Shown: positions 1 through 64,000 of the stretch, piece after piece
Position numbering within the stretch: the first letter of the stretch is position 1
Layout of the letters: every line of letters begins with the position of its first letter
DNA from: Pirellulales bacterium
GTDB lineage: Bacteria; Planctomycetota; Planctomycetia; Pirellulales; JAEUIK01
DNA length: 64,000 nucleotides
Assembly: GCA_019636335.1 (NCBI GenBank)
Contig: JAHBXR010000019.1
Coordinates: 62,001-126,000 of the forward strand
Reading direction: 5' to 3'
The notes under the pieces: generated by a model
The model's input: only the letters and a program-made list of their open reading frames with translations
Databases searched by the model: none
Told to the model about the DNA's origin: nothing
Program-made: the position numbers and the translations under genes

Positions 1-1
1 T

Positions 2-1267
2 GCGCTCGGCGATCTGTTGCAACACTGCGAATTCTTGGAAGACCGCCCCGGCCGCCTGGTGGCCATGATCGACGGTGGTTTTCCCCGCGAATTGGCCCTG
101 CTGGTCGATGCGCTCGTGACGGGCACGCTGGCCTTCCCGCTCGACGGCGCCCGCGTCAGCGAGGTGATGCGCCGCCTCGATCGCAACATGATGGTCGCGC
201 GGACACCGCAGCCCACCCAGCCGCGGACGCTGCTCGGCAAGACGCAGCGCTTCGTGACCTATCATGAAGATCTCTTCGCCATGCTCGACGATCTCGAGTT
301 GGCCGCGCACCACGACGTGACGCTGCTGCTCATCGGCGAGACGGGCACCGGCAAAACCTATCTGGCCCACCTGCTGCACGAGCTTTCGCCACGGGCCGAA
401 GATCGTTTCCTCACGGTCCCCTGTGGCGCGCTACCTCCGGATCTGATCGAGAGCGAGCTCTTCGGCCACATGAAGGGAGCCTTTACCGGCGCCGAACGAA
501 ACAAGATCGGCAAGTTCGAGGCGGCCGAGAGTGGCACGCTGCTGCTCGACGAAATCGACGTGCTGGGACCAGAGCAACAAGCGAAGCTGCTCCGCGTGAT
601 CGAGACCGGCGAGTTCGAACCGGTCGGCTCGAACGAGACGCACATCTCGCACGCCCGGGCCATCGTGGCCTCGAACGTCGATCTCGAAATCCTGATGGAG
701 AACGAGCGGTTCCGCCCCGACTTGTACTACCGTCTCAACGAGTTGAAGTTCTTCATTCCGCCGTTGCGAAAGCGCCCCAACGACATCGTCCCCTTGGCGC
801 TCAACTTCGTCGAGAGCTTCTGCGAGAAGCACGATCTGAAGATCCACTCCGTCCATCCCGATTTCCTCGAGGTGCTGCGGACCTATCATTGGCCGGGCAA
901 TATTCGCGAGTTGAAGAACCAGATGGGGCGCGCCGTGCTCTTCTGCCGCACCGGCGAACTGACGACGAAGGATCTCTCGGCCACCGTGTTGCAGGCACAA
1001 AAGACGGTCCAGGCACGCCGCGAGGCCCCCATGGCCGCCTCGAACCTGACGGCCCAGGTGGCCACGACCGAGCAGGAAATCGTCGAGCAGACGCTCCGCG
1101 CGCACGACTTCAATCGCGCCGCGACGGCCCGGGCGCTCGGCATCAGCCGCGTCACGCTCTACAACAAGATGCGCAAGTACGGCATGATCGGCGCGGCGGG
1201 CGAAAACACCGTCCGCGGCAGCGCGACCCCGATTCGCGAGTCAGGTAATCTGGCCCGTCCGCGCTAG
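2..1267 (+). CDS. Sigma-54 interaction AAA+ transcriptional activator (5' end cut by window)
   Basis: Enhancer-binding activator that would remodel sigma-54 RNA polymerase. The frame is open to the window edge; a TTG at 17 exists but the true start is probably outside, so any N-terminal sensor or receiver domain is missing. Counting from the TTG, Walker A GETGTGKT is at 107-114, the sigma-54 contact loop GAFTGA at 154-159 and Walker B LLLDEI at 175-180. A Fis-type helix-turn-helix lies near the C terminus (ARALGISRVTLYNKM). The AAA+ and HTH parts look intact. It could activate the sigma-54 sites seen at the pilin or flgB genes, but nothing here links it to a target. Confidence 0.93.
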   Translation, partial: ALGDLLQHCEFLEDRPGRLVAMIDGGFPRELALLVDALVTGTLAFPLDGARVSEVMRRLDRNMMVARTPQPTQPRTLLGKTQRFVTYHEDLFAMLDDLELAAHHDVTLLLIGETGTGKTYLAHLLHELSPRAEDRFLTVPCGALPPDLIESELFGHMKGAFTGAERNKIGKFEAAESGTLLLDEIDVLGPEQQAKLLRVIETGEFEPVGSNETHISHARAIVASNVDLEILMENERFRPDLYYRLNELKFFIPPLRKRPNDIVPLALNFVESFCEKHDLKIHSVHPDFLEVLRTYHWPGNIRELKNQMGRAVLFCRTGELTTKDLSATVLQAQKTVQARREAPMAASNLTAQVATTEQEIVEQTLRAHDFNRAATARALGISRVTLYNKMRKYGMIGAAGENTVRGSATPIRESGNLARPR

Positions 1268-1273
1268 CGCAAC

Positions 1274-1306
1274 AAAAAAGGACGGGCACTTTTCCGGTGC
1301 CCGTCC
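1274..1306 (-). terminator. Intrinsic terminator of the ECF/DUF1559 operon
   Basis: A perfect 10-bp inverted repeat (1280-1289 with 1297-1306, 7-nt loop) is followed on the minus strand by six T residues (A tract at 1274-1279 on the plus strand). It lies just downstream of the minus-strand gene ending at 1319 and just past the stop of the convergent plus-strand activator gene. Confidence 0.92.
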
Positions 1307-1318
1307 CTGGAGTAGCAG

Positions 1319-2884
1319 CTAGTTTCTCTCGATTACTTCTCCCCCCGCCGGCGAGAGCAGGGCCTTCCATTGCTCGGCCGTGGTCGCTTGGGGCAGGAAG
1401 CGTACCGAGCCGTCGGCGATCATGACGAGGGTCCCTTCGCCGTAGTGTTGGCCGAGCCCCTTCGTCGGATCCGCCGCGTCGACCTTTAGATCGTCGGGCG
1501 CGGTCCACGGTACGGCGTGTTCGTTGTCGACTTCGAGCGACAAGATCGTGTTCGACGTGCCGTCGGTGAAATCGCGGATGGCAAGTCCCTTGCCATCGGG
1601 AAACGCGGTCTGCTTACCCACGGGAAGCACCATGCAGGTCTTGCCCACGCCGGCCTGCACACCCGGCAGGCGAAAGATGTCCGGCATGCGCTCGAGGAGC
1701 TTCTTGTTGTGCTCGCTATCCCACGGCTCGTCGAGGTGGAACTCGCCGTAGAGTTGGCCTTGGTCGAGATAGGGCAGCAGGTGTACGCGCCAACTCAACA
1801 AGGGCTTGCCCTCGGTGTTGGTGCTGGCCACGTCGGGGAAGCGGCTCTTCCCGTTGGCGTCCTTCACCGCCGAGTGATAGTTGTGCATGGCAATCGCAAC
1901 CTGCTTGAATTGATTCATCGCGGCGGCGCGATCGGCCTTGGTGGCCACGGACTTGACCGCGGGCGCGAGCGCGCTGGCAAGCTGGGCGCCATCGACCTGG
2001 AAATGTACCTGATCGCCGCGAGATTCCGGCTTCAAGGTAGCTGCCAAGGGAAGCAGCAGACCGGCTAGTCCTTCGGGCGATGCAACATCGACGTTGGCCA
2101 TGGACTGTTGTAGGTCTTCTGCCAGACGTTTTGTCTCGGCGGCGGCTTCCGTCGATGCGGTTTGCAGCACGATGTGCAGCGACTTCTCTGGATCGATCCC
2201 CACAGCTCCCCATTCCACTCGCTGCAGGAATTCGCGCAACTTGGCTTCCCCGAAGGGAGCGGGGAGATCTGGAGTCACTTCGCGCAACACACGCCGCTGA
2301 TCGGCCGAGGGGACGATGGCGAACGCGCTCGGTGCATCGGCGACCGCGGCGAATGCTTCTTCGAGCGAGACGCGCCCCAATTCCGCGGCCGGTGTCTCGC
2401 TTTCCAGCCTCGCGGCGGCCGCCGCGACTTGGCGCTTGGGACCGGCAATCAGCAAGCCGTCGACAACTTTGCGGTCCCACTTGTCGGTGAGTCTACTGTT
2501 CGCGGGAAAGGCCTTGAGCGCGGCCGCGGGGTTCGTGGAATCGCTCAAGGGGACTGCCCACAAGGCAGACAATTCCGTCGAGAGTGGCACCGAGTAGATG
2601 AGGTAAGCGATGGGGCCCGCCGCGTCGCGTATGCGTTCGGCGAGTTTGGCTGCTTGCTCGGCATCTTGCACGGTGGCTGCCAGGTCGGGCTGCGCTTCGA
2701 CGACTTGCAGAATGGAAAGCGGTGAGGCGCTTTTCAGATCGAGTCGTGCCACGGCAATCGCTTGTTCGTCGAGCAATCGCTGAATCGATTCGTAAGAAGC
2801 GACGTCGTCGGCTCGGAGCATTGCCGGCAGGCAATACACGAGAAGCACGGCGCCGAGCGAGACGCGGGTCCTGTGGGCTCGCAT
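1319..2884 (-). CDS. Secreted DUF1559-family protein
   Basis: 521 residues with an N-terminal signal peptide (about 1-26, ending around ARADD), so exported. The C-terminal third has DUF1559 hallmarks: an MNQFKQVAIAMHNYH segment, then SWRVHLLPYLDQ, a TDGTSNTIL motif and a closing IADGSVRFLP motif. Unlike most members it lacks an N-terminal prepilin helix; instead it carries a long alpha/beta-looking N-terminal region. An AAGGAA ribosome site precedes the ATG. It is the last gene of a four-gene minus-strand run headed by an ECF sigma factor, 42 nt from the gene before it. The molecular function of the family is unknown. Confidence 0.85.
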   Translation of the reverse strand: MRAHRTRVSLGAVLLVYCLPAMLRADDVASYESIQRLLDEQAIAVARLDLKSASPLSILQVVEAQPDLAATVQDAEQAAKLAERIRDAAGPIAYLIYSVPLSTELSALWAVPLSDSTNPAAALKAFPANSRLTDKWDRKVVDGLLIAGPKRQVAAAAARLESETPAAELGRVSLEEAFAAVADAPSAFAIVPSADQRRVLREVTPDLPAPFGEAKLREFLQRVEWGAVGIDPEKSLHIVLQTASTEAAAETKRLAEDLQQSMANVDVASPEGLAGLLLPLAATLKPESRGDQVHFQVDGAQLASALAPAVKSVATKADRAAAMNQFKQVAIAMHNYHSAVKDANGKSRFPDVASTNTEGKPLLSWRVHLLPYLDQGQLYGEFHLDEPWDSEHNKKLLERMPDIFRLPGVQAGVGKTCMVLPVGKQTAFPDGKGLAIRDFTDGTSNTILSLEVDNEHAVPWTAPDDLKVDAADPTKGLGQHYGEGTLVMIADGSVRFLPQATTAEQWKALLSPAGGEVIERN

Positions 2885-2926
2885 GATGGTTTCCTTTCTT
2901 TTTGTGAAAAACCGCTGAGCAAAAAG

Positions 2927-4390
2927 CTATTTGCGCACCATGATCTCGTAGCGTTGATCAAGTATGGTGGCTTGGGCCGATTTCGCGCGGAGCGTCGCGG
3001 TCTGGCCTTTTAATTCGTAGATGAAAGGCTCGTTCGAGACGGGATCGAGCGGCACCGGAACTTCTCGGATCTCGTCAAGGCTTGCTGGCAATCCCCCGCC
3101 GTGCGAAGCGGCATACAGACGCAAGGCCTCGATGACGCGCAGAAACGCCACGCGCTGCTGCAATCGCACTTCTGCCCGACGCGCCGCTCCGACCGCGGGC
3201 AACAGCAGTGCCGCGAGATGCCCCGAGGGGTGTTTGCCGACATCCATGCTGCGTTCGTCCAGGTCGGCCAGTGCTCCAGCCGATTCCGCGAACGGTTGCG
3301 GGCCCCAGACAATCATCTCGTCGAGCATGTCGCGATATTCCTGCACCCAACGCAGCACGACGACCTGCGCCACGGGCATTCTTTCGACTTCGTCGGCGCT
3401 GCGTCCGCGCGCAATCAACTCACGCTTGGCTGAGGGATAAGTGGCCAGCATGGGCAATAGTTGTGACAACTCAGAGGTGCCGGGAAGCTTCACTCCCCCT
3501 GGCAACTCGACCGTCCCCTCGCTGAACGCCATCTCCAGAAAGCCACTGATTCGCTTCAGTAGTTCGCGGCTCTGCTCATCGGATAGGACCGAGTTCTCGA
3601 TTAGATCGAGATACGGAATATCGGCGGTAATCCAGGAGTGCTCGCTTTCCAGACCAATCGAAATGTCGATCGGCGGATTCGGCAGTGCGGTCAAAGCCCA
3701 GTACAGATTGGGAGAATTCGGCGAGTCGATCCACTCCTCGACTTCATTGAGCGCGATCCCATCGCAGGCGATGCCGACAAGTGAGCTGATCAGCGTGCCC
3801 GATTCGCTGACCTGCTGGTTTAAACGTAGCAACGTGGTAAGAGTATGGGCCGCTTCATTAAAACGCCCTTCGGCGATTTCGATCTTGGCCTGCAAGGCCA
3901 CCAAGCGTGCCAGGCTCCGCATGCCTTGAATCTCGGGTAGCAGCGTGGCGACGCCCCCTTCGCGCAGCGGTAGATCCCAGATGGCTTGCGAACGCGTGGC
4001 GCCCAAGGCCACTTCATTGAGCGGAGTTGACCAGAGCGAGAGTCCCAGTTTGGCCTGCTCCAGCGGAAACTCACGGATCGATTGATCGAGCCAGATACCG
4101 TCACTAGCCTGCCGAGCTGCCTCCAAGCGATCTTTGAAGGTCGCCTCGCTCGGCAGTCGCGGATCGAGTTGCTTTTCGATACTTTGGAATTCGATGTAAG
4201 CGCGATAGTACAACGCGGCGGCATTCCCCGGCCGGAGATCGCGCGTGATCGGGGTCAGCCGATAACGTATGGCCGGGACGGGCATGCCGGCCGGACTGAT
4301 GGTCAGTTTCACCAGCCGGAGATTGTCGTCGGCGATGGCGCTACTGAATAACATCAGCGCGCAGATTGCGCACGCAAAGGCAGATCGCAT
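2927..4390 (-). CDS. Exported protein of unknown function in the ECF operon
   Basis: About 487 residues. The start chosen is the ATG at 4390, which gives a signal peptide (MRSAFACAICALMLFSSAIA) and has GAGGA upstream; a longer frame to 4471 would overlap the upstream gene. The mature part is mostly helical without recognisable catalytic motifs. It has a region on residues-per-step bookkeeping (ALQAKIEIAEGRFNEAAHTL) that resembles a single TPR-like hairpin, and it ends in a short beta segment. It lies between the one-TM sigma partner gene and the DUF1559 gene, with about 50 nt to the former. I do not recognise the family; it resembles planctomycete-specific hypothetical proteins. Confidence 0.75.
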   Translation of the reverse strand: MRSAFACAICALMLFSSAIADDNLRLVKLTISPAGMPVPAIRYRLTPITRDLRPGNAAALYYRAYIEFQSIEKQLDPRLPSEATFKDRLEAARQASDGIWLDQSIREFPLEQAKLGLSLWSTPLNEVALGATRSQAIWDLPLREGGVATLLPEIQGMRSLARLVALQAKIEIAEGRFNEAAHTLTTLLRLNQQVSESGTLISSLVGIACDGIALNEVEEWIDSPNSPNLYWALTALPNPPIDISIGLESEHSWITADIPYLDLIENSVLSDEQSRELLKRISGFLEMAFSEGTVELPGGVKLPGTSELSQLLPMLATYPSAKRELIARGRSADEVERMPVAQVVVLRWVQEYRDMLDEMIVWGPQPFAESAGALADLDERSMDVGKHPSGHLAALLLPAVGAARRAEVRLQQRVAFLRVIEALRLYAASHGGGLPASLDEIREVPVPLDPVSNEPFIYELKGQTATLRAKSAQATILDQRYEIMVRK

Positions 4391-4440
4391 AGAATCCTCG
4401 CAGATATGAAAGAGGGAGAGACGAGCGTCTAGCGGCAGGC

Positions 4441-5079
4441 TTAATTGAACGTCTCGAGCCAGTCCTGCCACTGCTGGCGATCATTCAATCGCCGGGGAAT
4501 CGGTTGAGGGTCGGGAAGGCGAGGGTGGCCACTCGCCGATTCCTGGAGATCGGGCCTGGCTTCGGCCACGATCAGCGGTGTGCCCGGCTCGATCAAGCTG
4601 CGCGACGACGACGGACGCACACGCCATGCATCGCCACCTCGCAGGCCCGGGTTCGAGACCCGGAGCAGCCAGTATTCCTCCACCGAGCGAGTCGCCCTGG
4701 CCGTAGTTCGCTCGGCTGCGTCGCGTGTTACGGACATCGCAACGCTGTTGACCGGCGCATCAATGAACGGCGTTGGGCCATCGGTTTGTGCGGCGATCGT
4801 CGTGGCGTCGTCGGCCTGGCGCAGCGCGGCTGCCAGACGCATGGCCAACCCCAGCGACGTGCAAGCCAACAGCACCGCCGCGGCTGCCCAAACCCCCGCG
4901 GGCGAGATCCACCGCGACGGGCGCCCGCCCGGGGACGCGGCAAGCGGCGCCGTGGCCGACTGCACGCCCAGTTCGAACATCAACCGATCTCGGTCGATCC
5001 GGCTGGGCGCGGGAGCGAGCCCCGCCAGGATTCGTTCGAAGTTGCTCAGTTCTTGGGGCAGTCGCTCGTGGGAGGACAT
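4441..5079 (-). CDS. Single-TM membrane protein, probable ECF sigma partner (anti-sigma candidate)
   Basis: About 212 residues from the ATG at 5077-5079. This start overlaps the end of the sigma-factor gene by 34 nt, an arrangement typical of translationally coupled sigma/anti-sigma pairs. Residues about 1-60 are a charged cytoplasmic-looking segment, followed by one membrane helix (SPAGVWAAAAVLLACTSLGL) and a polar, probably periplasmic C-terminal part rich in Arg and Pro. No HxxxCxxC zinc anti-sigma motif is visible, so the anti-sigma role rests on position and topology only. Confidence 0.7.
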   Translation of the reverse strand: MSSHERLPQELSNFERILAGLAPAPSRIDRDRLMFELGVQSATAPLAASPGGRPSRWISPAGVWAAAAVLLACTSLGLAMRLAAALRQADDATTIAAQTDGPTPFIDAPVNSVAMSVTRDAAERTTARATRSVEEYWLLRVSNPGLRGGDAWRVRPSSSRSLIEPGTPLIVAEARPDLQESASGHPRLPDPQPIPRRLNDRQQWQDWLETFN

Positions 5080-5552
5080 TCCACACCAAACCTTTCTCGC
5101 AACGTTTCGAGCGCCGCAAAGTAGCGGCGATGTGCGGCACTCGAAGAACAACCGACCAATTGACCGATCTCCGCAAAGCTCAATCCGCCCCACAGCCGCG
5201 CCACCACCACCTCGCGCTCGGCGAGTGGCAATTCGGACAGGGCCGCCGCCGCTTCCCGCGCATCGAGCGATTCGTTCGTACCAGCAACGAACCACTCCTG
5301 GCGAGCGCCGGCCGCCTCTTCATGGTGGCGGCGGCGCGACGCGCCACGCGCGGCGCTGATCGCCCCGTGTCGCACCACAATGTACAGCCATGCCACGGGG
5401 CGTTCGGGCAACGGGCGCTCCCGCGCCAGGCGCAGGATCGCCTCCTGCACGACATCTTCGGGCGAGTGGCACCATTGCCGCGCGTACAACTCGAGCGCCG
5501 CCGCATGCTGCGACAGTAATTGCTGCACGAGTTGAAGGGCCGCGTCGTCCAT
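5046..5552 (-). CDS. ECF-type RNA polymerase sigma factor
   Basis: About 168 residues from the ATG at 5550-5552; frames further upstream add an atypical Cys/Arg-rich tail. Region 2 is visible as PEDVVQEAILRLARE, and region 4 as LPLAEREVVVARLWGGLSFA followed by EIGQLVGCSSSAAHRR, a helix-turn-helix. Length and two-domain layout fit the ECF family. It heads a minus-strand run with a one-TM partner, an unknown exported protein and a DUF1559 protein, which suggests it directs expression of this envelope-related set, possibly including itself. Confidence 0.88.
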   Translation of the reverse strand: MDDAALQLVQQLLSQHAAALELYARQWCHSPEDVVQEAILRLARERPLPERPVAWLYIVVRHGAISAARGASRRRHHEEAAGARQEWFVAGTNESLDAREAAAALSELPLAEREVVVARLWGGLSFAEIGQLVGCSSSAAHRRYFAALETLRERFGVECPPTSDCPKN

Positions 5553-5591
5553 CGCCGCCTGGCAGGGCCTGCCATTCCCGGTTCCACAGAC

Positions 5592-5729
5592 ATGACGCCT
5601 GTCGAGAGTAATCCATCCCGCCAGCCGGGCAAAAAAGATCTGCCCGGACAACCGGGCGAAGGGAACGATCCCAGCGATTCTTCATCTGCCGAGTCGAAGA
5701 ACAAATTCGGCAGCGGATGGGGCGGATGA
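5592..5729 (+). CDS. Possible 45-residue small protein with Gly/Trp tail
   Basis: ATG-to-TGA frame lying divergently upstream of the sigma-factor gene. The product would be hydrophilic, rich in Pro, Ser, Asp and Lys, and end in KFGSGWGG. No clear ribosome site precedes it and GC at third positions is lower than in neighbouring genes. It is listed because the tail looks protein-like and the stretch is otherwise empty; it may be chance. Confidence 0.25.
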   Translation: MTPVESNPSRQPGKKDLPGQPGEGNDPSDSSSAESKNKFGSGWGG

Positions 5730-5893
5730 CGGAGAGCGGGCGTCACATGTCAGTCATGAACCAAACGGTCGTTGACTGATCCGGAGATGACTTGCGCCTG
5801 CTAGGTGGTCTTGTGCTGCCCTGCTCGACGGCAGCATGCTGCCAAGTGCGCACGGCCAACAGGAGAATCAGCGCGCATGACCACGTGGCGACG

Positions 5894-6967
5894 TTAACGC
5901 ACGGTGCGCAGCGGCTGCGTAGCCGGGGCGGGGCCGGTGGGACGATCGAGCAGATTGTTGCCCTGGGTCGTATTGCGGATGTCGTCAACGCTCAACTGGT
6001 CGAACGCACCCCCCGGTCCTGTCTCATTCAGGAAGAAGCTGCGCAGTTCGAGCAGGGCCGGACCCCACAGCAGGATGAAGACCGACGGGGCCATCAGCAG
6101 CACGAGCGGGAAGAGCAGCTTGATGCCGGTGCGGTTGGCCTGCTCTTCGCCACGCTGACGGCGATTCTGCCGCATGGTATCGGCGTAGTCGCGCAAGGCC
6201 TCGACGACGTTCGAGCCGAGTTTCTCGGCCTGGGTTACGAGTGACGAGATCGACTTCACCTCGGGCACGTCGATACGGAAAGCCAACTGGCGGAACGCAC
6301 GCCCCAGGCTCCCCACCTCGGCCTGATAACGCACGATGGCCAGCTCCAAGGCAAGGTCAGGGTGCGAAACATAAAGCTCGCGGCTCACGCGGTCGAGCGC
6401 GGGCTGCAGGGCCAGACCGCCCGAGACGCACATACTGATCATATCGAGTGCGTCGGGCAGACCATTGATGATCCGTCGCACGCGACCCAGAGCTTTGAAG
6501 TAGATGTAGAAACGGGGCAGGCCGAACGCCAGCACCGATACCACCGCCCCCACGATGAGAATGATGATCGTGAGGTCCCAGTTGTCGGGACCGGAGATCA
6601 CTGCCGCGATGCCCGTGGCAATCACGCACACGATCAACAGCAAGTTACGCATCGCGAGGTAGTCGCGGCGGGCATTGGGGCGATAGTAGCCCGCGCGGCG
6701 CAAGTCTTGATCGAGGCCGGCCTCTTCGAAGGCCGTCTGCGGAATCTGCGCGGCTAGACCGGCCGTGAGGGAGCCGAAGAGGGCCTCATCGTCCGGCCGA
6801 GGGCGATCGATGCCGTCCCCCTCGCCATCGGCGACCGCGCGTTCGAGACGATCGCGAATCGGATCGGAGCGCCGGCCGATCAGAAACTGCAAGAAGATGA
6901 ACGCCGCGATGAAAATGGCCACGAACGTAGCCACTGCCATCAGGTTCACGAGCATGTCTGGATTCAT
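5894..6967 (-). CDS. tadC: Tad pilus inner-membrane platform protein TadC
   Basis: 357 residues, the last gene of the Tad run. An N-terminal helix (about 8-30) is followed by a cytoplasmic loop, two central helices (LLLIVCVIATGIAAVISG and IIILIVGAVVSVLAFGL), the T2SSF (GspF-like) cytoplasmic domain with SMCVSGGLALQPALDRVS, and a C-terminal membrane hairpin (LLFPLVLLMAPSVFILLWG). Together with TadB it would form the platform that couples the CpaF ATPase to pilus assembly. 30 nt separate it from tadB. The C-terminal tail of about 50 residues is polar. Confidence 0.93.
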   Translation of the reverse strand: MNPDMLVNLMAVATFVAIFIAAFIFLQFLIGRRSDPIRDRLERAVADGEGDGIDRPRPDDEALFGSLTAGLAAQIPQTAFEEAGLDQDLRRAGYYRPNARRDYLAMRNLLLIVCVIATGIAAVISGPDNWDLTIIILIVGAVVSVLAFGLPRFYIYFKALGRVRRIINGLPDALDMISMCVSGGLALQPALDRVSRELYVSHPDLALELAIVRYQAEVGSLGRAFRQLAFRIDVPEVKSISSLVTQAEKLGSNVVEALRDYADTMRQNRRQRGEEQANRTGIKLLFPLVLLMAPSVFILLWGPALLELRSFFLNETGPGGAFDQLSVDDIRNTTQGNNLLDRPTGPAPATQPLRTVR

Positions 6968-6997
6968 GACGCCGGCGCTCCCCGCAAACTCGAAACT

Positions 6998-7954
6998 CTA
7001 GTAATCGACACGCAGCAGCGAGGCGACCCAAAGGATGCCCAGCAACTGCAACACGACCGCCGCGGATAGCACGAGCCAGCCGATCGGCTCGGCGAAGAAG
7101 GCGTTCAAATACTCGGGCTCGAAGAAGAGCATATAGCTGAACGCGAGCACGCCGAGGCAGGCGATGAGAATGGCCGCAAAACGCCCCCCCGCCGTGGCGG
7201 CACGGAAGCGGCGGCGATAGCTGATACGGTCGCGCACCACGTCCGCCACGCGTTCGAGCGTGATCGCCAGGTTACCGCCCGTCTGGCGGTGGACCATCAC
7301 CGTGGTGGCAAAGATGCGGACTTCCATCAGATTCACGCGTTGCGCGAGCAAGCGAACGGCGGCGTGCAGCGACAGGCCCATGTGAATCTGCGCGGCACAG
7401 CGGCGGAACTCGCTCCCGAGCGGCTCGGGCGTCTCCGTGCCGACCAGTTCGATCGCCTGATCGAGACTTTCACCCGCGCGCACGGCACGCACCAGCAGGT
7501 CGAGCGCGTCGGGCAGTTGTTCCTGCATGACGCGAATGCGATTCGCACGCAGCCACAGCAGGTAGAAGATCGGCAACGACATACCGACGATCATGCCCAG
7601 GATGCCGGGCAAGGGTTCGTCTTGCCACAACACGAAGAGCGACCCGCCCACGACCAGCCCACACAACAGCAAAAGCAATTGCGCTGCTTCGGGGGGCATG
7701 TCGACGCCCGATTCGTACACCAGACGCACGAACCAGCGCGTCATGCGGCGGACCGGATTGAGCGTGGGCGTCGTATCGAACTCGGGAGTGTTCGGCGCGA
7801 ATCCGACCTCGCCCGAATCGGCCATGGTTCCCAGTCGCCGATCGAGCGTGGTTCGTCGGCGGAACAACATGTCGCGCAGCAGCAGCCCCACCGCCGCGGC
7901 AATCGATGCCAAGGCCACGAAGATCGCCAGCACGAGCAAGGGTAACGTGGGCAC
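6998..7954 (-). CDS. tadB: Tad pilus inner-membrane platform protein TadB
   Basis: 318 residues. There is one N-terminal membrane helix, two central helices (LLLLLCGLVVGGSLFVLW and ILGMIVGMSLPIFYLLWL), a T2SSF domain containing LPDALDLLVRAVRAGESLDQ, and two C-terminal helices ending LQLLGILWVASLL. It is the paralogous partner of TadC and is placed as usual between cpaF and tadC. The gap to cpaF is 22 nt, so co-transcription and probably coupled translation are expected. Confidence 0.93.
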   Translation of the reverse strand: MPTLPLLVLAIFVALASIAAAVGLLLRDMLFRRRTTLDRRLGTMADSGEVGFAPNTPEFDTTPTLNPVRRMTRWFVRLVYESGVDMPPEAAQLLLLLCGLVVGGSLFVLWQDEPLPGILGMIVGMSLPIFYLLWLRANRIRVMQEQLPDALDLLVRAVRAGESLDQAIELVGTETPEPLGSEFRRCAAQIHMGLSLHAAVRLLAQRVNLMEVRIFATTVMVHRQTGGNLAITLERVADVVRDRISYRRRFRAATAGGRFAAILIACLGVLAFSYMLFFEPEYLNAFFAEPIGWLVLSAAVVLQLLGILWVASLLRVDY

Positions 7955-7976
7955 GACAATGGTCTCCCAGGCTCAA

Positions 7977-9443
7977 CTACAAAACAGAATCGGCCGTCTC
8001 GGTGCCGATCGAAGGCACGTCTTTCGCCAGCACGCCGAAACGTTTGGCTTCGAACATCGAGTCGGGCAACAAGCAACCGGCGGCTCGCAGGCGGCTCAGG
8101 CACGACGGTCGGGTGCCGGTCGTGTAGAACTCGCCGAAGGCGTTGCCCTCGGGGGTCACGCCCAACTGCTCGAAACCAAAAATGTCTTGCGACACGTAAT
8201 TGCCGTCGGACACCTCGAGCAGCTCGGTAATTCGCATCACTTTACGCTCGCCGCCCACCAGACGCGACAGGTGGACGATCAATTTAATGCCCGTGGCGAT
8301 GTACTGCCGGGTTACAGCCATGGGCAGCTCGAAACCGGCCATGGCCACCATCATCTCCATGCGGCTCAGGGCGTCGCGCGTGTCATTGGCGTGGATCGTG
8401 GTCAGCGAACCTTCGTGCCCCGTATTCATGGCCTGGAGCATGTCCAGCACCTCGGGGCCGCGGACTTCGCCCACCAGGATGCGGTCGGGACGCATGCGCA
8501 GGGCGTTGCGGACCAGGTCGCGCTGGGTGATCTCGCCCATGCCTTCGGTGTTCGGCGGGCGCGTTTCCATGCGGACCACGTGGCGGTGCCGCAGGTTGAG
8601 CTCGGCCGAGTCCTCGATCGTTACCAGACGCTCTGCCTGCGGGATAAACGTCGACAGGGCATTGAGTAACGTCGTTTTGCCGGCACCCGTGCCACCGGCG
8701 ATCAGGAAGCTCACCCGGGCCTGAATCGCCGCAGCCAGGAAGGTCACCATGTCCTCGTGAATCGACGTGCGATCGGTCAAATCGTGGATGCCCAGCGGCT
8801 CGCTGCCGAAACGGCGAATCGACAACGTCGGACCGTCGAGCGACAAGGGAGGGACCACCGCGTTCACGCGCGAACCGTCCGGCAGGCGGGCATCGACCAT
8901 CGGGCTGACTTCGTCGATACGACGACCGAGCCGGGCCACGATGCGCTGGATAATCCGCATCAGGTGGTGTTCGTCGGCAAAGACGATGTCGGTCAGCTCG
9001 AGCTTGCCAAAACGCTCGATGTAGACATGGTGCGGACCGTTGACCAGTACGTCGGCGATGTGCTTGTCCTTGAGCAGCCGCTCGAGCGGGCCCAGGCCGA
9101 ACATCTCGTCCATGAGCTCTTCGATCATCCGCTCGCGGTCGAGCCGATTGAGCATCTCGCGGCGATTCGTGCAGAGACGTTCGGCCACGGCGCGCAACTC
9201 GCCTCGCGAGTGCATGCGCCCCAGATGCGTCACGCGCGACAGATCGAGCGACTCGACCAGCTCTTCGTGGATCTTGGCCTTCAGACGTTGAAACTCGAGT
9301 TCGTGGCGATCCACGTGACCCAAGTCGGCGCCGGTCAAGGTCTGGCGCGCGGGACGATCGAGAAAGCGATTCGACGAGCTCGCGCTCTCGCCAGAGGCTT
9401 TTTCGGTTGGTTGCGGTTCGCGATTGCGGTCGATCATTTCCAT
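7977..9443 (-). CDS. cpaF: Tad pilus assembly ATPase CpaF/TadA
   Basis: 488 residues, the GspE/VirB11-type cytoplasmic ATPase that powers pilus assembly. It has a polar N-terminal extension (about 1-45), an N-terminal domain with [20 protein letters not shown], and Walker [10 protein letters not shown] at about 250-258. The His/Asp box region [12 protein letters not shown] and the Walker B region [15 protein letters not shown] are both present. It is intact and of family length, and lies between cpaE and tadB in the usual Tad order. Confidence 0.96.
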
Positions 9444-9476
9444 AGCTGCCTGCGCTTGGCGGACTTCCTAGCCGTA

Positions 9477-10583
9477 CTACTTGCGGCCGTTCAGGCTTTT
9501 CGCCAGTTGACCAAAACGTCGTGTAATCGTGGCCCGGGCCGCTAGCTCGGTAAGCAGCAGTCCGCGATTGGTGGCCTTGTTCACCTTGTCGGGATCGTCG
9601 GGAATCAACAGCGGCTCGCTGAAGCCCAGGATCTCTTGAATGCTCTTCAACGGAAGCTGCCCCGACTGATCCCAGCGATTGACGACCAGCCGCATGCGAT
9701 CGCGCGGAATACCGTGCTTGGCCGCTTCTTGCACGGCACGTTGAGCACGGCGTACGGCAGGCACGTCGGGACGCACCACCAGGGCGATGAGATCCGACAT
9801 GGCCATCGCGGTCCATTGTTCGTCGGTCGTCGCGCGGTCGAGCTCGATCACCGTATTGCGGAACATGCTCCGCAGCAGCACGACCAGGCGACGCAACGCC
9901 TCGGAGCTGACGGCCGACGGCACGCCTTGATGGCTCCCCTGCACCAGCACGTGCAGGCCGGTGCGATGATGTTCGAGACTATGACGCAGGCTGACCGTGT
10001 CGAGACTCTGCGAGCGGGCGCATACGTCGGCCACGCCGAACCGCGGCGTCAGATCGAGCAGCAAGGCCTGATCGCCATCCTCGCGCGTCAACTCGACCAG
10101 GGCGATCTCATCGGGATGAGCGCGGACCAGCGCGCCGGCAAGATTGGCCGCGATGGTCGAGCTGCCGCTGCCTGGTGTGGGAGCGTACACCGAGATCACC
10201 ATGCCGCGCTGCCGCGGATCGGCGCCGGCCGCGGCCAGCTTGTCGAGCGCCAGATCCAGATCGTCGCGCAAATCGGCCAAATCAAGGTATTGGCGTGCCC
10301 CGGCGCGCAGCGCCCGCAGCACGAGGCTCGAATCGTGCGTGGGCCCTACCGCGAGCACGGGGGCATTGGTAATCGCCGCCGCACGACTGATCGCCTGCAG
10401 GGCCACGTCAGCACGGTCGCCAAAGACCACCAGCACCAGATCCACGCCACTTTGAGCCAGGCGCTCTTCGAAGCCGGTGAAGTTGGCGCAATCTTCGGCG
10501 GCACACTCCAGCCCCGCGCCATGCACGGCCTGGCGCAGTTCCAGCGTGTTGACTCCATCCCCATGTGCGATCACGACACGCAT
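9477..10583 (-). CDS. cpaE: CpaE/TadZ-like pilus localisation protein with altered P-loop
   Basis: 368 residues. Residues about 1-120 form a receiver-like alpha/beta domain (VVIAHGDG, DLVLVVFGDR), followed by a MinD/ParA-like domain, the standard TadZ/CpaE layout. The position where MinD proteins carry KGGxGKS/T reads PTPGSGSST (about 135-143), so both lysines of the deviant Walker A motif are absent and ATP hydrolysis is doubtful. TadZ proteins are known to vary here and act mainly in polar localisation of the pilus machine. It is followed 33 nt later by cpaF. Confidence 0.85.
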   Translation of the reverse strand: MRVVIAHGDGVNTLELRQAVHGAGLECAAEDCANFTGFEERLAQSGVDLVLVVFGDRADVALQAISRAAAITNAPVLAVGPTHDSSLVLRALRAGARQYLDLADLRDDLDLALDKLAAAGADPRQRGMVISVYAPTPGSGSSTIAANLAGALVRAHPDEIALVELTREDGDQALLLDLTPRFGVADVCARSQSLDTVSLRHSLEHHRTGLHVLVQGSHQGVPSAVSSEALRRLVVLLRSMFRNTVIELDRATTDEQWTAMAMSDLIALVVRPDVPAVRRAQRAVQEAAKHGIPRDRMRLVVNRWDQSGQLPLKSIQEILGFSEPLLIPDDPDKVNKATNRGLLLTELAARATITRRFGQLAKSLNGRK

Positions 10584-10650
10584 CGTATTCCTGCTTCCGC
10601 TAAGTTCGTGGTCTTGGCTGTGTTTGACCTGTCTACGTTCGACCCGCCTA

Positions 10651-11922
10651 CTACCTGGTCAGACAGAGCCGCGCGATCCAGGGGTTCCGTTGGTCGTGGG
10701 GACCCAGTTCGCGCACGAGCGCCGTGCCCGTGACCAGGGTGCTGGCCTGGACGAGCACGACCGCTTCATCGTCTTCATTCACTCGGGCATCGACGATCCG
10801 CCCCGCGGCGAAGCCGGTCAGCACGACGGCGGTTGTCCCGTCAGAGTCGGTTTGCTCCGAGAACAGGGGCCACACGCGATTCTCACCGACGATCGTGGTG
10901 AGTCGTCCGAGTAGCTTTTCGTTGATGCCCGTGCCGGGCACGACCAACTGGCCCGACTTGTCGAGCAGAAGTTGCCCGTTCTGGTCGACGAGGTCGGCGG
11001 CCGTCAGGCCAAGCTCCAGTTGCCGCTGGAATTGATTTTGTTGTTGGGGGTCGGGGTTGAACTCGAGCACGAGGAAGTTGCCATCGGTGCCGGCGTCATC
11101 TTCGAGCGGCGATTTCAACTCGATCTCGGGAATTCCGTCGGGCCCCTTGGTGACGACTCCCGTGCGATAGTCGACGGTGTACTTGTCGTTGACGCCCTCG
11201 ATCGGCGTGGTCTGCGATTGTTCGAACCAGGCGTCCTGCGAACCCTTGGCCAGTGCCGCCAAAGGCACGACGGGAATCGCGCCCAGCCCCTGCGGACGGA
11301 ATCCGCAGATGCGTTGATCGAGCGTGGCGCGGCTTTCGGCCAGCACGTCGGCGGTGGCGATGCCGACCACCGGACTGAACCAGAGAGGAACCGGATTGCC
11401 ACGCCCTTGCGTCCGTTGCGCGCGCACGATCAGCGTGTTGCAGCGCCCCGAGTCGGGATAGAGCTGCGGTACTTCGCCAGGATTCGTCGAGGATTCGAGC
11501 CAGGCGACGATGAAGTCGCCGTTCGGATCGTTCTGCGGATTTGGCAGAATCGCGACGGTTTGGCCCCCCGCGACGTTGCTGGCGGCAAAGACCTGCGATT
11601 GCTTCAAGGCGAGCTCGATGTCGTCGGTCCAATCGGGTGATTCGCCGGGCCGCAGCACGCTCTCGTCGAGCAGTTCTGCCGCGCCAGCCAGCGCGGCGGC
11701 ATCGGTGGCGGTTTGCAATTGAACCTGCACGTGGGCGATCAGTCCCAACTCGAGGGCCAACCCCAGCACGGCGAAGAGCAGAATCAACCCCACGACCAAC
11801 ATGCCCGAGAGTGCCCCGCGGCGACTGCCACCAGCACGCAGGGCGCGGCGCCGCGACAAGGGCAGCCGACGCGCGGCTCCCGTGGCGGTGTAGGCGATGT
11901 TCGTGGATGCAGCCGTCTTCAA
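10651..11922 (-). CDS. TadG-like pilus assembly protein
   Basis: About 423 residues from a TTG at 11920-11922 that is preceded by GGAG; frames further upstream are Arg-rich and unlike protein. After a basic stretch there is one membrane helix (SGMLVVGLILLFAVLGLALE), then the typical TadG/TadE continuation with QTATDAAALAGAAELL. A long extracytoplasmic domain ends in a strand-rich part (VVLTGFAAGRIVDARV). Its position between cpaB and cpaE, where many Tad loci carry the secretin cpaC, is unusual. The start codon is inferred. Confidence 0.75.
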   Translation of the reverse strand: MKTAASTNIAYTATGAARRLPLSRRRALRAGGSRRGALSGMLVVGLILLFAVLGLALELGLIAHVQVQLQTATDAAALAGAAELLDESVLRPGESPDWTDDIELALKQSQVFAASNVAGGQTVAILPNPQNDPNGDFIVAWLESSTNPGEVPQLYPDSGRCNTLIVRAQRTQGRGNPVPLWFSPVVGIATADVLAESRATLDQRICGFRPQGLGAIPVVPLAALAKGSQDAWFEQSQTTPIEGVNDKYTVDYRTGVVTKGPDGIPEIELKSPLEDDAGTDGNFLVLEFNPDPQQQNQFQRQLELGLTAADLVDQNGQLLLDKSGQLVVPGTGINEKLLGRLTTIVGENRVWPLFSEQTDSDGTTAVVLTGFAAGRIVDARVNEDDEAVVLVQASTLVTGTALVRELGPHDQRNPWIARLCLTR

Positions 11923-12303
11923 GCTCCACTCCGAAAAGCTGCGCGTGGAGACCGCGTGCGGTGGGAGCAAGCTTCCACCCACGTGTCGCCACGGTTGGCG
12001 GCCCCGGCGATTCGAACGAACCACTCTGCCGCTGCGCGAAAATTCATGTGAAATGTCAAGAGACCGGCGAAGGATGGCCGGCCGAAAGCGGCACACGAGA
12101 GTGGAGACCCTGCCCCGGTCGTGCCGGAGCGAGAGTCGATGCTGTGCGCGCCGCGCTATTTCAATCCATTGAAGGGGCAATCGAATCCCGTCGAACGCTC
12201 GGCCTTCCTCCCGTCGCTTGGCTCCTGGATCGTTGTCTTGCCACCCCGATGGTTATCTTAGCGTGAATCATTCCTGTGCGTGTTGCTCAGACTCTCTTAT
12301 CGC
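11923..12303. other. Gap between tadG-like gene and cpaB, no gene seen
   Basis: About 380 nt. The minus-strand frame through it is open but gives a very Arg-rich translation without family likeness, so I do not count it as coding. A TTGACA hexamer occurs on the minus strand near 12056-12061, but no acceptable -10 element follows at 16-18 nt. A GGTGG/CCACC hairpin lies at about 11970-11990. Confidence 0.5.
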
Positions 12304-13272
12304 CTAACGTGCGCCACTGCCACTGCTGGGTTGGGTGGTGCGGCCAGGTGGCACGATGGGCGCCCCAATCGGCTCGTCCGCGCTGCTGCTGAACGACTCT
12401 TCGCGGGGGGGCGCGATATCGTCGCGCGGGAATTGCCTCGCCGAACCCGAACCTCGCGTGTAGACCTCGGTGATCCAAGGACCGGGCGGCTGCTCCCAAC
12501 CCAACACGTCCATAAACGTCGAGACCGTCGGTTGGCGACCGGCGCCGCCGGGCGCGGATGTTTCGTTCGGATCGCGCAACACGAGCGAGAGATCGCCGCG
12601 GCCTTCGACGATGGCCAGCCTGGCGGCCTGATCGGGAGTCACGGCAAACGTCACGGTGTTGATGTCGGCCGCGTCCTCTTCGATCATTTCACCCGGCGTC
12701 GTGTAAGGGCCGAGTGCGAGCACTTGCACGTTCTCCAGCAGCAGCTTGGTCATGTCCGGAAACGAAACGCGGCCTGGCCGCTCATCGAAGATCGACTTCG
12801 TGCGGAAGAACACGTCGACCATCGAACCAGGACCGGCAAAGCCCCCCACGGCATCGAGACCACTCAGCGGCACCGTCACCGCGCGTAAGCCCGGTTTCAA
12901 ATTGGCGGTCAGCGGAGGACGCGTTCCTTCCGGCATCAGCGAATCGGTAAGGAACGGCTGCAGCATGCGAACCGGTCGGCTCAAGCGACGACCGATGATT
13001 TGTTGCGGATTGAGCAACGTGCGATCGGGGTCGATGTTCTGATCCGCAATCTGCGCGGTCGTCATCGGCTTGATGACGATGTCTCCCATGCGGAGCAACT
13101 TGTCGGTCGGCAGATCCATCGCCGCCAATGGCACGTCGATCGCCGGCGGGGGAGCGGCGGCTTCCACCTCGGGCTCAGGACGCAAGTAGAGTCGCGCCAG
13201 GTAGGCACCTCCCAATCCGAACAGGAGAGCGAGAATGCCAAACGTCATAGTCTCGGTGCTGATGCGGGACAA
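12304..13272 (-). CDS. cpaB: Flp pilus assembly protein CpaB (RcpC)
   Basis: About 322 residues. The start chosen is TTG at 13270-13272, preceded 7 nt upstream by a perfect AGGAGG; the ATG at 13248 is an internal alternative. One N-terminal membrane helix (MTFGILALLFGLGGAYLARL) anchors a periplasmic SAF/CpaB domain: IDVPLAAMDLPTDKLLRMGD, NPQQIIGRRLSRPV, and LRAVTVPLSGLDAVGGFAGP followed by GSMVDVFF. The C-terminal 60 residues are polar and low in complexity. CpaB normally works with the secretin CpaC, which is not encoded nearby. Confidence 0.92.
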   Translation of the reverse strand: MSRISTETMTFGILALLFGLGGAYLARLYLRPEPEVEAAAPPPAIDVPLAAMDLPTDKLLRMGDIVIKPMTTAQIADQNIDPDRTLLNPQQIIGRRLSRPVRMLQPFLTDSLMPEGTRPPLTANLKPGLRAVTVPLSGLDAVGGFAGPGSMVDVFFRTKSIFDERPGRVSFPDMTKLLLENVQVLALGPYTTPGEMIEEDAADINTVTFAVTPDQAARLAIVEGRGDLSLVLRDPNETSAPGGAGRQPTVSTFMDVLGWEQPPGPWITEVYTRGSGSARQFPRDDIAPPREESFSSSADEPIGAPIVPPGRTTQPSSGSGAR

Positions 13273-13496
13273 TTCCTGTCCTCCTCGCTGAGTTCGATAC
13301 GAATCTTTTCGTGGGCGCCGCAACCATGTTCGCTCGTATGCAGGGCGTACCGGCAAGCGATCATCTTGCGTTACTGTTCAAAATGGTTTGCGCATTGCGC
13401 GGAACAAGTGCTGCGTATGGCGCGCCGGCGCGATGCCGTCCTTCCTCTGAGGGGAACGTGGGCAATCGCGGCAAGCAGCGCCAAGTCAGAAGCCCC

Positions 13497-13525
13497 AGTA
13501 TGTACGCGGTTTTTAGCTCCGTCAA
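13497..13525 (-). promoter_or_regulatory. Candidate sigma-70 promoter for the cpaB operon
   Basis: On the minus strand TTGACG (13520-13525), a 17-nt spacer and CATACT (13497-13502) match the -35/-10 consensus at 5 and 4 of 6 positions. It lies in the 365-nt gene-free gap between tadE and cpaB and would give a leader of about 220 nt. The rest of that gap shows no gene. Confidence 0.4.
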
Positions 13526-13637
13526 ACAAAACAGCGTTGACTTTTTGTACTCGTTTTCCGTCGTTGAGCGAGGGCGCCTGGGGCCGATCTATGGCCAGCG
13601 AGTCTACCCCTGCCTACGGGTTTTGGGGATGCGCTCG

Positions 13638-14075
13638 CTATTCTTGACGCATGATGCTGACCACGCTGAACTGCCGGTCGGCCAGGCTGAACCCGACAAT
13701 GGCCAGCAGATCAGGGGAGGCCGCCTGCATCGGGGCGATCAGTCGGACGCCGACCGGGTCGCCAGCAATGGCGCCGCGTTGAATCTCGATCTTCACAACG
13801 CTGCCCAGGCGATGCCCCAACAGCGATTGCAGCACGGTTTGGCGGATATCATCGTCGGTGCTGCCGGGCAAGGTCGCCACGCGGCAGGCGGCGCGACTAG
13901 CCAAGGCTAGTCGTTGGTTGCCCGACCAGAGCAGGCTGAGCTCGACGACCGCCAGGCAAAGTGCCAGAACGATCGGCAGAATCAGCAGCAGCTCGAAAGT
14001 GAGGATCGCCCCGCGGCGCCCGGTACGAGCGGATTGCCACTGCCGTCGCGACATGAATGGTGGGAACGCTGTCAT
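13638..14075 (-). CDS. TadE-like pilus assembly protein
   Basis: 145 residues with the TadE/TadF layout: a basic N terminus, then RRGAILTFELLLILPIVLAL, a pseudopilin-like helix with Glu shortly after the Gly. NQRLALASRAACRVATLPGS follows, with a short extracytoplasmic domain. Such minor pseudopilins are processed by the prepilin peptidase encoded just upstream. An alternative start at residue 8 (MSRRQ) would not change the call. It is separated by 365 nt from cpaB and may belong to a different transcript. Confidence 0.85.
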   Translation of the reverse strand: MTAFPPFMSRRQWQSARTGRRGAILTFELLLILPIVLALCLAVVELSLLWSGNQRLALASRAACRVATLPGSTDDDIRQTVLQSLLGHRLGSVVKIEIQRGAIAGDPVGVRLIAPMQAASPDLLAIVGFSLADRQFSVVSIMRQE

Positions 14076-14187
14076 CCAACGCCTCGTGATCTTCGTCAGA
14101 GCGTTTGTCGGAAAGCGTCCATGCCGCCGAAGTGCCGCGATTAGTATACGCAGAATGTGTCGGAGCTGCGCGAAATTGTTTTTGGGT

Positions 14188-14817
14188 TTATGTCACCAGC
14201 CAGGGGGCGGCTCCCAGGACGGGAATCGCCAGAATCCGCCAGGCCAGCAACACGAGCCACGTGCTGAGCGCCAACGGCAGCGCGAACGGCACAATACCCC
14301 GTCGCGGGGCAGGCTTGCCATCGGCCAGGGTGCGCTTGGGGCGCAAGGTTTCGAACAGGTTCTTGCGGCGGCCCCCCTTGCCGTCGAACCCCAGTAAATG
14401 ACGCAGCAGTCGATAGGCAAACCAACCGACGAAGCCGATCACGACCAGGATGGCGCTGACGAAGAAGACGTAGAGCGTCCCCTTGGCGCCCAGCCAGGCG
14501 CCGAGCGCCCCCATCAACTTGACGTCTCCCGCCCCACCTCCCCCTGTCAACCACAGCAACAGCAGGATGCCAAAGCCGGTCAGGAAGCCGACCAGCGAGT
14601 ATCCAAGTCCTGCCAGCCCCCCTGTCGTCACATGGAAGAGGAGTGCGGCGGCGAAGCCGGATACGGTGAGCCAGTTGGGCAACTTGCGGGTGCGGGCGTC
14701 CCAAAACGCGGCCACCAGCGTTAACACACCCACGGCGGCAAGAAATACGACAGTCGCGGCATTCACGGCTGGAAACAGCTCCGGCAAGAAGGGCGGCGAA
14801 GTACCGCTGCGGTCCAC
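14188..14817 (-). CDS. Prepilin peptidase, A24 family (TadV/CpaA)
   Basis: 209 residues, polytopic. The two catalytic aspartates of type IV prepilin peptidases are visible: Asp40 in WDARTRKLPNWL and Asp98 in the GxGD motif (GAGD at 95-98). Around six hydrophobic helices are present. It lacks the N-terminal methylase domain of PilD, as expected for the TadV/CpaA type. It should process the Flp-like pilin encoded at 15070-15405 and the TadE-like protein downstream. Confidence 0.92.
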   Translation of the reverse strand: MDRSGTSPPFLPELFPAVNAATVVFLAAVGVLTLVAAFWDARTRKLPNWLTVSGFAAALLFHVTTGGLAGLGYSLVGFLTGFGILLLLWLTGGGGAGDVKLMGALGAWLGAKGTLYVFFVSAILVVIGFVGWFAYRLLRHLLGFDGKGGRRKNLFETLRPKRTLADGKPAPRRGIVPFALPLALSTWLVLLAWRILAIPVLGAAPWLVT

Positions 14818-15008
14818 TCTAATCGATGGATTTCAAAGCCGGTAGCATCGCTGTGGTGTTTGTCGTCCGGTGACGAACCGCCGACGATGGAAGGCGTTCC
14901 GATTGTTCCGTCCATAACGCTCGTAACGAGCAAGCCCACGGCTCATGGATTTCCTGAGTACGAATTGGCTCTTAGTGCGGAAGCGACCGATGGGAGCCGC
15001 AGAAAAAG

Positions 15009-15045
15009 AAAAGGGTCCTGGGGGGAGACCCACCAGGACCCTTTT
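15009..15045 (-). terminator. Strong intrinsic terminator after the pilin gene
   Basis: A perfect 13-bp stem (15009-15021 with 15033-15045) is followed on the minus strand by a T-rich run. It lies 25 nt downstream of the pilin stop and separates pilin from the peptidase gene, as expected for a major subunit expressed at a higher level than the assembly genes. Confidence 0.92.
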
Positions 15046-15069
15046 CGGATATCCGCAGTACCGACAAAA

Positions 15070-15405
15070 CTAGCCGGGGGTGTGCGGCGTGGTGCAGACC
15101 TGCAGGCAGTGGCTGGTGTTGCCAGTCTGCGAGCAGCTCGAACCAACGGCGTCGCAAGCATCCGGAGCGTCGGTGAAGGCACTGGCCGAGGTGGCCGAGT
15201 GGTGACCGGTGGTCCCACCGAAGCTGTAGCTCTGGTTGATCGCACCGATGGCGTCGGCGACGTCGCCGAGCTCGGTCACGACAGCGGTACGGACCGAGCT
15301 CAGGCCGGTCACGACACCGATCACCAACAACGTGGCGACCAGAACCAATTCCGAAGAGACGATCGCACCGTCTTCTTCATTCCACAATCGACGAATTGCG
15401 GACAT
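15070..15405 (-). CDS. flp: Flp-like type IVb pilin
   Basis: 111 residues from the ATG at 15403-15405 with AAGGGAG upstream. The N terminus MSAIRRLWNEEDGAIVSSE matches an Flp leader: a short basic leader, Gly13 as cleavage site, then a hydrophobic helix (LVLVATLLVIGVVTGL). The Glu that usually sits at +5 of the mature pilin is at +6 here. Flp pilins are often only 50-80 residues; this one adds a Ser/Thr/Cys-rich tail with about five cysteines, which may form disulfides. It has its own sigma-54 promoter candidate and terminator. Confidence 0.85.
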   Translation of the reverse strand: MSAIRRLWNEEDGAIVSSELVLVATLLVIGVVTGLSSVRTAVVTELGDVADAIGAINQSYSFGGTTGHHSATSASAFTDAPDACDAVGSSCSQTGNTSHCLQVCTTPHTPG

Positions 15406-15510
15406 TTGTATCTCCCTTGATTGTGAGGCGTCCCATTCAGACTCTCGGTCGAACCACTTTGGCTCGACTCCCCCTGAGACGGGTGACCGCCTCAAGCACG
15501 CCCCACATAA

Positions 15511-15526
15511 TGCAGCACTCGTGCCG
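15511..15526 (-). promoter_or_regulatory. Sigma-54 promoter candidate of the pilin gene
   Basis: The minus strand reads CGGCACGAGTGCTGCA, matching the -24/-12 consensus TGGCACGRNNNTTGCW at all but two constrained positions, with GG and GC at the required 12-nt spacing. Transcription would start near 15500, giving a leader of about 95 nt before the pilin ATG at 15405. Confidence 0.7.
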
Positions 15527-16012
15527 TTGGGTTAAGTATTTTTTGGGATTTCTGCACTCGATCTGGCTGTTCGCACACAAGTTATTTATGGAAAATGACT
15601 TGCGAGTTTTTGCTGTGGTGGTCTCGTCAGCTTCAATCGAGCTTTTCTCACCATGGTGTTCGCTGAAAACCGCTGTAAATCGCTATGCTTCCCTAAGCGC
15701 GTTAGCGCTAGCCTGTAAAGTGCGCCTTACAGATTTGAGCCGTCGAACGATCAATGCACCGGTCGGCAAACAAGACCACCGCGACTGCTTGCCAGAGCGC
15801 AAAGCCTTGCGACACCATCGATTCTCGTAGATGGCGGTAGACGCAAGGTCGGCGGACCTTTTCCGGCGAATGGTCGCGTAGCACCATTTGAAAGGACGGA
15901 CCCCGGAAAGAACGCCACTTCCCGCAGCGGTACTTTTAATTGGCGGTGGCCGGTGTGAAGTGCTTTTATCCGCAGCTTGCTCCCCGGGCCGTGCGTCTTG
16001 GGCCCCAGAGGC
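15527..16012. other. Gene-free stretch upstream of the pilin gene
   Basis: About 490 nt, locally less GC-rich than its surroundings, with no convincing gene. It contains a CTGTAA/TTACAG inverted repeat (15714-15733), a small AAGGTC/GACCTT hairpin followed by T residues (15845-15860), and a copy of the 3' end of the neighbouring gene (see the direct repeat). Activator-binding sites for the sigma-54 promoter could lie here. Confidence 0.45.
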
Positions 16013-16050
16013 TTATTCGGCAGTGGCCGGCGAAGTGCTCTTATCCGCGG
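15944..16050. repeat. Imperfect ~30-bp direct repeat duplicating the 3' end of the adjacent gene
   Basis: Positions 15944-15974 and 16022-16050 are nearly the same sequence (GTGGCCGG, then AAGTGCT and TTATCCGC in both), differing by a 2-nt indel and a few substitutions. The second copy encodes the C-terminal ADKSTSPATAE of the gene ending at 16013; the first lies beyond its stop codon. Confidence 0.7.
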
Positions 16051-17278
16051 GCACCAGTACGTCGCCGAGATCGACCTCGGTCGGGAATCGACCGCGCCAG
16101 AGCGATAGCGCGCGGCCGGCGTGCGTGAGAAAGGTGTAGTACTCTTCGACTTGCTCGTCGGTGAGATTGATGATGGCATTGCTCAGCCATTGCCCCGCTG
16201 CCGCGAGGACGTGACGCGGGGGGTGGACCTCCTCCGGCGCCAGCGACCACCATTCGAGCGGGTGCCCTGTCGCCAGGATATGGCCTGCCAGCGGGGATAA
16301 GTCGCCGGCGTTCTTCGGCTCGATGCCGATCCCAGCAGGCCAGTCCATGGTCCAATAGCCGTCCGGATGCTGGTTCTTCACCAGGATCTGGGTAATCCCC
16401 TGCAGATATTCGATGATGCGCTGGCGCCCCTCGGGAGAGAGGATTTTGTGCTCGTCGTCGATGCGCAACATCATCACCAGGGCATGCATGCGATGGTTCG
16501 CAGCGCACACTCCCTGGGGCACTTCTTGCCGCATGATGCGTTCTGCCAGAAAGTCGAAGTCGACTCGTTGGCCTTCCTGGGTCACCCAGTGCAGCGGCTC
16601 TTCCGCACTGCTTTTCGAGCCTGGCGCGTCCGGCAGGAAGAGGGTATAGGCCAGAGCCGACCACTCGTACTCCCACTGGTTCACGCTGAAATCTCGTAGC
16701 GATTGCTCGAGCATGGCGCGATATGTGGTCTGCTGTGTGGCGGTAGTCACCGGGAAATCGAGGGGCGTGCCTACCTCGGCCAGACCGGCAATCGTGTGAT
16801 CGTAGTGGCTCGATGAGCGCTGTCCCTCTTTGACGCGGACCTTCACGCCACCGCCGGGAATGTCCATCAGCAACGGGGCGGTTTCCGCGCCGAAGACCTC
16901 GACGAAGCGATGGTTGTCGAGCAACAGACGACGCATGTCTTCGCCCGAGATACAGGCTGGATTGCTGAACTTGGCATCGAGGCCCCAGAACCGCAGGGCG
17001 TGGTCGATGTTGTTGACTTTCGAGTCTTGGCCGTGGAATTTCGGCACCAGACGAGTCAGGACCTGACGCAATTGATCGTCGGAGACGACGACATTGTTGT
17101 TGTAGGTAGGACGCACGGTCAGCGGTTCGGACCGCAGCGGAGGCAGGGCCCGTTCGGCGCGGAGATCGCGGACGCGACTGGCGGCCCAGGCGGCCCCCGC
17201 GGCCAACAGAATCACCTGAACGACGACAAAGGCCGCCCAGCTTCGTTTTGCCCCGGACGCCGTGGTGGAGGGATGCAT
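16013..17278 (-). CDS. Membrane-anchored protein of unknown function next to the exosortase locus
   Basis: About 421 residues from the ATG at 17276-17278. One N-terminal membrane helix (AAFVVVQVILLAAGAAWAA) is followed by a large helical extracytoplasmic domain. A segment HPDGYWTMDWPAG resembles the QxxDGxW-type repeats of alpha/alpha-toroid proteins (squalene-cyclase-like fold), but only one copy is clear. Several conserved-looking His (NHRMHALVMML, GHILATGHPLEWW) could be functional. It is the last gene of the minus-strand run that also contains exosortase and EpsI. I do not recognise the family. Confidence 0.75.
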   Translation of the reverse strand: MHPSTTASGAKRSWAAFVVVQVILLAAGAAWAASRVRDLRAERALPPLRSEPLTVRPTYNNNVVVSDDQLRQVLTRLVPKFHGQDSKVNNIDHALRFWGLDAKFSNPACISGEDMRRLLLDNHRFVEVFGAETAPLLMDIPGGGVKVRVKEGQRSSSHYDHTIAGLAEVGTPLDFPVTTATQQTTYRAMLEQSLRDFSVNQWEYEWSALAYTLFLPDAPGSKSSAEEPLHWVTQEGQRVDFDFLAERIMRQEVPQGVCAANHRMHALVMMLRIDDEHKILSPEGRQRIIEYLQGITQILVKNQHPDGYWTMDWPAGIGIEPKNAGDLSPLAGHILATGHPLEWWSLAPEEVHPPRHVLAAAGQWLSNAIINLTDEQVEEYYTFLTHAGRALSLWRGRFPTEVDLGDVLVPADKSTSPATAE

Positions 17279-17343
17279 CTCGATACCCGTTCGTGCTTGC
17301 GCGAGGTGATTTACGGTCGGCGATTCGTGGCGTGGGCGAAAGC

Positions 17344-19026
17344 TCAGAATGCCCTTCTTGCTGGCGATTGAGCGGCCTGGGCCGCGGGCGCCGTGGGGGC
17401 GGGGTTCGCGGGGAGTTGTTCGGCAGGCTTGCGCTCGAGGATCAGCGCCGTCTCGTCTTCGTAGCGTGGGATCCAATCCTGGCTTTGTCGCAGCACGGGC
17501 GTCAGGATGGGTTGGCGTTCTTTATCGAGCACGACCGTGGTGATGCGATACCGATCGAGCAGCTCCTGCCAGCCTGGCTGGGCGTTGTAGATCTGGATGT
17601 AGTTCTTCCAAACCTCGGCCGGCAGCATGTGCAACTGCGTCGTGACGAACGGTTGCAGGCCGGGCGGGCCATCCCAAGTGAGCCAGTCCCCCCACCACTG
17701 CGGATTCCAAACCTGGCCGCTGGGTGGATTCGCCCGGAGGTAGGCGCTCGCGCCGCGCGGCGTGTAGCGGCTGTAGAGTTGCTCTGGAGTGCGCTCGGCG
17801 CCGCCGAGCAGCGGCCGGCTCAATCCGGATAACGCAAAGGCGATCCACACAAGCACCAGGCAGCAGAGCGTGTAGGTCCACTGGCTGCGCGTCGCCGACT
17901 CGGGCGCTGGTTCTGGCGTGGCCGTGCGCGGCCACCGCCTGTCGGCAATTTCGCCCAGGTGGGGCACGACGACCAGCGCGAACACCGGGGCGTACCAGGC
18001 CAGCATGCGGATCTGCCAGATTGCCGCTAGCCCAAACACACCGAGCAGCAGAACCTCGCGGGGATGGATGGGGCGCCGACTGTGACGCCACACGGCCAGC
18101 AGCACGACCCAAGACAGGGCGAATTCCCAACCGCCGATGCCCGTCAGCACCAGGGGGGTCCACTCCAGCACGTCGCGCAGGTTCGAGTTTGTCATGAACC
18201 CGGTCGCATAAATCAGCAGATCGAGACCGTAGGGGTTCAGCAGGGTTGCGATCGTGGCGATCTCGGTCAGGACGAGCAATTGCCGGACGTCGGTGTCGCC
18301 AGCCACGGCGGCGAACGAGCGCGTCCGCGCGGCGACCAGGATAAGTTGTCCCAGGAAGTAGCACCCCAGCAGGATCAGTCCACAGACGAACGAGCCGTGC
18401 AGATTAGCCCACAGGATGAAGAGCACGGGCACGCCCACCCAAAGGGGCGCATCGAAACGCTGCTGCTCAATCGGCTCTGTGCTGCTGCGACTTCCCCAGC
18501 GACTGCGTGTCAGCAACCAGCACAAGATCGCGAAGCATAGCGCGCCGAACATCTCGGGTCGAATCGTCGAGAGCCGGCTCCAACCGACGGCGCCGAGCAG
18601 CAGCAGCCCCGCCAGCACGAGCGCGATTCGACGCGTTTCAAGGAAAAAGCTCCGCGCAAAGAGCAGATAGGTCGAGAAAACGACGATCGCGAAGGAGTTC
18701 GACAACCATTCGTCGCCACCCCATTGCTGGATCTGCGCGAGGATGACCTGCGAGAGCCACGCCGAGTCGACCACGCGCATGCCTTGGGCCAGCGGCAGGA
18801 AGGGCTCGCTCGTCGGCAACTCGCGATGGGCGAGGATCCATCGGCCATAGTCGACGTGCGACCAGAGATCGGTGTGCCAGAGCGGAATGTAGTTCAGGTA
18901 CAGAAAGAAGGCCGCCAGCGCCGCCACCAGCACGACATGCTTCTTGCGCAGGGCCAAATGCGCGGGGAGCACCGGCGTGAAGAGCGCCTTCTCGGGAGGC
19001 GACGAAGGCTCGCTTGCAACCGACAT
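17344..19026 (-). CDS. Polytopic membrane protein with C-terminal soluble domain, unknown function
   Basis: About 560 residues from the ATG at 19024-19026 (a TTG 21 nt earlier is possible). About ten hydrophobic helices are followed by a soluble C-terminal domain of about 150 residues. The first extracytoplasmic loop contains an acidic/His pattern (WHTDLWSHVDYGRW) like that seen in GT-C type lipid-linked glycosyltransferases, so a glycosyl-transfer role is possible but unproven. It lies between the TPR gene and the membrane-anchored unknown in the exosortase locus, which would fit modification of exported or surface proteins. Confidence 0.75.
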   Translation of the reverse strand: MSVASEPSSPPEKALFTPVLPAHLALRKKHVVLVAALAAFFLYLNYIPLWHTDLWSHVDYGRWILAHRELPTSEPFLPLAQGMRVVDSAWLSQVILAQIQQWGGDEWLSNSFAIVVFSTYLLFARSFFLETRRIALVLAGLLLLGAVGWSRLSTIRPEMFGALCFAILCWLLTRSRWGSRSSTEPIEQQRFDAPLWVGVPVLFILWANLHGSFVCGLILLGCYFLGQLILVAARTRSFAAVAGDTDVRQLLVLTEIATIATLLNPYGLDLLIYATGFMTNSNLRDVLEWTPLVLTGIGGWEFALSWVVLLAVWRHSRRPIHPREVLLLGVFGLAAIWQIRMLAWYAPVFALVVVPHLGEIADRRWPRTATPEPAPESATRSQWTYTLCCLVLVWIAFALSGLSRPLLGGAERTPEQLYSRYTPRGASAYLRANPPSGQVWNPQWWGDWLTWDGPPGLQPFVTTQLHMLPAEVWKNYIQIYNAQPGWQELLDRYRITTVVLDKERQPILTPVLRQSQDWIPRYEDETALILERKPAEQLPANPAPTAPAAQAAQSPARRAF

Positions 19027-19173
19027 AAGCTGGTTCGACGTGCTCAAGGGTGAAGGACAGAAAGTTACCTCGGTAACCGCGCGCGGCGCCCCGCGCCGAC
19101 CGTGGCACGCCCGGCCGACGACTCGTGAGGGAGCCGCCGGCCAGGCAGGGGATCGGCTCGGTAGTCAGCCGTA

Positions 19174-22100
19174 CTACTTCAACGAATCGAGAGCCCGCTG
19201 AGCATCGGCCTCGTCGATGTTCGGCAGTCCCAACGAGAGCGCCTTGGTGAGCGCTTCGCGGGCGGTATCGGCCTGGCCGTTGCTGATTAAAATCATGCCC
19301 TTCTGGTAGAGCAGCAGCGCCTGGTCGGGGTTCTTTTCGAGCGCTTTGTCGACCAGTTGCATACCTTCATCGAGCCGCTCCATCGCACGCAGGATGCGCA
19401 CGTAGCTGTCGATGACCTCGGTCGGCATCATGTCGCGAGACTTCCCCTTCAACGCGTTGTCGAGCAGAGTCAGCCCACGCTCCGGCTGGCCGAACACCGT
19501 GCCCAACAGCAAGGCGAGGTTGTTCGCCGTCACGATATCCTCGGGACGCGCGAGATTGACCTGCTCGAACTGCTTCACGGCCTCGGCCAGCAGATCGCGA
19601 TTGCCCTCGGCCATGCCTTGCGCCATCTGAATTTCACCGAGGCGTCGGGCACATTCGATGGGGTCGCCACCGTTGGTTCGCGCCTGGTTCACCCAGACGG
19701 CCGCCTCGTTGGCCGCGCCGGCCTGGAAGAAAATGCCGGACACCACCAGGCACACTTCCGGGCTGGGGTTTTCTCCGGCGATCTCCTGGATGATCTTCTG
19801 AGCTTCGGGGATACGCTTGCTCTTGGCGAGGATCTCGATCTGCAAACGCGCCAGCGAGAGCTCCTCGGGCATCTCCTCGCGCCCGTCGGCCAGTACGGTG
19901 AGCGCTTCGTCGATGTCGTTATGGCTTTGCAGCAGGCGCGCCAGTTCTCGATAACCAGTCGCGTTCTTGGGTTGCTCGCGAATCAACGTGCGCAGCACGC
20001 CGAACGCCGAATCGTACTGCTCGAGCCGGAACTGCGCGGTCGCCTGCAAGGGGTACAGCTCCCACAGCTCGCGGTTCTGACCGATCGCCGCGATGGCGTG
20101 CCCCGCCGCTTCATCGTAACGATCTTGCATGAAGCAGAGCTTGGCCGCCATGACGCGCGCATCGGTAAAGAGCGGATCGATTTTCAAGATGCGATTCAAC
20201 TCGTCGATGGCTTTGTCGAACTCACGCAGTTCGACCCAAGCCGATGCCTTGACGAGCGACAAAGGCTTGTTGTTGGGCTCCATCTCGTTCAGCTCGCTGC
20301 GACGATCGAGCCGGCACAAGGACAGGATCTCCCAACGCTGCATCAGGTCGCGGAACTGCTTCAGTTCGGTGGCCCCTTCGAAACGCTTGCGCCCCGCGCG
20401 GGCGGCGGCCAGCGCCTCATCGAGCCGCCCCGCTTCGTAATACTCTCGGAACAGTTGCTCGTGAGCCCGATACATGCCGGGCTGCGCCTCGACCAACCGC
20501 TTGGCCACCTCGATCGCCTGATCGTGCTGACCCAAGCCACGCAGCGCCGAGGCCTGCGTGAGGTAGGCATCCCAGTACTGGTTGTTCAACTTCAAGGCGG
20601 CGCGCGAATAATCGAGCGCCTTCTGGTATTGACCCATCGCCTCGGCGGCCTCGGCGCCTTCGACGATCAGCCCGAGTTGCTCGGCCTGGGCCTGTCCCAG
20701 AGCGCTGACCGGCAGCGATTCTTCGATCACCTCCATGGCCAGGTCCGGGCGACCTTCGGCCAGGTGCGTGCGGACCCGCATGAAATCGTTCGCCGTCTTG
20801 GCCTTGGGCTGGATGGCGATCAGTCGGTCGAGCGTCGACTTGGCGACGTCGTACTTTTTCAGCCGCAAGGCGATGTTCCAACGCTGGAACAACAGGTAGG
20901 GGTCTTGCGGGTTCGCCTCGAGCAGCTTGTCGACCTTCAACTCAGCCGCTTCGGGGCCCTCGCGACGAATCAACTCGTCGAGCGCCCCCTCGAGCAGTCT
21001 TTGGGCCTGTTGCCGCATGCTGCTCACGCCCAGCACGCCGGCCAGGGTGTCGATCGCCTGCGAAACGTTTCCCATGCGGGCTTCGGCCAGCGACTTCATG
21101 AACCGTAGCGACGAGCCATTGCGGCCATCAGCGTCCATCTGGGCAAAGAGACGCGCGGCCTCTTCATAGTTCTCCGTGTGCAAGGCGATCTGTGCCCGAA
21201 TCGCCAGGCTGATACCCTTGCCCCCCGGCAGCTTGGCGATCTTGGCCGCCAAGGCGTTCGCCTTCTCCCACTCGTTGTCCGACATGTGGATCTGCGACTT
21301 GATCAGCAGCACCACGGGCTTGTCGGGAAAGCGTTCCTCCATCTTGACGAGGAACTCGTCGACTTCATCGCGACGTCCTTCGCGCAACAGATACGTCACG
21401 AACTGGTGGTGCGCTTCGAGGTTTTCGGGGTGCTCGTCGACGAAGTTGCGCAGCAACTCGTCGGCCTGGTCTTTCTGATCCAGCTCCCAATAGGCGGTCA
21501 CCTGAGCCAGCAGCAGCCCCAGATCGTGGGGAAAGTCCGTGCGGGCCGCGGCCAGACGGCGCAAGGCTTCGTCGCGCTGTCCCGAAGCCCAAAGGTACTG
21601 CACACGCAGCTCGCGGGCACGCGGAGCCAGCTCGCGATCGACTTCGATGGCCTGCAGGTGGACTTCGGCAGCTTCGTAGCGGTTCAGATCGATCAAGGTC
21701 CGCGCCTGGGCGAGATGGATCTGCGGGGCGCTACTCAGGAAGCCGCCGGCGATCTTCTCGGCATCGTTCACGGTCAGATCGGCGATCTGCGGATGGAGCC
21801 GATCGAGATACTCGAGCGCGTCCTCTTTCATGCCCAGCCGCAACAGGTTCTCTGCCATGGTAACGTTCACCAGGAACGTGTCCCCCATGAGCTGGCGGGC
21901 CTGGGAGATTTCCTCGATCGACTTTTCGCGGTTGCCGTCGACCATGGCCACCAGGCCCGCGACGAGATGAGCCCAACCCTGGTAATTCTTGTTCGTGCTC
22001 GCCTTGAGCACTTTGACGTGGGGCTCGGTTAGCCGAAATTTGCCGGCCCGCATCAACTCCGTGCAGTAAAGGTGATGCAGACGAAGCACCTGGTCCGACA

Positions 22101-23190
22101 TTTCTGTCGAGGATTCCGAGGCACGGACGATGCCTTGGTCGAGATAGCGGAAGCCCGCGTCATCGTTGCCGGCAGCGAACGCCGAGCGAGCCAAGGCCCA
22201 ATAGATACGCGGCGTGGCGGTCTGCGCCGCGATGGCTTTCTTGGCCAGCGTTTCGACGCGCGCCGCGATCGCCGCACGGCGTTCTCGCTCTTCCTCACTA
22301 TCGGTCGGCGTCGAAAAATTCGGCAGGATCGCGATGTGTGCCCGGGCCGCGGTATCGCTGATCAGGCCGATCATGCGCGGCTCGTTGCCGACGAGCTTGA
22401 GCAGACGCTCGAGCACGTCGAGCGCCACGCCGAGACGGACCTGGCCCGCTTCGACGCCGGGGGCCATTTCGACCCCCGCGGCCAGCAGCCGCATCAACTG
22501 CTCTTGCTGCGGGCCAGTCATCCCCTGGAGTTGCTCGTCCGTCAGATTACTGGTCAACGAGACGGCCTGTTCCACTAACTCGTTGGTGCGCTTCGGATCC
22601 TTGAGCCCGTCGACGATCTGGGCCTTGAGCATCAAGGTCGCGAGCGAGGGGGTCTTTTCGAGTTCGGAGACCTTGTCGAGCCGCGAGAGTGCTTCCTCCA
22701 ACTGTCCCGCCTGATGGGCCTGCCGCGCCAGCACGAACTGCGCGGTGGCATCGTTGGGATCGAGCCGCGAGACGATCGTGGCCGTGCGAATCGCCACCGG
22801 TTCCGCCTCGCCACCGTAGTCGACGAAGGCGTGCATCAACAGACGCTGGATGTCGAGATTGTCGGGCGCCAGGTCCGCGGCGCGGATCAATTCCTCCATC
22901 GCCGGACGTTCTGACGCGAACGACGCGCGGGGGTTTTGTTTCTTCGCTTCTTCGACCAGCAATTCCGCGATCATCACGCGGGCCTGTGCGTTATTGGGCT
23001 CTTTCTGCAGCAAGCGACGCAGGTGGACAATCGCCGTCGGGTAGTCCCCCGCCTCGCGCGCGGCGTCGGCCTTGTTCTTGTCGAAGCTGGGTTGATCTCG
23101 CAGCATGTTCAGGCCCAACAGCCCTGCCACGATCAGGATCATGGCCACGAGCAGGCCACGCACGAGATAACGCGTCGTCGAAATTGCCAC
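19174..23190 (-). CDS. Giant TPR protein of the exosortase locus (PrsT-like role possible)
   Basis: 1338 residues from a GTG start with GAGGA upstream. One N-terminal membrane helix (YLVRGLLVAMILIVAGLLGL) is followed by a continuous array of TPR-type helical hairpins covering nearly the whole chain (for example AREAGDYPTAIVHLRRLL, ALDYSRAALKLNNQYWDAYL, AREALTKALSLGL). The layout predicts a membrane-tethered superhelical scaffold outside the cytoplasm. Large TPR proteins (PrsT type) are typical companions of exosortase in PEP-CTERM/EPS loci. 75 nt separate it from epsI. The number of repeats needs a profile search. Confidence 0.88.
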   Translation of the reverse strand: MAISTTRYLVRGLLVAMILIVAGLLGLNMLRDQPSFDKNKADAAREAGDYPTAIVHLRRLLQKEPNNAQARVMIAELLVEEAKKQNPRASFASERPAMEELIRAADLAPDNLDIQRLLMHAFVDYGGEAEPVAIRTATIVSRLDPNDATAQFVLARQAHQAGQLEEALSRLDKVSELEKTPSLATLMLKAQIVDGLKDPKRTNELVEQAVSLTSNLTDEQLQGMTGPQQEQLMRLLAAGVEMAPGVEAGQVRLGVALDVLERLLKLVGNEPRMIGLISDTAARAHIAILPNFSTPTDSEEERERRAAIAARVETLAKKAIAAQTATPRIYWALARSAFAAGNDDAGFRYLDQGIVRASESSTEMSDQVLRLHHLYCTELMRAGKFRLTEPHVKVLKASTNKNYQGWAHLVAGLVAMVDGNREKSIEEISQARQLMGDTFLVNVTMAENLLRLGMKEDALEYLDRLHPQIADLTVNDAEKIAGGFLSSAPQIHLAQARTLIDLNRYEAAEVHLQAIEVDRELAPRARELRVQYLWASGQRDEALRRLAAARTDFPHDLGLLLAQVTAYWELDQKDQADELLRNFVDEHPENLEAHHQFVTYLLREGRRDEVDEFLVKMEERFPDKPVVLLIKSQIHMSDNEWEKANALAAKIAKLPGGKGISLAIRAQIALHTENYEEAARLFAQMDADGRNGSSLRFMKSLAEARMGNVSQAIDTLAGVLGVSSMRQQAQRLLEGALDELIRREGPEAAELKVDKLLEANPQDPYLLFQRWNIALRLKKYDVAKSTLDRLIAIQPKAKTANDFMRVRTHLAEGRPDLAMEVIEESLPVSALGQAQAEQLGLIVEGAEAAEAMGQYQKALDYSRAALKLNNQYWDAYLTQASALRGLGQHDQAIEVAKRLVEAQPGMYRAHEQLFREYYEAGRLDEALAAARAGRKRFEGATELKQFRDLMQRWEILSLCRLDRRSELNEMEPNNKPLSLVKASAWVELREFDKAIDELNRILKIDPLFTDARVMAAKLCFMQDRYDEAAGHAIAAIGQNRELWELYPLQATAQFRLEQYDSAFGVLRTLIREQPKNATGYRELARLLQSHNDIDEALTVLADGREEMPEELSLARLQIEILAKSKRIPEAQKIIQEIAGENPSPEVCLVVSGIFFQAGAANEAAVWVNQARTNGGDPIECARRLGEIQMAQGMAEGNRDLLAEAVKQFEQVNLARPEDIVTANNLALLLGTVFGQPERGLTLLDNALKGKSRDMMPTEVIDSYVRILRAMERLDEGMQLVDKALEKNPDQALLLYQKGMILISNGQADTAREALTKALSLGLPNIDEADAQRALDSLK

Positions 23191-23265
23191 GGCAGTCGTT
23201 CCTCACCGGAAAGAGGAGAATGAAAGGGTCTGGGTGGCGTTCCGTCGCCGTGTACGTGTGGGCGC

Positions 23266-24003
23266 CTAACTACTAGTCGGGGCGCCGGCGCTGCCCGGCC
23301 GGGCAGCGGCTTCTGTCTCGGTTGCGGTGGTTCCGTCGTCGACGCGAATCACCGGGCTGCGGCGGCTGCCGCGTTCGGCGTGCGGCGGCAGGATCTCCTG
23401 CACGGCCGCGTCCAGATCGATCACGAATTGTTGCAGCGTCTCGACGTCGGCACCCGCCGGCGCGAAGACTTCGAGGGTCATGCTCGAAGGACGCTTGCGC
23501 ATCCGCTGAAAGGTACGCTGCAATTCGTCGAGCTCTTCGTTCGGCGGTGGATTCAACGTGTAGTGCCAGTAGAAGACCCACTGGCTGTCTTGCTGCGTGC
23601 CGAATTGGTATTGCTGGACGGGCTGCGGGAAGCCAGGCACGTCGAGCGTCGTGCGGGCCGAGGTGTTTTCTGGTCGGCCCGCCACGGCCATGCAGATCTC
23701 GGGATGGTGGCCGCGATCTTCGCCATCGGCCGCGTAGACGATCCACACCAACGCGCCTTGGATATTGCCGAGGCGATAGGCACGCTGGATATAGTCCTCG
23801 CCAAATTTTTGATTCTCGTCGGTGACTTCGACGTCTTCTCCCACCCAACCGCCGATTTCCATCGGCAGTTCGGCCAGCGGACGAGCCGGCATCACGGTCT
23901 GTAACTCGCCAGGAGCTTTCAGGTATTGCACGAGCAGCAGGTGCGCCAACAGGCACGCGCCGACGACCACTGCGACTGCGATGAGACGTAGGCCGAATTT
24001 CAC
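23266..24003 (-). CDS. epsI: EpsI domain protein (DUF3485), exosortase-associated
   Basis: About 245 residues from a GTG at 24001-24003 with GAGGG upstream; longer frames add an Arg/Cys-rich stretch that looks non-coding. One N-terminal membrane helix is followed by the EpsI domain. Hallmarks are LPMEIGGWVGEDVEVTDE, a central HHPEICM motif (the invariant Cys/His region of the family) and a WVFYWHYTLN segment. EpsI occurs fused to or beside exosortase in many genomes; its exact reaction is unknown. It lies directly downstream of the exosortase gene. Confidence 0.88.
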   Translation of the reverse strand: MKFGLRLIAVAVVVGACLLAHLLLVQYLKAPGELQTVMPARPLAELPMEIGGWVGEDVEVTDENQKFGEDYIQRAYRLGNIQGALVWIVYAADGEDRGHHPEICMAVAGRPENTSARTTLDVPGFPQPVQQYQFGTQQDSQWVFYWHYTLNPPPNEELDELQRTFQRMRKRPSSMTLEVFAPAGADVETLQQFVIDLDAAVQEILPPHAERGSRRSPVIRVDDGTTATETEAAARPGSAGAPTSS

Positions 24004-24165
24004 CAGGAAACACCCTCGGGCGAACCATCTTCGACACGAATCAGCCGCCCCACGCGACCTTGTCACCGAGCGCGAACTCGCCGAACGGCTCGCTCTGCAA
24101 ACGCTCGTGACGCCCCTTCGACAACAACTCACGCTCGCTACGTACGAAACTGCCGCAGCGCTACT

Positions 24166-25155
24166 CTAGCTCGGTTCGGTCGCCACGGTATTCGTGGCGG
24201 CGCCATCCGCACGCGTGGCGTCCGTTTCCGAATTACCATCCTGGCGACGTCCGCCCCAACCGTAGGCGTCGTCCAGGTTCGCCAGAAACAAAGCCGTGGC
24301 CACCATTAGTACTGTCCCTAATACCAGCATAAGGAGTCCTTCGATCGTGTGAAACACCCCCTCGGCCCATTCTCGCCCGAACAGCAGCAGGATGAACGCG
24401 GTGACCAGCACGCGAACGCAATTCGTCGCGATGGCGATGGGCAACCCCATCATGCCGACGACCCATTTGTAGGCCCGGCCGCGATCGCTCAAATGCGCCA
24501 AGATGACCCCCAGCGCCAAAAACGCCGTGATCTGCCGCGTGCCGCTGCACGCCGGTCCGACCTCCAGGTATCCGGCGGATAATTGCAGTTTGTAGCCCTC
24601 GCGGTAGACGGGAATTTGCAGCACTTCCAGCACGAAGGTCGAGACCACGCTCACGAGCTCTTGCAGGAAAACCGCCAGGGGCTGGTAGATCGCCATCGGC
24701 AAGGGGGCCGCAAACAGCAGGAAGAACACGGCGAAGCTGTAGCCACGACTGACCTCGTTGCCCCCCATCGCCAGCAGAAAACCACGCAGGATGAACACCA
24801 GACCCAGTAAGTCGAACAAGGGCTGAGCCACGAACCAGCCCGCCAGATGAATCATGAATCCCAGGGCGATCTCTAGCACCCCCAGCAGCACGGTCTGGCG
24901 CGGCACGTTCGCTCGAAAGGGTGGGCCCACCTGTTGCCAGCCCAGATAGGTTAAGTAGGCACAGACCAAGGGAATAAAGAACCCATGCGAGTAGTTCGGG
25001 TCGTTCTCCCAGGTGTTCACGAGCTGCACGAAGCTGTCGCGGTACATGACACCAAGGGCGGCCGCGAGCAGTCCCCATGCTGTCCAGCCCCACCAGCCGG
25101 CGGGCGAGTCGGCCCGCCACGAGGGGGCTGGGGCTGCTGTAGACGACGTCGACAT
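24166..25155 (-). CDS. Exosortase (cysteine transpeptidase-like membrane enzyme)
   Basis: About 329 residues from the ATG at 25153-25155; polytopic with about eight helices. The catalytic triad of exosortases is visible: Cys203 in GPACSGTRQ, Arg248 in TNCVRV and His269 in FHTIEG. The early motif NDPNYSHGFFIPLV is also typical. It should cleave PEP-CTERM signals of exported proteins such as the divergently encoded 25944-29591 product. The C-terminal 35 residues are a polar tail after the last helix. The exosortase subfamily cannot be named from the sequence alone. Confidence 0.95.
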   Translation of the reverse strand: MSTSSTAAPAPSWRADSPAGWWGWTAWGLLAAALGVMYRDSFVQLVNTWENDPNYSHGFFIPLVCAYLTYLGWQQVGPPFRANVPRQTVLLGVLEIALGFMIHLAGWFVAQPLFDLLGLVFILRGFLLAMGGNEVSRGYSFAVFFLLFAAPLPMAIYQPLAVFLQELVSVVSTFVLEVLQIPVYREGYKLQLSAGYLEVGPACSGTRQITAFLALGVILAHLSDRGRAYKWVVGMMGLPIAIATNCVRVLVTAFILLLFGREWAEGVFHTIEGLLMLVLGTVLMVATALFLANLDDAYGWGGRRQDGNSETDATRADGAATNTVATEPS

Positions 25156-25943
25156 CGAAGGCACCGCTACCGGGTTCGAGTGAAAACGGGATCGTGGCGT
25201 CTGGGCCGTCGGGGGACGAGAAACGCCGCCTCCTACCAGCCACACAAGGCAACCCGCGAGGTGCATTCAAGTGTGGATGAGGCTGGCTTGGCACGCTGGT
25301 AGACGGGCACATCGAACCGGCTATGCCCGTGCTACAACTGGCGATTCGCGCGAAGCGAGCCGTCAGATCCCCCCCGGGACGGTCGAGAACGTGCCTTCCA
25401 GTTTAACCATGATCCCTGCGCACGCGAGCAGAAAGCAAAAAAAGCAGCCCGACGAAAGGTCGTGGAGAAGTGTCGAGGGAAATCGAAAAGATTTTCAAGA
25501 ATTTACTGGCAGACCAAAAAACGGCTTGGTAAACTCGGCGACCGTGGTAGCTATGGTCAAGCGATAGCATATGCGCGGATAAAAGGGCCTTTTGCACGAT
25601 GTTGAGAGTCAGCGGCCAAGCCAGCATGGCGTTTCGGGCGAGGCGCAAAGACACCTTAACAATGTAAATGGCGCCAGTAAGCCGGCATTTACGCTTTCTA
25701 CGGATTTTGAGCGGCGGGTGATGAACATTGTTTTCCCTAACTAACTTACAGGTCGTTGGTTCAAAAAACGTGTCGCGCAAGGCACGGATTTTGCTTTACA
25801 AGTCGTAGCTTACTGTGCACCTACTGCGCGGGTTGCTTGCAAACCCGCTGTCAGCGGGGGGGATTGAGACAACATTGATGGCGGTTGGCCTCGGTTTCGC
25901 CAAACCTAGCTCAGCTGATCGAACCTCTAGGAAGGGCCAGCAA
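25156..25943. other. Intergenic region between exosortase and the PEP-CTERM protein gene
   Basis: 788 nt without a convincing gene on either strand; locally AT-richer near 25480-25800. It should hold divergent promoters. Near the PEP-CTERM start two overlapping hairpins exclude each other: 25828-25834 with 25842-25848, and 25845-25850 with 25852-25857. A good Shine-Dalgarno sequence (GGAAGGG) lies before the ATG at 25944. Confidence 0.5.
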
Positions 25944-28900
25944 ATGAGTTCTCTGCGGACCAAGTTTCTTGTAGCGTCGCTACTTTCCCTGGCTATGTGT
26001 GTTGCCACGGAACGTGCGTCGGCTATTCCACTGACGTTTATTGACGGTGGTGGTGACGATCAGTCGTTTACGGCTACGATCACCGCCACGGGCGGTGTGA
26101 CGGTGAGTGGCCAGATCAACTTCACCTTGCGGACCTCGCTCGGTTTCCTGGGTAATGCCTCGGCGCCGGGTAATATTAACATCAACCCGCAGTTCAGCGC
26201 GATCTCGCTGACGGATGGTATCAACCCGGGTCCTGTCAGCATTAACCGGAATCCGACCGGTTCGGGTACGTTGACGCTCGCTAGCCCCCCGCAGTCGTTG
26301 CAGAACGCGGTGGTCAGCAACGTCACGGCGAACCTGCTCGGGCCTGGCGGTGCGGTTCCGCTTCAGTCGAACACGATCAGTTTCAATGGTGACGGTAATA
26401 TCACCCTGATTGGCATCAACTTCGACTTGAGTGCCAACGTGCAGGCCGACTTGACCGGCCAGATTGGCTCGCTGACGTATCAGCAGACCGGCAGCAATAT
26501 GTTCAACGCACCGGGTACCTTGGCTGCCACGCCACCAAATAACTTCTCGACCAACTACCTGATCGATTCGTCAGGGAGCGGTGGTAACCTCGGTGGTGCC
26601 TTGACGGGCGATATCAGCGGTAACGCGAATTTGAATATCGCTGGCCTCTTTAATACCCCCTTCAATCTCGGCACGATTGCGTCGATCAACGAAGTATTGA
26701 ACGAGGCAATTCCGACGTTGGCTGGTACCGGTTCGATTCAAGACTTGGAGCCGGGGGTGTTCAGTGGCCCTGGTCGCGATATCCGCACCACGGTCAACCC
26801 TTCGGTGCCGAGCTTCATCCCGCTAGCGTTCAACTTCGCCGCCACTTCGGTGGAAAATTTGACGCAGCAGGTCACGAACATCGATGCCGCTGGTGCCACC
26901 TGGACGGCCTGGATCTCTGGTGTCATTACGTTCAACATGGGCATCGACATCACGGTGTCGGGTTTGGACATTAAATTGCAGGATACAACCGCAGATGCCT
27001 TGCAGGTGCCGGTGCTGACCACCACGCCCTCGGCCGGTGGTACGCTCAACTTTGGTAACGTGCTCGTTGGCACGGCCCAAAACGGTAATCTCACGGTTCA
27101 AAACCTGGGTACGAACGGCAGTGTGATCTCGGGTACCTTCCCGAACGGTGGTGGTGAGTTTAGCCCCCTCTCGTTCCAGGCGTTTGGTCCCATCGCGGCG
27201 AACACCCCGGGTGAAACGCGAGTCTATACCTACACGCCCACTGGCCGTGGTGCGGACACGCTGAATCGCACGATCACGAGCGATTCGGGGAGTGCGCCCG
27301 TTCAGTTTGCGGGTCGTGGCGTGGCTCCGGTCTCGGCTGCCACCGGGGGTGACGCGGGCTATGTGCTCGTCGGTACCTCGGGCAACGCCATCTCGACGGT
27401 CACCAACAACGGTGACGGTAATCTGTCGGGCCTGGGCGCCGTCAGTAACTTGAATGGTACCGCTTCGGGTGGTGGTGGTGAGTTCGTTCTGTCGGGTCCC
27501 GCTGGCATCAGCCTGTTGGATCACACCTCGACGAATCTGAATTACACCTACACGCCCACCTCGCGTGGTGCCGATTCGCAGAATATCACGCACGGCTTCA
27601 GCAATGGTAACCCGAGCGGTAACAATACCGCTCATAACCAGACGGTCACGGTCACCGGCCAGGGTGTTGCCCCGGTCAGTGCCGCGACGGGCGCCGCGGT
27701 CAACACGCCGGGTGCCTATACCCTGGTGGGTACGACTGGTCAGGCCACGGCGACGGTCACCAACAATGGTGACGGTAACCTCTCGGGTCTGGGTGCGGTC
27801 AGCAATCTCAACGGCACGGCCTCGGGTGGTGCTGGCGAGTTCTCGCTGAACGGTTCGAACGTGATCAGCCTGCCGGATCACACCTCGCAAAATCTGGTGT
27901 ACGACTACAACCCGACCGCGCGTGGTGCCGATTCGGAAAACATCACGCACGTCTTCACCAACGGTAGCCCGGATGGCACCAACTCGGCTCACAACCTGCA
28001 GGTCACGCTGACTGGTCAGGGTGTGGCTCCGTTGGCCGCCGCGGCCGGTGGCGCCGTGAGTGTGCCGGGCGCCTATACGCTGGTCGGCACGACGGGCCAG
28101 GTGATTACCTCGGTCACCAACAACGGTGACGGTAACCTCTCGGGTCTGGGTGCGATCAGCAATCTGAACGGTACGTTGTCGGGCGGTGCTGGTGAGTTCT
28201 CCTTGTCCAGTCCGGCTGTGGTGAGCGTCCCCGATCATACGACGATCAACCCCGTGTATGATTACAACCCGACCGCTCGTGGTGCGGATTCGGAGAATCT
28301 GGTCCACAGCTTCACGAATGGTAATCCGGACGGCACCAACACGGCCGTCAACCTGCAGATCAACGTGACTGGTCAGGGTGTGGCCCCGCTGACGACTCCG
28401 GTCGATCAGTCGGCCAACAACGCCGGCTTCATCCTGGTTGGTACTTCGGGCACCGCTTCGGTCTCGATGACCAACAACGGTGACGGTAATCTGTCGGGTC
28501 TGGGTGCGGTCAGCAACCTGAACGGCACGCTGCCGACGACACTGGGTGAGTTCAATCTGACCAGCTCCCCCACGCCGCTCGGAACGATCAGCGTTCCCGA
28601 TCACACCACGCACACCTACTCGTATACCTATACGCCGACGGGTCGTGGTGCGGACTCGGAAAATGGTCTGATGTCGTTCACGAATGGTAGCCCCGATGGT
28701 ACCAACCAGGCCACGAGCGAGGCCTACGTCGTTCAGGGTCAAGGTGTTGCCCCTGTGCAGGCTACTTCCTCGGTTGACGCTCCTCTTACCCGTATCACCT
28801 ACCTGACTCCGGGTCCGGGCAACACGAATCCGCCCTCGGTCACGGTGCATAACAATGGTGACGGCAACTTGTCGGGCCTAGGTGCGGTCAGCAACCTGAA

Positions 28901-29591
28901 CGGTACGATTGATACCGGAACGGATGCTCGCTTCACGGGTGGTGGTGCGGCCTTCAGCCTGACTGACCACACGAATGTCAACTACGCCATCAACTACCAG
29001 CCGACCACCCATACCATCGACTCGAGCACCTTCACCGTCTCCTTCTCGAACGGAAGCGCTGACGGCACGAATCAGGCTCAGGTCGTACCGGTGACGGTGA
29101 GTGGCCAAGGTGTGGGCCCGATCTTCAACGGACTGCCGTACGATACGGACAACAACCCGGCTCCGGGCAACACCCTGGACTTCGGTAGTGTCGTGATCGG
29201 TGCCAACGGCCAGCTTCAGCTCGATATCAGCAACATCACCACCGATCCCAATGGTGGCGATCCGACGCTGACCGACATGACGCTGATTTCGGCGACGATC
29301 ACCGGTCCGGATGCGGTTGAGTTCTCGCTGCCCGGGTTCGTCCCCGGTACGGTAATCAGTGCCGGTGGCCTGATCTCCTACTTCGTGAACTTCGATCCGC
29401 TCTTCCCGCCGGGGATCAAGACGGCTACGTTGACCTTCCTCACCGACGAGGATGCGGTCTTCGGCATGCCGGGGAACTCCTACTCCTTCACGCTGGTCGG
29501 TCTGGCTGCTCCGGAGCCGGCAAGTGTGTTGGGATTCGCTCTCTGCACGATCGGTGGTGTGGTAGCTTACCGCCTCCGCCGCCGTCGCTAA
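25944..29591 (+). CDS. Large tandem-repeat PEP-CTERM surface protein
   Basis: 1215 residues from the ATG at 25944. A signal peptide (about 1-27, ending ERASA) is followed by a beta-rich region of about 350 residues and then tandem units of 118-119 residues. Each unit contains NNGDGNLSGLGAVSNLNGT, a DHT motif, an RGADS motif and an (F/G)QGVAP end. Four units start near 27360, 27717, 28074 and 28428, with a diverged fifth near 28794. Flanking segments LNFGNVLVGT and LDFGSVVIG look like choice-of-anchor D / ASH Ig-like strands. The C terminus is a complete PEP-CTERM signal: PEPAS, a hydrophobic helix, then RLRRRR. Glycine is mostly GGT here but GGC in neighbours, which may reflect high expression or foreign origin. 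Confidence 0.95.
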   Translation: MSSLRTKFLVASLLSLAMCVATERASAIPLTFIDGGGDDQSFTATITATGGVTVSGQINFTLRTSLGFLGNASAPGNININPQFSAISLTDGINPGPVSINRNPTGSGTLTLASPPQSLQNAVVSNVTANLLGPGGAVPLQSNTISFNGDGNITLIGINFDLSANVQADLTGQIGSLTYQQTGSNMFNAPGTLAATPPNNFSTNYLIDSSGSGGNLGGALTGDISGNANLNIAGLFNTPFNLGTIASINEVLNEAIPTLAGTGSIQDLEPGVFSGPGRDIRTTVNPSVPSFIPLAFNFAATSVENLTQQVTNIDAAGATWTAWISGVITFNMGIDITVSGLDIKLQDTTADALQVPVLTTTPSAGGTLNFGNVLVGTAQNGNLTVQNLGTNGSVISGTFPNGGGEFSPLSFQAFGPIAANTPGETRVYTYTPTGRGADTLNRTITSDSGSAPVQFAGRGVAPVSAATGGDAGYVLVGTSGNAISTVTNNGDGNLSGLGAVSNLNGTASGGGGEFVLSGPAGISLLDHTSTNLNYTYTPTSRGADSQNITHGFSNGNPSGNNTAHNQTVTVTGQGVAPVSAATGAAVNTPGAYTLVGTTGQATATVTNNGDGNLSGLGAVSNLNGTASGGAGEFSLNGSNVISLPDHTSQNLVYDYNPTARGADSENITHVFTNGSPDGTNSAHNLQVTLTGQGVAPLAAAAGGAVSVPGAYTLVGTTGQVITSVTNNGDGNLSGLGAISNLNGTLSGGAGEFSLSSPAVVSVPDHTTINPVYDYNPTARGADSENLVHSFTNGNPDGTNTAVNLQINVTGQGVAPLTTPVDQSANNAGFILVGTSGTASVSMTNNGDGNLSGLGAVSNLNGTLPTTLGEFNLTSSPTPLGTISVPDHTTHTYSYTYTPTGRGADSENGLMSFTNGSPDGTNQATSEAYVVQGQGVAPVQATSSVDAPLTRITYLTPGPGNTNPPSVTVHNNGDGNLSGLGAVSNLNGTIDTGTDARFTGGGAAFSLTDHTNVNYAINYQPTTHTIDSSTFTVSFSNGSADGTNQAQVVPVTVSGQGVGPIFNGLPYDTDNNPAPGNTLDFGSVVIGANGQLQLDISNITTDPNGGDPTLTDMTLISATITGPDAVEFSLPGFVPGTVISAGGLISYFVNFDPLFPPGIKTATLTFLTDEDAVFGMPGNSYSFTLVGLAAPEPASVLGFALCTIGGVVAYRLRRRR
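27360..29150 (+). repeat. Tandem array of ~357-bp coding repeats
   Basis: Unit starts at about 27360, 27717, 28074 and 28428 are spaced 357, 357 and 354 bp, with a more diverged unit from about 28794. The core encoding NNGDGNLSGLG is almost identical in all five. The array lies entirely in frame inside the PEP-CTERM gene. Confidence 0.9.
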
Positions 29592-29634
29592 GACGAGCGA
29601 AGGACGCCCTGGCGTCCAATAGTTTGTGAAAGCC

Positions 29635-29672
29635 AACGGGCCGCACTCAACGCGAGTGCGGCCCGTTTTTTT
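29635..29672 (+). terminator. Strong intrinsic terminator of the PEP-CTERM gene
   Basis: A perfect 13-bp stem (29635-29647 with 29655-29667, 7-nt loop) runs into seven T residues (29666-29672). It lies 44 nt past the stop codon. A small GGACGCC/GGCGTCC hairpin at 29602-29617 precedes it. The following 234 nt to 29906 show no gene. Confidence 0.95.
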
Positions 29673-29906
29673 ATGAGTTGGCTGCCAATGTGCGAGGGGA
29701 CATGGCCTCGCGGTGACTACGGTCGAGTCAGCCAGGTTGCTGGGGCCGGCACCATTGAAGCGCCTCTTGCGACGGGATGCGCCCCGTCTTCTTCAGCTTT
29801 CCGTGCCTGTTCAGACGCGGAAAGCGAGGCCCCGGGGCCGTGTGGGGCGACGGCAAGTACGCTTCAACGGAGCCACTGCCGTTGTCGTGCCACACAAGAT
29901 TGGTCG

Positions 29907-30188
29907 CTAATCGCGCGCGGGCAGTTGCTTACTCTTCCTTCTGAGATCGATTTTGCCAGTGCCGAGCAGCGGCAGTTCGTCGAGTTCAACGAAGCTGTTA
30001 CGCCCTGGGACCCATAACGGCGGGAGACCTGCTTCCGCCGGGCGACGGCAGATTTCGCTTGGCGCCACATCGATCAGTTTGTGTAGCACAACGATGCGTT
30101 CCCCTTTGCGCTCGTCAGGAATGGCAGTCACCGCGACGAGTAGTGTGTCATCGCTGATTAACTGTCCAGAGACAGTGGTTTCCGCCAT
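29907..30188 (-). pseudogene. C-terminal remnant of an acyl-ACP/acyl-CoA synthetase (AMP-binding enzyme)
   Basis: 93 residues matching only the last part of AMP-binding acyl-[ACP] synthetase domains, as in Aas-like acyltransferase/synthetase fusions. It contains VAVTAIPDERKGERIVVLH, an AEAGLPPLWVPGRNSF segment and the LPLLGTGKIDLR motif with the C-terminal catalytic Lys. The adenylate-forming core and any acyltransferase domain are missing: upstream the sequence runs within 22 nt into the 3' end of the transglutaminase-like gene. The reading frame is undamaged, so the deletion may be fairly recent. Function is unlikely. Confidence 0.75.
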
Positions 30189-30210
30189 TAGAACTGCACG
30201 TCGGGGGGGG

Positions 30211-31176
30211 TTAATTGAACGTCTTGCCGTCGAATTCGCGGACGAACTTGACCTTCGGATTGCCCCCCTTGCCGGTCAGATACTCCGACACGTAACGCTG
30301 GCGGTCGCGGGACCGCTCGGGCACGAGAAAGTTATCCCCCTTCTGCAGAATGGGACGCGGCTCGACAATCGTGCCAAAGGAGCGATCTCCCGCGGCCTGA
30401 CAGGGGAACCAGTGCCCCTTGCCCTCGGTATCCTCGAGATAGAACTCGGGATAGCAGTGCCCGGGCACCCAAACAGTGCGTGCCGGCACCTTGATGGCCC
30501 GGCACATGGCGATGAAGAGGGAGCTCAGTTCTTCACAATCGCCGTTCCCATCGCGCAGGGCGGCGAGCGCACCTTTGAGGGGGCCTTCTTCGTAGGTCAC
30601 GCGGTCGCGAACCCAATCGTAGATCCCTTCGACCTGTTCCCAGGCGGTTTCTTTTCCTTCGATCGCTTCCTTCGCGGCCGACTTGATCTTCGGATCGCGG
30701 CTTTCGATATAGGGGCTTGGTCCCAGGTATAGCCGGGTGAACTTGTCGAGTTTCTTGGGAATGATAAATCCCGAGGTGTCGGTCGGGGCGGGGATCTGCG
30801 ATCGCTCGATCTCGAGCACGAGAATGGCTCGGGCTTCTTCCCCCGCGGCCAGCACCGGCATGTCGAGCACCATCTGACGCACGGTGTCTCCGACATTGCG
30901 GTAGTCGATTTCGCGGACGTTCGGCGAAAAGTCTTCTTCGACCACGCGCACGCGCTGCTCGGGCCAGTCGATCGGCACCGGCGCCGTCGCCACGATGCCC
31001 CGACAAGGAGCGCCCCCCGCCGTGACAATCATGCCGATGCGCAGTTCTCTCGTCGACGACGGGCCCAACGGGGTGCCGTCCGGCGTTTCGCGCGCGTCGA
31101 ACTGCGCCCGGGCCACTTCGGGCAGCAGGACCAAGGTGACAACGAGGGGCAGGGCAAGCCAGGTTCGGCGCGACAA
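30211..31176 (-). CDS. Exported transglutaminase-like protein
   Basis: About 321 residues from a TTG at 31174-31176 with GGGAGAG upstream; this start gives a clean signal peptide (RTWLALPLVVTLVLLPEVARA). The C-terminal half has a transglutaminase-like core: Cys in GDCEELSSLFIAMCRAIKVP, His in GKGHWFPCQ, and an Asp in the following AAGDRSFG. The N-terminal half is a beta-rich domain. Many bacterial members are cysteine proteases or peptidoglycan/protein cross-link enzymes of the envelope; the substrate is unknown here. Confidence 0.85.
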   Translation of the reverse strand: MSRRTWLALPLVVTLVLLPEVARAQFDARETPDGTPLGPSSTRELRIGMIVTAGGAPCRGIVATAPVPIDWPEQRVRVVEEDFSPNVREIDYRNVGDTVRQMVLDMPVLAAGEEARAILVLEIERSQIPAPTDTSGFIIPKKLDKFTRLYLGPSPYIESRDPKIKSAAKEAIEGKETAWEQVEGIYDWVRDRVTYEEGPLKGALAALRDGNGDCEELSSLFIAMCRAIKVPARTVWVPGHCYPEFYLEDTEGKGHWFPCQAAGDRSFGTIVEPRPILQKGDNFLVPERSRDRQRYVSEYLTGKGGNPKVKFVREFDGKTFN

Positions 31177-31338
31177 GGCGAACTCTCCCGGGCGAGGAAT
31201 CGAGGTGTTATTTCCTCTATTGTAGACACGCCAGGTAGAGGTTTCGCCTGAGGAAACCAGCACGCAAGGGGCGTACCGGCCGAGGTAACCTTCCGCTGAT
31301 GAGGATCGCAGCAATTGCACCGCCGCGACAGTCGAAGA

Positions 31339-32706
31339 TTAGCCTGGCAGGATTTCGTCGATCGATTCGCCCAGGATCGAGACCATGCGATCGATTTGCT
31401 CCTCGGTCGTGACGTAGCAGGGGGCCAGGTTGTAAACGTCTCCCCGCAGACGAGTAAAGAGCCCCCGACGTTGCGTCGCCTCGTGGACCCGTCCCCCCAC
31501 GTTCTCGCCAGCGGGGAACTCCGCCTTGGTGGTCTTGTCCGCGACCAATTCCACCGCTGCCATCAGGCCCAGGCCGCGTACCTCGCCGACGTGTGGGTGA
31601 GATTCGAGTGTGCGCAACTGCTTGTTCAGATGGCGTCCCAATTCGCCGGCGCGTGCGACCAATCCCTCGCGTTCGATGATGTCGAGATTCGCCAATGCCA
31701 CGGCACAACCAACGGGATGCCCCGAGTAGGTGAAGGCATGCATCCAACGCAGTTGGTCGGGAGCGTGGTCGATGGCGCCGGCGATCTTACCGTTCACCCC
31801 GATGCCGCCGAGCGGGAAATAGCCGCTCGTGATGCCCTTCGCAAAGGCCACGATATCGGGCTCGATGCCGTAGCGCGACAGGGCAAACCAGTCCCCCGTG
31901 CGCCCAAAGCCGGTAATGATCTCGTCGGCGATAAGCAGCACGTCGTACCGATCGCAGATCTCGCGAATGCGGGGCCAATAGTCGTCCGGGGGCACAATCA
32001 CACCGCCGGCCCCCTGCACGGGCTCGCCAATAAAGGCCGCCACGGTCTCGGGGTCCTCGCGCAAGATCGCCTCTTCGAGCAGATCGGCGGCCCGTTGTCC
32101 CGGCGTGCGGGAATCGTCGGACGCGGTGTCCGCCGCCGGCGCGAAGCGATAAGGATACGGGCTCGCGATGTGCAGAAAATGGGGGGCCCGCGGTTCGAAC
32201 ATCGGCCAATAGCTGGCGATGCCCGTGGCCGACATGGTGGCCAGCGTGGTGCCGTGGTAGGCCCAGGTACGGCTGAAGATTTTGGTCTTCTCGGGACGCC
32301 CCGCGACTTTCCAGTAATAGCGCGCGGTCTTGAAGGCAGATTCGTTCGCCTCTCCCCCGCCGCACGTGAGAAAGAATCGCTGGATCGAGGGGTAGCAAAG
32401 CTCCGCTAAACGTTCGCCCAGCGCGATGGCGGGCCGATTGGTGCTGCCCGTGTACGCCGAGGCGTATCCCAAGGTTTCCATCTGGCGGGCGGCCGCGTCG
32501 GCCAGCTCTTGGCGGCCGTGGCCGACGACGACGTTCCACAGGCCAGCCAGGCCGTCGAGGTATTCTCGTCCGTCGTGATCGAACAGCAACGCGCCTTGGC
32601 CGCGAACCCAAATATGGGCGTGCGCTTGCGCCTGCGGATTGTGAAGGGCGTGGATCAGATGTCGCTGGTCGCTCGCCAGCTCGAGTTGTTCGGGTGTGCC
32701 TTGCAT
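31339..32706 (-). CDS. Class III PLP-dependent aminotransferase
   Basis: 455 residues from the ATG at 32704-32706. Fold type I class III signatures are present: GREYLDGLAGLWNVVVGHG, the CGGGEANESAFKTARYYW cofactor loop, RTWAYHGTTLATMSATG, DEIITGFGRTG, and the Schiff-base lysine in AFAKGITSGYFPLGG. The pattern is closest to the omega-amino-acid/putrescine:pyruvate aminotransferase group, so the substrate is probably an amine or omega-amino acid; the exact one cannot be told. It is divergent from the membrane-protein gene at 32889. Confidence 0.92.
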   Translation of the reverse strand: MQGTPEQLELASDQRHLIHALHNPQAQAHAHIWVRGQGALLFDHDGREYLDGLAGLWNVVVGHGRQELADAAARQMETLGYASAYTGSTNRPAIALGERLAELCYPSIQRFFLTCGGGEANESAFKTARYYWKVAGRPEKTKIFSRTWAYHGTTLATMSATGIASYWPMFEPRAPHFLHIASPYPYRFAPAADTASDDSRTPGQRAADLLEEAILREDPETVAAFIGEPVQGAGGVIVPPDDYWPRIREICDRYDVLLIADEIITGFGRTGDWFALSRYGIEPDIVAFAKGITSGYFPLGGIGVNGKIAGAIDHAPDQLRWMHAFTYSGHPVGCAVALANLDIIEREGLVARAGELGRHLNKQLRTLESHPHVGEVRGLGLMAAVELVADKTTKAEFPAGENVGGRVHEATQRRGLFTRLRGDVYNLAPCYVTTEEQIDRMVSILGESIDEILPG

Positions 32707-32888
32707 AAGACGAATTCTACCTGTTGTTACGAGGCCGCGCAACTGGGGCAACGAACACGATCGGAAGTACCGGGCGGACGACTGGACATTCCGCAAAGTG
32801 GTAGCGACATTGGCATACAGTCGCCGGTTCGCGAGGGGGTCGGAAATCTTTCCGTAGGTGCCACAAGCGTGGTCGCCGATCGTTCTGG

Positions 32889-34400
32889 ATGCGTTCGCCT
32901 TTGCCCAAGTCCACCCACACACGAGACGCCGAACAGCCACAGCCAGGTGGGGGCCTGGTACTGCGTGCCCTGCGTTTGTCGGTCGTCGTGTTGCTCGTCG
33001 TGCCGGCGATCTACTGGCACGGAGGCGTGCTCGAGACAGAATCTCCCTGGTTCATCAGCCATTATCTCGACTACCGGGGAATCGCGGCAAAGGTCTTTGA
33101 CCCCCACACGAACGACTTCAATGCCTACCAGGGGCGTGAGCTGAGCTATTTCTTCGACTACCTCGATGCGCAAGTCTTTCGCGTCTGGCTGCAAATGGGG
33201 TATCCGCTGTTCATTGCCACCAGTACGTTCCTTGCCACCGTGTCACTGGTGCTCGTGCATCAACTATGGATCGGGCGACTCCTGCCGCGGTTGCCTCCCG
33301 TCACGTCGATCCTCGTGTTGCTGGTCTATCTGACCGGATTCGTGCGACTTTCGACCGACGGCATGTACTATCGTTCGACGAAGCCGCTCATGGTGCCCTT
33401 GATCGTGCTGGGGATGTCGCTCGTCTGGTATTTTCAGCAGCGCCCACGCGATGGTGTCGCACGGCGTGCGATGTGGTGGGCGGTCGTCTCGTTGTACACC
33501 ATCGGAACGGCGATCAGCCTGCTCGATCGCATGGGGTTCTACCTGGTCACCGTGTCGGCGGCGCTGACCGCGATTCACGCCGTGTGGCGAAAAGGACACT
33601 GGGATGTCTGCCTCGCGCTCATGGCAAGCAGCGCGACGGGGTTGCTCTACAACTACGTGCTGGGTCCGCAGCTCATCTTTTGGATCAATGGCTATCGGCC
33701 CGATTTTAGCTATCAGCGCGTCGACCTGATGCGCATCGTTACGGAACCCTGGCACCTGGCGCAAGGATCGCTCTTGCTGGTTGAACAGGCTTGGCTCGGT
33801 TTCGGCAACTATGCCTTATTGCTCGCTTTGCTGCTGATGCTGACAGCGCTGGCCATCGTGCTCAAGCGGCGTGGCATTCCTCGCCACCGATGGACGGCGT
33901 TCGTCCCCCCCTTGCTCTACTCGTGTCTGGCAAGTGTGGCAGGTGCTTTCATGCTGGCGGTGATGGTCGTACGGCATCCCGCGATTTACGATGTCGACCA
34001 TCGCCTCTGGTACTATGGTCTGCCGATTCAGGCGACCTTGCTGTTTCCCGTATGGCTGGGACTGAACTGGTTTCTCGAAGGAAGCAGCGCTCGACGAGCA
34101 TTGTTGGTGAACGTGGTTCTCGTCGGGTTGGTGGCCAGCAATCTGCTAAGTTGGGGACGCTATCGACGCGAGCTTTTCGCGGGAGAATGGTATCACGTGT
34201 CGTACGGTCAGACCGAGCTCTTGCGACGATCGTTGCAACAGGAGTCGCTTGATCCGAACCTGGGTGGCAACTATGTCACGCTTTATTACGTGTGCCTGTT
34301 GTTCGACAGCGCCAGCCGTCCGCCGGGCGAACGCAACATGCCGCCGGCCATCGCTCCACTCAGGCCGCCGGCACCCGCAGGATCAACACCGCGGAATTAG
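32889..34400 (+). CDS. Polytopic membrane protein of unknown function
   Basis: 503 residues with about nine to ten hydrophobic helices, the first near residues 25-45. Early extracytoplasmic loop residues include HYLDYRGIAAKVFDPHTNDF, with an Asp-rich loop reminiscent of GT-C membrane glycosyltransferases, but no family can be assigned. The C-terminal 30 residues are Pro-rich. It is followed 93 nt later by an SGNH-type protein gene on the same strand, so the pair may act together on an envelope polymer. Confidence 0.7.
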   Translation: MRSPLPKSTHTRDAEQPQPGGGLVLRALRLSVVVLLVVPAIYWHGGVLETESPWFISHYLDYRGIAAKVFDPHTNDFNAYQGRELSYFFDYLDAQVFRVWLQMGYPLFIATSTFLATVSLVLVHQLWIGRLLPRLPPVTSILVLLVYLTGFVRLSTDGMYYRSTKPLMVPLIVLGMSLVWYFQQRPRDGVARRAMWWAVVSLYTIGTAISLLDRMGFYLVTVSAALTAIHAVWRKGHWDVCLALMASSATGLLYNYVLGPQLIFWINGYRPDFSYQRVDLMRIVTEPWHLAQGSLLLVEQAWLGFGNYALLLALLLMLTALAIVLKRRGIPRHRWTAFVPPLLYSCLASVAGAFMLAVMVVRHPAIYDVDHRLWYYGLPIQATLLFPVWLGLNWFLEGSSARRALLVNVVLVGLVASNLLSWGRYRRELFAGEWYHVSYGQTELLRRSLQQESLDPNLGGNYVTLYYVCLLFDSASRPPGERNMPPAIAPLRPPAPAGSTPRN

Positions 34401-34493
34401 CAGTTTCGGATGCGGCCGAAGGCTGAGAAACCCACGGGGATTACAATTCAAACTGGTGCAGGACCCAACGTCCCCCCAGCGAGAACTAGACTC

Positions 34494-35603
34494 ATGTCGA
34501 CCAAGGGTTCCCAACGCGGCAAACGAATCGTCTTTGCGATCGTGGCGGTCGCCGTCGGGTTAGTCTTTCTCGAAGGGCTCTTGTCGATTCTCTGGATGGT
34601 GCCGGACTTTCTCGCACGGCGCCGCTCGGCCGCCCGGGCGATTACCTATCTCGAGGATTATCACGCCCGGCACAACTCGGAATTAGGTTGGGAACATATT
34701 CCCGGCAAAACCGTCAGCCATCTCTACGGCAAGGGACGCTCGATCACCATCAATGCCGACGGCTTTCGCGGCCGCGAGGATTACGTTGGACACAAGCCGA
34801 GCGATCGTTTCCGCGTCGTCTGCCTGGGCGATTCGATGACGATGGGCTACGGCGTGGACGATCCCGACACCTATCCCGCGCAGTTGGAACAAGTCAATCC
34901 GCGCATTCAGGCAGTGAACATGGGGCAGGGGGGGTACTCGGTCGGGCAGGATTATCTTTGGTTCAAACGAGAGCATGCACGGCTCGAGCCCGACTTATTA
35001 GTGGCGAGCTTCATTGTCGACGACTTCTGGCGCCTCGTGAATATGCGCACCCCGAATGGCGCCGCGGTGCCCCACTTCAACCTGATCGATGGCCGCGTCG
35101 TGGTGAGCAATCAGCCCGTGCCGCCGAAGATCGAGACGGGCGATGTGGTGGACCCGAGTGCGCGACCGCTGGGGTTCTTGTTCGAGAAGAGCGCACTCTT
35201 CCGCACCGTCGATACGGTCGTCAAGCCGGCGCGCGAAGTGCGCGTTCAAGTCGATCGCAACGAGCAGTTTCAACTGGCCCTGGCGATCCTGGCGGAGCTC
35301 AAGCGCGAGGCGGGGGATGTCCCCCTGGTGTTGGTCATGCTGCCGGAAGTGGGCGAGTTGAAGGAGCCGGCACGACTAGTGTTGTACCGGCAGATCATTG
35401 CCGAATTGGAACGCTTCGCCCAGACGCAGGGCATTCCGCTGCTCGATCTCTCGGGCGACTTTCTCGCGGCGGGAAATATCGATCGCTTCTTCCTGACGGA
35501 GAAGTACCACCACTTCAGCGAAGCGGGCAATCGCCTGATTGCCGAGCGGCTGAATGCGTTCCTCGGCGATAAAGTGCCCGGCTATCCGCGCGCGACGAAC
35601 TAA
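34494..35603 (+). CDS. Membrane-anchored SGNH/GDSL-like hydrolase
   Basis: About 369 residues from the ATG at 34494. One N-terminal membrane helix (FAIVAVAVGLVFLEGLLSIL) anchors an SGNH-fold domain. Block I is CLGDSMTMGYGV with the catalytic Ser, an NMGQGGYSVGQDY block supplies the oxyanion Gly/Asn region, and the C-terminal block is YHHFSEAGNRLIAERL with the catalytic His. Asp, usual two residues before that His in SGNH enzymes, is not obvious (HFSEAG), as in some AlgJ/AlgX-like acetyltransferases. An O-acetyl transfer or esterase role on a polysaccharide is likely. Confidence 0.8.
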   Translation: MSTKGSQRGKRIVFAIVAVAVGLVFLEGLLSILWMVPDFLARRRSAARAITYLEDYHARHNSELGWEHIPGKTVSHLYGKGRSITINADGFRGREDYVGHKPSDRFRVVCLGDSMTMGYGVDDPDTYPAQLEQVNPRIQAVNMGQGGYSVGQDYLWFKREHARLEPDLLVASFIVDDFWRLVNMRTPNGAAVPHFNLIDGRVVVSNQPVPPKIETGDVVDPSARPLGFLFEKSALFRTVDTVVKPAREVRVQVDRNEQFQLALAILAELKREAGDVPLVLVMLPEVGELKEPARLVLYRQIIAELERFAQTQGIPLLDLSGDFLAAGNIDRFFLTEKYHHFSEAGNRLIAERLNAFLGDKVPGYPRATN

Positions 35604-36272
35604 GCGGGCTTTGCCGGCGGCTTTTCCTGCGCACCCGGCGTGACATCGGAAGCCCGGTGGGATACGGGGGCACGGCCGAGTGGGCCCGTCGTCGGGTGTG
35701 CCCCGTGAAAGAACTCGCGCAGGATGATGCGGCCGAGTCGATTTGGTTTGCTGGCGCGCAGAGAGGCTGGCATGACGAGCGATCTACAGGAATGAGAAGC
35801 CGGCAGCAGCCGTCCGGCGCGACGATGCGTGGTCAGGATGGCACGTATCGTCGCGCTGCGGACGGTCGCCGGTGGGGTCGGTCGCTGGATGTCGAATCAG
35901 GTCGAACGGGGTACACCGCGTCCGCGGCGACGGCCGCTCCCTTCTGGGTAACGGCGCGTCACGCGGTGTCCGGTTCGTTCGAGTTGGTGGTGTCGATCAA
36001 GCAGCGTCGTCGCTGATTGTGGTGTCGCGAGAGACTCGAAACGCCGTGGTGGGGACATGCGCCCATCGTGGCCAACGGGTTCGAGTGCTCATTCCTCGCG
36101 GGGCAATCAGTGGTCGTTTCAGCACTCGCGGTTCGCCTGCTGTGACAGGCGAAGCCCCTGAGACGATCGGCCGGCTTGTGCAATCCCATCTGGGTTTGTG
36201 GCACAGAGCAGCGGATGCGCGTCGTTCCTCAGTTGAGCGCCGAAGGAGTGCCAGGCAACTTCAAGTTCTCGC
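35604..36272. other. 669-nt stretch with no recognisable gene
   Basis: Short open frames occur on both strands but their translations are Arg/Ser-rich and do not resemble proteins. No tRNA, terminator with a T tract or repeat was found. It could hold a decayed gene or an RNA gene not detectable by eye. Confidence 0.4.
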
Positions 36273-36485
36273 TTAGCCAGGACCAGGGGCATACATGCCA
36301 CCGGCCGCGGGCGACATATACGCGTCGCCGGCAAAGGGAGCGCCCGAAGCGCACGGTGCAGGGGCAGTGCTGGTTGGGCACGTGTTGCACGGCGCGCCAC
36401 GGTTCACAAAGTTGTTATTGTGGCAGCATCCTTGTGCGACAGCCGTGAGCATCGCTACGGCCGTCAGGATCAGCAGCTTCTTCAT
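36273..36485 (-). CDS. Small Cys-rich exported protein
   Basis: 70 residues from the ATG at 36483-36485 with GGAG upstream. A signal peptide (MKKLLILTAVAMLTAVAQG) is followed by CCHNNN and two more cysteine positions, then an Ala/Pro/Gly-rich tail ending GMYAPGPG. The GCC site resembles a lipobox, but the -3 position is Ala rather than Leu, so lipidation is uncertain. Similar tiny secreted proteins are common in planctomycetes; function unknown. The 5' region has an 8-bp hairpin and an AT-rich palindrome (see below). Confidence 0.65.
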   Translation of the reverse strand: MKKLLILTAVAMLTAVAQGCCHNNNFVNRGAPCNTCPTSTAPAPCASGAPFAGDAYMSPAAGGMYAPGPG

Positions 36486-36510
36486 GGCTCGTATCTCCAG
36501 TCGAAGCGTC

Positions 36511-36532
36511 ACGAGTTCCGGGACGAACTCGT
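36511..36532. promoter_or_regulatory. Inverted repeat in the leader of the small Cys-rich protein gene
   Basis: Perfect 8-bp arms ACGAGTTC (36511-36518) and GAACTCGT (36525-36532) with a 6-nt centre, 26 nt upstream of the ATG at 36485. It may be an operator or a leader hairpin. Confidence 0.45.
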
Positions 36533-36598
36533 GGGTCAAGCAACTCTACAACGTGTCTGGTGATGTGCAAACGCAACACGTCATTTTTTTTCACCAAC

Positions 36599-36613
36599 GC
36601 GAAAATTTTTCGC
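36599..36613. promoter_or_regulatory. AT-centred palindrome between divergent genes
   Basis: GCGAAAA, one T, then TTTTCGC form a 15-bp palindrome in the region shared by the minus-strand small-protein gene and the plus-strand hydrolase gene at 36703. A regulator-binding site is plausible. Confidence 0.4.
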
Positions 36614-36702
36614 CATCGCGAATGTTTACCGGAGGCTACATTTGCGTAGCGGGGTACTAGCAGGCTCCGCGCGCACAGTTCGCTCTACCCCCCCGATCAG
36701 GC

Positions 36703-37938
36703 ATGAAGCCGACGACGAACACTGCCGCGCCCCCTTCCTTCGCGATCGCGCACCACCTGCGTGCGTTCGGCGTTCGTGCGCGCCTGCTGGCCTTGCTATT
36801 GCATGCCGGTCTCTGCGGCCTGTTCCTGGCGGCCGACGCCAGGGCGAACCACGTTACGCCAGACGAAACAACGCCGATCGACGTCAGCGGCGATGTTGAT
36901 GCCTTTCGCGTGCCGCTGGTCAGCACGGCCGAGGACGATCCTTGCGACGAGAGCCTCACGGCGATTGCCCGCGTCTGCCACGAGCACGATGTGTGGCTCG
37001 TGAGCAGTCGTCGCGCAAGTCGCTGTGGCGACCCCGAGATCGGTTACGAGCGGCTCGACTACTGGCACGCCGAGGATGGCTGCCATTGGACGCGCGCCAC
37101 GGCCGAGGAATTTCACGTGGCCGACAATCCGCGCGTGCCGACGATCTTCTTCGTACACGGCAATCGCGCCGATTTTGGCGAGGCGCAGCAGATGGGTTGG
37201 CAGTGGGTGCGCCGCTTCGAACGGGGCGACTATGGCGATGGGCCGGCGCGCCTGGTGATCTACACCTGGCCAAGCGATGCGATCCCCGGCAAGCCGATCG
37301 AAGATGCGCGGATCAAGGCCGGCACCAGCGAATCGTACGCGTGGTACCTGGCGGCGCTGGTCGATCGATTGGCGCCGGAGGTTCCGGTCGGGCTCGTGGG
37401 TTACAGCTACGGCGCACGCTTGATTACCGCCTCCCTGCATTTGATGGGGGGGGGACGCATCGCCGGCCGTCAATTGACTCCTACTCCCGCGGCAGATGGC
37501 CGCCCGGTGCGCGCCGTGCTGATTGCAGCCGCGCTCGACCATCATTGGCTGGGCGTGGGCCAACACCACGGGATGGCGCTTTCACAAGTCGAGAGCCTGG
37601 TCGTCTTCGTCAATGGCGAAGACCCCGTCCTGCGGCTTTATCCCCATCTGTATGGACACGGCCGGGGGCCCGAGGCCTTGGGACGCACGGGCGTCGCGTC
37701 GCGGACGCGACTGGGCGAACATGGCGCAAAGCTATGGCAGGTGAATGTCACCGGGGCGATTGGACGCCATCACGACTGGACGCACCATGTGAATTCGGGC
37801 GCCGTGATGGGACGCGCAAGACGCGAATTCTCCTTCGACGACCTGCGCGATCGAACTCCCGCCGAGAGCGACGATCCACCCCCGGCGCTACCCATGGCGT
37901 CGAGTGGCAGGTCCCGGCATGCGGCGGCCGCGCGCTAA
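36703..37938 (+). CDS. Exported alpha/beta-hydrolase-fold protein
   Basis: 411 residues with an N-terminal hydrophobic segment (RLLALLLHAGLCGLFLAADA, likely a signal peptide). Alpha/beta hydrolase features are an oxyanion strand PTIFFVHGNR, the nucleophile elbow GYSYGAR (Ser in G-x-S-x-G) and a later VNGEDPVLRLY strand for the acid. The catalytic His is probably in the RHHDWTHH cluster. An N-terminal domain of about 100 residues carries several Cys pairs. The substrate is unknown. The stop overlaps that of the convergent oxidoreductase gene by a few nucleotides. Confidence 0.8.
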   Translation: MKPTTNTAAPPSFAIAHHLRAFGVRARLLALLLHAGLCGLFLAADARANHVTPDETTPIDVSGDVDAFRVPLVSTAEDDPCDESLTAIARVCHEHDVWLVSSRRASRCGDPEIGYERLDYWHAEDGCHWTRATAEEFHVADNPRVPTIFFVHGNRADFGEAQQMGWQWVRRFERGDYGDGPARLVIYTWPSDAIPGKPIEDARIKAGTSESYAWYLAALVDRLAPEVPVGLVGYSYGARLITASLHLMGGGRIAGRQLTPTPAADGRPVRAVLIAAALDHHWLGVGQHHGMALSQVESLVVFVNGEDPVLRLYPHLYGHGRGPEALGRTGVASRTRLGEHGAKLWQVNVTGAIGRHHDWTHHVNSGAVMGRARREFSFDDLRDRTPAESDDPPPALPMASSGRSRHAAAAR

Positions 37939-38921
37939 CCACCCTGCGAGGTGGGCAATTCGAGACCGGCGGCCGTGCGCACCGCATCGAGCACGCGCAT
38001 GTTCGCCAAACCCCCTTCAGCCGGCTCGGACAAGCGGCCGTTGGCGATCCCGGCGCAGAACGCCTTGACCTGTTCGGCATACTGCTGCGCCGCCGGAAAC
38101 CGTACGGTTTGCGTCCCTGCTTCCGTGGTGACGATCAAGGTCGCTTCGGGATCGGGGAGCACGCCGCCAGGCAACTCGACGGCGCCTTTCGTGCCCACGA
38201 TCTCGAGACGGCAACGAAAAGGGCACTCGAAGCTGCTGTCGAAAAGTGCCATCACGCCATTCGGAAACACGAGTTGGGCGGACAGCGTCATATCGACGCC
38301 CGATTCATAACGCACGCCCCGGGCATAGACTTCTTTGGGCTCGCAGCCGGCAAAGAGGCGCGCGGCGTTGATGCCGTAGCAGCCCAGGTCGCACACGGCG
38401 CCGCCACCATGTTGCGGGTCGAGTCGCCAATCGCCACGATCGATATCGAACGAGAAGTCGAGCTTGACGAGGCGCAAATCGCCGATCGTGCCGTCGGCCA
38501 ACATCTGCCGCACCCGTGTCACTCGCGGATGGTGGCGCCACATGAACGCCTCCATCAGGATCACGCCATGCTGACGGCAGGCCTCGACCATGTCGGCGGC
38601 GTCTTCGGCGGTAAGGCCAAGCGGTTTCTCGCACAGCACATGCTTGCCGGCCGCCGCGGCACGCAACGTCCAGGGGCGGTGCAATTCGTTCGGCAGCGGG
38701 ATATAGACGGCGTCGATGTCGGGATCATCGATCAGGGCCTCGTACGAATCGTAGTGGCGGGGGATGGCGAATTCCCGCGCCCACGCGGCGCCGAGATCAC
38801 GGTCCCGGCTGGCGATGGCCAGGGTCGTCGCCACCCCCGATTGTTCGATGCCCGCGTGCATGGCACGCCGCACGATCCGGGCACAACCCAGGATGCCGAA
38901 GCGGACCTTGTCGTTCTGCAT
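37935..38921 (-). CDS. Gfo/Idh/MocA-family oxidoreductase
   Basis: 328 residues. An N-terminal Rossmann domain (FGILGCARIVRRAMHAGI) for NAD(P) is followed by the family motif CEKPLG around residue 97. The C-terminal alpha/beta domain contains DLGCYGINAARLFAG, where the DxxxxxxH-type catalytic position is partly changed. It probably acts on a sugar or inositol-like substrate, as most members do. It is convergent with the hydrolase gene and divergent from the class IV aminotransferase gene. Confidence 0.9.
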   Translation of the reverse strand: MQNDKVRFGILGCARIVRRAMHAGIEQSGVATTLAIASRDRDLGAAWAREFAIPRHYDSYEALIDDPDIDAVYIPLPNELHRPWTLRAAAAGKHVLCEKPLGLTAEDAADMVEACRQHGVILMEAFMWRHHPRVTRVRQMLADGTIGDLRLVKLDFSFDIDRGDWRLDPQHGGGAVCDLGCYGINAARLFAGCEPKEVYARGVRYESGVDMTLSAQLVFPNGVMALFDSSFECPFRCRLEIVGTKGAVELPGGVLPDPEATLIVTTEAGTQTVRFPAAQQYAEQVKAFCAGIANGRLSEPAEGGLANMRVLDAVRTAAGLELPTSQGG

Positions 38922-39090
38922 AAATGGCCATTCCGAAGAAAAGAGGCGGGAGCGTTCCGAACGCGACGGCCTCGAGTCGTGTCCTGCGAGCGGGTGTAGT
39001 CTACCAGTTGACCGGTAACCGTCGAACGGGCCGGACCGATTTCGCGGATTCGACTTCTCGCTTCGCGGAATGCAGTTGATAATCGAGACT

Positions 39091-40008
39091 ATGGATCGCC
39101 CCCAAGCCTATCTCAACGGTCGCTTCGTCCCCGACGACGAGGCTCGCATCTCGGTCACCGACGCGGGCTTCGTGCTGGGGGTGACTTTGAGCGAGCAGTT
39201 GCGCACGTTCGACGGGCAGATCTTTCGCCTCGAAGATCACGTCGCGCGGCTTCAGCGCAGCCTTGTCTATCTGGGGCTGGCCGAGGCCGTATCGCTCGAA
39301 ACCATTTCGGCCGCGGCGCGTGACCTGGTCGAGGTCAATTTCCCGCTGCTCCACGAAGGGAGCGATCTGGGACTCTCGATGGTGGTCACGCCGGGACCAT
39401 ACGGAACGTTCGCCTCGGGGCAGACGGCACCGACCGTCTGTCTGCACACGTACGAGTTGCCCTTTGCCCGCTGGGCCAACAAGTATCGCGGCGGCGAGCA
39501 CCTGATCGTGACACCGTTCGAGCAGGTGTCGCCGCGCTCGTGGCCGCGCGAAATCAAATGCCGTAGCCGCATGCACTACTACCTGGCCGACCGCTGTGCG
39601 ACGCAGCATTCGCGAAGTGCTCGCGCGCTCTTGCTCGATCAAAGCGGTGCCGTGCTCGAGACGACCACGGCGAACGTGCTCGTCTACCGCCAGGATGAAG
39701 GGCTGATTTCTCCCCCGCTCGAATCGGTGCTCCCTGGCATTAGCCTGGCCGTGACCATGGAACTGGCCGCTGCCCAGGGGATCACGTGCGTTTACCGCGA
39801 GTTGAGCGTTGAGCAAGTGGCGACGGCAGACGAGGTGCTCGTCACCAGCACGCCCAACTGCGTGTTGCCGGTGACACGCGTGAACGATCGCGAGATTGCC
39901 GACGGGTCGCCGGGGCCGATCTATGCCCGGTTGATGGCGGCCTGGAGCCGCGAGGCGGGACTTGATATCGAAGGACAGGCCCGCGCGAGGGCGTTGCTCG
40001 CATCGTGA
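39091..40008 (+). CDS. Class IV PLP aminotransferase (BCAT / D-amino acid aminotransferase-like)
   Basis: About 305 residues from the ATG at 39091 (an ATG 21 nt earlier is possible). Fold type IV signatures are AYLNGRFVPDDEARISVTDA, followed by an EQLRTFDGQIFRLEDHVARL stretch, the PLP lysine in REIKCRSRMHYYLAD, and LLLDQSGAVLETTTANVLVY with the TTAN cofactor motif. It could be a branched-chain or D-amino acid aminotransferase or an aminodeoxychorismate lyase; the class is clear, the substrate is not. The tRNA-Cys gene is 7 nt beyond its stop on the other strand. Confidence 0.9.
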   Translation: MDRPQAYLNGRFVPDDEARISVTDAGFVLGVTLSEQLRTFDGQIFRLEDHVARLQRSLVYLGLAEAVSLETISAAARDLVEVNFPLLHEGSDLGLSMVVTPGPYGTFASGQTAPTVCLHTYELPFARWANKYRGGEHLIVTPFEQVSPRSWPREIKCRSRMHYYLADRCATQHSRSARALLLDQSGAVLETTTANVLVYRQDEGLISPPLESVLPGISLAVTMELAAAQGITCVYRELSVEQVATADEVLVTSTPNCVLPVTRVNDREIADGSPGPIYARLMAAWSREAGLDIEGQARARALLAS

Positions 40009-40014
40009 AGAAAA

Positions 40015-40085
40015 AGAGGCCGGTGGGAGTCGAACCCACTTAGATCGGGTTGCAGCCGATTGCCTGGCCGTCTGGCTCCAGCCTC
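40015..40085 (-). tRNA. tRNA-Cys (GCA)
   Basis: The minus strand folds as a 71-nt cloverleaf. It has a 7-bp acceptor stem (GAGGCUG with CGGCCUC, one G-U), a 3-bp D stem, an anticodon stem AUCGG/CCGAU around loop CUGCAAC (anticodon GCA), a 4-nt variable loop, and a T arm GUGGG-UUCGACU-CCCAC. The discriminator is U73, as expected for Cys. CCA is not encoded; a T-rich run follows. Positions 8-9 read GA rather than the usual UA, which is odd. Confidence 0.85.
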
Positions 40086-40091
40086 ATGTTG

Positions 40092-40140
40092 TGCGAACCT
40101 CGCCTGAGGACATGACTTGGAATCCTCTTCCAAGGTTCGC
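40092..40140. other. Nested inverted repeat near tRNA-Cys
   Basis: Outer arms GCGAACC (40092-40098) and GGTTCGC (40134-40140) enclose inner arms CTTGGAA (40116-40122) and TTCCAAG (40128-40134). It lies directly upstream of the tRNA on the minus strand and could be a structured RNA element or a leftover of a duplicated tRNA-like sequence. Confidence 0.35.
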
Positions 40141-40611
40141 GCCAAGCAGCGTCTTGTCGCTACCCTGAGCATATCGGTTCGCGCGGCGACGCCGCTTGAG
40201 TCCTGCTCCATTCGAGAAATCTTGCCGGCAGGGATGCTTCGTGGAGAAGAATTTTCTCAAGTGGCCGATCCGGCAGCGAGATAGTGCCCAGGCGAAGCCG
40301 CCACGGGGGGCGCCAACAAACGAGCGAGGCGGGCTGATGGGTCCCGGTGCAGCGTGCCTGGGGGGCGGACCGGAAGGATTCGCGACTTCCGGTCTGAACG
40401 CTGCGCCGAGGACTGTCAACCCGCCTCGCAAGCTGGAAGGAAATGAGATTGGTTCGTTCACCGTCGAAGGGACACCAGCGAGACCGCTGCCATCGCAGAA
40501 CCGCAATCGACGGCCCGAAGCCCCGCGACTCATCGGGAGGAGCGACCCGAGTCGCGTGGAACGTGCCTGCGTCGCTGGCGGATCGAGTGGCAAGCCGGCG
40601 TCGCCGCCACA

Positions 40612-40639
40612 GGGCACTCGTCTCGCTAGGCGAGTGCCC
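40612..40639. repeat. Hairpin, possible dispersed repeat unit
   Basis: Arms GGGCACTCG (40612-40620) and CGAGTGCCC (40631-40639) form a 9-bp stem around a 10-nt loop that itself can pair differently (CTCGC/GCGAG). No T tract follows, so it is not an obvious terminator. Confidence 0.4.
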
Positions 40640-41210
40640 CTACTCTGGTACCGGAGCGGGGTAACCTCATGCTGCGCGTTCCTCGTTCTTCGAGTGAAGC
40701 GGATGAAAACCTCGCGGCACGCTGCCGCGCCATCGCTGCGTTGACCTGCTTCCGACGCTCAATCTCGGCCACGGCTTCGCATCGTTTTTGTCTTGCGTGC
40801 GTCGCAGCCATAGTTGAAATACACGCGCTGGGAGTGAAGTCAAAATGCGAGAGAAAAAATTCTTGAGCAACGCGTCCGACAGCCGGCGCAAGTGAATACG
40901 GCGCAGAGATCTGGAGCTTGAGAAATTTTTTTGCGTCGGTCGAAGGTCGTGCGCCCGCATATTTTTCCCAGGCAAAAAGGCTTCGCCGATCGCGCCTTTC
41001 ACCACACGATTGCGCGACCGCGGGCTGGTAATTTATCGTGGTGCCGTCGAGGATTCGGCCAATGAGCACCAGGAGCAAGGCCCGTAATGGCGACAGTTGC
41101 TCCCAACCCGGGATGATCCAGGGCTACACGACCACTACGGTGCCGGGCACGAGTCTCGCGAAGAACAAACCCGACAGAATCTCGCGCCATTGGTTCATCC
41201 ATCGGCCCGA

Positions 41211-42299
41211 TTATTCGGTGGGCGAATTGTGGAAGGCATCGCACGCCTCGAGCGCCATGACGGCATACGCCGTGCCAGCATGCGTGAGGAAGTGCTTGTT
41301 GTCTTTGTAGAGCGAGCGCGTAAACCAGCGCCCGCTTTCGCGCTGGTGGGTCTTAAGCCACTCGACGCCGTGCGCGAGGCGCGGATCGTTGGCTGGCACG
41401 CCCAGTTGCCGCGCGAGAAAGATGACAAATCCGGTGCCGTAGCCGTCGCTCGAATCCAGGTCTTGCGGCGAACCATCTTGGCGTTTCCAATCGCCGAGCG
41501 TGGCGAGTCCCCAACCACCATCGGCGTGCTGCAGCGTCAGCATGGCCTCGACACACGTCTGACGCTCCTCGTCATTCATGAGGCCATCGACCCTGGTCGA
41601 GGCCCAGGCAAGCAAGGCATGATGGTGCAGCGAGGGGGCTTCATTCTCATGTACGTACCGGGCAAGCTGTTCGAGTCCCGCCTTCGCCGCGGGTGTGTGC
41701 TGATAGTCGTCCGGGGCGAAGCCTGCCGCCAGTGCCACCATCGCAATGCCAAAATAGTCGTCCAACTCCATCGGTGGCCAGCCGCAGTTCTTCCAGCTAA
41801 AACCACCGTCTTCGCGCTGGACCGTCCAAATGCGATCTAGTGCCTTCCGCGTGACCGGGTGCAGCCCTTGGCCTTGCGCCGCATCGTGCGAGGCGAGCAC
41901 GGCGGCCGTCATGATGACCTCGGCATCCCAACGTGGTCCCTTTTCCTCCCAGCGTTCAGTGACGAGTTTCTCCGCATAGTCGCGCACGACCCCCACCGCC
42001 GGTGCCTCGAGATCGGTCTCGGGCCGCGACATCAGGTACAGGTAGTTCGTGTGACACGTCATGCAATTGCGGTTCTTCTGCCAGGCGAGCGCCGCCGAAT
42101 CGAGAAAATGTTCGGCCTTGGCCCGCGAGAACGCCCCCAAGAGGGGCTCGTCGGGCGAGTTGGCCGAGGGGGGCACGACATTGTCGAGCGTGACGGGAGT
42201 GGGCTCGGCCGCACGAATCGCGGTAATCGATGTAAGTACAAACGCAACCGTTCCAAGAACGACACGCCGCATCCCAGGATTCGAGTATCGCACGTTCAT
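41211..42299 (-). CDS. Exported CxxCH protein with alpha/alpha-toroid (squalene-cyclase-like) repeats
   Basis: About 362 residues from the ATG at 42297-42299 with GGAG upstream; a signal peptide follows (RRVVLGTVAFVLTSITAIRA). A CMTCH motif early in the mature chain is a c-type heme attachment site or a metal site. The remainder shows repeats typical of terpene cyclase/prenyltransferase toroids: VQREDGGFSW, LQHADGGWG and HQRESGRWF. The DxDD catalytic motif of squalene-hopene cyclase is not present, so it is probably not a cyclase. It is divergent from the enolase-superfamily gene. Confidence 0.8.
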   Translation of the reverse strand: MNVRYSNPGMRRVVLGTVAFVLTSITAIRAAEPTPVTLDNVVPPSANSPDEPLLGAFSRAKAEHFLDSAALAWQKNRNCMTCHTNYLYLMSRPETDLEAPAVGVVRDYAEKLVTERWEEKGPRWDAEVIMTAAVLASHDAAQGQGLHPVTRKALDRIWTVQREDGGFSWKNCGWPPMELDDYFGIAMVALAAGFAPDDYQHTPAAKAGLEQLARYVHENEAPSLHHHALLAWASTRVDGLMNDEERQTCVEAMLTLQHADGGWGLATLGDWKRQDGSPQDLDSSDGYGTGFVIFLARQLGVPANDPRLAHGVEWLKTHQRESGRWFTRSLYKDNKHFLTHAGTAYAVMALEACDAFHNSPTE

Positions 42300-42487
42300 G
42301 AACTGCTCCGTTTGCTCCCTGGCAACCGCCCCACTCACGCTCGGGCTGCTGCCTATCGTACGATCCCCACCGCACGGTTCAAGCAATTCGTTATTCGTCG
42401 GTCGCGATGCCGGTACCTGATCGATGCAATCGGCGGTCCCCTTTGCTGTGCGCCCCGGCAATTTCACTGCTAGAATGCCCCGCAGCT

Positions 42488-43612
42488 ATGCCTATGAAAA
42501 TCACCCACATCGAGACCTATCCCGTCCGCATCCCCCTCGTGCCCGAGCGAAGGATGGTCTCGGCGCTGGGTAAGCACGAGGTATCCGACTATCTCCTCGT
42601 GCGAGTCGTCACCGACAACGGCCTCGAAGGAGCGGGTGAAGCGACCGTGATGCCGCGCTGGAGCGGCGAGACGGTCTGGAGCGCCCAGGCGTTGGTCGAG
42701 CACGTGCTCGCGCCGCTCGTCATCGGTTGCGATCCGCACGATGTGGCCGAGATCGATCGACGCATGGATGCCGCGTGCGCGCACAACTGGTTTACCAAAT
42801 CGGCGCTCGAGATGGCCTGCTGGGACATCCAAGGCCGCGCGGCCGGTCGGCCCGTTTACGAATTGCTCGGCGGGCCGAAACGCGAACTTACGTTTCGTTG
42901 CCGCTTTTCGTTAGGGGCCTACGAACCCGAGCGGGCGGCGCGCATCGCGGCCGATCGCGTCGCGGACGGATTTCGCACGATCAAGGTCAAGGTCGGCACG
43001 GAACCCTCGCTCGATCTTGCCCGCGTGCGGGCAGTGCGCGCGGCGATCGGCCCCGACACGGATCTTATGGTTGACGCGAATTGCGGTTGGGATGCAGATA
43101 CGGCGATCCGCTGCCTGCGCGAACTGGCAGACTGCCGGCTCGTGCTCGTCGAGCAACCGACCCCCGATGGCGACTATGCGGCGCTGGCCCACGTGCGGCG
43201 CGAGACAGGTTTGCCGGTGCTGGCCGACGACATCTGCTTCCATCTGGCCCACGCGCGGGAGCTGATCCGCAACGAGTGTTGCGACGCCATCAGCGTCTAT
43301 CCGGGCAAAAACGCCGGCCTGCGCAAATCGCTCGGCATCGTCGAGTTGACGGCGCTACATGGCGTTGCCTGTTCGATCGGCTCGAATCTCGAGTGGGACG
43401 TGGCGACGGCCGCCATGGCCCACCTGGTCGTGGCTCACGAGAACATGCAGGTCGAACGCTACCCAGGCGACGCCCTGGGACCCGTCTATCACGAGTTCTC
43501 GATCGTGAAGCAACCGCTCGAGATCGTCGGGCCACTGGTCTCCCTCTCCGATCGGCCCGGTTTGGGGGTCGAGGTCGATTGGGACCTGGCGCGGCGCCAT
43601 CGCTGCGCGTAG
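42488..43612 (+). CDS. Mandelate racemase/muconate lactonizing enzyme family protein
   Basis: About 374 residues. Enolase-superfamily features are a capping domain (ITHIETYPVRIPLVPERR) and the KxK motif in FRTIKVKVG. Metal ligands follow as Asp in MVDANCGW, Glu in VEQPTPDG and Asp in LADD. A further Lys lies in VYPGKNAGLRK. The pattern resembles the MLE subgroup (Lys on both sides of the barrel), such as dipeptide epimerases or cycloisomerases; the substrate cannot be set. It is followed by an SDR and an SRPBCC gene on the same strand. Confidence 0.9.
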   Translation: MPMKITHIETYPVRIPLVPERRMVSALGKHEVSDYLLVRVVTDNGLEGAGEATVMPRWSGETVWSAQALVEHVLAPLVIGCDPHDVAEIDRRMDAACAHNWFTKSALEMACWDIQGRAAGRPVYELLGGPKRELTFRCRFSLGAYEPERAARIAADRVADGFRTIKVKVGTEPSLDLARVRAVRAAIGPDTDLMVDANCGWDADTAIRCLRELADCRLVLVEQPTPDGDYAALAHVRRETGLPVLADDICFHLAHARELIRNECCDAISVYPGKNAGLRKSLGIVELTALHGVACSIGSNLEWDVATAAMAHLVVAHENMQVERYPGDALGPVYHEFSIVKQPLEIVGPLVSLSDRPGLGVEVDWDLARRHRCA

Positions 43613-43713
43613 TCCTCCCGCTAGGACGGACCCAGCGGTAAGATAAGCACCTTCGGTAGTTCTGGGGCCGCTGGCGTAAAAAGTCTTTAGGATCGAGACG
43701 AGGGAAGCACGAT

Positions 43714-44481
43714 ATGCAGGTCGAAGGTAAGACGGCGATCATCACCGGGGGTGGCACGGGCGTGGGACGCGCCACGGCTATCGCCCTGGCGAAGCTGGGC
43801 TGCTCGGTCTTGGTGAACTACTCGCGTTCGCGGGATGAGGCAGAGCAGACCGCCGCCGAAGTCGAAGCGCTCGGCGTGCGTGCCATTGCCCATCAGGCCG
43901 ATGTCGCCAACGCCGAGGCCTGCCAGGCGATGGCCGACGCGGCGCTCGCCGCGTTCGGGCGGATCGATGTGCTCGTCAACAGCGCCGGCACGACGAAGTT
44001 CATCCCACACCCCGATTTCGATCGTGTGGGTGACGAAGAGTGGGATCGTATTCTTGGCGTGAACCTGAAGGGGCCTTTCTATTGCGCGCGTGCCGTGCGC
44101 GAGTCGATGCTTGCCGCCGGCGGCGGGGCGATCGTCAATATCTCGAGCGTGGCCGGTGTGGGGGGAGTCGGCAGCTCGATTCCCTACTGTGCCTCGAAAG
44201 CGGCGCTCAACAATCTGACGGTGACCCTGGCTCGGGCACTGGCCCCCACGATCCGCGTCAACGCCGTGGCGCCGGGCTTTATCACCGGACGCTGGCTCGA
44301 ACAGGGGCTGGGGCTGGCGTATCCGCTGGTCAAGAAGTCGATGGAGTCGCGCGTGCCCCTCAAGAAGGTTTGCGAGCCGGAAGATGTCGCCACGGCCGCG
44401 CTGGCCTTCATTACCGGATCGGATCTCATCACCGGGCAGGTGCTCGTCATCGACGGCGGCATGTTGATTCCGCCGGCGTGA
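43714..44481 (+). CDS. Short-chain dehydrogenase/reductase (FabG-like)
   Basis: 255 residues, a classical SDR. It has the nucleotide-binding GGGTGVGRA, NSAG in the fourth strand region, the catalytic Ser in NISSVAGVGG, YCASK with the Tyr/Lys pair, and the C-terminal GQVLVIDGG motif typical of 3-oxoacyl-ACP reductase-like enzymes. Asn of the tetrad is in ILGVNLKG. GGGAA precedes the ATG. It probably reduces a carbonyl using NAD(P)H; the pathway is not known. Confidence 0.93.
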   Translation: MQVEGKTAIITGGGTGVGRATAIALAKLGCSVLVNYSRSRDEAEQTAAEVEALGVRAIAHQADVANAEACQAMADAALAAFGRIDVLVNSAGTTKFIPHPDFDRVGDEEWDRILGVNLKGPFYCARAVRESMLAAGGGAIVNISSVAGVGGVGSSIPYCASKAALNNLTVTLARALAPTIRVNAVAPGFITGRWLEQGLGLAYPLVKKSMESRVPLKKVCEPEDVATAALAFITGSDLITGQVLVIDGGMLIPPA

Positions 44482-44509
44482 GCCACGGCTCCGTATTGAA
44501 GGCCTCGAC

Positions 44510-44989
44510 ATGGCGCACGTTTGCACCTCGGCCACGGTCGTCGTTCCGCATCCCGATGCGAATGACGTATTCGACTACTCGACCGATCTCGACGCGGTGC
44601 CCGAATACTTCGTCGGCTACGGGCCTGTGCCCGCCATTCGCTCGATGGAGATGATCGACGGCGCCAAACCGGTCGTGGGCGAAAGCCGTCGCATCAAGCT
44701 GGCCGACGGCAACCTGTTGCGCGAGGAGATCGTCGTGCTCGAGCGTCCGCGGCGGCACGCCTACCGTGTGACCGGCTATGTGGCCCCGTTTTCGAAGCTC
44801 GTCCGGGCCGGACACGGCGACTGGACCTTCGAGCCCGTGGAAGAGGGCGTGCGCATCACGTGGAAGTACACCTACGACCTGACCAGCCCGCTCGCGTGGC
44901 CACTGGCATGGCCTCTGGTGAAGGGCCCCATGCGTCTGGCAATGCAGCGGGCGCTCGATCGCATTGCGGCACGCCGCTGGACGCGTTGA
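44510..44989 (+). CDS. SRPBCC-fold (polyketide cyclase/START-like) protein
   Basis: 159 residues with the helix-grip layout: a first strand ATVVVPHPDANDVFDYSTDL, a central sheet (ESRRIKLADGNLLREEIVVL, TWKYTYDL) and a long C-terminal helix (MRLAMQRALDRIAAR). Such proteins bind hydrophobic ligands. It lies 28 nt after the SDR gene and may be co-transcribed. The ligand is unknown. Confidence 0.8.
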   Translation: MAHVCTSATVVVPHPDANDVFDYSTDLDAVPEYFVGYGPVPAIRSMEMIDGAKPVVGESRRIKLADGNLLREEIVVLERPRRHAYRVTGYVAPFSKLVRAGHGDWTFEPVEEGVRITWKYTYDLTSPLAWPLAWPLVKGPMRLAMQRALDRIAARRWTR

Positions 44990-45034
44990 GTCTTCGGCCG
45001 CAATGCGTCTCGCGCCGTGCAGGTCGGAGCCGCA

Positions 45035-46894
45035 TTAAGCCGCGGCGGCGCGCACGAATTGCTCGTACAGCTCGGCGTACACGCCCCCGCGACGCACCAA
45101 TTGGTCGTGTGTCCCTCGTTCGACAATCTGCCCGTGGTCGATCACGAGCACAAGATCGGCGTGACGGATGGTACTCAGCCGGTGGGCGACGACAAAGCTC
45201 GTGCGGCCGGCGAGCAGTCGCGTGAGGGCCTGCTGCAAGCGCAGCTCGGTGAGGGTATCGACGGAGCTGGTCGCTTCATCGAGGATCAAGATCCGCGGAT
45301 CGGCCAGCATGGCCCGGGCAAAGCACACGAGTTGCCGCTGGCCGAGAGACAGGCCCGCGCCACGTTCGCCCACTTCGGTGCGCAGGCCGCCCGGCAGCGA
45401 CTCGAGCATGTCGAGGCATTCGAGCCGTCGTACGGCCGCGATCACTTCGTCGTCGGTGGCGTCGGGGCGCCCCAGGCGAATGTTGTCGAGCACGGTGCCC
45501 GAGAAGAGGAACGTCTGTTGTTGCACGATGCCGAGCTGACGGCGCAGCGAGGGGGTAGAGACCTGTCGAATGTCGTGGCCGTCGATGCGCAGCGAGCCCT
45601 CACCGGGCAGATAGAACTTGGCGATCAGGCTCGAGATGGTCGACTTGCCGCTGCCCGTGTGGCCGACGAGCGCGATCGTCTGCCCCGGCTCGGCGGTGAA
45701 GGTAATGTCGTCGAGCACCGGTCGCCCCGGTTCATAGGCGAAGCCGACCTGCTCGAACTCGACGCGTCCGGTGAGCGTGCCCAAAGCGAGGGCGTCGTCC
45801 GGATCCTGCCAGTCGGGGCGCAGGTCGAGCAGGTGGAAGACACGTTCGGCCCCGGCCATGGCGGTCAGCGCCTGGTTGTATTGATTGCCCAGCATCTGCA
45901 ACGGCGAGAAAAACTGATTCGTCAGAAAGAAGAACTGAATCAGATCGCCGATCGGCATGCCCCCCGGCTCGAGCACGCGATAGCCGCCGAGCAGGAGCAG
46001 AATGGCGATGAAGAACTGATTGTTTAATTCCAGCAAGGGAAGCAGAATGCCGGCCTGCCGTGCCGCCTCGAGGTTGTAGTCGGCATGGCTGACGGCGAGA
46101 TCCTGAAACAGATCTGCATTGACCCGCTCGCGCGCGAAGCCCTGCGTCACGCGGATGCCATTCACCGATTCGGCCAGCGTGGCCGTCAAGCGGCTAAAAC
46201 TTTCCTGCACGTCGCGATAGGCGCGGCTCAATTGCTGGCGGAAGCAGGCATTCAGGTACCACAGCACGGGACCCATGGCCGCGACGACACAAAACAGCAC
46301 CCAGTCGGTAGAGAGCATGAATGCGGCCGCGACCGCCATCTGCCCGACGCCGACGATGCCCACGAAAAGCACGTCCTGGATGCCGACGCGCACAGCTTCG
46401 GCATCGGAGGTGATGCGGCTGATGACGCGACCGAGCTTCGTGCGATGGTAGAAGCTCATCGGCATGCGCTGCAGGTGCTCGAAGATCTCGCGGCGAAGGT
46501 CGTGGACGACCGATTCGCCCAGTTCGAGAGCCAGTCGCTGCCGGAAATGGAACGTGGCTTGCGTGAAGGTAGCGAGGGCCAAATAGGCGACGGCGCCCCA
46601 GATGGCGCCGCTCGCCGATCGACCGGCGATCGGTCCGTTGATCACCGCGCCGATCAGCCAGGCCAGGCACGGCAACTGGATCGAGCGCATCATGACCAGC
46701 ACGATCAACAGATTGCGCTTGGCGGCGTACGGCTTCGTGTAGGAAAGAATTCGTTTGATGATCGCCAGATCGAGCGGACGCATGACGGCGTCTTCGTCCG
46801 TCTCGCCGCGCAAGCGCGTAATGCTCGCGGCGGGGGGCTGCGGTTTGCCCGGTCGGCGGGGCGAGGGACGACGCGGAGTGGGAACCGTGCTCAT
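45035..46894 (-). CDS. ABC exporter half-transporter with canonical Walker B, degenerate signature
   Basis: About 619 residues from the ATG at 46892-46894, which overlaps the upstream stop by 4 nt (ATGA). A Pro-rich cytoplasmic start of about 45 residues is followed by a six-helix type IV exporter domain and an ATPase domain. Walker A is GHTGSGKST and Walker B is LILDEATSSVD with the catalytic Glu, but the signature reads LSLGQRQ instead of LSGGQ. This complements its partner: the pair would form one canonical and one degenerate ATP site. The substrate could be a lipid, peptide or drug. Confidence 0.93.
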   Translation of the reverse strand: MSTVPTPRRPSPRRPGKPQPPAASITRLRGETDEDAVMRPLDLAIIKRILSYTKPYAAKRNLLIVLVMMRSIQLPCLAWLIGAVINGPIAGRSASGAIWGAVAYLALATFTQATFHFRQRLALELGESVVHDLRREIFEHLQRMPMSFYHRTKLGRVISRITSDAEAVRVGIQDVLFVGIVGVGQMAVAAAFMLSTDWVLFCVVAAMGPVLWYLNACFRQQLSRAYRDVQESFSRLTATLAESVNGIRVTQGFARERVNADLFQDLAVSHADYNLEAARQAGILLPLLELNNQFFIAILLLLGGYRVLEPGGMPIGDLIQFFFLTNQFFSPLQMLGNQYNQALTAMAGAERVFHLLDLRPDWQDPDDALALGTLTGRVEFEQVGFAYEPGRPVLDDITFTAEPGQTIALVGHTGSGKSTISSLIAKFYLPGEGSLRIDGHDIRQVSTPSLRRQLGIVQQQTFLFSGTVLDNIRLGRPDATDDEVIAAVRRLECLDMLESLPGGLRTEVGERGAGLSLGQRQLVCFARAMLADPRILILDEATSSVDTLTELRLQQALTRLLAGRTSFVVAHRLSTIRHADLVLVIDHGQIVERGTHDQLVRRGGVYAELYEQFVRAAAA

Positions 46895-48768
46895 GCGGCG
46901 CGAACTCCCGCATCCTGCGAGATCTCTGCCTGATCTGGTTCGGCGGTAGCGGACTGCAGCAGCGCGGCGCTGGCGTAGTGTCCGCCCCGTGCCAGCAACT
47001 CGGCGTGCGTTCCGTGCTCGACGATGCGTCCCTCTTCGAGCACGATGACGAGATCGGCCCGGCGGAGCGTGCTCAGACGATGTGCGATGACAAAAGTTGT
47101 GCGGCCGGCGATGGCGCGATCCATCGCCTCGAGAATTTCCTCCTCGGTGCGCGGATCGATGGCCGCCGTTGGATCGTCGAGCAGCAACACGGGCGGTTCG
47201 AGCAACAACGCCCTGGCAATGGCCAGCCGCTGACGTTGCCCGCCCGACAGATCGCCGGCCCGTTCGCTCAGCACGGTGTCGTATCCCTCGGGCAACTGGC
47301 GGATGAATTCGTCGGCAGCCGCCAACTTCGCGGCACGTTCGACCTGTTCGAGCGTCGCCGCAGGATGCCCGAAGGCGATATTCGCGGCCACCGTGTTGCT
47401 GAACAGGAAGTTCTCTTGAAACACGAGCCCGATCTGCCGGCGCAGGTCGTCGAGCCACAGGTCGCGCAGATCGTAGCCATCGATCAGCACGCGCCCCTTG
47501 GTCGGGTCGTAGAAGCGGGGAATCATGCTCATCAGCGTGCTCTTGCCCGACCCCGTGGGGCCGACCAGCGCCACGCACTGCCCAGGCTGCACCTCGAAAT
47601 CAATCCCCCGCAGCACAGGTTTTCCCGGCTCGTATTCGAACGACACGTTCTCGAAGCGAATCGCGCCGCGGACGCGCGCCACGTGGAGTGCGTTGGGGCG
47701 ATTCTCAATCTCGATCGGCGCATCGAGCACTTCGAACACCCGGCGGGCGCCGGTCAGGCTTTGCTGCACGCTGTTGGCCACGGTGGCCACGTTGCTTACC
47801 TGGGTCGAGAATTGCTGCAGCAGGCCGTGAAATACGACCAGCCCGGTGCCGAGCGCGAGTTGACCTTCGACCGCCAGCCAGCCGCCATACGCCAACAGCA
47901 CGAATAGGTTCAAGTGCGTGAACCACGTCATCGTGGGCGTGTACAGGCTCACTGCCCAGAAGATCCGCCGCTGCTGATCGTGGATCGTGCGATTCGCCGC
48001 GGCGAACTTATCGATCTCCTGCCGCTCGCGGGCAAACCCCTTCACGACGTGGATGCCCTGGAAATTCTCGGTCAGGGCCAGGATCAGCCGGTCGATCAAC
48101 TCGCGATTCCGATCGTAAGCCGGACGCACCAGTCGCGAGAACGTGGCCGAAGCGATCCAAAGCAATGGGGTCGTCGCCAGGCAGGCCAGCGTCAAGCGAA
48201 CGTGGATCGACAGCATGTATCCCAGGTAGACGACAAGGGATAGCCCGATCATGGCGAACTGAATCAGCACGCCATCGACAAAGAGTCGCACGGCGGCGAC
48301 ATCTCCCGTCACGCGATTGATCACCGAGCCGCTGGCGTTGCGGTCGTAGAAGCGGAAGCTCAACCGCTGCAGCTTTTCGTAGGTTTTGGCCCGCAGATCG
48401 GCCACGATCTCGTGATGGACGACGCGCCCCGAGGCGACGGCATAGTGGTAGCCGATCGCGGCGCGAACGACGGCGATCAGCAAGACGCCACTCGCCAGCG
48501 CGGCCACGACCGCCAGCGGAGGCCACTGCCAGGCATCGAGGCGGGCGACCCATTGGTCGCCGGTCGTGAGTTCGACGCGATGGGCGACGAAGTCGATCGC
48601 CAGCCCCGTGAGGGCGAGTCCCGCCAGCGTGAGCAGCGTGATGGCGAACTGCATCGCCAGCAGGCGTGCGCAGCTCCAGCGATAGGGCCAACTCAGAATG
48701 AGCATCCGCCGGAGCAACGACAGGTTCGTTGGCGCTTGCGGCGGTTCGGTCGAGTTGGAAAGGGGCAT
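46891..48768 (-). CDS. ABC exporter half-transporter with degenerate Walker B, canonical signature
   Basis: About 625 residues from the ATG at 48766-48768 (an upstream ATG at 48834 is less likely). It has a six-helix exporter domain and an ATPase domain with Walker A GPTGSGKST and signature LSGGQRQR. Walker B ends LLLDDPTAAID, with Asp where the catalytic Glu normally sits. That change is typical of one partner of heterodimeric exporters (TM287/TM288, BmrCD type). It is the first gene of a two-gene minus-strand operon and divergent from the amidase gene across a palindromic site. Confidence 0.93.
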   Translation of the reverse strand: MPLSNSTEPPQAPTNLSLLRRMLILSWPYRWSCARLLAMQFAITLLTLAGLALTGLAIDFVAHRVELTTGDQWVARLDAWQWPPLAVVAALASGVLLIAVVRAAIGYHYAVASGRVVHHEIVADLRAKTYEKLQRLSFRFYDRNASGSVINRVTGDVAAVRLFVDGVLIQFAMIGLSLVVYLGYMLSIHVRLTLACLATTPLLWIASATFSRLVRPAYDRNRELIDRLILALTENFQGIHVVKGFARERQEIDKFAAANRTIHDQQRRIFWAVSLYTPTMTWFTHLNLFVLLAYGGWLAVEGQLALGTGLVVFHGLLQQFSTQVSNVATVANSVQQSLTGARRVFEVLDAPIEIENRPNALHVARVRGAIRFENVSFEYEPGKPVLRGIDFEVQPGQCVALVGPTGSGKSTLMSMIPRFYDPTKGRVLIDGYDLRDLWLDDLRRQIGLVFQENFLFSNTVAANIAFGHPAATLEQVERAAKLAAADEFIRQLPEGYDTVLSERAGDLSGGQRQRLAIARALLLEPPVLLLDDPTAAIDPRTEEEILEAMDRAIAGRTTFVIAHRLSTLRRADLVIVLEEGRIVEHGTHAELLARGGHYASAALLQSATAEPDQAEISQDAGVRAA

Positions 48769-48955
48769 GGCGGGATCGAAACGTTGCGACGGCCGGCCTC
48801 GTGCCAGTCGTGCCAGGGATGTCGTACTAAGCAAACTATTCGAGGCAGGGTCGCTGCGGTCAATGCGCGGTGCAAACGGCCCGAGCGACGCGGAAGTCTA
48901 GGGATTTCGACACCTTGGGCAATGCCAAACTGGCATCCATCCAGGGCGGCTCAGG

Positions 48956-48975
48956 TATGCTAGCTTGCTAGCATA
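48956..48975. promoter_or_regulatory. 20-bp palindrome between ABC exporter and amidase genes
   Basis: Perfect 9-bp arms TATGCTAGC (48956-48964) and GCTAGCATA (48967-48975) with a 2-nt centre, in the 308-nt gap between divergent operons. A shorter ATGCCA/TGGCAT repeat lies at 48922-48936. Both look like dimeric regulator sites; the gap holds no gene. Confidence 0.6.
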
Positions 48976-49076
48976 CGCTCGCCCCCTCGACGTTGACACC
49001 CCGCAGCGGCATCCGCTAGAGTCCGAAAGTCCGCGCGGTTCAACGATTTCATCCGGCAAGTGCGTGAGCTTCATCC

Positions 49077-49898
49077 ATGTCATTGCCGGGTCGATCGATC
49101 GCATCAATCTTATTTTGGGGCCTCAGCATGCTCGCCGTTGCACCGTCGATCGGTTGCCTGCCGAGCAGCACGGCGATGGCTCCGGCGCCCGACTACCGCG
49201 CGGCGCTGCCCCTGTCGGAGGAGCCGGGGACCGGCGACCAGGAGCCTCGGTCTCGCGAGATCCACCCGGTCGTCCATACGCAGTTCAATTTCGACGACCC
49301 GCAACGATCGCTCGAGGCCCCGCCGCGAGAGTGGCGGTATCTCGTGTTGCACCACACGGCCACCGAACGGGGCGACGTGGCCACCATCGACGCCGAACAT
49401 CGCCGTCAGATCGACCGTGACGGAAAACCTTGGCTCGGCATTGGGTACCACTTTGTGATCGGCAACGGCCGCCCCATGCCTGACGGGCTGGTGGAGCCAA
49501 CTTTTCGTTGGCGCGAGCAATTGCACGGCGCCCACGCGGGCGACGCCGAGCACAACGACCTGGGCATTGGCATCTGCCTGGTAGGCAATTTCGAGGAGAC
49601 CGCTCCCACGCCGCTGCAGGTCAAGGCGTGCCGCCAACTGGTATCCGTGCTGGCAGAAGAGTACGAAATTGCCCCGGAAAACGTTGTGGGGCACAGCCAG
49701 CTCAAGGCGACCGCCTGCCCGGGACGCCTCTTTCCGCTGGAACAAATGATCGTTGCGGCCCGTGCTCCGGCGACTGCCCGCACGAATTGGTCTGCCGACG
49801 AGGCAGTGTTGCTTCCGACGGGCGCGCAGGATACGCACTCGGCGCGCCGCGCGCGTACGGTGTGGCCTGTGGCGCCAAATCAGCCCCTGCTTCGCTAG
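49077..49898 (+). CDS. N-acetylmuramoyl-L-alanine amidase (Amidase_2/PGRP type), probable lipoprotein
   Basis: 273 residues. The N-terminal hydrophobic segment ends in APSIGC, a usable lipobox. The amidase domain shows the zinc ligands: His in LVLHHTATE, a further GAHAG block, and the final HSQLKATACPGRLFP block with His and Cys. That is the T7 lysozyme/PGRP zinc site (His-His-Cys). The C-terminal 45 residues are low in complexity. It should cleave between the sugar chain and stem peptide of peptidoglycan in the periplasm. Confidence 0.9.
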   Translation: MSLPGRSIASILFWGLSMLAVAPSIGCLPSSTAMAPAPDYRAALPLSEEPGTGDQEPRSREIHPVVHTQFNFDDPQRSLEAPPREWRYLVLHHTATERGDVATIDAEHRRQIDRDGKPWLGIGYHFVIGNGRPMPDGLVEPTFRWREQLHGAHAGDAEHNDLGIGICLVGNFEETAPTPLQVKACRQLVSVLAEEYEIAPENVVGHSQLKATACPGRLFPLEQMIVAARAPATARTNWSADEAVLLPTGAQDTHSARRARTVWPVAPNQPLLR

Positions 49899-50019
49899 AC
49901 AAACGGACCCTCATCGAGTAATCACTGTCGAGACAGAAGATTGACCTACCCCGTCGCGGTCCCGCGAGCGTGTCCCCCAAGAGGACTGTTTTCGGTGGTC
50001 GCGAGGATTTAGAAAGCCT

Positions 50020-50763
50020 ATGAATCGCATCCACGCTGAACCGACTTACCAGGACATCGCCGTTCCGAGCGAACTTCCCGCCGTCGGGTCTGCCGTTTAC
50101 TCTCCCAGCGTGCGCGGCACCGATTGTGCCCTCTTCGCGCCGCTGCACTACGAGAAGAACTACGCCTATCCGCTGATCGTGTGGTTGCACGGCCCCGGGG
50201 GGGACGAGAGCCAACTGAAGCGGATCATGCCCTGCATCAGCACGCGGAATTACGCCGCGATCGCTCCGCGCGGCACGGCCGAGTATCGTTCGGCGGAGCC
50301 AGGCAAATCGCGTTTCACCTGGCAGCAGACCGACGGCCACCTGCACCTGGCCGAGCAGCGCATCTTCAATGCCGTCGAGATTGCCCGCCGCCGTCTGAAC
50401 ATCGCCTCGCAACGCATCTTTCTGGGCGGCTTCGATGTGGGGGGCACGATGGCCTATCGCGTGGCCATGAACCACCCCCAGCAATTTGCGGGCGTGTTGA
50501 CGATCGGCGCCACGTTCCCGAGCGGGGGCGCGCCGTTGAGCCGCCTCACCGAGGCGCGCCGCTTGCCCCTGTTCCTCGCGCACGGGCGCGATAGCACGGT
50601 CTGCTCGGCCGAGTCGATCTGCGCCGACCTGCGCCTCTTTCACAGCGCGGGGATGGATGTCACGCTGCGCCAATACCCGTGCGGGCATCAGCTCGATCCC
50701 ATGATCCTGGCCGACATGGACCGTTGGATCATGGAACAAGTGACGGGCGAATCGTGCTGCTAG
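50020..50763 (+). CDS. Alpha/beta hydrolase (phospholipase/carboxylesterase type) with Asp at the nucleophile position
   Basis: 247 residues resembling the phospholipase/carboxylesterase group. It has a PLIVWLHGPGGDESQL oxyanion strand, then FLGGFDVGGTMAYRVA where the usual G-x-S-x-G elbow is GFDVG with Asp in place of Ser. The acid Asp is in FLAHGRDSTV and the His in YPCGHQLDP, so the other triad residues are kept. It may have changed chemistry (Asp nucleophile as in dehalogenases/epoxide hydrolases) or be inactive. No signal peptide is seen. Confidence 0.85.
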   Translation: MNRIHAEPTYQDIAVPSELPAVGSAVYSPSVRGTDCALFAPLHYEKNYAYPLIVWLHGPGGDESQLKRIMPCISTRNYAAIAPRGTAEYRSAEPGKSRFTWQQTDGHLHLAEQRIFNAVEIARRRLNIASQRIFLGGFDVGGTMAYRVAMNHPQQFAGVLTIGATFPSGGAPLSRLTEARRLPLFLAHGRDSTVCSAESICADLRLFHSAGMDVTLRQYPCGHQLDPMILADMDRWIMEQVTGESCC

Positions 50764-51022
50764 CACGAACTTCTGGCGCCGTACGCTGCGCCACTCTCTA
50801 GCGTTGCCAGCAGGCGCGATGCGCATTGACACCTGCTGGTTGATTGGGGTACATACTCCCCGCTTTTCCACGTCTCTACTCTGCCCACGCGGGCTGCGGA
50901 GCCAGTCTGGCTGCGCAACGCGCGGGCGAAGTGCAGTGTTGTCGGTAGTTGCGCGAGACGGATCGCTCGCTCGCCGATGACGCTCGTGACCGAACAGCGT
51001 CCGACAAGGAAGTCGCTACGCC
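50764..51022. other. Intergenic region before the TPR gene
   Basis: 259 nt without a gene. No terminator with a T tract or strong promoter match was found by eye. Confidence 0.4.
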
Positions 51023-53506
51023 GTGAGCCAACCGAAACGCGAATCTCAGCCGGCCCTTGACGCGGCATCCGCTGCGCCTTCATCGCCGCTGGAGCGCGCG
51101 CGGAATACGTGGCGCAGTGTGGTGGCCTGGTGTACGGCCAGCCGGCTGCGTTTGCTTGTCGTCGCGCTGTTGCTGCTCAACTCTCCGTTTGTCACGTACC
51201 TCGTGGTGCTATCGAGACGTCCCCCCGCCCCATCGCCGACGTTCGACATGGCGCTGGCCGCGCTCGACGAAGGCAACTATCGCCAGGCCCGCAATCTCGC
51301 CGAGTGGTTGCGCGAAGCTCGCCACCTCAAATCCGAGGAAGCAGGTGGTCCGGCCTTCGTGCTGGGAGTGATCAATTACCAAGAGGCCTGCGATCTCTAC
51401 GGACGCGGCGATAAGGACTTCTTCGCCCTGGCGGCACGTTACCTCGAACGTTCGCGCGATTTGGGTTTTCCCGCCGGACGCGAGGCCACCGGCCACCGGC
51501 TGCTTGGCGAGAGCCTGTACCGATCCGGCCAGATCGTGGAAAGCCGGCCGCATCTCGAAGCGGCGCTGGCCAGCAATCCAGACCGTGCCAAAGAACTGCA
51601 TCGAATGCTGGTCGAGGCGTATCTCGACGAGCGCGGTCCCGATCCGCAGGTGGCCCTGCAGCACGTGTCGGCCTACCTGGCCGCCCCGCAACTCACCGAC
51701 GATGAACGTGCCGCCGTTATGCTCGCCCAGGTACGAATTCAACTACAACTTGGCCACGTCGACGCCTGCCGCGTGGCGCTCGAATCGATCGATCAGCAGG
51801 CCCGCGAACGGGGCGAAGCGACCGTGCTGCGGGCTCGGCTCGAGATCGACGCGGCGCGACGTCTGGCGGCCGATCCGGCCGGCGCCCAGGATGAGCCGGC
51901 GCTGGCCCGCATTCGCGAGCATCATCAAGCGGCCCTGGCACTGCTGAAGACGGTGCCGGCGAGCAATTCGCTCGACAACAAGGCCTCGGGACAGGCGAGC
52001 TACCTGATGGGCTACTGCCTGGCCGCCTTGGGAGAAGATCGCGCGGCGCTCGAACAGTTCACCGAGACACGCACGCTCTACCACAGTCAGCCCGAGGGGC
52101 TCGCCGCGGCTATCGACGAGGCCGATCTGCTGCGAAAACTGGGACGCGAGGAATCGGCGGCCGCCTATGCTCGAGTGTTGCTGCTCGCGGGCGATCCGGC
52201 CGAATTCCGTTCTCCCTGGGTTTCGCTCGAAGAGCTCCGTCGTCGCGTGCTCGCCGCCTACGACGCCCTGCTGGCGGCCGGCAAGTACGCCGCCGCGCTG
52301 GAACTGGCCTCGCAACTCGAGCCGCTCTTTCCACGCGATCGTGCCGTGGCCTTGCTGGCCGAGACGAATGCCCTCTGGTCCCGAGCGTTGTTAGACGAGG
52401 CGGCCGCGTTGCCGCGCTCGCAGGCCGAGAGCTTGGAACGCGACGCCCGTGCTCGTGCCCGCAAGGCCGGAGAAAACTACGTCGTTCTGGCACAGCTTCG
52501 CTTCGTCTCACGCGATTATCCGAACGATCTTTGGAACGCGGCCGACAACTTCTATCGCGGACGCGATTACCTGCACGCCATCGAGTTCTACAAGCTCTAC
52601 CTGACGCACGAGGCCCGGCAGCGTCGCGCGTTTGCCCTGGTCGGACTGGCCGAGTCGTACCTGGCCGTCGACGAGGTCGACCTGGCGCTTACGACCTGCC
52701 GCGAGTGCCTCGAAGCCTACCCACGCGATGCCGCGAACTTCCGGGCGCGGCTGGTGGCGAGTCGAGCGCTGGTCGAATTGGGCAAGGACGACGAGGCCAA
52801 GAAGCTGCTGCTCGAGAATCTGCAGGGAGACGATCTGACGCCGGCCAGCATCGAGTGGCGCGATTCGCTGTTCGAGCTGGCGCGCATCCTGCACCTGGAA
52901 CAGAAGTACGCCGAGGCGCTGCCGCGTCTGGAAGAAGCCGTGGCACGCTACGGCGATCAGCCACAATCGCTCGAATTGCGCTACCTGCTGGCGGACAGTG
53001 CCATGCAGCTTTCGGCCGAGGTTCGGGCAAAGGCCGAGACGACCAGCGTGGCCACGGCCCGACTGGCGCTGAAGCGGCAAAGCCACGACCACCTGCACCG
53101 TGCCGTTGCCGAGTACGACCGGGTGCAGCACGAGATCACGCGTCGGCAGGCGACCGGTGCGATCAGCCCGCTCGACGCGGCAATGTTGCGCAACTGCTAC
53201 TTTGCCCGGGGCGCGGCCCTCACTGAGTTGGAACGCTACGACGAGGCGATCGACGTCTACAACGCCGCGACGAATCGTTATCAGAATTCCCCCGCGGTGA
53301 TGGAAGCCTACATCGGCACGGCGAACTGCTATCGACAATTGGGGCAGCTCGACGAGGCACGCGGCATTGTCTCTCAAGCCAAGGTGGTGCTGTCGCGCGT
53401 CAGGCAGGATGCGACCGTGCCCTTTGAAGAAGTGACGAATTACAGCAGTGACCAATGGGAGCTGCTGCTCGACTGGCTACTCGATTTCTACGGCAAGACG
53501 ACCTAG
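51023..53506 (+). CDS. Membrane-anchored TPR protein upstream of the flagellar genes
   Basis: 827 residues from a GTG start with an AAGGAAG site. One membrane helix near residues 38-60 (LRLLVVALLLLNSPFVTYLV) is followed by TPR-like hairpins over nearly the full length (ALDEGNYRQARNLAEWLREA, QKYAEALPRLEEAVARYGDQ, ELERYDEAIDVYNAATNRY). The chain is a probable periplasmic scaffold. It lies 25 nt before a FlgN-like gene, so it may be co-transcribed with the flagellar cluster, but no link to flagella is shown by its own sequence. Confidence 0.85.
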   Translation: MSQPKRESQPALDAASAAPSSPLERARNTWRSVVAWCTASRLRLLVVALLLLNSPFVTYLVVLSRRPPAPSPTFDMALAALDEGNYRQARNLAEWLREARHLKSEEAGGPAFVLGVINYQEACDLYGRGDKDFFALAARYLERSRDLGFPAGREATGHRLLGESLYRSGQIVESRPHLEAALASNPDRAKELHRMLVEAYLDERGPDPQVALQHVSAYLAAPQLTDDERAAVMLAQVRIQLQLGHVDACRVALESIDQQARERGEATVLRARLEIDAARRLAADPAGAQDEPALARIREHHQAALALLKTVPASNSLDNKASGQASYLMGYCLAALGEDRAALEQFTETRTLYHSQPEGLAAAIDEADLLRKLGREESAAAYARVLLLAGDPAEFRSPWVSLEELRRRVLAAYDALLAAGKYAAALELASQLEPLFPRDRAVALLAETNALWSRALLDEAAALPRSQAESLERDARARARKAGENYVVLAQLRFVSRDYPNDLWNAADNFYRGRDYLHAIEFYKLYLTHEARQRRAFALVGLAESYLAVDEVDLALTTCRECLEAYPRDAANFRARLVASRALVELGKDDEAKKLLLENLQGDDLTPASIEWRDSLFELARILHLEQKYAEALPRLEEAVARYGDQPQSLELRYLLADSAMQLSAEVRAKAETTSVATARLALKRQSHDHLHRAVAEYDRVQHEITRRQATGAISPLDAAMLRNCYFARGAALTELERYDEAIDVYNAATNRYQNSPAVMEAYIGTANCYRQLGQLDEARGIVSQAKVVLSRVRQDATVPFEEVTNYSSDQWELLLDWLLDFYGKTT

Positions 53507-53531
53507 TTCCCCCCCTTCGACGACGGCAACG

Positions 53532-53993
53532 ATGGCAACGTCACACGCGGATACGAACACGCTCGCCCGGTTGGTGCGTCGCAAGCACGACTGCCTGGCA
53601 CAATTGCTCGAGCTGGGGCGCGAGCAACAGGCCCTTGTCGCCGAAGGCGACCTGAACGATCTGCTGCGCGTGCTGGCCGCCAAGCAGCGTTGGCTGGCCG
53701 TGCTGCAAGAGACGCAACGCGAGTTGATTCCGTTCCGCGACCAGGCGCCGGCCGAGCGGAAATGGGCCAGCGAGGCCGACCGCCAGCAATGTGCCCATCT
53801 GTTGAAGCGTTGCGAGGCGATGCTCGGCGAGATCGTGGCCCAAGAGAAGCAAAGCGAACTGACCCTGCAACAGCGTCGCGACGACGCCTCGGCGCGGTTG
53901 CAGGGCATGCATACAGCTGACAAGGCACGTACCGCCTACGTCACCAGCGGTGGCGAGCCGATCGGACAGCTCGACCTGTCCTCGGAAGGCTAG
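53532..53993 (+). CDS. flgN: FlgN-like flagellar export chaperone
   Basis: 153 residues from the ATG at 53532, all helical and coiled-coil-like. The pattern LARLVRRKHDCLAQLLELGR, QQALVAEGDLNDLLRVLAAK and QRWLAVLQETQRELIPF matches the FlgN family (a chaperone for hook-associated proteins), although such short helical proteins are hard to assign by eye. The context, directly before the FleS/FleR pair and the basal-body operon, supports the call. 10 nt separate it from the kinase gene. Confidence 0.65.
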   Translation: MATSHADTNTLARLVRRKHDCLAQLLELGREQQALVAEGDLNDLLRVLAAKQRWLAVLQETQRELIPFRDQAPAERKWASEADRQQCAHLLKRCEAMLGEIVAQEKQSELTLQQRRDDASARLQGMHTADKARTAYVTSGGEPIGQLDLSSEG

Positions 53994-54003
53994 GAGCAGA
54001 CGC

Positions 54004-54872
54004 ATGACCGAACTCAGAATCCATCGAGAAGATCCCCCCCCGCTCGAGCGTCTGACGCCCGAGCGCCGCGCCGATCTCGAGGCGGTATTGGCGGCCTGGC
54101 AGGATGCCACGAGCCGCCTGCAGCAGACGCACGAGTCGCTGCGCGGTGAGGTTCGTCGTTTGACGGACGAGTTGGAAAAGAAAAACCGCGAGTTGGCCCG
54201 CAAGAATCGGCTGGCCGATCTAGGGCAGATTTCGACGCACGTGGCCCACGAGGTGCGCAACAGCCTCGTGCCGGTCACGCTTTACCTGAGCTTGTTGCGC
54301 CGTCGCCTCGCACAGGATTCCGCTAGCCTCGAGGTACTCGACAAAATGGACAGCAGCTTCTCCGACGTGCGTAGCACGGTGAACGACCTGTTGCACTTTG
54401 CCGCCGATCGCGATCCCGTGCGGCGGCAGCTCCGCATCCGCGATCTGGTCGAGGATGTGCGCATCTCGCTTGCGCCGCAACTCATGGCACAAGGAATTCG
54501 CTTTGCCATCGACGTGCCGCCCGAGCAGTTCGTGTTGGTGGATCGCGACATGCTGCGTCGCGCGGTGTTGAATCTGGCCATGAATGCTCTCGACGTCATG
54601 CCCGACGGGGGGGAGATCGTGGTGACCTCGTTTATCGGCGCTCGCGGCTTCGAACTTGAGATCGCCGACAGCGGGCCGGGGCTCGATGAGGAAACGACGC
54701 GGCGCGCCTTCGAGCCCTTCTACACCACCAAGAGCAGCGGAACCGGACTGGGATTGGCCATCGTCTCGCGCATCGCCGAGTTGCACGGCGGCGACGTCAC
54801 GGTGATCAACTGTCCGGAGGGAGGCGCTGCCTTCACCCTTCGCATTCCGCATCGCGCCATGGAGGCCGCCGC

Positions 54873-54876
<4 letters not shown>
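54004..54876 (+). CDS. Histidine kinase of a FleS/FlrB-type flagellar two-component system
   Basis: 290 residues from the ATG at 54004 with AGGAG upstream. An N-terminal coiled coil (HESLRGEVRRLTDELEKKNR) precedes the HisKA box LGQISTHVAHEVRNSLVPV with the phosphorylated His. The ATPase domain has an N box (LNLAMNALDVMPDGG), a G1 box (DSGPGLDEE) and a G2 box (SSGTGLGLAIV). No membrane helix is present, as in cytosolic FleS/FlrB kinases. The stop overlaps the response-regulator start by 4 nt (ATGA). Confidence 0.92.
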
Positions 54877-56306
<1,430 letters not shown>

Positions 56307-56525
56307 ACAGAACGAAACAAAGAGCCGTGCTAGCGGTGCTGGCGGCAGAACTCGCCACCACGAGCGGCGAAAATTGCCGATCGCGGCGCAGCACCGACAA
56401 GACATCGAACGCATGACAGCAAGCACGGACCGCCGTGCGGACGACCGCAACCTGCCATCGCACAACAGTTTCGCAAAATCGTACTCGTTGAGGATGCCTC
56501 GAACCACATGCACCACTGTCCGCTC

Positions 56526-56541
56526 CGGCATTCGATTTGCA
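56526..56541 (+). promoter_or_regulatory. Sigma-54 promoter candidate of the flgB operon
   Basis: CGGCATTCGATTTGCA has GG (-24) and GC (-12) at the required 12-nt spacing and a complete TTTGCA -12 element; the -24 half matches GGCA. Transcription would start near 56553, about 45 nt before the flgB ATG. A second, weaker alignment (TTGGC from 56551) overlaps it downstream. The rest of the 291-nt gap shows no gene. Confidence 0.6.
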
Positions 56542-56597
56542 ATGAGTGACTTGGCGTAAGCCGCGCGAGACAGGTCCGCGGCAGGAGGTTAGGAAAC

Positions 56598-57005
56598 ATG
56601 GCCCAATCAATGTTCGACGCGACGGCAATCCCCGTCACCGAGATGGCGGTTGTCTTCACCCAGACGCGACAGCAGTTGCTGGCGAGCAATCTGGCGAACT
56701 TCGACACGCCCGGTTACAAGACTCGCGACCTGTCTCCCGTGCGGTTTCAAAAGCACCTGCGCGAGGCGATTCGCGAGCGCGACACGGGCGGCGCCCCGAT
56801 CACGCTCGCTTCGCTCCGCGGCGGACGAGCGGCGCGCGACGGCAATCACTCGATGCTGACGTTCCTGCACCACGACAAGACGGACGTGATTGTGGAAGAA
56901 TCGGTCGCCGAGATGGCCAAGAACCAAATGCTGCACAACACGGCCCTGGCGATCATGAACAACCAGTTCCGCTTGCTGCAAGCAGCGATTTCCGAACGAG
57001 CCTGA
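56598..57005 (+). CDS. flgB: Flagellar basal-body rod protein FlgB
   Basis: 135 residues with GGAGG upstream. It has the N-terminal rod signature QQLLASNLANFDTPGYKTRDL (NLAN...PGY) and the C-terminal helix MAKNQMLHNTALAIMNNQFR, both typical of FlgB. It forms the proximal rod and is exported by the flagellar type III apparatus without a signal peptide. It is the first structural gene of the operon. Confidence 0.95.
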   Translation: MAQSMFDATAIPVTEMAVVFTQTRQQLLASNLANFDTPGYKTRDLSPVRFQKHLREAIRERDTGGAPITLASLRGGRAARDGNHSMLTFLHHDKTDVIVEESVAEMAKNQMLHNTALAIMNNQFRLLQAAISERA

Positions 57006-57072
57006 TCGAAACCAGAGACGAAACCCGCGGCGCATGGCGGCGCCCGACTAAGGGGAAGAAAGGACAGCAAGG

Positions 57073-57495
57073 ATGCTCGCTTCCTTCGATATCAGCACGA
57101 GCGCACTGGTCGCACAGCGCCAGCGGCTGGATGCTATCTCGAGCAACATGGCCAACCTGTTCACGACCCGCAACGAGGCGGGAGAGAAGGTGCCTTTTCA
57201 GCCACGCTACGTGGTGTTCGAGTCGGAACCGGTGCCGGGCGGATCGGCCGCGGCTCGAGGCGTACGCGTCAGTTCGGTCGAGATCGATCCGATCGAGCCG
57301 CGCTACAAGTACGATCCCGGTCATCCCGACGCCATCACCGAGGGAGACAAAAAAGGGTACGTCGCGCTGCCCAACATCGACATGACCGAGCAGTTCGTCG
57401 ATGCGATCGAGGCGACCCGTTCGTACGAAGCAAACGTCGGTGCGATCGAGATCAGCAAGGATCTCGTCAATCGCACGCTGAATATCCTGGCCTAA
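57073..57495 (+). CDS. flgC: Flagellar basal-body rod protein FlgC
   Basis: 140 residues. The N terminus SALVAQRQRLDAISSNMANL and the C terminus EQFVDAIEATRSYEANVGAI match FlgC rod proteins, with a short central domain containing YKYDPGHPDA and GYVALPNIDM, also typical. 67 nt follow flgB. Confidence 0.96.
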   Translation: MLASFDISTSALVAQRQRLDAISSNMANLFTTRNEAGEKVPFQPRYVVFESEPVPGGSAAARGVRVSSVEIDPIEPRYKYDPGHPDAITEGDKKGYVALPNIDMTEQFVDAIEATRSYEANVGAIEISKDLVNRTLNILA

Positions 57496-57545
57496 CGAGA
57501 TTGGTTTGACGCGCTGTCCCGACCCAGGGCAGCCAAGGAGCGACG

Positions 57546-57860
57546 ATGGCCCACGCGATCAACTCTCACCTTCCTTCGCAGATAGCGCTGCCGCCGCAGC
57601 CGGGTGCGCTGGCGTCGCCGGGCGCCGAGGCGGCGGGAGGTCCCTCGTTCAAGAACGTGCTGCTCGATTCGATCGAGCAAGTGAACACGATGCAGCAGGA
57701 AGCGGACCGCGCGGTCGAGTCGCTCATGACCGGTGGAGACGCCACGGCGGCCGAGGTGCTCACCGCGGTGCAAAAGGCCGATATGGCCTTCCGCATGGCG
57801 ATGCAGATTCGCACGAAGCTGCTGGCGGCTTATGAAGAGGTGAAGAATATCCGCGTCTAG
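57546..57860 (+). CDS. fliE: Flagellar hook-basal body protein FliE
   Basis: 104 residues. The C-terminal half has the FliE signature: FKNVLLDSIEQVNTMQQEA, AAEVLTAVQKADMAFRMAMQ and RTKLLAAYEEVKNIRV. FliE joins the MS ring to the rod. It is 50 nt after flgC, in the standard flgB-flgC-fliE order. Confidence 0.95.
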   Translation: MAHAINSHLPSQIALPPQPGALASPGAEAAGGPSFKNVLLDSIEQVNTMQQEADRAVESLMTGGDATAAEVLTAVQKADMAFRMAMQIRTKLLAAYEEVKNIRV

Positions 57861-57978
57861 ACCCGACCCTGTCACGCGGTGAATCGGCCCGTCAAGGATG
57901 ATTGCTGTCCGCGCGCGGCCAATGAGCCACTTTAAAGAACGGTGAACTCACGCATTCCGGGCTTCCGTTGGACGCCCT

Positions 57979-57994
57979 TGGCTTAGTGGTTGTG
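57979..57994 (+). promoter_or_regulatory. Weak sigma-54-like element before fliF
   Basis: TGGCTTAGTGGTTGTG has a TGGC -24 half and TTGT in place of TTGC in the -12 half, 27 nt before the fliF ATG in a 160-nt gap. An internal promoter is possible, but the -12 mismatch and short leader make it doubtful. Confidence 0.25.
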
Positions 57995-58020
57995 CGGAAC
58001 GGAATAGTGGAGCTTCCAGC

Positions 58021-59664
58021 ATGGATTTTCTGAACAAGGCCCTCGCGCAGGCGAACGAGCTGTTCCGCTCGATGACTCCCGGTGCGCGGATCACGGCGGG
58101 CCTGTTGCTGGTCCTGGTGGTCGTGAGCCTGGCTTATTTGTTTCGCGGCAATGTGGCGGGCCCGGATGTCTTCCTCATGAATGGGCATCCCTTTCCCAGC
58201 ACGGAGCTGCCCAAGGCGATCGCCGCGCTCGGCCAGGCTGGACTGAGCGACTTTGAAGTCGAAAACAACATGATCCGTATCCCGCGCGGCAAGCAAGCGG
58301 CGTACATCGCGGCGCTGGCCGACGGCAATGCCCTGCCCACGGGCTTCGGCGAATTCCTGCTGCGGACCATCAAGGACACCGGTCCCTTCACGACGTCGGA
58401 AGAGCGCGACGAGTTGATGAAAGTGGCCAAGCAACAGGTGCTGGCCGACACGATTCACAAGATGTCGGGCATCGAAGCGGCCACGGTCCTGTTCGATACG
58501 CAGAATCGCCGCGGTTTGCGTGGCGATGCGGTGGCCACGGCCATGGTCAGCGTGCAGCCGACCGGCTCGCTGCCTCTCGACGAAGAACGCGTGCGATCGA
58601 TTCGCAACCTGGTGGCGGGAGCCATCGCCGGCCTGCTGCCCCGACAGGTGACCGTCGTGGACCGCAGCACCGGCAAGAGTTGGTCGGGAGATTCCAGCGA
58701 CGGTGGATCGGCCACCGACGATGCCTACTTTACCCGCATGCGAGCCTATCAGGACCAGTACAAGCGAGAAATCCTCGACATGCTCTCGCTGGTGCGCGGC
58801 GCCACGGTGAGCGTGAACGTCGAACTCGACCCTCACCGCATCCGACGCGAGTCGGACGTGAAGGTCGATCCGAAGGCGGTCGCTACCTCGATCCGAGAGA
58901 ACACCTCCTCGTCGCTCACCGAGTCGGCGGGGCCGGCCGGGCGCCCGGGCTTCGCGGCGCAAGGGCCCAATCGGCCGGCCGGGTTGGCGGGCGGAGCGGC
59001 CACACCGACCACGCGCTCGCAAGATGAAACCTCGGATACAGAAACACAAAATGTCGTTTCACACACCAGTGGCCAAACCGAGATCGTCGGCCTGACGCCC
59101 CGCCGCGTCACCGTGTCGATCGGTATTCCGAGCCGCTATCTCGAGGAGTTGTGGCGCCGCCAGAATCCCACGCCCGCCGGCGAAGAGCCCAAGCAACCTA
59201 CCGACGCCGACCTGGCCACGATCTTCCAGGAAGAGTCCGTGCGCATTCGCAGCGCGGTGGCGAACGTCGTGCCGCAAGACAACACGTTGCCGCTCGAGCA
59301 GATGGTGGCGGTGAATCGCTTTATCTCGCTGACCGATCCGCCGCTCGCGGTCCCCGGCTTTTCGGATCAGGCCTTGGCCTGGCTCTCGAACTACTGGACG
59401 ACGATCGGCACGTTTGGCCTGGCTGGGTTCAGCTTGTTGATGCTCCGCTCGATGGTCCGCTCGGCGCCGGCGGCCGAGCCGATGCCCGCCGAGGTGAATC
59501 TGCCGGACGAAACGAACGACGAGGCGCCCAAGCCCGCTCCGCCGATCATCAAGCGCCGTCTCGAGTCGGGCCCCTCGCTGCAGGATGAACTGGGAGAGAT
59601 GGTGCGTGAAAACCCCGACGCCGCGGCGAACATCCTTCGCTCCTGGATTGGCAACGTCAACTAG
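58021..59664 (+). CDS. fliF: Flagellar MS-ring protein FliF
   Basis: 547 residues with the two membrane helices of FliF, one N-terminal (ITAGLLLVLVVVSLAYLF, about 22-40) and one C-terminal (TIGTFGLAGFSLLML). The periplasmic YscJ/FliF ring-building domains lie between, with ALGQAGLSDFEVENNMIRIP and the GAIAGLLPRQVTVVD-type segment. The C-terminal tail PSLQDELGEMVRENPDAAAN should bind FliG. A disordered Gly/Pro/Ala-rich linker (about 290-330) interrupts the periplasmic part. Confidence 0.96.
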   Translation: MDFLNKALAQANELFRSMTPGARITAGLLLVLVVVSLAYLFRGNVAGPDVFLMNGHPFPSTELPKAIAALGQAGLSDFEVENNMIRIPRGKQAAYIAALADGNALPTGFGEFLLRTIKDTGPFTTSEERDELMKVAKQQVLADTIHKMSGIEAATVLFDTQNRRGLRGDAVATAMVSVQPTGSLPLDEERVRSIRNLVAGAIAGLLPRQVTVVDRSTGKSWSGDSSDGGSATDDAYFTRMRAYQDQYKREILDMLSLVRGATVSVNVELDPHRIRRESDVKVDPKAVATSIRENTSSSLTESAGPAGRPGFAAQGPNRPAGLAGGAATPTTRSQDETSDTETQNVVSHTSGQTEIVGLTPRRVTVSIGIPSRYLEELWRRQNPTPAGEEPKQPTDADLATIFQEESVRIRSAVANVVPQDNTLPLEQMVAVNRFISLTDPPLAVPGFSDQALAWLSNYWTTIGTFGLAGFSLLMLRSMVRSAPAAEPMPAEVNLPDETNDEAPKPAPPIIKRRLESGPSLQDELGEMVRENPDAAANILRSWIGNVN

Positions 59665-59676
59665 TCGAGCTATCCC

Positions 59677-60723
59677 ATGAGTCAGTCAATGAACCACCCT
59701 CCGCTGCGCAAGGCCGCCATACTGGTCGCCAGTCTCGACCGCGAGACGGCCGATCGCCTGGTCGCGTCGATGCCTGCGGAAGAGGCCGATCGCCTCTACG
59801 CGGAGATGGCGCGCCTGGGCGAGATCGACCCCGTCGAACAACGCACGATCATCGACGAGTTCTTCCGCGGCTCGCCCCCGTCCGCCGTCGGAGGCGATAC
59901 GCTCGAGTTGAGCTCGACCGTCGAACAGCAGCTTGCCGCGAACACCGTCATGCGGATTGACGAAGCGGCGGCGATGCCCCTGCCGAATTTCGAGCCGCTG
60001 CGGTCGACGGACGCGGCGACCCTCGCGTCGATCCTGGCCGACGAGCGACCGCAAATCGTAGCGCTCGTGATGTCGCAGTTGCCGCCGCTGCAGGCGGCCA
60101 CGGTGCTGCATCGCCTGGCCCCGGCCCTGCAAGCCGAGGTCATGCGCCGCCTGTCGGACCTTGACGAGCCAGATGCCCTCACGCTCTACGAAGTCGAACG
60201 CGTCCTTTCGGGACGGCTCGATCACGCGGTGCGGGCCAACAAGCGCCGAGCTACTGGATTGGCCGCGCTCGAAGGAATTCTGCAGGCCGCCGAGGGAGAC
60301 GCCTCGCGCCATCTGCTCGACAACCTCGCGCAACACGATCGTCAGCTTGCCGCACGCTTGCGTCGCGACGAGCCGCATGAGGTCGTCGCCTTACCGTTGG
60401 CCGCGCACGTCTCGTCGATGACGTACGCCGAGTTCATGCGTCTCGACGATCGCTCGCTGACGGTGGTCTTTCAATCGGCCGGCCGCGAGGTCGTGCTGCT
60501 CGCGCTGGCCGGTTCGACGCCTCAGTTCGTGGCCCGGGTTACGACCCTCTTCGGCGCCACCAGGCCGCGACAGCTCGATCAGGCGATCGAATCGCTCGGT
60601 CCGCTGCTGCTGAGCGATCTCGAGGCCGCGCAGGACGAGCTCGCGCGCCTGGCGAGCGAGTTGCTCGACGAGGGCGTGATCGAAGGCGTCTCGCCCCGCG
60701 CGACGCTGAGCATGGCCGCCTGA
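59677..60723 (+). CDS. fliG: Flagellar motor switch protein FliG
   Basis: 348 residues. It has an N-terminal domain (RKAAILVASLDRETADRLVA) that contacts FliF, a middle domain with ILADERPQIVALVMSQLPP (the EHPQ motif here is ERPQ), and a C-terminal torque domain with a charged helix (DDRSLTVVFQSAGREVVLLA). It starts 12 nt after fliF. The family length is kept, but overall conservation is lower than usual; function as a rotor protein is expected. Confidence 0.93.
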   Translation: MSQSMNHPPLRKAAILVASLDRETADRLVASMPAEEADRLYAEMARLGEIDPVEQRTIIDEFFRGSPPSAVGGDTLELSSTVEQQLAANTVMRIDEAAAMPLPNFEPLRSTDAATLASILADERPQIVALVMSQLPPLQAATVLHRLAPALQAEVMRRLSDLDEPDALTLYEVERVLSGRLDHAVRANKRRATGLAALEGILQAAEGDASRHLLDNLAQHDRQLAARLRRDEPHEVVALPLAAHVSSMTYAEFMRLDDRSLTVVFQSAGREVVLLALAGSTPQFVARVTTLFGATRPRQLDQAIESLGPLLLSDLEAAQDELARLASELLDEGVIEGVSPRATLSMAA

Positions 60724-60766
60724 GAACCCGTTTTCATCCTACCCGCCACCCGAGCTTGCCAGTCGC

Positions 60767-61420
60767 ATGCCTGTCCTGAAGCAACACGCCGATCAGACCG
60801 TGGGAGTCCGCGGAGTCGCTTTCGACTTCGAGGATGTCAACCAGCGCGCCGGAAACTATCTCGAACAGGTACGCGGTGAGGCGGCCAAGATCGTGCGCAA
60901 GGCACAGGAAGAAGCAGACGCCATTCGCCAGCAGGCCGAGCAAGAGGGGCGCAGGGCGGGCATGGCCGCCATCGAGCAGATTGCCACCGATAAACTCGGT
61001 CAGCAGATGACCACGCTGCTGCCGGCGCTGCGCGAGGCAGTCAACGAAATCCAGCGCTCGCGGGTCGCCTTTCTGGCGAACTGGGAGCAGAGCGCCGTGC
61101 ATCTGGCCACCGCGATTGCGGCCCGCGTCGTCCGCCGCGAGTTGAAGCACCAACCCGAGATCACGCTCTCGCTCGTGCGCGAGGCCCTGGAGCTTGCCGC
61201 GGGCAGCCCCGACATTCGCATCCTGATGAATCCCCAAGACCACGAGGCGCTGGCCCCGCAAGTCAAGCGGCTGGTGGCCGAAATGGACCGCTTGGGAACG
61301 GTCAAGACGATCGCCGACGCGCGGATTTCGCGAGGTGGCTGCCGCGTCGAGACGCACTTCGGCTCGATCGATCAGCAGTTCGAGTCCCAGCTCGCGCGGA
61401 TTGAAGAAGAACTCACCTGA
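60767..61420 (+). CDS. fliH: Flagellar assembly protein FliH
   Basis: 217 residues. A long helical region (EQVRGEAAKIVRKAQEEADA) with the FliH-type heptads and Ala/Gly spacing (RQQAEQEGRRAGMAAIEQ) is followed by a C-terminal domain (VHLATAIAARVVRRELKHQP) that binds FliI. It regulates the export ATPase. The following fliI gene starts 8 nt later. Confidence 0.9.
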   Translation: MPVLKQHADQTVGVRGVAFDFEDVNQRAGNYLEQVRGEAAKIVRKAQEEADAIRQQAEQEGRRAGMAAIEQIATDKLGQQMTTLLPALREAVNEIQRSRVAFLANWEQSAVHLATAIAARVVRRELKHQPEITLSLVREALELAAGSPDIRILMNPQDHEALAPQVKRLVAEMDRLGTVKTIADARISRGGCRVETHFGSIDQQFESQLARIEEELT

Positions 61421-61427
61421 GATCGCC

Positions 61428-62789
61428 ATGCTCGCTATCGAATCACAACTCGATCAGATCATGCCGACCGCGCTCGCAGGCAGCGTGTCGCGGATCGTCG
61501 GCATGACCGCCGCCGTGGCGGGTCTGCCGGCGCCGATCGGAGCGCTCGTCGAGATCGACCGCGAGACGGGCAACCCACTCACGGCCGAAGTGATCGGCTT
61601 TCGCGAAGACCTCACGATCATTTATCCCTGGGATGATATTTCGGGCGTGCGTCGCGGGAACCGCGTGCGCATGGTCCGCACCACCCCCTGGCTGCACGTG
61701 GGAGATCAACTCCTGGGACGCGTCGTCGATGCGCAAGGACGTTGCATCGATGGCGGACCCCAGCCCGTGCTGGCCCATCGTGCCCCGCTCGATCGTACGC
61801 CCCCCGCTCCGATGCGTCGCCAGCGCATCGCCACGCCGTTGACCACGGGCGTTCGCTCGCTCGATGGCATGCTCACCTGCGGCAAGGGGCAGCGCATGGG
61901 CATCTTTGCCGGCTCCGGCGTGGGCAAAAGCAGTACCCTCGGCATGATGGCCCGCTACACCTCGGCCGACGTCAATGTCATCGGTCTGATCGGCGAACGC
62001 GGCCGCGAAGTGCGCGAGTTCATCGAACGCGATCTGGGCCCAACAGGCATGGCACGTAGCGTCGTGGTCGTCGCCACTAGCGACGCCCCCGCGGTGCTAC
62101 GCGTGCGTGCGGCTCGTACCGCCACGACCATTGCCGAATACTTCCGCGATCAGAAACGCGACGTGCTCCTGATGCTCGATTCGCTGACTCGATTCGCGCA
62201 AGCACAACGCGAGATCGGCCTGGCCGCGGGCGAACCGCCGACGACACGCGGCTTCCCCCCGTCGGTGTTTGCCATGCTGCCCAAGCTGGTCGAACGGGCT
62301 GGCTACGACGCCGAGGGCAGTATCACGGGCTTTTACTCGGTGCTCGTCGAGGCCGACGATCCGAACGAACCGATCAGCGATGCGGTGCGCGGCTTGCTCG
62401 ACGGCCATACCTGGCTGTCGCGCAAAATCGCCGCCCGCGGCCATTATCCGGCCGTCGACGTGCTCGAAAGCATCAGCCGACTGATGACCGAAGTGGCCGA
62501 CCGAGAGCACCAAGCCGCCGCGTCGATCGTCCGCGAATTGCTCTCTGCCTACCGCGAGCACGCCGACCTGATCTCGATCGGCGCCTACCGCCGCGGCAGC
62601 AACCCGACGGTCGATCTGGCGATCGCCATGGAAGGAGAGATCAATGCCTTCCTGCGGCAGGCGATGGACGAGCCGAGCAACATGGCCGACACCCGCACCG
62701 CCCTGCAGAACCTGATTCGCAGCGCGGCCCAAAAGCGACAAGCCCTATCCACCCCCGCACAAAACCCTGGCGGTCTTCGCACCGGTTGA
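61428..62789 (+). CDS. fliI: Flagellum-specific export ATPase FliI
   Basis: 453 residues from the ATG at 61428. It is an F1-beta-like ATPase with Walker A in MGIFAGSGVGKSST, the GERGREVREFIE segment, Walker B LLMLDSLTRFAQAQREIGLA and the PTTRGFPPSVF loop typical of FliI/YscN. It energises type III export together with FliH and FliJ. Length and motifs are standard. Confidence 0.97.
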   Translation: MLAIESQLDQIMPTALAGSVSRIVGMTAAVAGLPAPIGALVEIDRETGNPLTAEVIGFREDLTIIYPWDDISGVRRGNRVRMVRTTPWLHVGDQLLGRVVDAQGRCIDGGPQPVLAHRAPLDRTPPAPMRRQRIATPLTTGVRSLDGMLTCGKGQRMGIFAGSGVGKSSTLGMMARYTSADVNVIGLIGERGREVREFIERDLGPTGMARSVVVVATSDAPAVLRVRAARTATTIAEYFRDQKRDVLLMLDSLTRFAQAQREIGLAAGEPPTTRGFPPSVFAMLPKLVERAGYDAEGSITGFYSVLVEADDPNEPISDAVRGLLDGHTWLSRKIAARGHYPAVDVLESISRLMTEVADREHQAAASIVRELLSAYREHADLISIGAYRRGSNPTVDLAIAMEGEINAFLRQAMDEPSNMADTRTALQNLIRSAAQKRQALSTPAQNPGGLRTG

Positions 62790-62797
62790 ACTGAGTT

Positions 62798-63259
62798 ATG
62801 GCAGCCAACACGTTCCGCTTTCGACTGACGACCCTGCTCAAGCTCCGCGAGGCGGCGCGCGACGAGCGTCGCAACCGCCTGGCCGAGGCGCATCGCGCCG
62901 AGGATATCGTGGCAAACCGCATTCGCGAGATCGACACCGAATTGGCGGAACAACGCCGCGTGCCTGTCACGGCCACGATGCCTGGCAAACGCATCCAACT
63001 CGACTCGCTCCTCGAAGCCGAACGCTATGAGTTGTTGTTGCGCGCCGAGCGCCAGAGCGTCGAACGCCAGCGCGGCGAGATCGTCGAGGAAATCGAACGT
63101 CGCCGCCTGGCGCTGGTCGCCGCCGATCGCGAGGTGCGGATTCTCGAACGCCTGCGCGAGAATCAGGCCGAACAGTTTGCGGCCGAGATGAATCGCCGCG
63201 ATATCCAGCAGCTCGACGAAGTGGCCGCGCGGCGGTACTGGCGGGAGGATGACGAATGA
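62798..63259 (+). CDS. fliJ: Flagellar FliJ protein
   Basis: 153 residues, an antiparallel coiled coil from end to end (FRLTTLLKLREAARDERRNR, a stretch shared with FliJ/YscO proteins, then ERQSVERQRGEIVEEIERRR). It is the central stalk that links the FliI hexamer to the export gate. The stop overlaps the next start by 4 nt (ATGA). Confidence 0.9.
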   Translation: MAANTFRFRLTTLLKLREAARDERRNRLAEAHRAEDIVANRIREIDTELAEQRRVPVTATMPGKRIQLDSLLEAERYELLLRAERQSVERQRGEIVEEIERRRLALVAADREVRILERLRENQAEQFAAEMNRRDIQQLDEVAARRYWREDDE

Positions 63260-63951
63260 TCGGTCTCCTGCTGCGCGCGCTCGTCGCCCTGTTCGTCTAT
63301 AGCTGCGTCGCCACGGTGTTGTCGCTGGCCATCATCCTGGGCTACCTGATGGCTACGCAACAGCTCGACGAAGGCAAGATTTCGCAGATTTCCGCGGTCT
63401 TGCAGGGCATCGACCTTGCCAAGCTGGCCGCGCCTCCGAGTCCCGAGGCGGTGGACGCGAGCCAGGAACAAGCCTCGTACGAGGCGGTGGTCAACGCCCG
63501 AGCCGTCAAGCTGCGCGACATCGAGCTGCGGCTCATCTCGCTGCGACAAGGCTTGGGACGACTCGACGCGGATCGCATGGCGCTGACCGCGGAGAAATCC
63601 CGCCTCGACCGAGAGCGGACTACCTTCGACGAACGCTTGGCCGAGCTACAGAATTCGGCCACGTCCGAGGGTGAGAACGATGTGCGGTCGATTCTCGAAA
63701 GCGTGAAGCCGAAACAGGCCAAGGAACTGATCTTGAAGATGGTCGACAGCGGCGAGATGCAGGCCGTGGTCAACATGCTTAGCCAGATGCCGGTGACGAA
63801 GCAGGCCAAGATCGTGGCCGAATTTCGCACGCCGGAAGAGACGGAAAAACTACAAGCCATCTTGCGGCAGATTCAGTTGGGCGAACCACTGGCCAGCCTG
63901 GTGGATGAAACACGGAATCAGTCCGCACGATCGGCGCAGGAGGCGCCATAA
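63256..63951 (+). CDS. MotE-like membrane protein with coiled coil and MgtE-N-type domain
   Basis: 231 residues. One N-terminal membrane helix (LVALFVYSCVATVLSLAIIL) is followed by a coiled coil (residues about 75-135) and a helical C-terminal domain (ILESVKPKQAKELILKMVDS, VVNMLSQMPVTKQAKIVAEF) like the MgtE N-terminal fold of MotE. MotE-type proteins act as chaperones for the stator MotC or lie in fliJ-fliK intervals. The location between fliJ and the probable fliK fits. Confidence 0.8.
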   Translation: MIGLLLRALVALFVYSCVATVLSLAIILGYLMATQQLDEGKISQISAVLQGIDLAKLAAPPSPEAVDASQEQASYEAVVNARAVKLRDIELRLISLRQGLGRLDADRMALTAEKSRLDRERTTFDERLAELQNSATSEGENDVRSILESVKPKQAKELILKMVDSGEMQAVVNMLSQMPVTKQAKIVAEFRTPEETEKLQAILRQIQLGEPLASLVDETRNQSARSAQEAP

Positions 63952-63954
63952 GCC

Positions 63955-64000
63955 ATGCCGCAGTTCGCTTTCGACGGAATCTTTGCCCCGCTCAGTACGG
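63955..64000 (+). CDS. Start of next gene, probably fliK (cut by window)
   Basis: ATG at 63955, 3 nt after the preceding stop, opening with MPQFAFDGIFAPLST before the window ends. An AGGAGG lies about 14 nt upstream. The position in the operon suggests the hook-length control gene fliK, but too little sequence is present to judge the product. Confidence 0.55.
   Translation, partial: MPQFAFDGIFAPLST

Follow-up and report, generated by a model that had tools for sequence, protein, structure and literature searches.

We propose that the exosortase gene cluster in this 64-kb window (the whole stretch of DNA that was analysed) forms the head of a second-type Tad (Flp) pilus locus and serves there for modification and sorting, a reading to which we assign a probability of about 0.5. 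The six genes of the preliminary description, two of which encode membrane proteins that it could not recognise (here called proteins A and B), are open frames at the positions and on the strands that it gave (Table 1). The locus as first delimited was too short: the minus-strand run passes beyond position 16013 into a Tad/Flp pilus locus (15495-5894), whose genes lie on the same strand, downstream of A. Proteins A and B form an obligate gene pair that is tied to Tad systems with long-tailed pilins both by gene neighbourhood and by presence at the genome level and, in the window and a few relatives, this pair is preceded by a dedicated exosortase clade, EpsI and a giant TPR protein.

Table 1. 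Genes of the exosortase-A-B run, the divergent repeat protein and the adjoining Tad locus, with positions in the window.
Feature	Position	Strand	Characteristics
Protein A	16013-17278	-	421 aa; N-terminal membrane anchor (helix 8-42) and (alpha/alpha)6 toroid, predicted
Protein B	17344-19047	-	567 aa; OST-like GT-C membrane protein, predicted
TPR protein with N-terminal anchor, PrsT-like	19174-23190	-	1338 aa; TPR and TIGR02917 scores
EpsI	~23266-24072 (start approximate)	-	PF11984
Exosortase	24166-25266 (true start possibly 25155)	-	PF09721, triad intact
Choice-of-anchor D repeat protein with PEP-CTERM tail	25815-29591	+	Divergent from the run
Long-tailed Flp-like pilin	15070-15495 (likely start ~15405)	-	Profile built in this analysis
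Prepilin peptidase TadV	14188-14817	-	PF01478, 70.6 bits
TadE-like pseudopilin	13638-14075	-	PF07811, 29.2 bits
CpaB/RcpC	12304-13356	-	TIGR03177, 131 bits (cut-off 71); CpaB tree
TadG-like protein	10651-12180	-	PF13400, 29 bits
CpaE/TadZ-like MinD-family protein	9477-10583	-	TIGR03815, 54 bits (below cut-off)
CpaF/TadA ATPase	7977-9443	-	T2SSE, 220 bits; TIGR03819, 348 bits
TadB-like protein	6998-7954	-	T2SSF, 75 bits
TadC-like protein	5894-6967	-	T2SSF, 51 bits

Our survey of A and B covered 57 genomes belonging to the same order, plus 80 loci of named planctomycete genomes. Both proteins are conserved over approximately 100 loci, and therefore are not chance open frames; wherever the flank is available (74 loci), B adjoins A. 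The preliminary description took them for components of the exosortase module and itself named, as the observation that would speak against this, homologues lying mainly away from exosortase genes. Such is their distribution: an exosortase is found in only 2 of the 80 A-B loci, whereas 45 have a Tad or Flp gene in the vicinity of the pair, and among loci with at least 8 kb of sequence on both sides the corresponding figures are 1/29 and 18/29. Chance nearness to Tad is expected for about half a percent of loci, a value inferred from approximately 1.3 CpaB genes per 5.7-Mb genome. Four genomes (G020, G031, G036, and G044) possess A-B and lack any exosortase, and the second A-B copy of the window's genome, on contig C34, likewise lies beside a Tad locus. 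No Tad gene was found in the available sequence of 35 of the 80 loci, many of them short contigs, and a search for another common neighbour in these loci found none. They leave some room for a different view, in which A-B would be an autonomous envelope-glycan pair with several targets (it might, for instance, build or attach a glycan of the cell surface), and its nearness to Tad and exosortase genes would reflect the clustering of adhesion and matrix genes. ArnT and arabinosyltransferases also use GT-C folds, the fold predicted for B (see below), and exosortases classically occur among exopolysaccharide genes (PMC1569441). We consider this alternative less likely than the Tad-based reading; Tad is the sole recurrent neighbour of A-B and the phylogenetic profile of the pair follows the second Tad system even in genomes where the two are unlinked.

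At the genome level, at least two CpaB loci are present in 19 of 21 A-positive versus 2 of 36 A-negative genomes (p = 6e-11) and a Tad system with long-tailed pilins, recognised solely by a profile that we built and trained on A-B-linked loci, in 17/21 versus 1/36 (p = 7e-10; undetected in four A-positive genomes), p values that overstate the independence of related genomes and show direction more than exact strength. Since A tracks this second, long-tailed-pilin Tad system, A-B is mainly a Tad-2 accessory pair, usually without an exosortase partner. A quick tree of CpaB set a 50-row housekeeping clade (support 99) apart from all 12 A-B-linked sequences and from a second CpaB of six genomes in which A-B is unlinked (G006, G015, G031, G032, G044, and G049). 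When A and B were combined in one tree, the pairs linked to an exosortase (those of the window, L066, L096, and L110) shared a 15-row subclade with Tad-linked pairs.

The exosortase is a real part of the window locus. It matches PF09721 (E = 2e-56) and reaches 150 bits against TIGR02602 (cut-off 105.55), with the 8TM EpsH fold and a Cys/Arg/His triad that is intact (PACSGTR, NCVRV, and FHTIEG), as first described. It scores below the cut-off for XrtA (TIGR03109, 156 versus 208 bits) and, like the fused homologues tested, below those for XrtW (NF038142) and XrtD (TIGR04152). EpsI passes the PF11984 (DUF3485) cut-off (44.6 versus 26.1 bits) and stays below that of TIGR02914 (18.4 versus 42.8), and the TPR protein, with TPR repeats at E values down to 3e-47, stays below the PrsT cut-off (TIGR02917, 183 versus 312 bits). 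Exosortase systems are known to include a TPR protein, PrsT, and an EpsI that is either fused or adjacent (PMC1569441). The window exosortase belongs to a distinct, class-wide clade in which Xrt and EpsI are often fused in one frame, and it falls in one group with the exosortases of G015 and G032, after each of which, as in the window, come EpsI, TPR, B, and A; L096 also shows EpsI-TPR-B-A, at the edge of its contig, and L330 and L344 have Xrt/EpsI-TPR-B but no A. The initial view of exosortase, EpsI, TPR protein and both unrecognised proteins as one unit holds as far as this recurrent order goes, although the run is not confined to them and extends into the Tad locus. Across the 25 loci of this exosortase clade, the TPR gene adjoins Xrt/EpsI in 20, and a Tad gene or B lies within 10 kb in 10, a lower bound given the limited flanks, versus none of the 23 control exosortases (p = 7e-4). 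In G282, a Tad locus encloses the genes for Xrt, EpsI, and TPR. The possibility that the exosortase is unrelated to A-B was dropped because its clade is enriched for B and Tad neighbours. The Xrt-EpsI fusions (L327, L328, L330-L333, L335-L339, L341, L342, and L344), which, as far as they were tested, do not reach the cut-offs for XrtW and XrtD, represent a putative, unnamed planctomycete exosortase subtype.

The gene divergent from the run encodes a protein that has choice-of-anchor D repeats (78.9 bits, six stretches) and ends in a weakly matching PEP-CTERM tail (14.7 bits when scored per protein, with a cut-off of 16, and 16.9 in the genome scan). It had been described as the one dedicated substrate of a self-contained export, sorting and modification module; on that view, it would be the target of A and B. 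Such a module would fit the conserved gene order in G015 and G032, kept in part in L096, L330, and L344, and the nearby PEP-CTERM-like proteins of the window and of L325, L328, and L344. Nevertheless, approximately 31 proteins of the window's genome exceed the Pfam PEP-CTERM cut-off, a second exosortase of another clade is encoded in it, and a search with a strict pattern found no PEP-CTERM protein beside the cluster in G015, G032, and L096, nor was one found in L066 and L068. Neither the self-contained nature of the module nor its single substrate withstands these observations and, given also the scarcity of exosortases at A-B loci and the genomes that have the pair without one, we consider this explanation unlikely. 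Further along the window (32889-35603, plus strand), a family-less 503-aa multi-spanning membrane protein adjoins a GDSL-hydrolase protein, possibly a gene pair for acyl modification of surface glycans.

The window copy of protein B had no Pfam match at E<=1, none of 69 B members matched STT3, AglB or PglB in Pfam, and a sequence search against solved structures returned nothing significant. The solved folds nearest to its predicted structure (pLDDT 92.5) are those of the oligosaccharyltransferases STT3, AglB, and PglB (Foldseek E = 2e-7; Z of 19.2, 15.9, and 15.2, respectively). The model combines a GT-C fold with a C-terminal globular domain comparable to that of AglB-S2 (Z 9.6, rmsd 2.2). 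By fold, B is thus a predicted oligosaccharyltransferase-like GT-C protein, in agreement with the GT-C likeness proposed for it at the outset. The conserved stretches of the B family (TDLWGH, VLEWxPL, and WWGDWL) read TDLWSH, VLEWTPL, and WWGDWL in the window copy, where the D60, E295, and D454 motifs are intact. By eye, they resemble the aspartate of EL1, the SVSE glutamate of EL5, and the WWDYG motif of the oligosaccharyltransferases. D60, E295, and WWGDWL are present in the window copy and in most lineages, whereas D60 (putative EL1 aspartate) and E295 (putative EL5 glutamate) are lost in the Blastopirellula/Rhodopirellula lineage (L109, L112, L114, L125, L127, L131, L132, L135, L136, L139, L141, and L143-L146), which keeps the fold region and the link with A and Tad, so that the predicted catalysis would not be universal. 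Locus L134 carries a second B-like GT-C gene (6089-7714) directly upstream of the usual B-A pair.

Protein A likewise had no Pfam match at E<=1 and gave nothing significant in the sequence search against solved structures. The profile and structure searches suggested in the preliminary description, while assigning neither protein to a Pfam family, yielded a predicted fold for both: that of A (pLDDT 93.1) is a membrane anchor followed by an (alpha/alpha)6 toroid, with Z of 16.7 to GH105 (266 residues, rmsd 3.6) and 15.9 to class II terpene cyclases. Four of 71 A members touch the GH105/GH88 profile PF07470, with a best E value of 0.038. The invariant residues of A are H158, D160, H161, E168, E203, E205, R247, C258, H262, Q303, H339, E342, and H386. 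Within a large family of planctomycete envelope proteins with the motifs ACGGTHRL, LQNPDGSFSTEWF, and TSGHILEW, copies of which (e.g., L024-L032) occur in most genomes of the order, protein A is the member associated with Tad-2. A TGHxLEW motif first suggested an AGE-type epimerase; this assignment was rejected because the fold does not single it out, with GH105, terpene cyclases, transcobalamin, and epimerases scoring alike. Both proteins might instead be structural, non-catalytic pilus assembly factors whose GT-C and toroid folds have been co-opted for scaffolding, as could be suspected from the lineage that lost D60 and E295 of B while keeping A and the Tad link. This seems improbable since the B motifs are kept in most lineages and A has numerous invariant residues (His, Glu, Asp, Arg, and Cys) that resemble an active or binding site.

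With CpaB/RcpC, TadA ATPase, TadB/TadC, TadE/G, and prepilin peptidase genes found together, the region 5894-15495 is a Tad pilus locus, one of three in this genome along with that on contig C34 and the housekeeping locus on contig C2. The RcpA/CpaC secretin is absent from the window Tad locus, the whole of contig C19, and the C34 locus, and lies only beside the housekeeping Tad genes on C2; the window and C34 systems may share a secretin or use another exit. The Flp pilin of the window has no Pfam or NCBIfam match. The pilin tails contain 18% Ser+Thr, versus 11-14% in control proteins, and their N-x-S/T sequons are at chance level (23 observed versus 24.2), so that sequon-based N-glycosylation of the tails is unsupported. 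RcpC has been reported as implicated in Flp pilin glycosylation (cited in PMC12307814). In L070, L088, L132, and L143, tandem genes for long-tailed pilins with diverging C-terminal tails are found beside A-B, possibly an instance of pilin diversification.

From the linkage, the phylogenetic profile, and the predicted folds, we infer a mechanism in which the Tad machine would assemble the long-tailed pilins at the inner membrane, and B, as an OST-like GT-C enzyme, would take a lipid-carried sugar or oligosaccharide and attach it to an exported protein, with the Ser/Thr-rich tails of the pilins as the likeliest target. Protein A, a membrane-anchored toroid presumably facing the periplasm, may bind or trim the glycan of B, the TPR protein would be the scaffold of the complex, and the exosortase with EpsI would release or anchor PEP-CTERM surface proteins accompanying the pilus. 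The outcome would be a glycosylated adhesive fibre together with sorted surface proteins. This complete scheme of a second planctomycete Tad pilus with a built-in envelope unit, with long pilin tails glycosylated by the OST-like enzyme and companion surface proteins sorted by a dedicated module of exosortase, EpsI, and TPR protein, is tentative. If true, it would give a testable role to two uncharacterised and widely conserved planctomycete envelope proteins, provide candidate enzymes for planctomycete adhesive fibres, and join exosortase sorting with Tad pili, two surface systems that we did not find mentioned together in the literature searched. Our literature searches also gave no dedicated study of a planctomycete oligosaccharyltransferase or a planctomycete Tad system.

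Compared with known systems, protein A shares its predicted fold with GH105/GH88, class II terpene cyclase, and AGE-epimerase toroids but differs in having no sequence family match and an invariant residue set of its own. Protein B resembles STT3, AglB, and PglB over the whole length of its predicted fold, including the C-terminal domain, and, as judged by eye, in the similar positions of its motifs; in contrast with them, it has WWGDW instead of WWDYG, no Pfam match, and candidate acceptors, the pilin tails, without sequon excess. The exosortase part recalls the proteobacterial XrtA/PEP-CTERM system (EpsH, EpsI, and PrsT) in its intact-triad exosortase, EpsI, giant TPR protein, and nearby PEP-CTERM protein, whereas its scores below the XrtA and PrsT cut-offs, its distinct clade with frequent Xrt-EpsI fusion, and its Tad and B neighbours set it apart. 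The pilus genes (prepilin peptidase, TadE, CpaB/RcpC, TadG, CpaE-like, CpaF, TadB, and TadC) are those of a Tad/Flp (type IVc) pilus but, unlike in a typical locus of this kind, the secretin is lacking in the window, the pilins are long (~100-120 aa) with Ser/Thr-rich, often Cys-containing tails, and the A-B pair, joined in the window by exosortase, EpsI, and TPR protein, stands at the head.

Follow-up and report, generated by a model that had tools for sequence, protein, structure and literature searches.

The window, that is, the whole 64,000-nucleotide stretch of Pirellulales DNA analysed here, carries on its plus strand a gene for a FleS-like histidine kinase (54004..54876), a gene for a FleR-like sigma-54 activator (54873..56306) and the rod gene flgB (56598..57005), and between the last two lies a sigma-54 (-24/-12) promoter element (56526..56541, plus strand). 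The kinase was recognised by the Pfam domains HisKA and HATPase_c, with no sensor domain among its Pfam hits, and its gene overlaps the next one by ATGA. According to Pfam, the regulator is formed by a receiver, a Sigma54_activat AAA+ domain with the GAFTGA loop and a Fis-type HTH_8, which is the composition of an NtrC-type activator. Domains and overlap together confirmed the coupled kinase/NtrC-type regulator pair that an initial annotation of this DNA had placed directly before the element. Among the 59 aligned FleR orthologs, GAFTGA was found in 50, and those without it may be cut or variant; the phospho-acceptor Asp was found in 55, with gaps in the other 4.

The regulator reached none of the curated models for named flagellar activators (FlbD, 346.6 of 750 bits; FlgR, 295.5 of 750), the best curated model being AtoC (451.4 of 714), and for this reason it is filed as FleR-like only, which, judged from the sequence, is a name by position and context. 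The earlier label "fleSR-type" was therefore kept as a description of a kinase and a regulator by context, and given up as a name backed by a named equivalog model. A FleR search of the genome itself gave 56 matches (E <= 0.001), many paralogs among them, and a further sigma-54 activator domain with 39% identity to FleR is encoded in the window at 320-1189. A scan of named genomes was dominated by other NtrC-type activators, and of the 80 loci kept, only 4 had a close FleR (59-66% identity; Pirellulales, Planctomycetaceae or Pirellulaceae).

Downstream of the element, and on the same strand, flgB (Flg_bb_rod over its cut-off, TIGR01396 slightly below) is followed by the rod gene flgC (57073..57495, TIGR01395 over cut-off) and by fliE (57546..57860, PF02049 and TIGR00205 over cut-off). 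Then come open frames named by position and sequence reading as fliF, fliG, fliH, fliI, fliJ and a motE-like gene (58021..63951). The co-directional string runs for nearly 20 kb, with fliK, flgD, flgE, motAB and export genes beyond fliJ by sequence reading. Its gap between fliE and fliF measures 160 nt, and the later gaps 43 nt or less. In the 28 loci, of 47 examined, where both genes were detected, this distance ranged from 3 to 277 nt and no sigma-54 site was present in the fliE-fliF gap; a simple scan of the plus strand of this gap in the window gave no sigma-70-like site. Internal promoters could still lie within the string.

The promoter element, CGGCATTCGATTTGCA, reads C-GGCA-TTCGAT-TTGCA, which is GG-N10-GC with bases of the TGGCAY-N5-TTGCW type, a consensus that was recovered from 55 aligned sites. 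It is located where it had been described and with the correct spacing; the spelling GGCA-N6-TTTGCA, in which one T was counted twice, is to be replaced by GGCA-N6-TTGCA. The ATG of flgB (56598) begins 56 nt past the end of the element, with a Shine-Dalgarno-like GGAGG (56584..56588, plus strand) 9 nt ahead of it, and the genome also encodes RpoN. The start site of flgB is predicted near 56552, some 12 nt past the GC. A single match of this kind in isolation is weak evidence: the loose pattern matched 41 times in the window, where 29 were expected, it was not enriched genome-wide (429+394, that is 823, against 461+448, that is 909, in the reversed control), and a site with at least 8/9 core bases appeared in the shuffled fleR-flgB gap about 5% of the time. 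What makes the element credible is its conservation in relatives, and on these sequence grounds we consider 56526-56541 to be a real, conserved sigma-54 promoter element.

To describe this conservation, FlgB was searched in 396 genomes of the order, 219 of which had a match, and 80 flgB upstream regions were sampled, about one per genus among the matches listed. fleR precedes flgB in 62 of these 80 regions, in addition to the window, in linkage with the kinase and the rod genes. The counts for the order refer to the 58 fleR-flgB gaps of at least 100 nt, window included, five shorter gaps (0, 4, 31, 42 and 77 nt) being excluded. Taking at least 8/9 core bases at spacing 6 as the threshold, a sigma-54 site was present in 50/58 gaps versus 2.9 by shuffling, and on the opposite strand in only 2/58. 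Other spacings gave 1 to 7 of 58, except spacing 4 (17/58), whose excess is attributed to the upstream palindrome described below. Among the loci with a fleR-flgB distance of 0 to 77 nt (L084, L096, L097, L137 and L100), the short gap holds no sigma-54 site except in L100; in such loci, transcription from the fleR promoter may continue into flgB. The search was extended to 392 genomes of the phylum, of which 137 had a FleR match at E 1e-110; outside the order, many of these matches are probably paralogs. Of 39 regions examined there (19 + 20), 27 had both genes detected and 26 offered usable gaps; the site at spacing 6 was found in 24/26, with a shuffle mean of 0.96, other spacings gave 0 to 2 of 26, and of the two gaps without the site one is 7 nt long. 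The check that the initial annotation had proposed, a search for the motif ahead of flgB in relatives, was thus strongly positive, and the lack of conservation that would have counted against the element is ruled out by the counts in the order and the phylum.

Upstream of the sigma-54 site, the gaps contain a second element that had been missed earlier, the palindrome TCGGCA-N5-TGCCGA, often in tandem, which in relatives is separated from the sigma-54 site by 155 bp on average (sd 34). In the window, the candidate FleR site GCGGCGAAAATTGCCGA (upstream activating site 2; 56364..56380, no strand assigned) has 10/12 consensus bases and sits 163 bp before the GG of the sigma-54 element. A second, weaker copy in tandem, GCGGCAGAACTCGCCAC (candidate site 1; 56342..56358, likewise unstranded), has 8/12 and lies 22 bp before it, the commonest tandem spacing in relatives being 22-24 bp. 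Upstream activator sites of sigma-54 promoters lie in a range of about 80-200 bp, and the 163 bp of the window palindrome falls within it. The imperfection of the two copies counts against the explanation preferred below. The dyad CGGC-N7-GCCG was found in 41/58 gaps of the order versus 1.7 by shuffling. In the full consensus, A-TCGGCA-R-WWW-Y-TGCCGA-T, the outer A/T and the inner R/Y, which were left out of the scoring, are likewise symmetric. Palindrome and sigma-54 site occurred jointly at the right distance in 47/58 gaps versus 0.18 by shuffling (largest shuffle, 2).

Genome-wide, the loose palindrome pattern was found 6248 times and 5597 times in the control, the signal being swamped by chance matches. 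The helical phase between palindrome and promoter had a best period of 11.65, not 10.5, with a jitter p of about 0.001, and this result was kept out of the evidence because the period had been picked from a range. It was also observed that an 8-bp inverted repeat, CGGTGCTG / CAGCACCG, at 56334-56341 and 56389-56396, encloses both palindromes. The sole other pair of this kind within the window, a palindrome-like site at 46459-46475 (10/12) followed 89 bp further on by a weak sigma-54-like site at 46548-46563 (8/9), is probably due to chance.

The relation between the element pair and FleR was analysed in the flgB regions without an adjacent fleR, of which 17 were usable and an eighteenth (L083) was cut at the contig end. 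Two genomes, G062 and G027, have the pair before flgB where fleR was not seen adjoining; in both, a FleR ortholog is encoded on a different contig (identities of 68 and 72%). The flgB contig of G062 stops a short way off, so that adjacency of fleR and flgB is conceivable in that genome. The pair was absent from all of the remaining 15 regions, which belong to genomes without FleR at E 1e-110, a threshold slightly stricter than the E-value of the best family paralogs observed (6e-104). The pair therefore precedes flgB in 49/60 regions with FleR versus 0/15 without it (Fisher 3e-9, which is not an exact probability since the genomes are related). As for the 11/60 FleR-bearing gaps that fail the joint test, seven have the palindrome (five with at least 10/12, two with 9/12) next to a sigma-54 site of just 7/9, and four, 105-152 nt long, have no palindrome, three of them having a sigma-54 site.

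The palindrome also changes jointly with the recognition helix of FleR, as expected for a regulator and its own site. Outside the order, the palindrome takes the form GCGCA-N5-TGCGC in 9/14 cases with the FleR helix RTL-G[LMV]-K, a type found in 1/58 cases with the helix of the order, RTL-[S/T/A]x-K; conversely, the CGGCA type was found in 1/14 with the former helix versus 47/58 with the latter. Eleven FleR proteins of the phylum with other helices have no single site type. Considering that both classes coincide with the split between the order and the remainder of the phylum, this covariation represents one or few events.

In the 6.4 Mb of the genome itself, the exact palindrome consensus occurs twice. 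One of these palindromes, on contig 31, is placed 191 bp before a 9/9 sigma-54 site, TGGCACGCACCTTGC, ahead of flgF-flgG-flgA-flgH, where flgF was over its model cut-off and flgG, flgA and flgH were named by sequence reading; the gene upstream of this pair is not fleR. The region before flgF was then compared in 26 FleR-bearing genomes, this one included. A sigma-54 site was present in 25/26 versus 1.85 by shuffling, and both elements in 18/26 versus 0.15, the pair missing in 8/26. Palindrome spacing before flgF is unspecific by itself (spacer 5 in 20/26, spacer 7 in 21/26 and spacer 12 in 17), so that the argument for flgF rests on the joint test. In four flgF regions of FleR-less genomes, taken as a control, one had an 8/9 sigma-54 site and none had the pair. 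Of 20 places with an exact palindrome in relatives and in the own genome, most were without a sigma-54 site nearby. Only the flgF palindrome of the own genome had a 9/9 site at the expected distance; two others had 8/9 sites at 80 and 177 bp. Most exact palindromes elsewhere are taken as chance or unrelated. The own-genome pieces L230, L231, L232 and L233 were examined around the flagellin genes and ahead of flgE, and no second pair was found.

Taking all this into account, 56526-56541 is very probably an enhancer-dependent sigma-54 promoter of the flgB-flgC-fliE basal-body operon, driven by FleR via the palindromes. The FleS-like kinase would phosphorylate the FleR-like regulator, which as dimers would bind one or two of the palindromes (56342-56358, 56364-56380) about 160 bp upstream. 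The bound FleR would loop to the RNA polymerase-sigma-54 at 56526-56541 and open the promoter by ATP hydrolysis, transcription presumably beginning there, and the same regulator would serve the second promoter, of flgF-flgG-flgA-flgH, on the other contig. Building of the flagellum would then be set off in this bacterium by the regulator encoded next to flgB. The initial annotation had proposed a local circuit in which the FleR-like protein activates the flgB operon. The link with FleR gained computational support from the conserved palindrome, from its co-occurrence with FleR even where the two are not adjacent and from the joint change of site and helix, while the restriction to a local circuit had to be dropped because the same element pair precedes flgF on another contig.

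A real sigma-54 site at flgB might instead be served by another sigma-54 activator, and the many paralogs of FleR in the genome make this conceivable. We consider it improbable, since both elements are missing in all 15 FleR-less flagellated genomes despite 36 to 121 first-look paralog candidates in them, are present in the two genomes where fleR was not seen adjoining flgB, and vary in sequence together with the FleR helix. It is slightly less probable still that the palindromes form a terminator or an RNA hairpin at the end of the fleSR message, the sigma-54 site alone being of importance for flgB. They do follow fleR, at 0 to 253 nt from its stop codon in relatives, and the stretch of the window with the two palindromes folds better than its own shuffles (z -2.78). 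Nevertheless, none of 60 palindromes has at least 6 T in the following 10 nt, a scan of the gap gave no terminator-like site, and the distance to the sigma-54 site (sd 34) is steadier than that to the fleR stop (sd 63), so that a terminator was not supported. The half-site letters are near invariant and not compensated, although this is partly due to the selection of sites by score, and the pair also stands before flgF, where the gene upstream in the own genome is another than fleR. That the match is fortuitous and flgB has a sigma-28 or sigma-70 promoter is hardly credible, for although the pattern is unenriched genome-wide and a FliA/WhiG-type sigma factor is encoded, the element is conserved across the phylum at one spacing only, a plus-strand scan before flgB found no sigma-70-like site, and a FliA-type factor also occurs in genomes without flagella and hence is no pointer to flgB. 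As a discriminator this factor was discarded, with matches in 42/42 genomes tested (41 over cut-off), 11 of them without FlgF.

The promoter driven by FleR, as preferred here, resembles known systems. In Pseudomonas aeruginosa, passages of PMC7064773 and PMC8335546 describe the FleSR kinase/regulator pair and sigma-54 as needed for flgB transcription and report FleR also at flgFGHIJKL; as here, a kinase and a sigma-54 response regulator are tied to flgB. There, however, the master regulator FleQ stands above, and the MS-ring, rotor and export genes belong to an earlier class, whereas in the window these genes follow flgB in one string. The flgB and flgF genes of Vibrio cholerae have two rod promoters that depend on the FlrBC two-component system and sigma-54, as stated in a part of PMC7064773. 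This parallels the separate flgB and flgF sigma-54 promoters predicted here, in a different phylum and with another operon layout. In the same part of PMC7064773, FlgSR of Campylobacter and Helicobacter works together with sigma-54 at the rod and hook genes, again a flagellar kinase-regulator pair using sigma-54. FlgR of H. pylori, according to an extract of PMC3930126, has no DNA-binding domain and needs no DNA binding for activation, unlike the FleR-like protein, which has HTH_8 and a conserved candidate site.

A FleSR/FlrBC-type circuit is thus already known, and the variation lies in the MS-ring, rotor and export genes placed after flgB in one string. For FleSR (Pseudomonas), FlrBC (Vibrio) and FlgSR (Campylobacter), PMC7064773 states in the portion cited that activity needs MS ring, rotor and export gate proteins. 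If one sigma-54 promoter feeds the whole string, the kinase cannot await a prebuilt MS ring, rotor and export gate; with one transcript covering it, MS ring and rotor would be under FleR and the checkpoint known elsewhere could not come first. It is possible, though we hold it only tentatively and lean to the contrary, that FleSR tops the flagellar cascade in such planctomycetes rather than occupying a second tier. In that case the kinase would respond to a different cue, such as the swimming-cell stage, or there would be positive feedback from a low basal level. The analysis suggests that a sigma-54 two-component switch was joined to one large string of basal-body genes, and not to a split one.

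The text of PMC7064773 does not mention planctomycetes. A PLoS One 2025 survey (PMC12316311), in its searched text, predicts sigma-54 motility promoters and basal-body enrichment in Planctomycetia and cites Studholme and Dixon 2004 on Pirellula, with no mention of FleR, FlgR or flgB in that text. In the literature searched, no description of the promoter with its palindrome was found, and Studholme and Dixon 2004 may contain part of it. The switching on of the swimming-stage flagellum in planctomycetes is little described in the literature found. The present analysis offers a testable regulator, likely binding sites, two target promoters, one of them conserved phylum-wide, and an example of a regulator and its site changing together.

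Other observations concern the FleR-less genomes. Just before flgB, L132 (about 940-1260, minus strand), L133 (944-1366, minus strand) and L141 (about 2126-2545, plus strand) have a stretch or small open frame that resembles the rear part of the FleS-like kinase with 30-35% identity; a HATPase_c match was obtained only in L133, below cut-off. FleS may thus survive in such genomes as an ATPase-only remnant. Those flagellated members of the order whose FlgB is divergent and which have no FleR carry an additional FliA-like sigma factor (G336:C261:26078, G215:C1:3033025, G364:C11:7834, G350:C87:21684 and G147:C762:48551). In G336, G215 and G364 this factor shares its contig with flgF/flgG-like genes and is encoded near them. 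This suggests a second, sigma-28-run flagellar type within the same order.
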